Assembly: GCA_030041385.1 (NCBI GenBank)
Contig: JASHNY010000248.1
Coordinates: 1 to 34,792, forward strand
From: Alphaproteobacteria bacterium
Lineage (GTDB): Bacteria > Pseudomonadota > Alphaproteobacteria > ATCC43930 > CGMCC-115725
Length of the DNA: 34,792 nucleotides
Direction: 5' to 3'
Shown: positions 1 through 34,792 of the stretch, piece by piece
Layout: each line of letters starts with the position of its first letter
Position numbering within the stretch: position 1 is the stretch's first letter
Made by a program: the position numbers and the translations under genes
The notes under the pieces: generated by a model
Told to the model about the DNA's origin: nothing
What the model saw: the letters and a program-made list of their open reading frames with translations, nothing else
Database searches by the model: none

Positions 1-611
1 TCCCCTGCGACGTCACCCGCGAGGACGACATCATCCGCCTGATCGCCGATACCGAAAGCCGTTTCGGCCCGATCGACCTGTTCTGCTCGAATGCCGGGAT
101 TGCCGTGCTCGATCCCGATTGGGACAACCCGGGAAGCGCCCCGGACGACGGCTGGGCGCGCAGCTGGGCGGTCAATGTGATGGCGCATGTCTATGCCGCC
201 CGCCACCTTATCCCGCGCATGAGCGCGCGCGGCGGCGGATATTTCCTGCAAACCGTCTCGGCCGCCGGCCTGCTGTCGCAGATCGGCAGCGGCCCCTATT
301 CCGCGACCAAGCACGCCGCGCTCGGCTTTGCCGAAAACCTTGCGATCAACGTGCGCGACCGCGGCATCAAGGTCTCGGTGCTTTGTCCGCAAGGTGTCGA
401 TACGGCCATGCTGCGCGGCATCGACCGCGGCGTCCCGGACATGAACGGCGTGCTGACCGCCGAAGCCGTCGCCGGCGCCGTCGTCGCCGGGCTCGACGCC
501 GAGAAATTCCTGATCCTCCCGCACCCTGAAGTCGCAACCTATATCCGCCGCAAAGCCGACGACTACGACCGCTGGCTTGGCGGGATGGCGCGGCTGCGGC
601 GGGGAATGTAG
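1..611 (+). CDS. Short-chain dehydrogenase/reductase (SDR), 5' end outside window
   Basis: The reading frame is open from base 3 to the stop at 609-611, so the N-terminal Rossmann glycine motif lies upstream of the window. The visible part has SDR landmarks in order: an acidic CDVT segment (adenine-ring contact region), the SNAGIA version of the NAG motif, and the catalytic YSATK (YxxxK) preceded by a serine-containing strand (QTVSAAGL). A CPQGVDTAML segment follows, equivalent to the cofactor-closing PG motif. This indicates an NAD(P)-dependent oxidoreductase of the classical SDR type. The substrate cannot be told. It lies 113 bp upstream of the bkd genes on the same strand and could be co-transcribed or simply adjacent. 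The family call is firm; the role is open. Confidence 0.9.
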   Translation, partial: PCDVTREDDIIRLIADTESRFGPIDLFCSNAGIAVLDPDWDNPGSAPDDGWARSWAVNVMAHVYAARHLIPRMSARGGGYFLQTVSAAGLLSQIGSGPYSATKHAALGFAENLAINVRDRGIKVSVLCPQGVDTAMLRGIDRGVPDMNGVLTAEAVAGAVVAGLDAEKFLILPHPEVATYIRRKADDYDRWLGGMARLRRGM

Positions 612-691
612 GAGGGCGAAGCGAAATTTTCCGTCTCGCCCGGTTTTTGCCGGGATCATCGCTGACTTTTCCCCGGTTCGGCTTACGTTAA

Positions 692-1966
<1,275 letters not shown>

Positions 1967-1969
1967 CCG

Positions 1970-2983
1970 ATGCCGTCGATGAACATGGTGCAGGCGCTCA
2001 ACTCGGCCATGGACGTGATGCTGACGCGCGACCCCAACGTGCTGATCTTCGGCGAGGATGTCGGGTTTTACGGCGGGGTGTTTCGCGTTACCGAGGGCTT
2101 GCAGAAAAAGCACGGCATGCAGCGCGTGTTCGATACCCCGATCGCCGAGGGCGGCATGCTCGCCGTGGCCGTCGGCATGGGCGCCTACGGATTGCGGCCG
2201 GTCGTCGAAGTTCAGTTTGCCGACTACATCTATCCGGCGACCGACCAGCTGATCTCAGAGGCGGCGCGCTTGCGCTACCGCTCGGCCGGCGAGTTCTGGG
2301 CGCCGATCACGGTGCGGGCACCGTGCGGCGGCGGCATTTTCGGCGGCCAGACCCACAGCCAGAGCCCGGAGGCGATCTTCACCCATGTCTGCGGGCTGAA
2401 GACGGTGATCCCGTCGAACCCGTACGACGCCAAAGGGCTGCTGATCAGCGCCATCGAAGACGACGACCCGGTCGTGTTTTTCGAGCCGAAGCGCCTCTAC
2501 AACGGCCCGTTCGACGGGCACCCCGACCGGCCCGCCCGGTCATGGGCGCAGCATCGCCAGAGCGAGGTGCCCGAAGGATATTACGCAATCCCGCTGGGCC
2601 AGGCGGCGATCGTCCGCCCCGGCGCGGCGGTGACGATCCTCGCCTACGGCACGATGGTTCACGTCGCGCTCGCCGGCGCCGAGGAGGCCGGGGTCGATGC
2701 CGAGGTGATCGACCTGCGCACCCTGCTGCCGCTCGACATCGACACGATCACCGCGTCGGTCGCCAAGACCGGGCGCTGCGTCATCGCCCACGAGGCGACG
2801 CGCACCAGCGGCTTCGGCGCCGAGTTGGCGGCGCTGGTGCAGGAGCGTTGCTTCTATCACCTCGAAGCGCCGATCGTGCGGGTGACGGGTTGGGACACGC
2901 CCTATCCGCATGTCTTCGAGTGGGAGTATTTCCCCGGGCCGAAGCGCGTCGCCGACGGCATCCGCCAGGCCATGGCGGAATGA
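1970..2983 (+). CDS. bkdA2: Branched-chain 2-oxoacid dehydrogenase E1 component, beta subunit
   Basis: A 337-residue transketolase-like protein, close to the usual length of BkdA2. It forms the E1 heterotetramer with the alpha subunit. Recognisable signatures are the N-terminal MNMVQALNSAMD, FGEDVGFYGGVFRVTEGL (holding the conserved ThDP-contacting Glu), DTPIAEGGMLAVAVGMGAYG, and a C-terminal transketolase domain with VIDLRTLLPLDIDTI and TGWDTPYPH. It sits 3 bp after E1-alpha and its stop is 1 bp before the E2 start codon, so the three genes are almost certainly one transcript. Nothing is missing or truncated. Confidence 0.95.
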   Translation: MPSMNMVQALNSAMDVMLTRDPNVLIFGEDVGFYGGVFRVTEGLQKKHGMQRVFDTPIAEGGMLAVAVGMGAYGLRPVVEVQFADYIYPATDQLISEAARLRYRSAGEFWAPITVRAPCGGGIFGGQTHSQSPEAIFTHVCGLKTVIPSNPYDAKGLLISAIEDDDPVVFFEPKRLYNGPFDGHPDRPARSWAQHRQSEVPEGYYAIPLGQAAIVRPGAAVTILAYGTMVHVALAGAEEAGVDAEVIDLRTLLPLDIDTITASVAKTGRCVIAHEATRTSGFGAELAALVQERCFYHLEAPIVRVTGWDTPYPHVFEWEYFPGPKRVADGIRQAMAE

Positions 2984-2984
2984 C

Positions 2985-4259
2985 ATGGCGCTTTACGTCG
3001 TCAAACTGCCCGATATCGGCGAAGGCACCACCGAGGCCGAGATCGTCGCCTGGCACGTCAAGGTTGGCGACCGCATCGGCGAGGACGACCCGCTCGTCGA
3101 TGTGATGACCGACAAGGCGACGGTCGAATTGCCGGCGCCGGTCGGCGGCACCGTCGTCGCGCTGCACGGCGCGGTCGGCGAAAAGCGGCCGGTCGGTTCG
3201 GAACTGGTGGCGCTGGAGATCGAGAGCGAAGAAGCGGCGGCCGGAGCGGCGTCGGCACCCGCCACCGCTCATCCATCGGCCCCCCCTCCCCCACCAGCCG
3301 CGGGCTTGACCCGCGGGGAGACGGGTGAGGGCCATGCCGCCGCGCCAGCGCCGCCCGCCGAAAAGCCGCGCGCCTCGCCGGCCGTGCGGCACCGGGCGCT
3401 GAACCATGGTGTGGCGTTGCAGGCCGTGCCCGGCACCGGGCCCGGCGGGCGCATCACCCAGGCCGATCTCGACGCCTATCTCGCCAAAGGACCACCGGCG
3501 CAAGAGGCGGTGGCGACGATGCCGGCGAGAGCGCCGCCGCCCACCGCGGTGGCGGCCGGGGACGATGCGATCGAGGCGGTGCCGATCGTCGGGCTGCGCC
3601 GGGCCATCGCCGCGCATCTCGAGGAGGCCAATCGCCGCATCCCGCATTTTTCCTATGTCGAGGAGGTCGATGTCGATGCGCTGGAGGCATTGCGCGCGCA
3701 TCTCAACGCGGCCGAGCCGCAACGCCCGCACCTGACCCTGCTGCCGTTTCTGTTGCGCGCGATTGTCAAGGCGGCGGCGGCGCACCCGCAGGTCAACGCG
3801 CGCTTCGACGACGATGCCGGCATTCTCAACCGGTTCAAGGCGGTGCATCTCGGCGTCGCGACGCAGACCCCGAACGGGCTGGTCGTGCCGGTGGTCCGCC
3901 ATGCCGAACGCCTGGACCTGTGGCAGGCCGCGGCGGAGATCGCCCGCCTCGCCGAGGCGGCGCGCGCCGGCAAGGCAACGCGGGCCGAGCTTGTCGGCTC
4001 GACGATCACGGTCACCAGCCTCGGCGCGCTCGGCGGCATCGCCGCGACCCCGGTCATCAACCTGCCGGAGGTGGCGATCGTCGGCGTCAACAAGATCGTC
4101 GCGCGCCCGATCGTCCGCGACGGGCAGATCGTCGTCGCCCGGATCATGAACCTGTCGTCGTCGTTTGATCACCGCATCGTCGACGGCTGGGAGGCCGCGT
4201 CGTTCATCCAGCGGGTCAAAGCCGGCCTCGAACATCCGGCGACCCTGTTCATCGGCTGA
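2985..4259 (+). CDS. bkdB: Branched-chain 2-oxoacid dehydrogenase E2 (lipoyl acyltransferase)
   Basis: A 424-residue dihydrolipoyl acyltransferase; the start chosen at 2985 gives MALYVVKLPDIGEGTTEAEI directly after the E1-beta stop. Domains in order: one lipoyl domain (residues 1-80, lipoylated Lys44 in MTDKATV); a Pro/Ala-rich linker (about 85-127); a peripheral-subunit (E3/E1) binding domain near 128-165 (RASPAVRHRAL ... GGRITQADLDAYL); and a 2-oxoacid acyltransferase domain ending with the catalytic HRIVDG (HxxxDG). The length equals P. putida BkdB. The linker contains the in-frame translation of a perfect hairpin (3298-3316) described separately. No lpdV/E3 gene follows, so E3 must come from elsewhere in the genome. 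Confidence 0.95.
   Translation: MALYVVKLPDIGEGTTEAEIVAWHVKVGDRIGEDDPLVDVMTDKATVELPAPVGGTVVALHGAVGEKRPVGSELVALEIESEEAAAGAASAPATAHPSAPPPPPAAGLTRGETGEGHAAAPAPPAEKPRASPAVRHRALNHGVALQAVPGTGPGGRITQADLDAYLAKGPPAQEAVATMPARAPPPTAVAAGDDAIEAVPIVGLRRAIAAHLEEANRRIPHFSYVEEVDVDALEALRAHLNAAEPQRPHLTLLPFLLRAIVKAAAAHPQVNARFDDDAGILNRFKAVHLGVATQTPNGLVVPVVRHAERLDLWQAAAEIARLAEAARAGKATRAELVGSTITVTSLGALGGIAATPVINLPEVAIVGVNKIVARPIVRDGQIVVARIMNLSSSFDHRIVDGWEAASFIQRVKAGLEHPATLFIG
3298..3316. repeat. REP-like hairpin inside the E2 linker
   Basis: A perfect inverted repeat with 7-bp arms CCGCGGG and CCCGCGG around the loop CTTGA, flanked by C-rich and G-rich stretches (3280-3295 and 3316-3330) that pair imperfectly. The same CTTGA loop occurs in the intergenic hairpin at 34379-34399. 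It is translated as part of the flexible linker between the lipoyl and binding domains. Confidence 0.6.
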
Positions 4260-4278
4260 TCCGATCCGCCGGCATCGA

Positions 4279-4308
4279 TTGACAAGATTTCGCGCAACGG
4301 CCCAGACT
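4279..4308 (+). promoter_or_regulatory. Possible promoter before the biotinyl protein gene
   Basis: A perfect TTGACA hexamer (4279-4284) is followed after 18 bp by CAGACT, which matches the -10 consensus at only three of six positions. It lies about 75 bp upstream of the GTG start at 4360, in the only sizeable gap after the bkd genes. This would let the small carrier be expressed separately. Weak evidence. Confidence 0.3.
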
Positions 4309-4359
4309 CCTTGCGGCATCGGGATGCCGCGGCCGGTTGCGCCGCCGGGAGGGGGACGC

Positions 4360-4581
4360 GTGGCGGAACTCAGGGTGGTTGCAGAGATCAGCGGATCGGT
4401 GTGGAAGATCCTGGTCAGACCGGGAGACAGGGTGGACGAAGAGGAACCGCTTGTCCTGCTCGAATCGATGAAGATGGAAATTCCGGTTCTGGCGCCGGAG
4501 GGCGGCACCGTCGTCGCGGTCAACGTCGTCGAGGGAACCGTCATCGGCGAGGGCGAGCTGATCGTCGTCATGCAGACGTGA
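4360..4581 (+). CDS. Stand-alone biotinyl/lipoyl attachment-domain protein (BCCP-like, 73 aa)
   Basis: A single biotinyl/lipoyl beta-barrel domain of 73 residues. The ESMKMEIP motif places the carrier lysine at residue 38, and MKM is the classical biotinylation signature rather than the lipoylation type (TDKA) seen in the neighbouring E2. Such mini-proteins serve as biotin carboxyl carrier subunits for acyl-CoA or other carboxylases. No carboxylase gene is in the window, so the partner is unknown. The GTG at 4360 was chosen because GGGAGGGGGA lies just upstream and the domain begins at once; an in-frame ATG at 4324 would add 12 residues of Pro/Gly-rich sequence. It sits where lpdV is found in Pseudomonas bkd operons, but 100 bp separate it from bkdB. 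Confidence 0.8.
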   Translation: MAELRVVAEISGSVWKILVRPGDRVDEEEPLVLLESMKMEIPVLAPEGGTVVAVNVVEGTVIGEGELIVVMQT

Positions 4582-4702
4582 CCCCGCGGCCGCGAATGAT
4601 CGGCGTCGTCCGGCTTCTTCGCGACAGGGCTGGCCGCATCGCCGGTGGCGGCTCCGCGGAAATCGCGATATGACACCACCGCCGAAGACGCGGGCCGCGC
4701 GG

Positions 4703-4777
4703 TGGGGCGTAGCCAAGAGGTAAGGCACCGGATTTTGATTCCGGCATTCGGAGGTTCGAATCCTCCCGCCCCAGCCA
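4703..4777 (+). tRNA. tRNA-Gln (anticodon UUG)
   Basis: A complete cloverleaf can be drawn. The acceptor TGGGGCG pairs with CGCCCCA at 4767-4773, with discriminator G4774 and encoded CCA at 4775-4777. The anticodon stem CCGGA/TCCGG encloses the loop TTTTGAT, giving anticodon TTG (reads CAA). The T-arm is GGAGG-TTCGAAT-CCTCC. This is the usual alphaproteobacterial tRNA-Gln(UUG). Confidence 0.97.
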
Positions 4778-4858
4778 GCCAACGGGCGCGCCCGCCACCA
4801 TCGGCCGATTTTCAGATCCTCGACCGAACAGGGCGAACCAGATCACCCGCGCCGAAGC

Positions 4859-7231
4859 TTATTGCCGGGCCATCGCGAGGCCGAGGCGTTGCTCGGGCGT
4901 GATCAAATAGTCGAGATTGATTGCGGCCGTTCCGATATCGATCTCGACCCAGTTGACTTCGCCGGTGAACTTGGGTCCGCGCTTGCCGTAATCATGGGTC
5001 ACGGGCGATCCCGCCTCGAAGCCGACGTCGCAGGTCTCATCGGCGGAGAAGGCGATGGGCTCCGTCCGCTCGACGCGGCCTTCGCCGCATTTTACGCCAT
5101 CGATGAACAGGCTGACCAAGCCGCCTCTCGCGAGGCCGCCGCCGTCATAGGCGAACTCCATCCGCACCCGGTGCTGGCCGGCCGGAATCCGGCTCGTCCC
5201 CTCGATGTAGTACTGCTCGACGCCGTAGAAATTGTAGCAGTATTTCGGCTTGCCTTCCTTGGCGTAGAGGCTCCAACCGCCGATCAGGCCACCTTGGGCG
5301 ATGATGACACCCTCGGCGCCCGCCTCCGGCACGACCACCTCGGCGGTGATCGAATGCGACTTGTTCTTGAAATTGATGACCGAATTTTCGGTCAGGCGCC
5401 CCATGCCGCCGAACAACAATTGCCGCGTGCCCTTGATCAGCTCCGGGCGGCCGGCGAGTTCGGAATTGGCGCGTTCGGCGAAGCGGTCATCGAGCGGCAG
5501 GACGTTGTACTTGACCGCCTCGATCAGCCACAACCGCTGCAGCTCATGAAGCTTTTCCGGAAATTGCTTGGACAGATCGCGTGACTGGCTCCAGTCGGTA
5601 TTGGTGTCGTAAAGCTCCCAGATATCGTCATCGAATGCCGGCAGCTTGACACCGCCGGTGAGCCATGGTGTGCGATGGCGCGTGACCGCGGTCCAACCTT
5701 TGTGATAGAGGCCGCGATTGCCGGCCATCTCGAAGTACTGGGTCTCGCGACGTTCGGCAGCGCCCGCGTCATTGAACGAATACGCCATGCTGACACCTTG
5801 GATCGGCATCTGCGCGACGCCGTTCACAAACAGCGGCTCGGGCAGACCCGCAGCCTCCAGGAGGGTCGGCGCGACGTCGATCACGTGGTGGAATTGCTGG
5901 CGGATTTCGTCTTTGCCGGTGATGCCGTTCGGCCAATGGACGACCAGCCCGTTGCGCGTGCCGCCCCAATGAGACGCCACCTGCTTGCTCCATTGGAAGG
6001 GCGTGTCCATCGCGTGCGCCCAGGCGACCGCGTAATGGTTGTAGGCCTCGAAACCGCCCAGCTTGTCGATATGCGCCTTCATGAACTCCGGCGACTCCAG
6101 ATCGGGGAAGCCGGTCAGCGGCGCCAGCTCGTTATAGGCGCCCTGTAGCGTGCCTTCGGCGGACGCGCCGTTGTCGCCGATGATCACGTAGATCAGCGTG
6201 TCGTCGAGAATGCGAAGGTCCTGCAGCGCATCGACGAGCCGCCCGATATGGTGGTCGGTGTGCTCCATGAACCCGGCGTAAAGTTCCATCTGGCGGACAA
6301 GAACCGGCTTCATGTCGTCCGCGACCGAGTCCCAGGACGGGATTTCGGCATGACGCTGGGTCAGCTGGCAGTCCTGCGGGATCACGCCGAGATCCCTCTG
6401 CCGTGCGAAGATGTCGTCGCGCAAGCGATCCCAGCCGTGATCGAATTTGCCCTTGTACTTGTCCGCCCAGGCCGCCGGCACGTGATGCGGGGCGTGCGTC
6501 GCGCCCGGCGCGTAATACATGAAGAATGGCTTGTCGGGCATCAGCGCCTGTTGCTGACGCACCCAGTTGATCGCCTTTGTCGTCATGTCGTCGGTAAAGT
6601 GGTAGCCCTCCTCCGGCGTCTTGTCCGGCTCGACCGGGGTCGTGCCTTCGTAAAGCGCCGGGTACCACTGGTTGGTCTCGCCGCCGAGGAAGCCATAGAA
6701 ATATTCGAACCCGCCGCCGCCGGTCGGCCAAGCGTCGAACGGCCCCATTGGGCTGGTCTCCCATACTGGCACTTCATGGCATTTGCCGAACTGCGCCGTC
6801 GAATACCCGTTGAGCTTAAGCGTTCGCGCGATCGGCGAGACGGTGTTAGGCAGGATCGAATTGTATCCCGGCGCCGAGGTGGCGATCTCGGTGATCCCAC
6901 CCATTCCAACCGAGTGATGGTTGCGCCCGGTCAGCAGGGCCTGGCGCGTCGGCGAGCACAGCGCCGTCGTGTGAAAGCGGTTATATTTGAGCCCGTTCTT
7001 CGCCAGCTTGTCGATGTTGGGGGTGTAGCACGGCCCGCCAAACGCTGAGGTCGCGCCAAAACCCACATCGTCGATGAGGATCACCAGGAAGTTGGGCGCG
7101 CCTTTGGGCGGACGGAGCAGCTCGATCGGCGGATACTTCGTATCCGGGTCCTTGGCGTCATAGGTCGTCAAACCGACATGCGCGCGATCGGGAATAGGAA
7201 GAACCGTCCTCGGGAGCTGCTCGTTGCTCAT
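4859..7231 (-). CDS. Arylsulfatase-type sulfatase, large cytoplasmic form (790 aa)
   Basis: A type I sulfatase of the alkaline-phosphatase superfamily that hydrolyses a sulfate ester. The first metal-binding pair is IDDVGFG (Asp54-Asp55). The catalytic CSPTR (Cys92) matches the C-x-P-x-R core that formylglycine-generating enzyme converts to formylglycine. A GKCHE segment holds the active-site Lys, and IGDNG provides the distal metal Asp-Asn. The last 200 residues form the extra domain common in roughly 780-aa bacterial arylsulfatases. No N-terminal signal peptide is present, so it is probably cytoplasmic. The start at 7231 has GGAGG just upstream. No FGE gene is visible. An MFS-transporter remnant lies divergently beside it, perhaps once its transport partner. 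The substrate is unknown. Confidence 0.92.
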   Translation of the reverse strand: MSNEQLPRTVLPIPDRAHVGLTTYDAKDPDTKYPPIELLRPPKGAPNFLVILIDDVGFGATSAFGGPCYTPNIDKLAKNGLKYNRFHTTALCSPTRQALLTGRNHHSVGMGGITEIATSAPGYNSILPNTVSPIARTLKLNGYSTAQFGKCHEVPVWETSPMGPFDAWPTGGGGFEYFYGFLGGETNQWYPALYEGTTPVEPDKTPEEGYHFTDDMTTKAINWVRQQQALMPDKPFFMYYAPGATHAPHHVPAAWADKYKGKFDHGWDRLRDDIFARQRDLGVIPQDCQLTQRHAEIPSWDSVADDMKPVLVRQMELYAGFMEHTDHHIGRLVDALQDLRILDDTLIYVIIGDNGASAEGTLQGAYNELAPLTGFPDLESPEFMKAHIDKLGGFEAYNHYAVAWAHAMDTPFQWSKQVASHWGGTRNGLVVHWPNGITGKDEIRQQFHHVIDVAPTLLEAAGLPEPLFVNGVAQMPIQGVSMAYSFNDAGAAERRETQYFEMAGNRGLYHKGWTAVTRHRTPWLTGGVKLPAFDDDIWELYDTNTDWSQSRDLSKQFPEKLHELQRLWLIEAVKYNVLPLDDRFAERANSELAGRPELIKGTRQLLFGGMGRLTENSVINFKNKSHSITAEVVVPEAGAEGVIIAQGGLIGGWSLYAKEGKPKYCYNFYGVEQYYIEGTSRIPAGQHRVRMEFAYDGGGLARGGLVSLFIDGVKCGEGRVERTEPIAFSADETCDVGFEAGSPVTHDYGKRGPKFTGEVNWVEIDIGTAAINLDYLITPEQRLGLAMARQ

Positions 7232-7243
7232 GCCTGCCTCCGC

Positions 7244-7266
7244 TCAGCCAGCATCACATTGGCTGA
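7244..7266. promoter_or_regulatory. Small inverted repeat upstream of the sulfatase gene
   Basis: TCAGCCA (7244-7250) and TGGCTGA (7260-7266) are perfect 7-bp arms separated by 9 bp, starting 13 bp upstream of the sulfatase start codon. It could be an operator or a leader hairpin, or chance. Nothing else supports a function. Confidence 0.25.
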
Positions 7267-7400
7267 CTTTGATGGGGCGATCCTGTTCGATGCGGGGAAC
7301 GGCGGGCTATGCAGTTTCGGCAAAAGCGCGGGTTGCTTCCGCCCTTTCGACTCTCTCAATATCCGATGGGTCTTCGGCCAGCCGGGTGCCGGGCCGCAAG

Positions 7401-7813
7401 ATGGATAGCATCTCGTTCAGCGGCTACCAGGTCTTGCTCATTTTCATCCTCGCCCTCGTCGGCTTCATCGAGGGCTACGATCTGTTTATGACCGGCTCAC
7501 TGATTGTGCTGGCCAAGGCGCCGCCCAACCTGACCGAGGCCGACGTGCAATGGCTGCTCGTCGGCCTCGGCCATCTTGGGGCCAGGTGATCGGCGTCATC
7601 GCGATGACGTTCTTCACCCTGCTGATGCCGCCGGTGCAGAATGCCGAGCAGCTGCTCATCCTGCGGGCGTTGCCCGGGCTCGGCGCCGGCGGCCTGATGC
7701 CGTTTTTCATGGCGCCGCATACCGGCTCGCCGATCGGTGCCTTCGTCCCGATCGTGTGGGGCGAGGAGACGATCGGCCAGATCGAGGTGATCGCCGCCGA
7801 TGGGGCTGAGTAA
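7401..7813 (+). pseudogene. Remnant of an MFS transporter
   Basis: Two short fragments in different frames resemble parts of a major facilitator permease. The first (7401-7589) starts MDSISFSGYQ and contains a TM1-like helix with FIEGYDLFMTGSL, typical of aromatic-acid/H+ symporter-like MFS proteins. It runs into a stop just after GLGHLG. The second (about 7587-7813, another frame) continues with VIGVIAMTFFTLLMPP and LLILRALPGLGAGGLMP, a TM4-like segment, then jumps to a short tail. Intact members have about 400-450 residues and 12 helices; here most of the protein is absent and the frame is broken. I infer an internal deletion plus frameshift, leaving a non-functional relic. Confidence 0.7.
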
Positions 7814-7832
7814 CGTTCTTGGCTTTCAACAG

Positions 7833-8087
7833 CTAGGGAGCCGCCCGGCGCTCGATGCGGACCCGCCACACTCGCGGTCCTGCTTCAACATAGTCCCAGC
7901 CAAACTGTCCTGCCCGCTCTGCCTCGAGCTGGTAGTAGAGCGGCTTCGGATCATGGTCGTTGACCAGGATGAACGCCTCGCCCCGGTTGAGATGATCGCA
8001 GCGCTTGAAGATCAGCGTGTGACGATCACGCGGTGCTAACGACCGCACGTCGAGTTCGACCAGCGCGTTGTTAGGGTCTTGGGTCAT
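7833..8087 (-). CDS. DUF2249 domain protein (84 aa)
   Basis: A single DUF2249 domain: an LDVRSL strand, PRDRHTLIFKRCDHL, then FILVNDHDPKPLYYQLEAE and a C-terminal GWDYVEAGPRVWRVRIER. The fold is TusA-like and the D-x-x-P-L-Y-Y-Q core is the family hallmark. The biochemical role is not established; members cluster with haem-copper oxidase, haemoglobin and NO-response genes, as here. The start overlaps the stop of the upstream 107-aa gene by 4 bp (ATGA), showing translational coupling. It is the last gene of the COX1 transcript. Confidence 0.85.
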   Translation of the reverse strand: MTQDPNNALVELDVRSLAPRDRHTLIFKRCDHLNRGEAFILVNDHDPKPLYYQLEAERAGQFGWDYVEAGPRVWRVRIERRAAP

Positions 8088-8407
8088 GGCAAATCCTTCC
8101 TCTGTTGGTGCGGTGTAGCCGTCAATCGGTGCAGAAGACCGTTGTACCGTTGGGCGGCATGGGGCATTTCGCGGCGGAGCAGAGACCAGGCCGCCGCGGC
8201 GATGCGGCAGGCGAGATCGCTCTGACCGGCCGCGCCGAGCGCGAGGAGCGCCTCGCGCAAGAGTTCGTCCAGCCCGGCAAGATGTTCGGCGGCACGAGCC
8301 TGGGCGCCATCGTCGGGAGCGGCCCGGCCATGCGGATGTGGTTCCGACGCACTGCTATCGTCTTCCTGCGTCATCGCGGTGATTGCGCGGTGGCTGGCCG
8401 GCGTCAT
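8084..8407 (-). CDS. Small uncharacterised protein (107 aa) between COX1 and DUF2249 genes
   Basis: I do not recognise a named family. The N-terminal 40 residues are polar and low in complexity (EDDSSASEPHPHG). The C-terminal part is Ala/Leu-rich and predicted helical (AAEHLAGLDELLREALLALG ... IAAAAWSLLRREMP), with no membrane helix or metal-binding motif. It is 42 bp downstream of COX1 and overlaps the DUF2249 gene by 4 bp, so it is almost certainly translated in that operon. A role linked to the oxidase or DUF2249 protein is inferred from position only. Confidence 0.65.
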   Translation of the reverse strand: MTPASHRAITAMTQEDDSSASEPHPHGRAAPDDGAQARAAEHLAGLDELLREALLALGAAGQSDLACRIAAAAWSLLRREMPHAAQRYNGLLHRLTATPHQQRKDLP

Positions 8408-8449
8408 GGTGCAACCTCGTTCGCCATTTTCCAGCGCTCGCCGGCGGGA

Positions 8450-10042
8450 TCACCGGATCACCGGGATGTTTTCGTGGCTGTGCAGGGGCGGTGGCGACGG
8501 CAGGGTCCATTCGAGGGTCGTCGCGCCTACGCCCCAGGGATTGGCAGGGACCCGCTCGCCGACCAACAGGGTGCGGACCACGTTGACGACGAAGACGAGG
8601 GTTCCGGCATAGGCGATGAAGGCGCCGATCGAGGCGACGAAGTTCCAGCCGGCGAACGCATCGGGATAATCGGCGATGCGCCGCGGCATACCGGCCAGGC
8701 CGAGGAAGTGCATCGGAAAGAACGCCAAGTTCACGCCGATGAACATGGTCCAGAAATGGATCCGGCCCAAGGTTTCACTGTATTGGCGACCGCTCATCTT
8801 GCCGAACCAATAATAGAAGCCGGCGAAGATCGCGAAGACCGAACCGAGCGACAGCACGTAATGAAAGTGCGCCACCACATAATAGGTGTTATGCAGGGGG
8901 TGATCGACGCCCGCATTGGCGAGGACGACGCCGGTGACACCTCCGATCGTGAAGACGAGAATGAAGCCGATGGCAAAAAGCATCGGCGTCTTGAACTCGA
9001 TCGAGCCGTCCCACATCGTCACCAACCAGGAAAACACCTTGATCCCGGTCGGAACGGCGATAGCCATGCTGGCCGCGGTGAAATAGGCCTGGGTATCGAC
9101 GCTGATGCCGCTCGTGAACATGTGGTGCGCCCAGACGATCGAGCCGAGGCCGCCGATGACGATCATCGCGTAAACCATTCCCAGGTAGCCGAACACAGGT
9201 TTTTTGGAAAACACCGATACCACCTGGCTGATGATGCCGAAGCCGGGCAGGATCATGATGTAGACTTCGGGGTGACCGAAAAACCAGAACAAGTTCAGAA
9301 ACAGGAGGGGATCGCCGCCCCCCGCCGGGTTGAAAAAGGTAGTGCCAAAATTCCGGTCGGTCAGCAGCATGGTGATCGCGCCCGCCAGCACCGGCACCGC
9401 GGTCAGCAGCATGAATGCCGTCACCAGTTCCGACCACACGAACAGGGGCATCTTGAACATGGTCATGCCCGGTGCACGCATGTTGAGGATCGTGGTGATG
9501 AAGTTGATTGCGCCGAGGACCGATGACGCCCCGGCCAAGTGGATGGCGAAAATGACCATGTCGACCGAGGGGCCGGGTTCACCGATGGTCGAGAGCGGCG
9601 GATAGAGCGTCCAGCCGGTGCCGGCGCCCTCACCGACAAAGGCCGAGCCGACGAGCAGAGCGAAAGCCGGCACCAACAACCAGAAACTGAGATTGTTGAG
9701 CCGCGGGAACGCCATGTCTGGCGCGCCGATCATCAACGGGATGAACCAGTTGCCAAAGCCGCCGATCAGCGCCGGCATCAGCGTAAAAAAGATCATGATC
9801 AGCCCGTGGGCTGTAATAACGACATTGTAAACTTGCGGATCGTTGGAAAACAAAACATCGCCCGGCCGCATGAGGTTGTAACGCATCACCACCGACAACG
9901 CGCCGGCGATCACTCCCGAGCAGATCGAGAATATCAAATACAGAGTTCCGATATCCTTGTGATTGGTGGAGCACAACCAACGAGTCCAGAATCCGGGCGG
10001 CGAGGCGTGGTTGACTTTCGAGGTGACATCTGTAGTCGCCAT
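8450..10042 (-). CDS. Haem-copper oxidase subunit I (cytochrome c oxidase COX1, A-type), orphan
   Basis: A 530-residue, 12-helix COX1. All catalytic ligands are visible: low-spin haem His79 (ITAHG) and His394, high-spin haem His392 (VAHFHYV), and CuB His257 (GHPEVY) with the cross-linking Tyr261 and His306-His307 (WAHHMF). D-channel Asp109 (GAPDMAFPR), Glu259 in HPEV and K-channel Lys335 (PTGIKVFSW) mark an A1-type proton-pumping enzyme rather than a NO reductase. No coxB, coxC, haem-O synthase or assembly gene is adjacent, which is unusual. Instead it heads a transcript with a small unknown protein and a DUF2249 protein, next to a truncated haemoglobin. GGAGG precedes the start. A TTGCG-N4-CGCAA site lies about 155 bp upstream. 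Confidence 0.93.
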
Positions 10043-10190
10043 ATCTCAATCCTCCGGGCGATCCCGTTTGCGCCGGCGCGGTCGGACCTCCGACGCGGGC
10101 CCACGAGGCCGGCCCCAGCCGGCTCAAGCCGCACCGGCGTCGGCCGCCCCGCGGCGTTCACAGAAGTTGCACGGGGGCCCGGCGCCGTAT

Positions 10191-10204
10191 TTGCGCAAGC
10201 GCAA
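10191..10204. promoter_or_regulatory. NnrR/FNR-type operator, TTGCG-N4-CGCAA
   Basis: A perfect 5-bp inverted repeat with the 4-bp spacing typical of Crp/Fnr-family sites (TTGCGCAAGCGCAA), in the region between the divergent COX1 and truncated-haemoglobin genes. The same half-sites and spacing recur at 13578-13591. TTGCG half-sites are known for NnrR-regulated promoters of Rhodobacter. The regulator encoded at 13754-14509 is the natural candidate. Confidence 0.6.
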
Positions 10205-10313
10205 CAACCGGACGGCGATGAACCGCGACATTGCGTCGTGGCCGCTGCGGCACGGGTCGCGTCGGCGCACATGGACGCCGCGCTGCGAGGCCTGGTCGCG
10301 CTGGTGAGGTCGG

Positions 10314-10727
10314 ATGGATCACGTAGAACGACAATCGAGCCGCAGCCGGATCGTCGCGGACATTGTCCGGCGCACCGGGATCGACGATGTCATGATCGAG
10401 CGCCTGGTGCGGGCGTTTTACTTTCGCGCCCGCCGCGACCCGATGCTGGGCCCGATCTTCGAAAGCCGCGTCGCCGACTGGGAATGCCACATCGAGCGGA
10501 TGTGCGCCTTCTGGTCGTCCGTCGCGCTGATGAGCGGGCGCTATCACGGCCAACCGATGGCGGCGCATCTGCCGCTGCCCATAAACACGCCGCACTTTCA
10601 CCGCTGGCTTGGGATTTTCGCCGACACCGCAAATGCGGTCTGCCCGCCGGAAGCCGCGTCCCACTTCCTCGACCGGGCGCAGCGGATCGCCGACAGCCTG
10701 GCGCAGGGGATCGCCGCGGGCCGCTGA
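10314..10727 (+). CDS. Group III truncated haemoglobin
   Basis: A 137-residue group III (P-type) truncated globin, the usual length being 130-145. The pattern is characteristic: LVRAFYFRARRDPMLGPIF, the central W...H..RMCAFWSSV, GRYHGQPMAAHLPL holding the candidate haem-ligand histidines (78, 85), and HFHRWLGIFADT. These globins bind O2 and NO and are linked to nitric-oxide or low-oxygen physiology. The start at 10314 follows a GAGGTCGG element. It is transcribed divergently from COX1, and an inverted repeat of Crp/Fnr type lies 110 bp upstream. The family call is strong; NO dioxygenation versus sensing cannot be separated from sequence. Confidence 0.9.
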   Translation: MDHVERQSSRSRIVADIVRRTGIDDVMIERLVRAFYFRARRDPMLGPIFESRVADWECHIERMCAFWSSVALMSGRYHGQPMAAHLPLPINTPHFHRWLGIFADTANAVCPPEAASHFLDRAQRIADSLAQGIAAGR

Positions 10728-10858
10728 GTGCAGCGAAACTTCCTCGGACTTTTACGGTATTGAAGCCGGCATCCTGAGGTCACGGCTTGTGGAAATCGTG
10801 GCGACCGGCACCCAGGGCAGAAAAAAGCCGCCAGCACGCGCATCCGCACTTTTCGGGA

Positions 10859-11296
10859 TCATTTTTGTGCCTGTTGCGCGAGCTGCCGGCGGAGCGATTT
10901 GATTTCCTCGAAGCGTGTCGTCACGTCGCGCAGGATGGCGGCGATCCCGGCCATGCCGCCTGCCTCGTTGTGAAAGGTGACGATCGTGAACTCGACCGAA
11001 ATCCGGGTTCCGTCCTTGCGCATGGCCGGCACGGCGAGAAGGTCGCCGCCGCCATAGCGTGACCGGCCGGTCCGCATGGTCTCGGCATAGCCGTCCCAGT
11101 GGCGTTTGCGCAGAGTTTCCGGAATGATGATGTCGAGCGATCGATCCAGCGCTTCCGCCTCGGAAAACCCGAAAATCCGCTCTGCACCGGCGTTCCAGAA
11201 ACGGATCACGCCGCTGGCGTCGGCATAGATGATCGCGTCGGGCGCGCCGCAGACCAGCTCGCGGAAAAATCGGTCCGAATTCGGCGCGTTGCTCAT
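10859..11296 (-). CDS. Stand-alone PAS-domain protein (145 aa)
   Basis: A single PAS domain and nothing else: DAIIYADASGVIRFWNAGAERIFGFSEAEALDRSLDIIIPE, then RKDGTRISVEFTIVTFHNEAGGMAGIAAILRDVT, followed by a short C-terminal helix (RFEEIKSLRRQLAQQ). No kinase, GGDEF or DNA-binding output is attached, so it may act by protein-protein contact or by binding haem, flavin or a small ligand. ATG at 11296 was preferred to an upstream GTG (11341) because it leaves 13 bp to the preceding gene instead of overlapping it by 32 bp, and AGGAAG lies before it. It is the last gene of the four-gene minus-strand operon. Confidence 0.82.
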   Translation of the reverse strand: MSNAPNSDRFFRELVCGAPDAIIYADASGVIRFWNAGAERIFGFSEAEALDRSLDIIIPETLRKRHWDGYAETMRTGRSRYGGGDLLAVPAMRKDGTRISVEFTIVTFHNEAGGMAGIAAILRDVTTRFEEIKSLRRQLAQQAQK

Positions 11297-11309
11297 GCCC
11301 CCGCTTCCT

Positions 11310-11615
11310 TCAGGCGAACCCGAAATGCGCTTTCGCCGCACCGCTCATCAGTTCCGGCGACCAGGGCGGTAGCCACGTCATATGCACCTCGACCGAGGCG
11401 ACGCCGGCAACCGACCGGGCCGCCTCCTCCGCCCCTCGCTTCAGGGCGTTGGTGGCCGGGCAACCCGGCCGGGTGGTGGTCATGCGAATGCGCACCTGGT
11501 TCCCGTCGACGCTGATGTCATACACCAGCCCGAGGTCGACGATGTTGTAGCCGAGCTCGGGGTCGATCACCATTTTCAGCGTCTCGGCAACGGCCGCGAT
11601 CAGATCGTCGCTCAT
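11310..11615 (-). CDS. MIP18/DUF59-family metal-sulfur cluster assembly protein
   Basis: A 101-residue single-domain DUF59 (MIP18, PaaD/SufT-like) protein. The signature DPELGYNIVDLGLVYDI near residue 18 and the conserved cysteine in TTTRPGCPATN (Cys52) are present, with the usual C-terminal WLPPWSPELMSGAAK. Relatives help load or repair Fe-S clusters. In this setting, next to DUF2249 and oxidase-like genes, repair of NO-damaged centres is plausible but inferred. It starts 6 bp after the DUF2249 stop. Confidence 0.9.
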   Translation of the reverse strand: MSDDLIAAVAETLKMVIDPELGYNIVDLGLVYDISVDGNQVRIRMTTTRPGCPATNALKRGAEEAARSVAGVASVEVHMTWLPPWSPELMSGAAKAHFGFA

Positions 11616-11621
11616 GCCGCC

Positions 11622-12137
11622 CTACCGCCGAATCTCGGTTTTCTGGGCCGGTCCTGGGCGCTGGATCAGATGCCGATAGCCGTCTCGTTCAAGTCGTTCG
11701 CTCTCGATCGAGATGCCGCGTGCGGCGAGTTCCCGGTACAGAAAAACCGGCTCGCGTTCGGTAAAGACTTCGAGTGCTGCGCCGGGCGCCATCGTCTCCA
11801 GTGCGGCGAGAACCCTCACCATCGGCTCCGGCGGCTCGAGCCCGCGCGTATCGAGCGTCACGGGATCGTCGAGCGCGGCCGCGGGCGACGCCGAGCCGGG
11901 TGTGCCGCGGGGCGTGAACAGGACCTCCCAGTCGCCGCCGCCGATCTCGCGCTCCTGGTGATCGAAACCCCGGCCAGCCATCACGGTGAACAGCGGCACC
12001 GGCTTGAACGTCGCCTGCAGGCACAGCGCCTGGCCCGGCTCGAGCCGGGCCACGGCCGCCATGATATCGGCAAACGGCTCGCCGCCGGCGCGAAGGGTGG
12101 GCCGGACATCGATCAAGAGTGGCGCAAGCTCGGTCAT
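11622..12137 (-). CDS. Two-domain DUF2249 protein (171 aa)
   Basis: Two tandem DUF2249 units. The first runs from IDVRPTLRAGGEPFADIMAA to about residue 80 (ALCLQATFKPVPLFTVMAGRGF, DWEVLFTPRG). The second runs from LDTRGLEPPEPMVRVLAAL to the C-terminus (ALEVFTEREPVFLYRELAARG, YRHLIQR). The ATG at 12137 begins MTELAPLLIDVRP and is 1 bp past the stop of the upstream membrane-protein gene. A longer open frame reaches 12461 but only by overlapping that gene. No catalytic residues can be assigned; a TusA-like fold is expected. With the 84-aa protein at 7833, the region encodes three DUF2249 domains. Confidence 0.85.
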   Translation of the reverse strand: MTELAPLLIDVRPTLRAGGEPFADIMAAVARLEPGQALCLQATFKPVPLFTVMAGRGFDHQEREIGGGDWEVLFTPRGTPGSASPAAALDDPVTLDTRGLEPPEPMVRVLAALETMAPGAALEVFTEREPVFLYRELAARGISIESERLERDGYRHLIQRPGPAQKTEIRR

Positions 12138-12138
12138 A

Positions 12139-13503
12139 TCAGGGGCTCCTTTTCCCGGGATAGGCGGACTGGACTGGCTGGACCGGCGCCGGCGGGTGCG
12201 CAGCAGCGCCGGCGGAACCGGCCGGCGCCACGTACCGCAAGCGCCGCACCCGCCACAGCTCGCGGACGATGAACAGGCTCGCCACCAGATGCAGAAAAAT
12301 GGCGGCGCGCCAAAGCTCGACCTGACCGAGGAAACCGCTGACGGTTCCGGCTGCGACTGCGGCGAAATACAGGACGAACCAAGGCGCGGCGCGCGCTTCC
12401 TGGACCAGATCCTGGACCCGCGGCACCGCCGTCTTGCCAAGGCTCGGCCCGTACTGTTCAAGCCAGGTCAGAAACGGCACGATCTTGTAAAGCTGCCCGA
12501 GAGCCAGGCCGGACAACCATCCGAACAGCAGCAGATAGGCCAATGGCCCGATCATCGACGGCAGGCGCCCGGTCACCTTGCCGGTGGCGAAGCCGACCAC
12601 GCAAACGCCCAGCGCAACCAGCGCCGCCGCCGCGGTCTTGCTGTTGAGCTCGAGGATCGGCCGGCGCCGCGCCCGGTATATCCGCGCCATATCGACCAGG
12701 TAAAGCACGGCCGCGACGATCAGCAGGAACAGGCCGCCCTTCCACATCGGGCCGACGATCGGCATATCGCCAAGAAACATGTCGAGCCACAGAAGCGCGA
12801 GCCCGGCGGCGGCGAGACGCAGCACCTTCACGCCCAGCCCGCTGTCGTCTTCCGGCGCCAGCATGAACATCGACAGCAAGCGATAGCTGACGCCAATCGC
12901 CGTAAGCGTGAACCAGCCGATGAGCCCGCTCGCGACGTGCAGGGTGAGATCGTTAGTCAGCCTGCCGGCCCAGGGAACGGCCTCAGGCCATGCGAAGGCG
13001 AGCGCAAAGCAGAGGCCGAGACCGATTGTGAGCAGCAGGAAGCACAGGCTGACGGCGACAAAGCGGCCGGCAAGCGCCAGCGGGCGGGCGGCGGCGAGCG
13101 CTCGCGCGATGATGACGCCCACGAGCGAGAGGCCGGCGAGCACCAGGCCGCCGCCCAGCGGCAACGCCGCCAGCCAGGCCGCCGGCAGCGTTCCGTCCAG
13201 CGCGAGAAAACCGGCGATCATACCGGACAGCCCGCAGCCGACCGCGATCAGCGAGGGAAGACCGGCGCGCTCGCCGATCTCGCCGGTTCCGGTGATCACC
13301 GGAACAAACTGGAGCAGCGCGCCGACCATCAGAAGGGTCAGCCAGCCGATCGTGATCAGATGCACGCCGACAAGCGTATGTCCGCTGATCATCGCTTCGG
13401 AGGGGTAGGTGACACCGGCGGCCATCAGCGCCTGAGCGGCAAGGAATGCCCCCAACGCGGTCGCGAAATAGGCCATCGTCCAGCGCGAGAGTCCGACAGG
13501 CAT
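12139..13503 (-). CDS. Polytopic membrane protein, NnrS / haem-copper-oxidase-like
   Basis: A 454-residue integral membrane protein with roughly 12 hydrophobic helices. Near the N-terminus are AYFATALGAFLAAQALM and SGHTLVGVHLITIGWLTLLMVGALLQFVPV; the helix-embedded histidines (GHTLVGVH) recall the haem-ligand helix of COX1-like proteins and of NnrS. Later helices carry a serine/histidine-poor hydrophobic core. Proteins of this type are annotated as COX1-like or NnrS-like and occur with DUF2249 and NO-response genes. It is first in a tight operon (1, 6 and 13 bp gaps) with DUF2249, DUF59 and PAS genes, and a perfect TTTGCG...CGCAAA palindrome lies 74 bp upstream. Function, possibly NO tolerance or haem/copper handling, is inferred. 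Confidence 0.7.
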   Translation of the reverse strand: MPVGLSRWTMAYFATALGAFLAAQALMAAGVTYPSEAMISGHTLVGVHLITIGWLTLLMVGALLQFVPVITGTGEIGERAGLPSLIAVGCGLSGMIAGFLALDGTLPAAWLAALPLGGGLVLAGLSLVGVIIARALAAARPLALAGRFVAVSLCFLLLTIGLGLCFALAFAWPEAVPWAGRLTNDLTLHVASGLIGWFTLTAIGVSYRLLSMFMLAPEDDSGLGVKVLRLAAAGLALLWLDMFLGDMPIVGPMWKGGLFLLIVAAVLYLVDMARIYRARRRPILELNSKTAAAALVALGVCVVGFATGKVTGRLPSMIGPLAYLLLFGWLSGLALGQLYKIVPFLTWLEQYGPSLGKTAVPRVQDLVQEARAAPWFVLYFAAVAAGTVSGFLGQVELWRAAIFLHLVASLFIVRELWRVRRLRYVAPAGSAGAAAHPPAPVQPVQSAYPGKRSP

Positions 13504-13576
13504 TGGCGGGGCTTCTTTCAGGGTCTCTTCAGGCCGTCATCGACCGCAAACCATAGCGGCGCCTGCCGCGCCGCTG

Positions 13577-13592
13577 TTTGCGCCCGCGCAAA
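13577..13592. promoter_or_regulatory. NnrR/FNR-type operator, TTTGCG-N4-CGCAAA
   Basis: A perfect 6-bp inverted repeat with 4-bp spacer (TTTGCGCCCGCGCAAA), centred about 81 bp before the membrane-protein start on the minus strand and 170 bp before the Crp/Fnr gene on the plus strand. The core is identical in half-sites and spacing to 10191-10204. Activation at -41.5 would put the minus-strand transcript start near 13543. Confidence 0.65.
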
Positions 13593-13753
13593 TCCGCGCG
13601 CTATGCGCAGGCCGGCGCCGGGCGGACGCGCCATGCCGCGGCACTCCCGCTTCCGGCCAGCGATCCCGACCGCGCGTCCGTGTGCCGCGGCCGGCGTCAT
13701 TGCACGGCCCGGGCCGCCCGCCCACCTTAAAGATGTATCTCAGATGGTGGTTT

Positions 13754-14509
13754 ATGATGGCTCGACCCAGAATCGAACTGCCGCGGCACGACGGGGCCGC
13801 AGGAAACGCTGTACCGGGCCGCCGTCCCGATGGTTCGGCCATCCGGCACCTCGAATTTTTCCAGGCGCTGGATGCGGTCGAACGCGACGACGTCGCCGCC
13901 AACGCGCGGCCGAAACGGATCGCCAAAGGCGAGGCGCTGTTCCGTCAAGGCGAGCCGCCGCGCGCCTTGTTCATGGTGTTGAGCGGCGGCTTCAAGGCAA
14001 CGCAGGTGACCCCGGACGGGCACCAGGTGGTGATGCGGGTGGCTGGGCCGGGCGGGCTCGCCGGTCATGTGTCGGTTTTCACCGAAAAGCCCTATCCGGC
14101 GACGCCGGTCGCGGTGACCGACAGTCTCGTGCTGGCATGGGAGGCGCAGACCTTCACCGCGCTGATGGCGCGGTATCCGGCGCTGTCGCTCGCGGTCGTG
14201 CGCGATATGGGGCGAAATATCGAGGAGGCGCACGCGCGGCTGCGGGAATCGTCCACCGAACGGGTCGAGCGGCGCATCGCCCACGGCATTTTGCGACTTG
14301 CCCGGCAGTCCGGGCGCCGCATCGAAAACGGTGTCGAAATAACCTTTCCGATCACTCGCCAGGACATCGGCCTGATGACCGGCGCCACCCTGCATACCGT
14401 CAGCCGCACCCTGAGCGCATGGGAACAGGAAGGCATCGTCGATGGCGGGCGGCAGCACCTCGTGCTCCGCGATCCCCACGCCCTGCTGCGCATCGCCGAC
14501 GAGCCGTAA
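13754..14509 (+). CDS. Crp/Fnr-family regulator, NnrR-like
   Basis: About 251 residues: an N-terminal cyclic-nucleotide-type effector domain (RIAKGEALFRQGEPPRALFMVLSGGF, then HVSVFTEKPYPATPVAV), a long dimer helix and a C-terminal winged helix (FPITRQDIGLMTGATLHTVSRTLSAWEQEGIVDGG). Cysteine residues for an FNR-type Fe-S cluster are absent, and the cAMP phosphate-binding pattern is not complete, so the signal is probably NO or redox through another cofactor. The recognition helix reads HTVSR, where FNR has E-T-x-S-R; from memory this form is typical of alphaproteobacterial NnrR. Start codons at 13754 and 13757 are equally good. It is divergent from the membrane-protein operon and a matching palindrome lies between. 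Confidence 0.85.
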   Translation: MMARPRIELPRHDGAAGNAVPGRRPDGSAIRHLEFFQALDAVERDDVAANARPKRIAKGEALFRQGEPPRALFMVLSGGFKATQVTPDGHQVVMRVAGPGGLAGHVSVFTEKPYPATPVAVTDSLVLAWEAQTFTALMARYPALSLAVVRDMGRNIEEAHARLRESSTERVERRIAHGILRLARQSGRRIENGVEITFPITRQDIGLMTGATLHTVSRTLSAWEQEGIVDGGRQHLVLRDPHALLRIADEP

Positions 14510-15099
14510 AACCGGCGCGCCCGCAGAACGTGTCCACAGCACGCGAACGCGTGGTCAATTCCCTTCCGCCGCGACAGGGTCAGAAACGGATTATAACGGG
14601 GAGACAAGGTCCGAGCGGATGCTCGCCGCGTTTTCGGCCTTGGCTGCCGGATACCGTTTTGCCGAGCTGCACCATTTCGGGGCCGGAGGCGCCCGAGCAC
14701 CACGGTATCGCCGATCGAAGCGCCGGTATCGCCGGGAAATAAACAGATCAAGGCACATTCACTGGGTGTCGGCTTTCAGACCGCGCTTCATTGCGGCCCT
14801 GGCTTTATTGCCAGGGAGTCCGGCTGCCTGGGCACAAAGAGAGAAACGACTTTCGGCGAGAGACTCAGGAAAGACGATTCATCATCCCCGCCCACTCGCC
14901 GCAAACAAGGAACTTTCGTCGTGCGCTTGACAGCGGAAACCCGTCCGCGCATTTTGTTCCTGTGTACAGAACGGCTTTCTCCTATGCGGAATGACCCCCG
15001 GGCATCAGGCCGCCATGTGCCCCGGAATCGGCGCCGCGGACCGGAAATGCCGGTTGGCCGGCCCGGGTCGAGCGCCGCGATTGCGGTGGGCGCGTCGCG
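14510..15099. other. Intergenic region between the regulator and module A
   Basis: About 590 bp with no convincing gene. Open frames here are short, Arg-rich and without recognisable domains or well-placed ribosome-binding sites. The only notable element is TTGACA at 14928-14933 within TTGACAGCGG, a 10-mer repeated exactly at the strong promoter at 16493. A poor -10 (CATTTT, 16 bp on) makes it only a possible promoter for the aminotransferase gene 170 bp downstream. Confidence 0.5.
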
Positions 15100-16443
15100 A
15101 TGACGCTGCGCAACGACACCGGCGTTTTTCACCGCAACATCGCCCGCGCCTATCAGACGGCGGTAGCAGGCGATGGCGCCGTCGTCGTCGATGCCAACGG
15201 CCGCCGCTATCTCGACGGGGCCGGCGGGGTGTTCGTCGCGATATTGGGCCACAGCCCTGCCGAAGTGGCGGAGGCCGTTGCCGACCAGGCCGGCAAATTG
15301 AATTTCGCCTATACCGGCGATTTCACCACCGAGCCGGCCGAACGCTTGGCGCGCAAGCTGGAAGCGATCGCGCCCTCTGGTTTGAGCAAATTGTGGCTGA
15401 CGACGTCCGGGTCCACCGCCAACGAGGCTGCCCTCAAGCTGGCGCGGCAGTACCACCTGCTGCGCGGAAACCCGGAAAAGACCAAGGTCGTCTCGCGCTG
15501 GCACAGCTATCACGGCAGTACGCTCGGGGCGCTGTCGATGACCGGGTCGATGCCGCGGCGGCGCCCTTACGAGCCTTACCTGGCCAATTTTCCGCATGTC
15601 AGCCCGCCCTACTGCTATCGCTGCCCGCTGGCGCTGACCTATCCCGCGTGCGGCGCCGCGTGCGTCGAGGAGATCGAGCACGCCATCCGGTTGCACGGAT
15701 CGCGATACATCTCGGCCCTGATCATCGAGCCGGTCGCGGGCGGGCCGCTCGGCGCCCTGAATACGCCGCCCGAATACCTGCGGCGGGCGCGCGAGATCTG
15801 CGACCGGCACGACATTCTGCTGATTCTGGACGAGGTCGTTTCGGGGCTGGGGCGCACCGGCACCTGGTTCGCCTGCGAAGAGAGCGGCGTTGTCCCCGAC
15901 ATCATTACGCTCGCCAAAGGGCTGGGCGGCGGCTTTGTGCCGATCGGCGCGGTTATGGTTCACCAGCGGATCTATGATGCATTCGAGGCGTCGGGCACCT
16001 CCTTCGTCCACGGCGAATCGTTCACCGGGCATGTGTTGCTGGCGACGGCGGGCTGTGCCGTCATCGACTACATCGAGGATCGCCGGCTGTTGCAGCAGGT
16101 ACGCGTGCTTGGGCCGCGGCTCGGCGCCCGCCTGGGCGCTCTCGCCGCTCATCCGCTCGTCGGCGAGGTGCGCGGTCGCGGCCTGCTTTACGGCCTCGAA
16201 CTGGTCGCGGACAAGCGCAGCAGAAAACCCTTCGACCGCGCGGCGCAAATCTCGGAGCAGGTGGTCGAAGCGGCGGCGCGGCACGACGTGCTGCTGCTCG
16301 CGGGCAACGGCGGCGCGGACGGGATAAACGGCGATACCGTCGTGGCCGCGCCGCCCTACGTCATCACCGAGCCGCAGATCGATCAGCTCGCCGACGCGCT
16401 GGCCACCGCCCTGCAGGAAGTGGCGGCGCGGGTCGGCATGTGA
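15100..16443 (+). CDS. Class III PLP aminotransferase (omega-aminotransferase type), module A
   Basis: A 447-residue fold-type I, class III aminotransferase. The active-site Lys273 lies in ITLAKGLGGGFVPIGAV, and the cofactor Asp in LLILDEVVSGLGRTG. The phosphate-binding TTSGSTANEAALKLAR, the SYHGST motif and the late FTGHVLLATAGCAV segment are all present. These enzymes move the amino group of omega-amino acids, diamines or amines to pyruvate or 2-oxoglutarate. The sequence resembles the large group annotated as aspartate-aminotransferase-family or adenosylmethionine-8-amino-7-oxononanoate-like, and no biotin genes are near. A cysteine-rich stretch (CYRCPLALTYPACGAAC, about 170-187) is seen in some members. 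It stands before the operator-controlled promoter of the hyuA gene, so it may be a separate transcript. Confidence 0.9.
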   Translation: MTLRNDTGVFHRNIARAYQTAVAGDGAVVVDANGRRYLDGAGGVFVAILGHSPAEVAEAVADQAGKLNFAYTGDFTTEPAERLARKLEAIAPSGLSKLWLTTSGSTANEAALKLARQYHLLRGNPEKTKVVSRWHSYHGSTLGALSMTGSMPRRRPYEPYLANFPHVSPPYCYRCPLALTYPACGAACVEEIEHAIRLHGSRYISALIIEPVAGGPLGALNTPPEYLRRAREICDRHDILLILDEVVSGLGRTGTWFACEESGVVPDIITLAKGLGGGFVPIGAVMVHQRIYDAFEASGTSFVHGESFTGHVLLATAGCAVIDYIEDRRLLQQVRVLGPRLGARLGALAAHPLVGEVRGRGLLYGLELVADKRSRKPFDRAAQISEQVVEAAARHDVLLLAGNGGADGINGDTVVAAPPYVITEPQIDQLADALATALQEVAARVGM

Positions 16444-16492
16444 GCGGCGACCGGGCAACCGGCCGCAAGCTTCGCAAGGCGCAGATGCGGGA

Positions 16493-16522
16493 TTGACAGC
16501 GGGCGCGGTCGAGCGGTCTAAT
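16493..16522 (+). promoter_or_regulatory. Strong sigma-70-type promoter for the module A operon
   Basis: TTGACA (16493-16498, six of six) and TCTAAT (16517-16522, five of six) are separated by 18 bp, and predict a transcript start near 16529. It lies 85-115 bp upstream of hyuA-like ATG 16607. The predicted start site falls in the middle of the 18-bp palindrome at 16520-16537. Confidence 0.7.
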
Positions 16523-16537
16523 TGTAACGTTACAATT
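16520..16537. promoter_or_regulatory. LacI-family-type operator (perfect 18-bp palindrome)
   Basis: AATTGTAACGTTACAATT is a perfect palindrome with the central CG and TGTAA/TTACA arms typical of LacI/GalR operators. It covers the end of the -10 box and the predicted +1, the classical position for repression. A LacI-family gene ends the same operon (24476-25543). I saw no second copy in the window. Its AT-rich composition stands out from the GC-rich surroundings. Confidence 0.75.
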
Positions 16538-16606
16538 TTGCCGGCCCTTGGGGGGATCGCGTCTTGGCTTCGACCGCACCGCTTCGAACGATTGACGGGT
16601 GACGCG

Positions 16607-18667
16607 ATGACGTGGCGGCTTGGGGTCGATACCGGCGGCACTTTCACCGACGTCATTGCCTTGGAAGACGACACGGGCGAATGCCGGGTGACGAAATTGT
16701 GGTCCGACGGCGACGATATCGCCGGGATGATCGACGCGGCGATCGCCGCGTTGGGGATCGCACCGGCCAGGGTCGCCTCGATCACCTACGGCACCACCAA
16801 GATCACCAATGCCATTGTCGAAAACAAGCTGGCCTGCGTCGCCTTCATCGCGACGCACGGGTTCAAGGACATTCTGCGGATCGCCCGCCAGAAGCGGGAT
16901 TTTCTGTACAATCTGACGGCGCCCCACCGCGCCCCGCCGCCGGTGCTGGAGCGGAATTGCTTTGAGGTCGACGAGCGCTGCAGCCACGCCGGCACGATCG
17001 TCAAAGCGGTCGACGAGGCGGCGGTTGCAGCGCTGGTGCACGAGATCTCGCCCGAATGCGAGGTTGCGGCGATTTCATTCCTGCACGCCTATGCCAACGG
17101 GGCGAACGAGAAAATAGTCGCCGCAATCCTCGGTCGCCGGTTCAGCCACATCTCGATGTCGCATGAGGTATCGCCGGAAGCGCGGGAATACGAGCGCAGC
17201 ATCACCACCGTGCTGAATGCCGCGATGCTGCCGCTGATCCGAGGCTTGGTGGCCTCGCTCGAGCGGATGTCCGTCCCGACGAGCCGTCTGTGGTTTTTTC
17301 ACTCCGCCGGCGGCCTGATCTCGCCGGAACTGGCCGCACGACGCCCGCTGGCGCTCGCCATGTCCGGGCCGGCGGCGGGTGCGCTGGCGGCGGCTACCGT
17401 GGCCCGGGATCTGGGAATTTCTCACGCGGTCGGCGTCGACATGGGCGGAACGACCACCGATTGCAGTCTGATCGTGGCGGGGCAGGCGGCGCTCGCCGCC
17501 GAGATACGGATCGGCTCGGTGCCGATCCGCCAGCCGACGATCGCGGTCCAGAGCATCGGCGCCGGCGGCGGCTCGGTGGTGGGATATTCCCACGGCCGCT
17601 TGACCGTCGGACCGGAGAGCATGGGGGCGAGGCCCGGGCCGGCCTGCTATCTGCGCGGCGGGACCACCCCCACCCTTACCGACGCCGCCGCAGTGCTCGG
17701 CTTTTTCGGCGAGGCGGCAGATTTGACGCGGCCGGTCGCGGTCGATATCGCCGCGGCGCGGCAGGCCTTTGCCGACCTGGCCGAGGCGCTGCGCACTCCG
17801 GTCGAGGCGGTGGCCCTCGGAACCATCAAACTCGCCAGCTCCTCGGCGTCCCGGGCGATCAAGACCGTCACGATGAGTGGCGGGGTCGATGCGCGTTCCT
17901 GCGTCCTGATCGCCTTCGGCGGCGCCGGGCCGATGTTTGCCGCCTTCATCGCGCAGGAAATCGGTTTGCGCGACATCATCGTGCCCGACCGGTCGAGCGG
18001 GCTTTCGGCGGTCGGCTGCCTCGCCGCGGACCCGCTGATGACGCGGCAGTGGACGGTTCGCCTCGGCATGGAAGCGGCCACTTCTGATGCAATGGCGCAG
18101 ATCGCCGGCGAATGCCTCAGCTCGCTGCGCTGGGATTTCGACCTGATCGGCGCCGGCGCCGCCCCGGCCGAAGAGAGTTTCGTCGGCTTGTTGCGCTATC
18201 CCGGACAAAGCTACGAGATCGAGGTGCCGATCGAGCTGCCGTTTTCGTCGGACCGGGTGACGGCCGATTTTCAGCGGTTGCACGATGCGGCATACGGGTT
18301 CACCAGCTCGGACCCGTGGGAGCTCGTCGCCCTTCGCATCAGCATCAAGGCGCGCTCGCCGGGGTTCGCAGCGGCAGCAAAGTCCATTGCCGCATGCGGC
18401 GCCGAACTGCCGCCGACGCGGGCCTGCTTCGACGGCAGCAACTGGGCCGAGACGAAACAGTACCGGCGGGAGCGGCTGAGCGAAGACGCGATCGTCGTCG
18501 GTCCTGCGATCATCCTCGACGAGACATCGACCATCGTCGTACCGCCGGAATTCACCGCGGTCGCGCAGGGCCCGCATTTGCGGCTGCGCCGGCTACCGGC
18601 GGAGAGCGAGCCGGCTGAGATGGCGACGCGCGAACGGAGGCTGGAGCATGTTGCCGCCGGCGAATGA
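16607..18667 (+). CDS. Hydantoinase/oxoprolinase subunit A family protein (HyuA-like), module A
   Basis: A 686-residue protein at the normal length of the ATP-using subunit of the HyuAB/oxoprolinase/caprolactamase group. Both ASKHA phosphate motifs are intact: GVDTGGTFTD at the N-terminus (residues 6-15) and GVDMGGTTTDCSLI in the middle, followed by SIGAGGGSVVGY, PGPACY and AFGGAGPMFA. The family activates a cyclic amide, imide or urea by ATP phosphorylation for hydrolysis with the B subunit. ATG 16607 was chosen; a longer open frame begins at 16493, but that lies inside the promoter and operator. The gene overlaps the B subunit by 20 bp. The substrate cannot be assigned; the neighbouring aminotransferases suggest that the product is an amino acid. 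Confidence 0.9.
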   Translation: MTWRLGVDTGGTFTDVIALEDDTGECRVTKLWSDGDDIAGMIDAAIAALGIAPARVASITYGTTKITNAIVENKLACVAFIATHGFKDILRIARQKRDFLYNLTAPHRAPPPVLERNCFEVDERCSHAGTIVKAVDEAAVAALVHEISPECEVAAISFLHAYANGANEKIVAAILGRRFSHISMSHEVSPEAREYERSITTVLNAAMLPLIRGLVASLERMSVPTSRLWFFHSAGGLISPELAARRPLALAMSGPAAGALAAATVARDLGISHAVGVDMGGTTTDCSLIVAGQAALAAEIRIGSVPIRQPTIAVQSIGAGGGSVVGYSHGRLTVGPESMGARPGPACYLRGGTTPTLTDAAAVLGFFGEAADLTRPVAVDIAAARQAFADLAEALRTPVEAVALGTIKLASSSASRAIKTVTMSGGVDARSCVLIAFGGAGPMFAAFIAQEIGLRDIIVPDRSSGLSAVGCLAADPLMTRQWTVRLGMEAATSDAMAQIAGECLSSLRWDFDLIGAGAAPAEESFVGLLRYPGQSYEIEVPIELPFSSDRVTADFQRLHDAAYGFTSSDPWELVALRISIKARSPGFAAAAKSIAACGAELPPTRACFDGSNWAETKQYRRERLSEDAIVVGPAIILDETSTIVVPPEFTAVAQGPHLRLRRLPAESEPAEMATRERRLEHVAAGE

Positions 18668-20225
18668 CGTCTTCCTGACCGAGGTCATCCGCAACGGCCT
18701 CGCCTCGGTCGCGGAGGAGATGACGCTGACCGTGCAGCGCTCGGCGCGCTCGCCGGCGTTGCGCGAAGCCGGGGATCTGTCGTCGGCCATCACCGACGGC
18801 GACGGCAATTTGATTGCCCAGGGTCGAGACCTGCCGATCCATCTCGGCGTGATGGCATCCGCGGTCAAGGCGCTGATCGGCCGGGTCGGGAAGGCCTCGT
18901 TGCTGCCCGGCGATGTCTGGATCGTCAACCTGCCGCAGGCCAGCGGCAACCACCTGCCGGACGTCAAGGTTATGCGGCCGGTCTTTTGCGGCGGCGAAGT
19001 CGCGGCCTTTGCCATCTCGCTGGCGCATTGGGCCGATATCGGCGGGGGATCGCCCGGAAGCTACAACATCGCGGCGACCGATTTGTGGCAGGAAGGGCTG
19101 CAAATCCCGCCGATTAGGATCATGCGGCAGGACACGATCGTTGCGGATGTCCTCTCGCTGATCATCGCCAACGTGCGGGGAGCGGAGGAACGCCAGGGCG
19201 ACCTGTTCGCCCAGATTGCCGCGGTCCGCACCGGCGAGCGACGGATTATCGAGATCATCGACCGGTTCGGCGCCGCGAATTTCGGCGCGGCGATGCGCGA
19301 CATGCTCGACCTGTCCGAGCGGCAGATTCGCAGCGTGATCGAGGCCATTCCCGACGGCACCTATAGCGGCGAGGATTATCTCGACGGAACCGCCGAGACC
19401 GGGCCGGTGCGCATCGCCGTCGACATCACCATCAACGGCGGTGAGGCGGTTTTCGACTTTTCCCGCTCCGACAACGCGCTCGCTGCACCGGTCAACACCA
19501 CCCCCAGCGTGGTCGCCGCCGGCGTCGATTATTTCCTCAAGGCGATTGCCGGCGAACGCCTTTATCCCACTGGCGCCGCGCTGCGCCCGGTCAGGATCGT
19601 CACGCGCGCCGGGTCGGTCCTTGATCCGGCCTCTTCCGAGCCCGTAGTGGCGGGAAACCACGAGACCTCGAACCGCGTCGTCGACGCGATCATGAACGCG
19701 ATGAGCCCGGCCATCGCCGAGCAGCTTTGCGCCGGCGGCTGCGGCTCCGCCGGGCTGACGATTTTCAGCGGCCGCGGCCCGCGCGGCAATTGGTGGACCT
19801 TTTACGAAACCCATGGCGGCGGCAGCGGCGCCACCGCGGAGCGCCCGGGCAACTCCGCCACGCGAATTCATCTCGGCAATATGATGAACACACCGGCCGA
19901 GTTCATCGAGGCCGAATACCCGATCGAGGTCGTGCGCTCCGCGGTCCGCGGCGAATCCGGCGGGGCCGGCCGAAACCGGGGCGGCGACGGATTGATACGC
20001 GAATACCGGGTATTGGCGGACGAGGTGCGCTTCACGGCGACCTTCGAGCGGCGGCTGACGGCGCCTCGCGGCCTTGCCGGCGGCGAGGCGGGCCTGCCGT
20101 TTCGCATCAGCCTGGTGCGCGACGGCGCGTGCACCGAACTGCCGAGCCTGTGGCACGGCTCGCTCAAGCGCGACGACGTGATCCTGGTCGAGAGCGCTGG
20201 CGGCGGCGGCTATGGAGCAGCCTAG
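18648..20225 (+). CDS. Hydantoinase subunit B family protein (HyuB-like), module A, divergent core
   Basis: A 525-residue HyuB-type subunit, the hydrolytic partner of the upstream HyuA-like protein, whose gene it overlaps by 20 bp; GGAGG lies before its start. Family landmarks are DLSSAITDGDGNLIAQ, the IPIHLGVM-type segment, GNHLPDVKVMRPVF (His102), ADIGGGSPGSYN, WQEGLQIPPIRI, and GRGPRGNWWTFYETHGGG near the C-terminal third. Two usually constant stretches differ: NLPQ at 94-97 where NDPY is normal, and LAHWADIGG at 126-133 where RAHHADIGG is normal. It is also shorter than the module B paralogue (525 against 585 aa). The frame is fully open, so this looks like specialisation rather than decay. 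Confidence 0.88.
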   Translation: MLPPANDVFLTEVIRNGLASVAEEMTLTVQRSARSPALREAGDLSSAITDGDGNLIAQGRDLPIHLGVMASAVKALIGRVGKASLLPGDVWIVNLPQASGNHLPDVKVMRPVFCGGEVAAFAISLAHWADIGGGSPGSYNIAATDLWQEGLQIPPIRIMRQDTIVADVLSLIIANVRGAEERQGDLFAQIAAVRTGERRIIEIIDRFGAANFGAAMRDMLDLSERQIRSVIEAIPDGTYSGEDYLDGTAETGPVRIAVDITINGGEAVFDFSRSDNALAAPVNTTPSVVAAGVDYFLKAIAGERLYPTGAALRPVRIVTRAGSVLDPASSEPVVAGNHETSNRVVDAIMNAMSPAIAEQLCAGGCGSAGLTIFSGRGPRGNWWTFYETHGGGSGATAERPGNSATRIHLGNMMNTPAEFIEAEYPIEVVRSAVRGESGGAGRNRGGDGLIREYRVLADEVRFTATFERRLTAPRGLAGGEAGLPFRISLVRDGACTELPSLWHGSLKRDDVILVESAGGGGYGAA

Positions 20226-21599
20226 ATGAACGACACATCGTTGCGATCCGATCCCGTCGCCGAACTGCGTCGCAACTGGCGCCTGCAGCATCGCGACGGC
20301 AGCGGCGCCGACCTTGCCGGGGCGCCGTCACCGACGGTGCGGCAGGATGCCGATGCGATCCTGCGCCAGGCGGGCACCAACCCGCCGCTGCTGGCGATCC
20401 GCGCCGCTTCCGGGCCGTTTCTGGTGAGCGTCGCCAACCAGGTCTTGCTCGATCTCCACGGCAACAATTGCCACCATATCGGCTATTCGCATCCCGGCCT
20501 CACCGCGGCGCTGTCGCAGCAAATGCGCGAGATGCCGTTCGTGCCGCGCGGCCTGACCAACCGCGAGGTTGTGGAAGCCGCCGAAAAGCTGCAAGCCGCC
20601 TGGCCCTACGGCCCCGCGGTGGTCGCCTTCGTGCCGGGCGGGAGCGCCGCGGTCGAATTGGCGATCATGCTGTGCCGGGCTCATACCGGGCGCTACAAGC
20701 TGGTCTCGTTTTACGGCGCCTATCACGGCCGCAGCGCCGGCGCGCTGAGCCTCGGCGGCCGGGTGCGCGACCGGTCGCCGCGCCTCGGCCCGTTATTGCC
20801 CGGCGCGCTCCACGTACGGCCGTTCTATCCGCTTCCGGGCGAGGGCGCCTTCGACGCGGAAGCCGCCGCCCGCCGGTCGCTGGAAGATCTTGCCTGCTGT
20901 TTCGAGCAGGAAGGCGACGTCGCCGCGCTGTTCGCCGAGCCGATCCGCAACGGGCCGTTCGTGCCCCCGGCCTGGTACTGGCCCGAAGCCCGAGCGCTGT
21001 GCTCGCGTTACGGGGTGCTGCTGGTTTGCGACGAAATCCCGACCGGCCTTGGCAAGACGGGCAGGCTGTTCGCCACCGAACACTTCGATGTCAGGCCCGA
21101 TATCACCCTGGTCGGCAAAGCCCTCGGCGGGAGCATCATCCCGGTGGCGGCGGTGATCGCCGCAGCCGCGCTAAACTCGACCGCCGACCTCAACCTCGGA
21201 TACTTCACCTACGAACGCAGCCCGATGATGGCGAAGGCCGCCACCGTGGTGCTCGAGATCATCGCGGCCGAGGGCCTGGTGGCGCGCGCTGCCGAACTGG
21301 GCCGGGTGGCGCTGGACAGATTGCGGGCCGCCGCGGCGGTGCGACCGGCGCTTGCGGAGATTCGCGGCGCGGGCCTGATGCTCGGTGCCCGGGTCTGCGA
21401 CCCGGCGGGCGGCAACCACGACGAATTGGCCCGCCGCATTGTGCGCGAATGCCTGTGTCGCGGGCTGCTGCTGCAATCGCCGATGGGCGCCCGGTTGATG
21501 CTGTCCTTTCCCCTGCGGATCGATCAGGACCTCGTCGAGGAAGCCATCGATGTCTTCGCCGCGGCGGTGGATGCGGCCGCCGCGGCAGCCGACGAATAG
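20226..21599 (+). CDS. Class III PLP aminotransferase / GSA-aminomutase-like enzyme, module A
   Basis: A 457-residue second class III PLP enzyme. Lys298 in LVGKALGGSIIPVAAV is the Schiff-base lysine, with the Asp in LLVCDEIPTGLGKTG. The phosphate-binding FVPGGSAAVELAI, YGAYHGRSAGALSL and FTYERSPMMAKAA segments follow in order. Details such as the N-terminal DLHGNNCHHIGYSHP are closer to dialkylglycine- and glutamate-semialdehyde-type members than to the first aminotransferase at 15100, so the two probably do different steps or take different amines. The start codon abuts the HyuB stop codon (TAG-ATG), with GGAG upstream, indicating coupling. The exact reaction is not assignable. Confidence 0.87.
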   Translation: MNDTSLRSDPVAELRRNWRLQHRDGSGADLAGAPSPTVRQDADAILRQAGTNPPLLAIRAASGPFLVSVANQVLLDLHGNNCHHIGYSHPGLTAALSQQMREMPFVPRGLTNREVVEAAEKLQAAWPYGPAVVAFVPGGSAAVELAIMLCRAHTGRYKLVSFYGAYHGRSAGALSLGGRVRDRSPRLGPLLPGALHVRPFYPLPGEGAFDAEAAARRSLEDLACCFEQEGDVAALFAEPIRNGPFVPPAWYWPEARALCSRYGVLLVCDEIPTGLGKTGRLFATEHFDVRPDITLVGKALGGSIIPVAAVIAAAALNSTADLNLGYFTYERSPMMAKAATVVLEIIAAEGLVARAAELGRVALDRLRAAAAVRPALAEIRGAGLMLGARVCDPAGGNHDELARRIVRECLCRGLLLQSPMGARLMLSFPLRIDQDLVEEAIDVFAAAVDAAAAAADE

Positions 21600-21637
21600 G
21601 TGCAAGCAGCAAGCAGACCAGTGAACCGGGAAGGCAA

Positions 21638-22483
21638 ATGATCGGATACCGCGAAGCGACGGATATTCGGGTAAAAAGCGCAGGCGACGCGCCGGACCGG
21701 ACCCGGCTGTCGATCAAGGTCGACCGGGTCCGGCACGAATATATCTCCCAGAACGGGGAGCGCGTCGTGGCCCTCGACGACGTTTCGATCGATGTTCCCA
21801 ACGGTCAGTTCGTCGCCATCGTCGGCCCGAGCGGGTGCGGCAAGACCAGCATCCTCAACATGCTCGCGGGGCTGATCGTGCCGACGCGCGGCGCCGTTTC
21901 GATAGACGGGGAGATCGTCACCGGCACCAGCCGCGCCGTCGGCTACATGTTCGCGCGCGACGGGATGCTGCCCTGGCGCACGGCCCAGGCCAATGTCGCC
22001 TTTGGCCTCGAGGTCAGAGGCGCGTCCAAGGCGGAACGGCTGGCGCAGGCCGACGCACTGCTCGAACGGGTCGGATTGAAAGGGTTCGAACGGGCCTTTC
22101 GCTCGCAATTGTCGCACGGCATGCGCCAGCGCGTCGCCCTCGCCCGTACGATGGCGATCGATCCCAAGGTGTTTCTTCTCGACGAACCGTTTGGTGCGCT
22201 CGATGCGCAAACCCGGATCGTCCTCCAGGAGGAATTCGTCCGCCTGTGGGAAAACACCGGAAAAACCGTGCTCCTGGTGACCCACGACATTTCCGAGGCG
22301 GTCGCGATGGCCGACCGCGTCATCGTGCTCAGCCCGCGACCGGGCCGGATCAAATCGGACATCGCCATCGATCTGCCGCGGCCGCGCGACATCGAAAGCG
22401 TCAGGTTCGATGAAAAATTCGCCCGGCTGGCCCGCCGCATCTGGCGGGACATCGGCGTCCGCGGTGGAGGAGACATCGCATGA
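21638..22483 (+). CDS. ABC transporter ATP-binding protein, NitT/TauT family, module A
   Basis: A 281-residue importer ATPase. Walker A is GPSGCGKTS (63-71), Walker B VFLLDEP (178-184), with D-loop GALDA and the H-loop histidine in LLVTHDISEA. The signature is LSHGMRQR (158-165), with His in place of the usual second Gly. The Q-loop reads YMFARDGMLPWRT, so Ala106 stands where the metal-contacting Gln normally is (VFQ); the module B paralogue has the same change. It begins 38 bp after the aminotransferase, with GGAAGG as ribosome-binding site, and overlaps the permease gene by 4 bp (ATGA). Together with the next two genes it forms a complete importer for a small anionic or polar N-compound. 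Confidence 0.93.
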   Translation: MIGYREATDIRVKSAGDAPDRTRLSIKVDRVRHEYISQNGERVVALDDVSIDVPNGQFVAIVGPSGCGKTSILNMLAGLIVPTRGAVSIDGEIVTGTSRAVGYMFARDGMLPWRTAQANVAFGLEVRGASKAERLAQADALLERVGLKGFERAFRSQLSHGMRQRVALARTMAIDPKVFLLDEPFGALDAQTRIVLQEEFVRLWENTGKTVLLVTHDISEAVAMADRVIVLSPRPGRIKSDIAIDLPRPRDIESVRFDEKFARLARRIWRDIGVRGGGDIA

Positions 22484-23322
22484 CCCAATTCCGGCTGGTC
22501 GTGGCCGACCGGCGAAGCAGGTTCCCCGTACCGTCCTTCGGGCTGCGTGTCCTGTTCGACCCGGACAATCTCTTCACGATTTGGGCATGGCGGCTCGCGC
22601 TCGCCGCGCTGGTCATCGGGGGTTGGCAGGCGGCGGCGGCGCTGCGACTGGTGGACCCGATGTTCCTCGCCTCGCCGGTGGCGGTCTGCGGCTTCCTGTT
22701 CGACTACGTCGTGTCGGGAAAGATCTGGGTCAACAGCCTCGTGACGCTCGAGGAAACCGTTCTCGGTTTCGCCTTGGGCGCCGGCCTGGGAATATTGGCC
22801 GGCCTCGTCATCGGCGGATCGAAATTCCTCGAGCGGGTGCTGACTCCATTTCTGACGATCTTCAATTCTCTGCCGCGAGTGGCGCTGGCGCCGATGTTCA
22901 TCATCTGGTTCGGCATCGGCGCATTATCGAAAGTCGTGCTCGCCTTCAGCCTGGTGTTCTTCATCGTCCTGATCAGTACGGAAGCGGGGGTTCGCTCGAT
23001 CGACCCGGACCTGACCATGATGGCGAAGGTGATGGGCGCCACCGACCGTCAGCGCTTTCTTAAGGTCGTGCTGCACGGCGCGGTCCCGTCGATCTTCGCC
23101 GGCCTCCGGCTCGGTGCCATCTATTCGCTGCTCGGCGTGGTTGTCGGCGAAATGATCGCCGCCAAATGGGGCCTGGGTCAGCAGGTGATGGAGTATTCGT
23201 ACAATTACAAACCGGCCGGCGTCTTCGGCGTGCTCGCGATCCTGGCCCTGATCGCGATCTGCCTGAACGAGTTGACGACGCGGATCGAGCGCCATCTGGG
23301 CCGCTGGAAAACCGAGGACTGA
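22480..23322 (+). CDS. ABC transporter permease, NitT/TauT family, module A
   Basis: A 280-residue BPD-type inner-membrane permease with six predicted helices. The coupling-helix EAA loop is visible in EAGVRSIDPDLTMMAKVMGATDRQRFLKVVLHGAVPSIFAGLRLG. The conserved FNSLPRVALAPMFIIWFGIG stretch is typical of SsuC/TauC/NrtB-like permeases. It overlaps the ATPase gene by 4 bp and precedes the binding-protein gene. It most likely works as a homodimer. The N-terminus has a cytoplasmic polar stretch of about 35 residues before the first helix. Confidence 0.93.
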   Translation: MTQFRLVVADRRSRFPVPSFGLRVLFDPDNLFTIWAWRLALAALVIGGWQAAAALRLVDPMFLASPVAVCGFLFDYVVSGKIWVNSLVTLEETVLGFALGAGLGILAGLVIGGSKFLERVLTPFLTIFNSLPRVALAPMFIIWFGIGALSKVVLAFSLVFFIVLISTEAGVRSIDPDLTMMAKVMGATDRQRFLKVVLHGAVPSIFAGLRLGAIYSLLGVVVGEMIAAKWGLGQQVMEYSYNYKPAGVFGVLAILALIAICLNELTTRIERHLGRWKTED

Positions 23323-23379
23323 CAACAAGCCGTCGGGCGCGGCGACGCGCGCCGCATAACTGCAGGGAGGGGAGACAGG

Positions 23380-24420
23380 ATGATGAGGGTTTCAAAGCGG
23401 ACCGTGATGGCCGCCGCGTGCGGGCTTGCCCTGGCGCTGATCGCTGGCGCCGGGCCGGCGCGAGCGCAAGGGCAAACGCCCCTGCCGATCAAAATCGCGG
23501 CATTCAAGGGATCGCTGATCAGCTTCACCGCCGAGGTCGCGTTGAAGAAGGGCTTTTTCAAGGCGCACGGCCTCGATCCCACCTTCGTCTATTTCTCAAG
23601 CTGCCCGGACATCTTCAATGCCATGCTGAGCGGCGGGGTCGAGGCGGCGCCGTGCCCGTTGTCACTGGTCATGGCCGACAACGCGAAGGGGTTTCACCTG
23701 AAGATCGTGAACAACAATATTGCCGCGCAGGAATACACCCTCATCGCCCGCAAGGGATTGTCGCGGCCGCATGCCCACGACCCGTATCCGAAAAACATTC
23801 TCGACCTTAAGGGCAAGGTCGTCGGCGTCACCGTCCGCGGCTCCGACGTCGAGAACCTGGTGCGGTTTTTCCTCAAGCGCGCCGGGCTGGACCCGGATTC
23901 GGACGTGACCTGGCTTTCAGTGGGCGGGCCGCCGACCGCCATCGCCGCCTTCAAGGGCGGCCGCGTCGACTATCTGCCGGCGTGGGAGCCCGAGCAGACC
24001 GTTCTCGTCGATATTGACAAGGCCGCCGACGTCATCCTCGATACCCGTAACGGCGAGGGCAGCCCGCTGTTTCAGAATTACATCTCGAACATGACCGAGG
24101 CGCAGCAATCGGATCTCGCCAAGTCGCCGGAGAAATTCGCCCGGCTGGCCGCGGCCTGGGCGGATGCGATCGCCTATATGAAGAACCCCGCGCATTTCGA
24201 CGAGCTGGTCGAGATCTTCGCGTCGAACAGCGGCCTCGGAAAGCCGACGATCGAGGCCCTGCTGCATAACAATCTGCGCTATTTCAGCAGCACGATAAAC
24301 TGCCGGGCGCTGCAGAACGTCGCCAAGTTCGAGATCGACGTCGGCGACATCACCCGGGACCAAGTCCCCACGTGCAAGGGTCTGGTGTGGTCGGGATCGT
24401 ACAAATACCTCACCCAATAG
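23380..24420 (+). CDS. ABC transporter substrate-binding protein, NitT/TauT family, module A
   Basis: A 346-residue periplasmic binding protein of the NMT1/SsuA-like fold. A Sec signal peptide (KR near the N-terminus, AAACGLALALIAGAG core) ends at about PARA-QGQ (residue 29). The mature part has IKIAAFKGSLISF, the second-lobe GKVVGVTVRGSDVENLVRFF and VGGPPTAIAAFKGGRVDYLPAWEP, typical for this family. GGGAGGGGAG precedes tandem ATG codons at 23380 and 23383. The ligand cannot be deduced; neither nitrate, taurine nor thiamine-precursor genes are nearby, so the HyuAB substrate is the best guess. It is 57 bp after the permease gene. Confidence 0.92.
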   Translation: MMRVSKRTVMAAACGLALALIAGAGPARAQGQTPLPIKIAAFKGSLISFTAEVALKKGFFKAHGLDPTFVYFSSCPDIFNAMLSGGVEAAPCPLSLVMADNAKGFHLKIVNNNIAAQEYTLIARKGLSRPHAHDPYPKNILDLKGKVVGVTVRGSDVENLVRFFLKRAGLDPDSDVTWLSVGGPPTAIAAFKGGRVDYLPAWEPEQTVLVDIDKAADVILDTRNGEGSPLFQNYISNMTEAQQSDLAKSPEKFARLAAAWADAIAYMKNPAHFDELVEIFASNSGLGKPTIEALLHNNLRYFSSTINCRALQNVAKFEIDVGDITRDQVPTCKGLVWSGSYKYLTQ

Positions 24421-24475
24421 CCCGCCGGCCCGGCCTGCCGCCCGCGCCGAGCGCCGCTTGCGGCGGAGCGGGGCG

Positions 24476-25543
24476 ATGACCCGATCGTCCCGCCCGCCGC
24501 GGCCGCGGACCAACGGGCGCGTGTCCCTGGCAGATGTGGCGTCGGCCGCGAACGTGTCGATCATGACCGTATCGAACGTGGTGCGCGGGCGCGTCGACCT
24601 GGTAAAGCCGGGAACACGCGAACGGGTGCAGGCGGCGATCAAGGCGCTGAAGTACCGGCCGCAGACTTACGGACGCGCCTTGCGCACCTCCAAAACCAAC
24701 GTGATCGGCCTGTTGATCGTCACCCTCGACGCAGAATTTCTCAGCTCCCCGTGGACCAGCCGGATGGTGGCCGGGATGAGCAATTATTTGAACAAAAACG
24801 ATTATGCGCTGCTGGTGCACGGCCAGACCCCGCTCAAGCTGGAGGAGGCCCTGCTGGTGCGATTGTCGAACACCGACGGGCTGTGCGTGATGCTGTCGGG
24901 GTCGAGCGAGGTGCGGCAGGATCTGCTTCACCGCGTCACCCAGCTGGGGGTTCCGGTCATCGCCTTGCAGGAGCATCTCGACCCGCAGCAATTTGCCGAC
25001 CTCGCCATCGTTCGCCAAGACGATTACGGCGGAGGGACGCAGGTGGCGCGCCACCTCGTGCAGCAGGGCGCGCGGCGGCTTGCGTTTCTCGAACTGGCAC
25101 TGTCCTTCCCGGCCATGTCGCAGCGCTTCGACGGAATCAAGTCGCAGCTCGATGCGACGGGCGGCGGCTATGTTCACAAGATCGAGTGCCGCAGCGAGTT
25201 GACCGCCGAGGTCATCGCCGTCACCGGACAATACCTTTCCGCCAATCCCTTGCCGGATGCGTTCATCGCCGCCAACGAGCGACTGGCGCTCGGCCTGCTG
25301 GCGGCCTTGAGGGAGCGCGGGATCTCGGCCCCGGGCGACGTGTTGGTCGCCTCGTTCAATGCCTTTGACCTGTGGACCTACACCCTCAACCACCTGCCGA
25401 CGATCGATTTCCCCGCCTATGCGCTGGGCGCGTGCGCCGGGCGGCGGATGATCGAACGGCTGGAGCACGGCGCCTTTCGCGAGCGCATCGATGTCCTGCC
25501 GGCGGCGCTGTTGACGCCGATGTCGCGCGCCGCGCCTCAATAG
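24476..25543 (+). CDS. LacI-family transcriptional regulator, module A
   Basis: A 355-residue LacI/GalR regulator. The N-terminal helix-turn-helix is SLADVASAANVSIMTVSNVV, with the hinge segment KYRPQTYGRALRTSKT and a periplasmic-binding-protein-type effector domain from NVIGLLIVTLDAE onward (ARRLAFLELAL, DAFIAANERLALGLLAAL, PTIDFPAYALGACAGRRMIE). The recognition helix reads TVSN where TVSR is common. ATG 24476 has GGAGCGGGG in front; a TTG six codons earlier is less likely. It follows the binding-protein gene by 55 bp and is probably co-transcribed, giving autoregulation through the operator at 16520. Its 3' end overlaps the convergent decarboxylase gene by 7 bp. Confidence 0.9.
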   Translation: MTRSSRPPRPRTNGRVSLADVASAANVSIMTVSNVVRGRVDLVKPGTRERVQAAIKALKYRPQTYGRALRTSKTNVIGLLIVTLDAEFLSSPWTSRMVAGMSNYLNKNDYALLVHGQTPLKLEEALLVRLSNTDGLCVMLSGSSEVRQDLLHRVTQLGVPVIALQEHLDPQQFADLAIVRQDDYGGGTQVARHLVQQGARRLAFLELALSFPAMSQRFDGIKSQLDATGGGYVHKIECRSELTAEVIAVTGQYLSANPLPDAFIAANERLALGLLAALRERGISAPGDVLVASFNAFDLWTYTLNHLPTIDFPAYALGACAGRRMIERLEHGAFRERIDVLPAALLTPMSRAAPQ

Positions 25544-26772
25544 GTCGCGGCGGCGGGCGCGGCGGTCTGTCCGGTACGGGCAACGGTTTCGACCGCTGCG
25601 GCAAGGTCCCCCAGATAGGCGTCGACCGCCGCCTCGTGGGTAAGGTTGAGCATCAGGTGAATCCCGGGCGGGTCGACCAGGCGGCCGACAAACCAGCCGC
25701 GCTCGGCCAACCGGTCGGCGACGGCAAAGATGTCGAGATCGCGCGAGCCGTAGCTCAAGATGCTCAGCTCGGGCCGGCCCCAGATTTCGAGCCCGAGCCG
25801 CCGGATGCCCTGTTCGAGCGCGGTGCGAACCGCCAGGATCCGCCGGGTCCGATCGCAATACCCGGCCTCGCCGAGATAATTCATCACCGCCCAGGCGGCG
25901 GCGATGGCGCCGCCAGCGCGGGTGCCGACCAGCGTCTTGGTGGAATAGGCGCCGCGCGGCCAGTCCGAAAATTCGTAGGCCTGGAACCGGAACGCGGCTT
26001 CGTCGCAATACAGCACGGTGGAAGCGCCTTTCGCGGCATAGCCGTATTTGTGCAGATCGGCGGAAATCGAGGTCACGCCCGGAACCGAGAAATCGAAATC
26101 GGGCAATGCCACCCCGAGCCGCCGGGCGAACGGGGCGATGAAGCCGCCGACGCAGGCATCGACGTGAAGCCACAGCCCGCGCTCGCGGGCGAGCTCGGCG
26201 AGCTCCGGGATCGGATCGACGACGCCGTGCGGATAGGCCGGGCAAGACCCTACGAGCATCACCGTGTCGCGGCCGCAAGCCGCCGCCATCGCCATTACGT
26301 CGGCGCGAAAATCCGGCCCCACCGGAATGCGCACCACATCGATGCCGAGGAAATGTGCCGCCTTGTTGAACGCCGGGTGGGCCGTCTGCGGCACGACGAT
26401 CGTTGGCCGCACGATCTCCGGCCGCTCGAGGCGGGCGCGGTCGCGCGCCGATTTGACGGCAAGAAAGATGCTTTCCGTGCCCCCGGTCGTCATCGCGCCG
26501 CGCGCGTCGCCGCCGCCGTGCAGCAGGCCCAGGGTCATGGCGACGACATCGGCCTCGAACCGGGCGAGGCTGGGAAAGGCTTTCGGGCCGAGCCCGTTCT
26601 CCGAGAAGAATTCGAGGTAGGCGCGCTTGGCGATGTTCAGCACGTCCTCTCCGGCATAGTGGATGTAGACGCCGATGCGGCCGTTGCGCCAATCGACGTC
26701 GCCGGTGCGCGCCGTCGCCATCCGGCAATCGATGTCTGCGACGGACAGGCCCATCGGCGGCAATGTCGTCAT
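25537..26772 (-). CDS. Group II PLP-dependent decarboxylase / sphingosine-phosphate-lyase-like enzyme, module B
   Basis: A 411-residue fold-type I enzyme of the group II decarboxylase class (glutamate/tyrosine/aspartate decarboxylases, MfnA, sphingosine-1-phosphate lyase). Visible motifs: TTGGTESIFLAVKSAR (phosphate binding), QTAHPAFNKAAHFLG (cofactor-stacking His132), LWLHVDACVGG (Asp205) and SADLHKYGYAAKGAST with Schiff-base Lys242 next to His241. The short N-terminal arm and KYGYA-KG pattern are nearer to S1P-lyase/MfnA types than to GadB. It might decarboxylate an amino acid or cleave a carbon-carbon bond. It is last in the module B transcript, 46 bp after the permease, and replaces the aminotransferases of module A. 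Confidence 0.87.
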   Translation of the reverse strand: MTTLPPMGLSVADIDCRMATARTGDVDWRNGRIGVYIHYAGEDVLNIAKRAYLEFFSENGLGPKAFPSLARFEADVVAMTLGLLHGGGDARGAMTTGGTESIFLAVKSARDRARLERPEIVRPTIVVPQTAHPAFNKAAHFLGIDVVRIPVGPDFRADVMAMAAACGRDTVMLVGSCPAYPHGVVDPIPELAELARERGLWLHVDACVGGFIAPFARRLGVALPDFDFSVPGVTSISADLHKYGYAAKGASTVLYCDEAAFRFQAYEFSDWPRGAYSTKTLVGTRAGGAIAAAWAVMNYLGEAGYCDRTRRILAVRTALEQGIRRLGLEIWGRPELSILSYGSRDLDIFAVADRLAERGWFVGRLVDPPGIHLMLNLTHEAAVDAYLGDLAAAVETVARTGQTAAPAAATY

Positions 26773-26818
26773 GCTCTGGCCTCCTCGTCGCCGCGCGCCG
26801 CGGTCCGTTGTGGCGTCA

Positions 26819-27640
26819 TCATTGCTTCCATCGCGTCAGGCGCCGTTCGATCCGGGTCATCAGCCCGGACAGCAAATCGGCGAGGATCACCAGCACCACC
26901 AGCACGGCAAACACGCCGTTGGCGTCAAACGTATTGGAATAATAGCTGATCAGGCTGCCGAGCCCGCGGCCGCCGGCGATCAGCTCGGCGGTCACCACCC
27001 CGAGCAGGGTGTAGACGAGGCCGAGGCGCAGCCCGGCAAAAATCGACGGCGCCGCGGTCGGAAGAACGATGCGCAGAAAGACCCGCTGGCCCGACAGGCC
27101 GAGGCTGCGCGCCAGCCGAACATGGTCGGGATCGACCGAGTGCGCGCCGGCCAGCGTGTTGTACAGCAGGATGAAATACATCAGCGAGATGCCGGAAACG
27201 ATCTTCGACAGGGCGCCGAGCCCGAACCACACGATGAAGAGCGGCACCAGGGCAACGCGCGGCAATGCATTGAGCGCATCGAGATAGGGTTCGAGCACGG
27301 CCCTCAGCGGCGGCGCGATCGTCAGCACCAGCGCCGTCGCCAATGCCAATACGCCGCCCACCGCAAAAGCGGCGAGCGTGGCCGACAACGTATCGGCGAT
27401 CGCGCGCAGAATGGCGCCGCCGAGAAGCTGGTGCACCAGCAAGGGCAGAAACACCGAGGGCTGGCCGATGAAGGCGGCGGGCAGGATGTTGAGCCGCGCC
27501 ATCGCCTCCCAGCCGCCGGCGGCCGCCACCAGCACCAACAGACGCCCGGCCGGCACCATCCATCGCCGCTGCCGCACCGGCTCCGGCGCCGGTTCGGCGG
27601 CATCGACGGGCACGTCGAGTGCGGCCGGTTCCGAGGTCAC
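26819..27640 (-). CDS. ABC transporter permease, NitT/TauT family, module B
   Basis: About 273 residues, six predicted helices, with ALNALPRVALVPLFIVWFGLG and the EAA-type loop SVDPDHVRLARSLGLSGQRVFLRIVLPTAAPSIFAGLRLG. It is clearly paralogous to the module A permease. The GTG at 27640 is proposed because it overlaps the ATPase stop by 4 bp (GTGA); a further GTG at 27676 would add 12 Arg-rich residues and overlap by 40 bp. The N-terminal cytoplasmic stretch is Pro/Ala-rich (AAEPAPEPVRQRRW). The membrane core is secure, the exact start is not. Confidence 0.9.
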   Translation of the reverse strand: MTSEPAALDVPVDAAEPAPEPVRQRRWMVPAGRLLVLVAAAGGWEAMARLNILPAAFIGQPSVFLPLLVHQLLGGAILRAIADTLSATLAAFAVGGVLALATALVLTIAPPLRAVLEPYLDALNALPRVALVPLFIVWFGLGALSKIVSGISLMYFILLYNTLAGAHSVDPDHVRLARSLGLSGQRVFLRIVLPTAAPSIFAGLRLGLVYTLLGVVTAELIAGGRGLGSLISYYSNTFDANGVFAVLVVLVILADLLSGLMTRIERRLTRWKQ

Positions 27641-28428
27641 GACGGCGGCCCCACGGCGCGTTCGAGCTCGCTCCACAGTTGCGCGTAGAGCTCGTGGAAT
27701 TCACGCATCGCCTGAAGCCGGGTCGCGGAACGCGGTCGCGGCAGATCGATGCGCATGTCGGCGATGATACGGCCGGGGCGCGCCGACATGACGATGACGC
27801 GGTCCGACAGCGCCACCGCCTCCGCGAGATCGTGGCTCACCAACACGACGGTGCTGCGCACCCGCTCCCAGAGCCGCAACAGCTGATCCTGCAATACCAG
27901 CTTGGTCTGCGCGTCGAGCGCGCCGAACGGCTCGTCGAGAAAGATGTGCTTGCTTTCCAGCGAAAAGGTGCGCGCCAGGGCGACGCGCTGGCGCATGCCT
28001 TGCGAGAGCTGACCCGGATAGGCGTGCTCGAACCCGGAGAGCCCGACATCGGCCAGCAGCGCGCGGATGATGCCGTCGCGGCGGGCGGCGTCGCGCTCCC
28101 GCGTCGCGATCGCGAAATCGATGTTCGCATAGGCCGTGCGCCACGGCAGCAGAGCATCCCGGGCGAACATGCGCGCCGTATCGGGCCGGCCCGCCGCCGG
28201 CGGCCGGCCGCCGATCAGCAGCGTGCCGCGCTGCAATGGAACCAGCCCGTTCATCAGGTCGAGCACGGTCGTCTTGCCGCAGCCGCTCGGCCCCACCAGC
28301 GAAACGAATTCGCCATCGCCGATCGTCAGCGACAGGCCGTCGAGCACGCGCAGGCTTTGCGCCTGCTGGCGGAAGGCATGGACGACATCGATCAGGACGA
28401 TGTCGCCATCGGGCTCACGGCCGGTCAT
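27637..28428 (-). CDS. ABC transporter ATP-binding protein, NitT/TauT family, module B
   Basis: A 263-residue ATPase from the ATG at 28428, which lies 8 bp after the binding-protein stop; a longer open frame to 28524 would overlap that gene and starts with Arg-rich filler. Walker A is GPSGCGKTT (46-54), Walker B HIFLDEP, D-loop GALDA, H-loop LVSHDLAEA. The signature is LSQGMRQR. The Q-loop reads RMFARDALLPWRT with Ala89 instead of Gln, the same replacement as in module A. Both ATPases thus belong to one unusual subgroup. It energises the permease whose gene overlaps it by 4 bp. Confidence 0.93.
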   Translation of the reverse strand: MTGREPDGDIVLIDVVHAFRQQAQSLRVLDGLSLTIGDGEFVSLVGPSGCGKTTVLDLMNGLVPLQRGTLLIGGRPPAAGRPDTARMFARDALLPWRTAYANIDFAIATRERDAARRDGIIRALLADVGLSGFEHAYPGQLSQGMRQRVALARTFSLESKHIFLDEPFGALDAQTKLVLQDQLLRLWERVRSTVVLVSHDLAEAVALSDRVIVMSARPGRIIADMRIDLPRPRSATRLQAMREFHELYAQLWSELERAVGPPS

Positions 28429-28436
28429 GTCGGCCC

Positions 28437-29519
28437 TCAGGGCTTCGGCGCACCGCGGTAGATCACGTCGTCGGCGGCGACCGCGTGGGGGATCAGCTTG
28501 TTGCCGAGCAGATATTCGTTCCACGCGGCGATCGCGCCGCGATCCACCGTGACGCCGAAATAGCGGTTGTAGTTGTCGACCATCAGATCCACCGTTTCGG
28601 CCCGCTTCGCCGCCGGAATGATCGAGGTGTTTACGTATTTCCCGACGAGCTGGACCAGCCTGGCGTGATTGGCCGGGTTTTCGATCCAGTTGATCGCATC
28701 GGTGTGGGCCTTGATGAAGGCGTTGACGACATCGGGATGCTGGCGGATGAAGCTGCCTTTTGCCGAAAAGGCTTCAAACGCGCCGCCCAGCTTTTGCAAC
28801 AGCGGCGGCCCTTCGCCTTTGCTGAAATCGAGGATCGGCCGTCCGCTGCCGAGGGCGTGGATGATCTCGGGGAACGGCGTGAACGCCAACTGCACGTCGA
28901 CCCGGCCGGCATCCCAGGCGGCCAGGGCCGTGTTCGACGAGCCGACCGCGACATAGGTGACGTCGTCAGGCGACATGCCCGCGCCCTTCAGCAGAGCGTT
29001 CATCATCAGATGCGTGGTCGCGCCCAGCGCGTTGACGCCGATCCGCAACCCCTTCAGATCGTGCATCACCGCGGGATAATGCCCGGCGTGCGGCGTCTTG
29101 ACCGTGTTGGTGGCGATCAGGCTGTAGAAATTGCGGATCTCGTTGCCGACGACGATGCGCAGATCGGTTCCCCTGATCTGGTTTTCGATGACCTGGTCGG
29201 TCGGCGGCTCGACGAAATCGAGACTGCCGCCGAGCAGGGCGGCCACCCCCGCCGGCCCCGAATTGACCACGGTCAGTTCGGCATCGAGGTGGTATTTCGC
29301 ATAAAAGCCGAGATCCCGGGCGATGTACGGCGGCAATGACGTATAGGCGCCATTGTATACCATGACGCGGATTTTCGTCATTTGCGCCGGGATCTTGTTG
29401 GTCACCGGCAGGTTGTCGGCGCGGGCCGGCACGCCGATCACCGCAGCGGTGGCCAGCACGGCCGCCAGCGCCGCGACCGCCGCCAGTCTCCGCCATCCGA
29501 TGCAATTCCCCCTGTTCAT
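28437..29519 (-). CDS. ABC transporter substrate-binding protein, NitT/TauT family, module B
   Basis: A 360-residue periplasmic binding protein. The signal peptide (RR at 10-11, AAVAALAAVLATAAVIGV core) is cleaved about after PARA (residue 34). The mature protein has KIRVMVYNGAYTSLPPYIARDLGFYAKY, GPAGVAALLGGSLDFVEPP and DLKGLRIGVNALGATTHLMMNALL, the usual NitT/TauT landmarks. AGGAG lies 8 bp before the start. It shares the fold with the module A protein but the N-terminal ligand-contact segments differ (YTSLPP against KGSLIS), so the ligands probably differ. It follows the HyuB-like gene by 23 bp. Confidence 0.92.
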   Translation of the reverse strand: MNRGNCIGWRRLAAVAALAAVLATAAVIGVPARADNLPVTNKIPAQMTKIRVMVYNGAYTSLPPYIARDLGFYAKYHLDAELTVVNSGPAGVAALLGGSLDFVEPPTDQVIENQIRGTDLRIVVGNEIRNFYSLIATNTVKTPHAGHYPAVMHDLKGLRIGVNALGATTHLMMNALLKGAGMSPDDVTYVAVGSSNTALAAWDAGRVDVQLAFTPFPEIIHALGSGRPILDFSKGEGPPLLQKLGGAFEAFSAKGSFIRQHPDVVNAFIKAHTDAINWIENPANHARLVQLVGKYVNTSIIPAAKRAETVDLMVDNYNRYFGVTVDRGAIAAWNEYLLGNKLIPHAVAADDVIYRGAPKP

Positions 29520-29542
29520 TTTTGTCTCCTAGGTGCACCAAG

Positions 29543-31300
29543 TTATTGCCGCGGTCGGCGCGAGCGGCGCAGCCGTTCGGTCGCAGCCATATCGGCCGCG
29601 TCGTCCCCGTCGAGCACGACCCCATAGACCGAGGCGGCCGCGTCGCGGCTGATGACGCCGTCGCGTACGTCGCGCACGACCCGGCTCACCTCGCGGTCGA
29701 GCGGGTCGCCGAAACCGCCGCCGCCCGGCGACCGGATGGCGAGGCGGGACGGCCCGAAACGCAGCAGTGCATATTGCGGCGGCTCGCAGAGGCCGCCGTC
29801 CCGCCCGTGCACGACCGCGGTTCCGCCGGTACCGGCGCTGCCGCCCTCCACCCCCAGCCCGGTGGAACGGCCGATGCCTTCGCCGCGAAAGGAATAGACA
29901 GCGTCGCTGTCGATATCGATCTCGTACTCGACGCCGGTGCCGCCGCGCCAGGCGCCGGGCCCGGCCGCATCGCAGCGGAATTCCTGCCGCCACACGCGCA
30001 CCGGATAGAGCTGCTCGTAGGTTTCCGCATTGGGGATCACCAGCCCGCCGAGGGTGACCATCGGCCCCATCTGGTTGAACCCGTCGCGGCCCTCGACCGC
30101 GCCGGCGCCGGAGCCGGCGCCCCAGTGATAGAGCACCCAGGTGTCGCCGCCCGGGCGGGTTCCGGACGTCACCGGAAAGCTGTTCTTGCCCCAACCGGCG
30201 ATATTGCGCGCCGGGTCGGCCTGGCCGAGCGCCCACCAGCAGGCATGCATGATCTCGTGCGCCGGAAACACCGTGCACATCGTCATCGGCGCCGGCGGGC
30301 GCGCGTTCACCAGGCTGCCCTCCGGGGCGATGATCCGCACCGCCCGGAAGGTGCCCTCGTTGCGTGGCATGTCGGTTTCGAAAAACGAGGCAAACGCGGC
30401 GTAGACCGCCGAATGCGTGTTGGCGAGCGACGAGTTCTTGAAGCCGCGGATCTGCGGGTCGGTGCCGGTGAAATCGACAGTGGCGCCGTCGCCATCGAGC
30501 GTCACGGCGACGCGGATGCGAATGTCGGCGGGACCGAAGCAGTCGTTGTCGAAACTCTCCTCGGCGCGATAGGTGCCGTGCGGCAATGCCGCGATGGCAT
30601 TCCGCAACCGCCGCTCGCCATGCGCGAGCACGGCTGCGAAGCAGGCGAGCGCCGCGTCGCGGCCATGCTCGGCCACCAGAGCGGCAATCTGCTCGGCCCC
30701 GATGCGCGTCGAGCCGAGCATCGCCCGCAAGTCGCCATCCAGCAATTCGGGGCATCGCGTGTTGATCAAGAGCAGCCGCCAAAGATCGGCGCGGGTGACG
30801 CCGCGCTCGACGAGCTTCAGCGGGGGCAACCGGATGCCCTCGTGAAAGATCTCGGTCGCCTCGGGATTGTAGGTGCCCGCAGCGCCGCCGCCGATGTCGG
30901 ACTGGTGGGCGCGGTTGCAGGTGAAGGCAATGAGCTCGCCGGCGACGAAAAGCGGACGCGCGATCACCCAGTCCGGCAGATGGTTGCCTCCCGCGACGTA
31001 AGGGTCGTTGAGCAGGAAGGCATCGTCTTCGCCGATGTCCCCGGCAAAGCTTTCGAGCAGCGCGCGGATGGCGAACCCGCCGCCGCCGGTGTGGATCGGG
31101 ATGCCGTCGGCCTGCGACACCAGCGTGCCGCTTCGGTCGGTGATGAAACAGCTGAAATCGTGCGACTGGTTGAAGATCGGACTGCGCGAGGTGCGCACCA
31201 TGACCCAGCCCATCTGCCGGGCGATATGGTCGAGCCGGTTCTGCACCAGCGCCAGGGTCACCGGATCGATTTCCGCCATCACGGGAGCCGTCGCCTGCAT
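29543..31300 (-). CDS. Hydantoinase subunit B family protein (HyuB-like), module B
   Basis: A 585-residue HyuB-type subunit with a canonical core: DPVTLALVQNRLDHIARQMG, HDFSCFITDRSGTLVSQ, NDPYVAGGNHLPD (98-110), NRAHQSDIGGG, a C-terminal RPGGDTWVLYHWG-like stretch and the final SPGGGGFGDPLDREV tail. It should hydrolyse the intermediate made by the adjacent HyuA-like protein. ATG 31300 lies 5 bp after the HyuA stop and has GAGG about 9 bp upstream; the open frame that continues far upstream is the out-of-frame reading of the HyuA gene. The second His of the common RAHHADIGG is Gln here, a milder change than in module A. Confidence 0.92.
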   Translation of the reverse strand: MQATAPVMAEIDPVTLALVQNRLDHIARQMGWVMVRTSRSPIFNQSHDFSCFITDRSGTLVSQADGIPIHTGGGGFAIRALLESFAGDIGEDDAFLLNDPYVAGGNHLPDWVIARPLFVAGELIAFTCNRAHQSDIGGGAAGTYNPEATEIFHEGIRLPPLKLVERGVTRADLWRLLLINTRCPELLDGDLRAMLGSTRIGAEQIAALVAEHGRDAALACFAAVLAHGERRLRNAIAALPHGTYRAEESFDNDCFGPADIRIRVAVTLDGDGATVDFTGTDPQIRGFKNSSLANTHSAVYAAFASFFETDMPRNEGTFRAVRIIAPEGSLVNARPPAPMTMCTVFPAHEIMHACWWALGQADPARNIAGWGKNSFPVTSGTRPGGDTWVLYHWGAGSGAGAVEGRDGFNQMGPMVTLGGLVIPNAETYEQLYPVRVWRQEFRCDAAGPGAWRGGTGVEYEIDIDSDAVYSFRGEGIGRSTGLGVEGGSAGTGGTAVVHGRDGGLCEPPQYALLRFGPSRLAIRSPGGGGFGDPLDREVSRVVRDVRDGVISRDAAASVYGVVLDGDDAADMAATERLRRSRRPRQ

Positions 31301-31305
31301 CGCCG

Positions 31306-33378
31306 TCAGTCCTCGGGGCCAAGCTCGATGACGAAATTTCCGGCGGCATCCACCCGCAGCACGTCCGCCGGCCCCACCAAGACCGTGGTGGTCTGCTCGT
31401 CGACGATGGCCGGGCCGTGCAGCCGATGGCCCGGCGCGAGGTCGGCGCCGCCGTAAACCGGCACCTCGGCCCAGCCCCGTGCGGCATCGACCCAGACCCG
31501 GCGGCGTTCGGCGGCAGTCGCCGGTTTTTCGGCGCCGGGCGGCGCGGCGACGGCCAAGGGCGGCAGCCGGCCGATGCCGGCGACGCGCAATTTGGTGATC
31601 TCGATCAGCCCGCCCGGCTGAACATGGCCGAACAACCGGTCGTGCTCCGCCTCGAAGTCGCGCCGGATCGCGGCGGGGTCGAGCGCCCCCGGCGGAACCT
31701 CGACGGTGATGTCCCATTGCTGGCCGAGATAACGCAAATCGAGGGCGTATTGCAGTTTGGTCTGCCCGGGCGCGAAGCCCTCGCGCGCCAGCGTCGCCTC
31801 TGCCGCCCGCGCCAGCTTGTCGAGGTCGCGGGCGATGATCGGCTGATCCGGCTGGTCGAGCCGGCCGAAATGAACCTGCAGGAAATCGTGACGAACATCG
31901 GAATTCAACATGCCGAGCGCGCAAAAGGCCCCGGCAACGCGCGGCACATAGACCTGCCGGCAGCCGAGCGACCGCGCCACGCCGGCCCCATGCAAGGCGC
32001 CGGCGCCACCGCCGGCGACCAGCGTGAAGCGGCGGGGATCGTGGCCGCATTCGATGCTGATCCGCTGCAGCGCGTGCAGCAATTTCTGCTCGATCAGGCG
32101 GATGATCCCGGCCGCGGCTGCCTCGACCGAAAGCCCCAGCCGCTCGCCGATCACGGTTTCCACGGCGCGCCAGGCCCGGCCGGGGTCGATCGCGACGACC
32201 CCGCCGGCATAGGTCGCCGGCGCCAGCCGGCCGAGGACGACCTGCGCGTCGGTCACCGTCGGCGCCTCGCCGCCGAGTCCGTAACAGGCGGGACCGGGCC
32301 GCGCGCCTGCGCCCTGCGGCCCGACGAACAGCAACCCTGCGGCATCGACGCCGGCGATCGTGCCGCCGCCCGCCCCAATCGTGTGAATGTCGATCGAGCG
32401 GGTCACCGCGTCGTAGCCGTCGATCTCGATCCGGTCGGTCTGGGCCACCGTGCCGCGGCTCATCAGCATGACGTCGCAACTGGTGCCGCCGATCTCCATT
32501 GAGATCAGGTCGTCGGAACCGATCGCCTGGCTGTAGTAGCGCAGGGCGCCGACCCCGCCGGCCGGCCCCGACAACAGCAAGGCGACAGGGCGGCCGGCGA
32601 TCTCTTCGACCGAAACGGCGCCGCCGTTGTTCTGGATCAGCAATAGCCGGCCCGGCAGGCCGAGGCGCCGCAGCCGCCGGTCGAGGTCGCGCAGATACGC
32701 CACCGCGCGCGGCCCGACATAGGCATTGAGCACCGCCGTCGACGTGCGCTCGTATTCGCCGATGATCGGCGCGACCTCGCTCGATATCGAGAGGTGAGCG
32801 GCCGGCAGGTGTCGGCGCAAGATGTCGGCGGCGCGGCGCTCGTGCGCATCGTCGAGAAAGCTGTTGAACAGGCAGATGGCGACCGAGTCCGCGCCGTCCC
32901 GCGCGAATGCCGCCGCCGCTGCGGCGACGTCGTCTTCGCAAACCGGCGCCTCTTCGGCGCCGCGGCGGTCGATCCGTCCCCTGACGGGACGGCGCAGATA
33001 GCGCGGCACGAGCACCGGCGGGTAGGGCTCGCGATGGTTCCACGGGTTCGGCCGCAAGCCGCGGCGGATCTCGAGGCTGTCGCGGAACCCCTCGGTAACG
33101 AGGCAGCCGACCCGCGCCCCGCGCCGTTCGAGAACCGTGTTGGTGGCGATGGTCGAGCCGTGTACGAACAGATCGCAGCGCGCGAGCAGGTCGGAGGGCG
33201 TCGCCCGCTTCCCGGCAGCCGCCGCGTCGAGCGCGCGCATCACGGCGGCGGCCGGATCGGCCGGATCCGACGCCACCTTAAACGCGGTTATCGCACCGGC
33301 CGAATCCGCCAGCACGAGATCGGTAAAGGTGCCGCCGATATCGACGCCAATGCGGTACCTGACATCGCCCGAAATCAT
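31306..33378 (-). CDS. Hydantoinase/oxoprolinase subunit A family protein (HyuA-like), module B
   Basis: A 690-residue ATP-using subunit of the HyuAB group. GVDIGGTFTDLVL at the N-terminus, HGSTIATNTVLERRGARVG, SISSEVAPIIGEYERTSTAVLNAY, MEIGGTSCDVMLM, TIGAGGGTIAGVD, ARPGPACYGLGG and VAGGGAGALHG are all in the family order. ATG 33378 overlaps the IclR stop by 4 bp (ATGA), so regulator and enzyme are translationally coupled. It differs clearly from the module A protein in the substrate-side middle region, for example GLRPNPWNHREPYPPVLVPR against the shorter KRDFLYNLTAPHR. Different substrates are therefore likely. Enzyme class secure, substrate unknown. Confidence 0.93.
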   Translation of the reverse strand: MISGDVRYRIGVDIGGTFTDLVLADSAGAITAFKVASDPADPAAAVMRALDAAAAGKRATPSDLLARCDLFVHGSTIATNTVLERRGARVGCLVTEGFRDSLEIRRGLRPNPWNHREPYPPVLVPRYLRRPVRGRIDRRGAEEAPVCEDDVAAAAAAFARDGADSVAICLFNSFLDDAHERRAADILRRHLPAAHLSISSEVAPIIGEYERTSTAVLNAYVGPRAVAYLRDLDRRLRRLGLPGRLLLIQNNGGAVSVEEIAGRPVALLLSGPAGGVGALRYYSQAIGSDDLISMEIGGTSCDVMLMSRGTVAQTDRIEIDGYDAVTRSIDIHTIGAGGGTIAGVDAAGLLFVGPQGAGARPGPACYGLGGEAPTVTDAQVVLGRLAPATYAGGVVAIDPGRAWRAVETVIGERLGLSVEAAAAGIIRLIEQKLLHALQRISIECGHDPRRFTLVAGGGAGALHGAGVARSLGCRQVYVPRVAGAFCALGMLNSDVRHDFLQVHFGRLDQPDQPIIARDLDKLARAAEATLAREGFAPGQTKLQYALDLRYLGQQWDITVEVPPGALDPAAIRRDFEAEHDRLFGHVQPGGLIEITKLRVAGIGRLPPLAVAAPPGAEKPATAAERRRVWVDAARGWAEVPVYGGADLAPGHRLHGPAIVDEQTTTVLVGPADVLRVDAAGNFVIELGPED

Positions 33379-34178
33379 CGCGCGGTTCCGGCGACGTTGC
33401 GCGGCCCGGTGTCGGTGAGCCGGGCACCGATGCGGTCGGCCGCCTCGCGGACCTGCCGGCCGAGAACCCGCAGTTTGGCCTGGGTCACGCGATAGCGCGG
33501 CAAGGCGATGCACACCGCGCCGACGGGATAGGCGGCGGCATCGAGGATCGCCGCCGCGGCCCCGGCGACATCGATGCGCCAGCCGCCGACATTCGTGGCA
33601 TAACCGCGGGCGCGGGTTTGCGCGAGCGTCTGCAGCAGGATCTCCCGCGACGTGATGCTCTCGGGGCTGAGGGCGTCGAGCTGCATCGGCAGCGCCGCCG
33701 AAAGCTCGGGCTCGGGCAGCGCGGCGAGCAGGGCGAGGCCGGTAGAGGTGCAATGCGCGGGAAGCCGCGACCCTACCTCGGTATGGACGCGAACCGCCTG
33801 CGCCGCATCAACCCGGTGGAGATAGACCGTCTCGCTGCCGGAAAGCACGCCGAGGATCGAGCTCTCTTCGGTGGCGCGCGTCAGTTCGTCCATGATCGGA
33901 GCGGCGACCGCGACGATCCCGAGCTGCGGAACGGCGCGGCCGAGCTCCCAGACCCGCAGGCCCAAATGATAGCGCCCACCGGCGCGTCGCTCGGCGTAGC
34001 CGCGACCCACCAGCGTCGCGAGCAGGCGGTGCGCCCCGGCCTTCGACATGCCGAGCCGCCCGGAAATCTCGCCGAGCAACAATTCCTGCCCGGCCGCGGC
34101 GAGCAGCTCCAGGGCGTCGAGGGCGTGGGCCACACCGGAAAGAGGCCGTTCCGGATTGGAAAATAGCGTTTTCTGCAT
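33375..34178 (-). CDS. IclR-family transcriptional regulator, module B
   Basis: A 267-residue IclR-type regulator: an N-terminal winged helix (LSGVAHALDALELLAAAGQ, LLGEISGRLGMSKAGAHRLLATLVGRGYAER) and a C-terminal effector-binding domain (SSILGVLSGSETVYLHRVD, LPAHCTSTGLALLAALPE, GYATNVGGWRIDVAGAAAAILD). It is the first gene of the module B transcript and overlaps hyuA-like by 4 bp, so it is likely autoregulated along with the operon. A 10-bp palindrome CTCGATCGAG (34216-34225) and a TTGACG hexamer (34205-34210, minus strand) lie upstream, but no convincing promoter or operator can be fixed. Confidence 0.92.
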   Translation of the reverse strand: MQKTLFSNPERPLSGVAHALDALELLAAAGQELLLGEISGRLGMSKAGAHRLLATLVGRGYAERRAGGRYHLGLRVWELGRAVPQLGIVAVAAPIMDELTRATEESSILGVLSGSETVYLHRVDAAQAVRVHTEVGSRLPAHCTSTGLALLAALPEPELSAALPMQLDALSPESITSREILLQTLAQTRARGYATNVGGWRIDVAGAAAAILDAAAYPVGAVCIALPRYRVTQAKLRVLGRQVREAADRIGARLTDTGPRNVAGTAR

Positions 34179-34378
34179 GCGTAACCCTACCGCCGCGGTC
34201 GCCGCCCCGTCAATGTGTCTCGATCGAGCCCGACGCGCTCACGAAAACCCGGCCATAAGGCAGCAGGCGAGATGACCACCTCGCCATCAGGAGCTCGGCC
34301 GCATCGCGCGCGTCGGCTGCCCGGGGGTGACCCGGCCATCCGCGAATTACTTCAGGGGGTTCGTGGACCCCCGGGTCA

Positions 34379-34399
34379 TCCCCGGACTTGATCCGGGGA
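34379..34399. repeat. REP-like hairpin with CTTGA loop
   Basis: TCCCCGGA (34379-34386) and TCCGGGGA (34392-34399) are perfect 8-bp arms around CTTGA, preceded by GGG and GTCA as in alphaproteobacterial REP sequences. The loop and arm layout match the hairpin inside bkdB at 3298-3316. Confidence 0.65.
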
Positions 34400-34443
34400 C
34401 CGGGGGAAGCGAGAAATAGGAACAGAACCATGCGCTAATGTGC

Positions 34444-34498
34444 CGAATCCGAAATTCGCCATATCTTGGGGTGAGGCAGAGCGCGAATTTCGGATTCG
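34444..34498. repeat. Inverted repeat IR1 with 16-bp arms
   Basis: CGAATCCGAAATTCGC (34444-34459) and GCGAATTTCGGATTCG (34483-34498) are perfectly complementary around a 23-bp loop. The right arm resembles the right arm of the second inverted repeat (34750-34765), with only transition differences. A 13-bp tail, TCCAATTCAGACG, follows at 34534-34546. Confidence 0.75.
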
Positions 34499-34533
34499 AA
34501 AGCACCCGGGGCTATTTTGAAAAAAGCTGGTGG

Positions 34534-34546
34534 TCCAATTCAGACG
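34534..34546 (+). repeat. 13-bp direct repeat, copy 1
   Basis: TCCAATTCAGACG, repeated exactly at 34780-34792. Each copy follows an inverted repeat of the same type, so it appears to be the conserved edge of the repeat unit. Confidence 0.7.
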
Positions 34547-34561
34547 AATGAATCCACGACC

Positions 34562-34662
34562 GTCATGCCGGGGCGGCCCACAGGGCCGAGCCCGGAACCC
34601 ATTTTCCAGAGGCCGGTGTTCATGGGTTCCGGACTCGCCGCCGCGCGGCGCTCCGGAATGAC
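34562..34662. repeat. REP-like palindromic element bounded by GTCAT/ATGAC
   Basis: Outer arms GTCATGCCGG (34562-34571) and CCGGAATGAC (34653-34662) pair with one mismatch; inner arms CCGGAACCCAT (34592-34602) and ATGGGTTCCGG (34622-34632) are perfect. A further GC hairpin (CGCCGCGCGGCG) lies near 34640. This is the form of the intergenic palindromes common in alphaproteobacteria. Confidence 0.65.
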
Positions 34663-34696
34663 TCGCGTGACGGGATTTCAGATGTCGGATTCCAAC

Positions 34697-34778
34697 CACT
34701 AGCGTGGCCGTGGATTTGAAGTTCGCAAACGCGGCCGCCACCAAACCCGTGCGAACTTCAAATCCGCCACACCTAGTG
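34697..34778. repeat. Inverted repeat IR2 bounded by CACTAG/CTAGTG
   Basis: Core arms GGATTTGAAGTTCGCA (34712-34727) and TGCGAACTTCAAATCC (34750-34765) are perfect, with a 22-bp loop. The outer ends CACTAG (34697-34702) and CTAGTG (34773-34778) are also complementary, with imperfect GTGGC/GCCAC pairing between. Confidence 0.75.
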
Positions 34779-34779
34779 T

Positions 34780-34792
34780 TCCAATTCAGACG
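34780..34792 (+). repeat. 13-bp direct repeat, copy 2
   Basis: TCCAATTCAGACG at the very end of the window, identical to 34534-34546. The element probably continues beyond the window. Confidence 0.7.

Follow-up and report, generated by a model that had tools for sequence, protein, structure and literature searches.

The LacI repressor of Escherichia coli engages a promoter palindrome as a dimer, through its helix-turn-helix and hinge elements, until an inducer releases it. Its operator lacO1, centred at approximately +11, is imperfect and odd-spaced, and lacI is transcribed from a separate promoter. Across the family, Ravcheev et al. (2014, PMC4052901) describe in their main text operators that are even palindromes of 16-22 bp with a CG centre, occurring as tandem sites before some operons and lying 30-140 bp before the start codon in more than 75% of cases. 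The same text presents autoregulation for 72% of the LacI regulators studied and control of carbohydrate metabolism for 176 of the 182 groups with assigned pathways, and the word "hydantoin" is absent from it. Among enzyme systems, the Pseudomonas caprolactamase and OplBA clusters combine an ATP-dependent, ring-opening enzyme of the HyuA/HyuB type with a class-III omega-aminotransferase (PMC6061476, PMC8453981), and in P. putida the lactam operon is accompanied by OplR, a regulator of the AraC type (PMC11683335). Within the open-licence literature, no account of a LacI regulator controlling a hydantoinase or oxoprolinase operon came to light, and no paper that was by title about a LacI regulator when searching for TGTAACGTTACA and the core forms of the motif described below. 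The core may already be listed in motif databases such as RegPrecise.

Palindrome and promoter-like element upstream of hyuA

We analyzed an alphaproteobacterial stretch of 34,792 nucleotides (the window), whose hydantoinase-type operon and upstream region are summarized in Table 1. Inspection of the sequence before hyuA reveals TTGACA-N18-TCTAAT at 16493-16522 running into a perfect 18-bp palindrome, AATTGTAACGTTACAATT, at 16520-16537, just as a sequence-only reading of this DNA had described. The inverted repeat ends at 18 bp, with T16519 and T16538 unpaired. It sits in the 163-bp gap (16444-16606) between the end of the first aminotransferase and the likely hyuA ATG, 69 bp from that ATG; this distance, the even length and the CG centre are those of a LacI-type operator (PMC4052901).

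Table 1. Coordinates of the predicted operator, promoter-like hexamers and genes in the window.
Feature	Position	Strand	Basis
First class-III aminotransferase; precedes the operator-controlled unit and is not part of it	15100-16443	+	Pfam PF00202
-35-like hexamer TTGACA	16493-16498	+	Sequence; TTGAC also upstream of most aligned operator rows
Weak -10-like hexamer TCTAAT, 18-nt spacer, overlapped by operator	16517-16522	+	Sequence; missed by consensus scan
Predicted operator: AATTGTAACGTTACAATT, a perfect 18-bp palindrome with CG at its centre; transcription predicted to start at ~16529	16520-16537		Sequence and core comparison
hyuA, hydantoinase/oxoprolinase subunit A, likely ATG 16607	16607-18667	+	Pfam PF01968, PF05378
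hyuB, hydantoinase/oxoprolinase subunit B	18648-20225	+	Pfam PF02538
Second class-III aminotransferase	20226-21599	+	Pfam PF00202; 46% identity to the aminotransferase of the G378 operon
ABC transporter ATPase	21638-22483	+	Pfam PF00005
ABC transporter permease	22480-23322	+	Pfam PF00528
NMT1/SsuA-like substrate-binding protein	23380-24420	+	Pfam PF09084, PF13379; SsuA_fam score under cut-off
LacI-family repressor encoded at the end of the operon; predicted binder of 16520-16537	24476-25543	+	Pfam PF00356, PF13377, PF00532

Elsewhere in the window the palindrome has no match with three mismatches or fewer, and 100 shuffles gave none. Its 14-bp centre has one exact copy in its own genome (4.39 Mb, a 264-contig assembly), where the sole other place at two mismatches or fewer, C97:3754, falls within an integrase-like ORF. 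The window holds four perfect palindromes of at least 18 bp (12031, 13286, 16520 and 16734) versus a mean of 0.66 in 200 shuffles, so that palindrome length is weak evidence when taken alone. The other three are at 12031-12052 (22 bp), 13286-13305 (20 bp) and 16734-16751 (18 bp).

The hexamers and spacing of the proposed promoter hold up on re-examination; its strength does not, with TCTAAT lacking an A at position 2 and the spacing being 18, and the element is weaker than had been implied. A consensus scan of 14500-26500 returned no sigma-70-type site under a rule that demands an A at position 2 of the -10 hexamer, which TCTAAT fails. The 10-mer TTGACAGCGG occurs at 14927-14936, before the first aminotransferase, and at 16493-16502, before hyuA (two matches versus 0.08 expected). 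The sequence suggests that these two promoters are related and that only the one at hyuA carries an operator. Read-through from the first aminotransferase into hyuA may also take place.

The seven operon genes are co-directional, with gaps of at most 57 bp and overlaps of up to 20 bp. Because the gene that follows lacI, a PLP decarboxylase (ORF 25537-26772, minus strand), is convergent, lacI closes the unit; the Pfam domains and the gene order thus bear out the earlier description of a LacI-family gene at the end of the same operon. For hyuA, the Pfam scan used a longer ORF starting at 16493. The nearest solved structures for HyuA and HyuB are N-methylhydantoinase 7hk5 and then 6yra, the P. 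jessenii caprolactamase, and against the NCBIfam CapA and CapB models the two proteins score 311.9 and 245.9 bits, respectively, where the cut-off is 1000 for each.

A second hydantoinase-type cluster occupies 25540-34178 of the window on the minus strand, convergent with the LacI operon. It comprises an IclR-family regulator, HyuA (with an uncertain ORF start), HyuB, an NMT1 binding protein, an ABC ATPase and permease, and the PLP decarboxylase, and holds no strong LacI operator core. On the other side of the operon, four ORFs tried at 10800-14900 gave no Pfam match.

The LacI-family regulator and its distribution

The protein encoded at 24476-25543 belongs to the LacI/GalR family, with scores of 50.3 bits for PF00356 (cut-off 27), 71.2 for PF13377 (26.5) and 63.1 for PF00532 (22.2). 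Its combination of a LacI helix-turn-helix with a periplasmic-binding-protein-like ligand domain is typical. It scores under the cut-off in all 18 NCBIfam families listed for named LacI regulators (RbsR, GntR, PurR, CcpA and others), the best being NF047341 at 141.7 bits versus a cut-off of 382.

In LacI-family proteins, a leucine of the hinge inserts into the CG step at the operator centre. The corresponding leucine here (GRALRTSK) aligns with a leucine of CcpA and is kept in 13 of 13 aligned proteins. The M and N of the recognition helix are likewise kept in all 11 aligned members of the group (MTVSN or MSVSN), and the same positions are A and L in the Rhizobium outgroup protein and S and N in that from Microvirga. 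The aspartate of the CcpA GFDN motif aligns with an asparagine (SFNA), a weak hint that the ligand may have changed.

The closest full-length homologue among the candidates scored (43%) comes from a genome of a different family of the class, G378. In a phylogenetic tree the two regulators are sisters with a support of 0.934, and rooting with two outgroup proteins places this pair as the first to split from the rest, with the regulator of a further genome, G405 (35%), branching next. Regulators standing on enolase/IlvD-Edd or amidohydrolase operons cluster together. The tree is small, with long branches and an uncertain root.

Homologues occur in at least 4 of 384 other genomes of the class at 1e-40, with up to five candidates per genome scored. 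A separate contig scan gave just a C-terminal fragment (69%) where a contig begins (L004), a locus that lacks the head of the operon. The regulator looks patchily distributed, since no homologue was detected in seven genus mates (E up to 1e-20), in the 42 remaining genomes of the order (1e-40) or in three others from the order of G405 (1e-40); a search that started from the G378 protein likewise detected none in the 24 remaining members of the G378 family (1e-45).

The predicted operator core at related loci

The G378 operon runs dctP-hyuA-hyuB-dctQ-dctM-lacI-aminotransferase on one strand, with identities to the window proteins of 45% for hyuA, 55% for hyuB and 46% for the aminotransferase. 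A TRAP importer (L009 15830-16888 and 10337-12122) takes the place of the ABC importer (window 21638-24420) in this operon, in which related enzymes, the regulator and the operator core are kept.

Two tandem sites, TTTTAACGTTAAAA and TTGTATCGTTAAAA, lie directly before G378 dctP with their centres 20 bp apart. The window 14-mer, a query built from the window alone and independent of the G378 sites, finds three places at two mismatches or fewer in this 3.8-Mb genome, two of which are the tandem pair. A backward-read control pattern gave 10 matches versus 3 for the pattern itself; that is to say, the evidence from G378 is the location of the matches, and their number is unremarkable. Within the 314-bp stretch before dctP, which extends to the contig end, one such match arose in 27 of 20,000 shuffles and two arose in none. 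A degenerate pattern derived from the window and G378 sites together was rejected as circular evidence: at zero mismatches it returns just those sites in G378 and G000, and at one mismatch the backward-read control outscores it in G378 hit count.

In G405, lacI diverges from hyuA-hyuB and TGTATCGTTAAACA lies between them. This site differs from the second G378 site by two mismatches, a result equalled in 22 of 20,000 shuffles, and from the window site by four, which is unremarkable (1,515 of 20,000 shuffles as good).

To describe the shared element, a 12-bp core model was built from the window site and the two G378 sites, with the core length picked after the sites were known. On its source sequences, the model finds one site scoring at least 18 in the window and one in G378, the second G378 site scoring 17.2. 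The next best score in the window is 8.0 at 9877. The sequence-only reading had placed the first aminotransferase outside operator control, and we agree: the gene precedes the operator and has no core site nearby.

The model was then applied to ten test loci carrying a relative of the regulator, whole or in part (L004, L010, L011, L012, L015, L016, L017, L028, L029 and L030, four of them from one genus). Exactly one site scoring at least 18 was present in eight of the ten; the two that lack one, L004 and L017, are both approximately 3.1 kb. Two additional sequences were scanned, gave no site and were left uncounted, namely L002 (the near match in the own genome) and L020 (a short segment of the G452 locus that L030 covers as well). 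Compared with shuffled sequence, the best site exceeded the maximum of 200 shuffles in seven of eight loci, the exception being L017, a 3.1-kb contig. No site reached 18 in two 50-kb control stretches of Mesorhizobium and Chelatococcus plasmids (best 11.7) or beside two more distant LacI genes of 29% and 24% identity (best 12.0). The outgroups are two of three weaker plasmid matches, the third (H6, Limosilactobacillus) having been left out, and querying plasmids with the regulators of G378 and G405 brought no further close relative into the group.

Conservation of the palindrome before related operons had been proposed as one check on the operator reading. It holds for the core, as seen in the G378 pair and the eight further loci, and does not hold for the exact 14-mer, of which there are no copies among 385 class genomes and none in 38 other genomes of the family. 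Similarly, the full 18-bp model beats shuffles in just two of eight loci, L011 (3/200) and L016 (5/200). When mismatches to the window core are counted directly, the operon-head site is the best in five of nine loci, tied best in two, and not the best in L012 and L015. Matches at two mismatches also occur in control L036 and outgroup locus L038, and one at a single mismatch (L015 18820) lies within an annotated Gfo/Idh/MocA-family gene.

In 11 of the 12 rows of aligned operators, 19-240 bp separate the site from the gene start that follows it, taken for some genes as the earliest codon at which the ORF could begin; the remaining row, L010, has no start assigned, and its site falls within a mechanically called ORF. 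TTGAC is found no more than 45 bp upstream in nine of the 12 rows, the window included and with two rows sharing one G378 copy, and in several relatives the core is directly downstream of this element. In Chelatococcus (L016), the site at 4427 heads an operon with lacI as its eighth gene. In Mesorhizobium (L015), a site at 11805 with a score of 16.9 lies in the divergent gap between an aminotransferase gene and lacI, and the higher-scoring site at 16935 precedes another operon. The Chelatococcus (4427, 4509) and Mesorhizobium (11805, 16935) plasmid loci each carry a second, weaker copy of the core, which may represent a tandem or distant operator. The core, approximately TDTAWCGWTAMA in either orientation, is usable for finding targets of this regulator group.

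A proposed autoregulatory circuit and its relation to known systems

The palindrome is very probably the operator of the LacI protein encoded by the same operon, a reading supported by its CG centre and by the occurrence of the core together with the regulator group. Three other readings were weighed against it. The palindrome might serve a different regulator, either a LacI paralogue or a member of another family, with the local LacI protein acting elsewhere. LacI-family specificities do overlap, and the window arms, TGTAA/TTACA, differ at two symmetric positions from the TTTAA/TTAAA of most relatives. However, the core tracks the regulator group and no strong site stands beside the two other LacI genes; the own genome has only one good non-coding site; and a search for a second operator elsewhere in the window or near and before lacI found no candidate on which the protein could act instead. 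We therefore regard a different regulator as unlikely.

As RNA, the same sequence could form a terminator or attenuator hairpin behind the first aminotransferase, with a 7-bp stem, a 4-base loop and a 3' arm running into UUUUG. That stem contains one G-C pair, though, and the 61-nt fold has a z of -0.73, with 43 of 200 shuffles as good; the element is absent from a terminator scan, and the same CG-centred core precedes operons that lack such a context. With a fold no better than shuffles and nothing in the scan, we rejected this reading as highly improbable. A palindrome arising by chance and having no function would fit the general excess of such repeats in the window, yet when the gap 16444-16606 was shuffled 20,000 times with dinucleotides preserved, a perfect palindrome of at least 18 bp arose in only 42 cases (0.2%), and this one coincides both with a promoter-like element and with the core seen before related operons, leaving coincidence an extremely remote explanation.

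Returning to the palindrome as the operator of its own operon's LacI protein, we place the probability of the complete account, which joins operator, promoter occlusion, autoregulation and small-molecule release, at about 0.88. A LacI dimer would bind the palindrome via two helix-turn-helix units, with the hinge leucines probably inserting at the central CG. Occlusion of RNA polymerase by the bound repressor is the likely and most economical mode of action, because the site overlaps the predicted -10 hexamer and start. Repression would be autoregulatory since lacI is in the same unit, such that the repressor would limit its own synthesis; the position of lacI thus favours, at the level of sequence, the autoregulation suggested earlier. 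Induction we infer from the LacI family membership together with the catabolic and import gene content, where a small molecule of the pathway, probably an imported amide- or lactam-like substrate or an early product, would release the repressor. With lacI downstream of its own predicted operator and hardly any matching site elsewhere in the genome, the arrangement has the features of a local regulon.

The position of a LacI regulator on an operon for a hydantoinase, an aminotransferase and an NMT1-type importer suggests that its effector is not a sugar. The exchange of importers in G378, TRAP for ABC, points to the common enzyme step as the thing sensed. Other members of the group stand on sugar-acid-type operons (enolase, IlvD/Edd dehydratase) with the operator core in common. 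It is a tentative proposal, which we hold somewhat short of even odds, that the regulators of the window and G378, possibly joined by the G405 protein, sense a lactam-, hydantoin- or omega-amino-acid-like effector as opposed to a sugar, and so differ from those members in ligand and target pathway. Were the effector a lactam or hydantoin, it would represent a rare non-carbohydrate ligand class for the LacI family and make the protein a candidate sensor. A palindrome read by eye has in this way become a testable pair of regulator and operator.

The mechanism itself is ordinary; to find a LacI regulator attached to a hydantoinase operon is mildly unusual. The even 18-bp CG palindrome, its position, the self-targeting and the single or tandem sites resemble the LacI local regulons described in the main text of PMC4052901. 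In contrast to the groups presented there, which are mostly carbohydrate-related, the window regulator stands on a hydantoinase/aminotransferase/NMT1-importer operon. Compared with E. coli lacO1, the window site is perfect, even and centred at approximately the predicted +1, and the repressor gene is itself part of the operon. The pairing of a HyuA/HyuB-type enzyme with a class-III aminotransferase recalls the Pseudomonas caprolactamase and OplBA clusters, whereas the window HyuA and HyuB score far under the CapA and CapB cut-offs, and the AraC-type OplR of the P. putida lactam operon (PMC11683335) has its counterpart here in a regulator of the LacI type.
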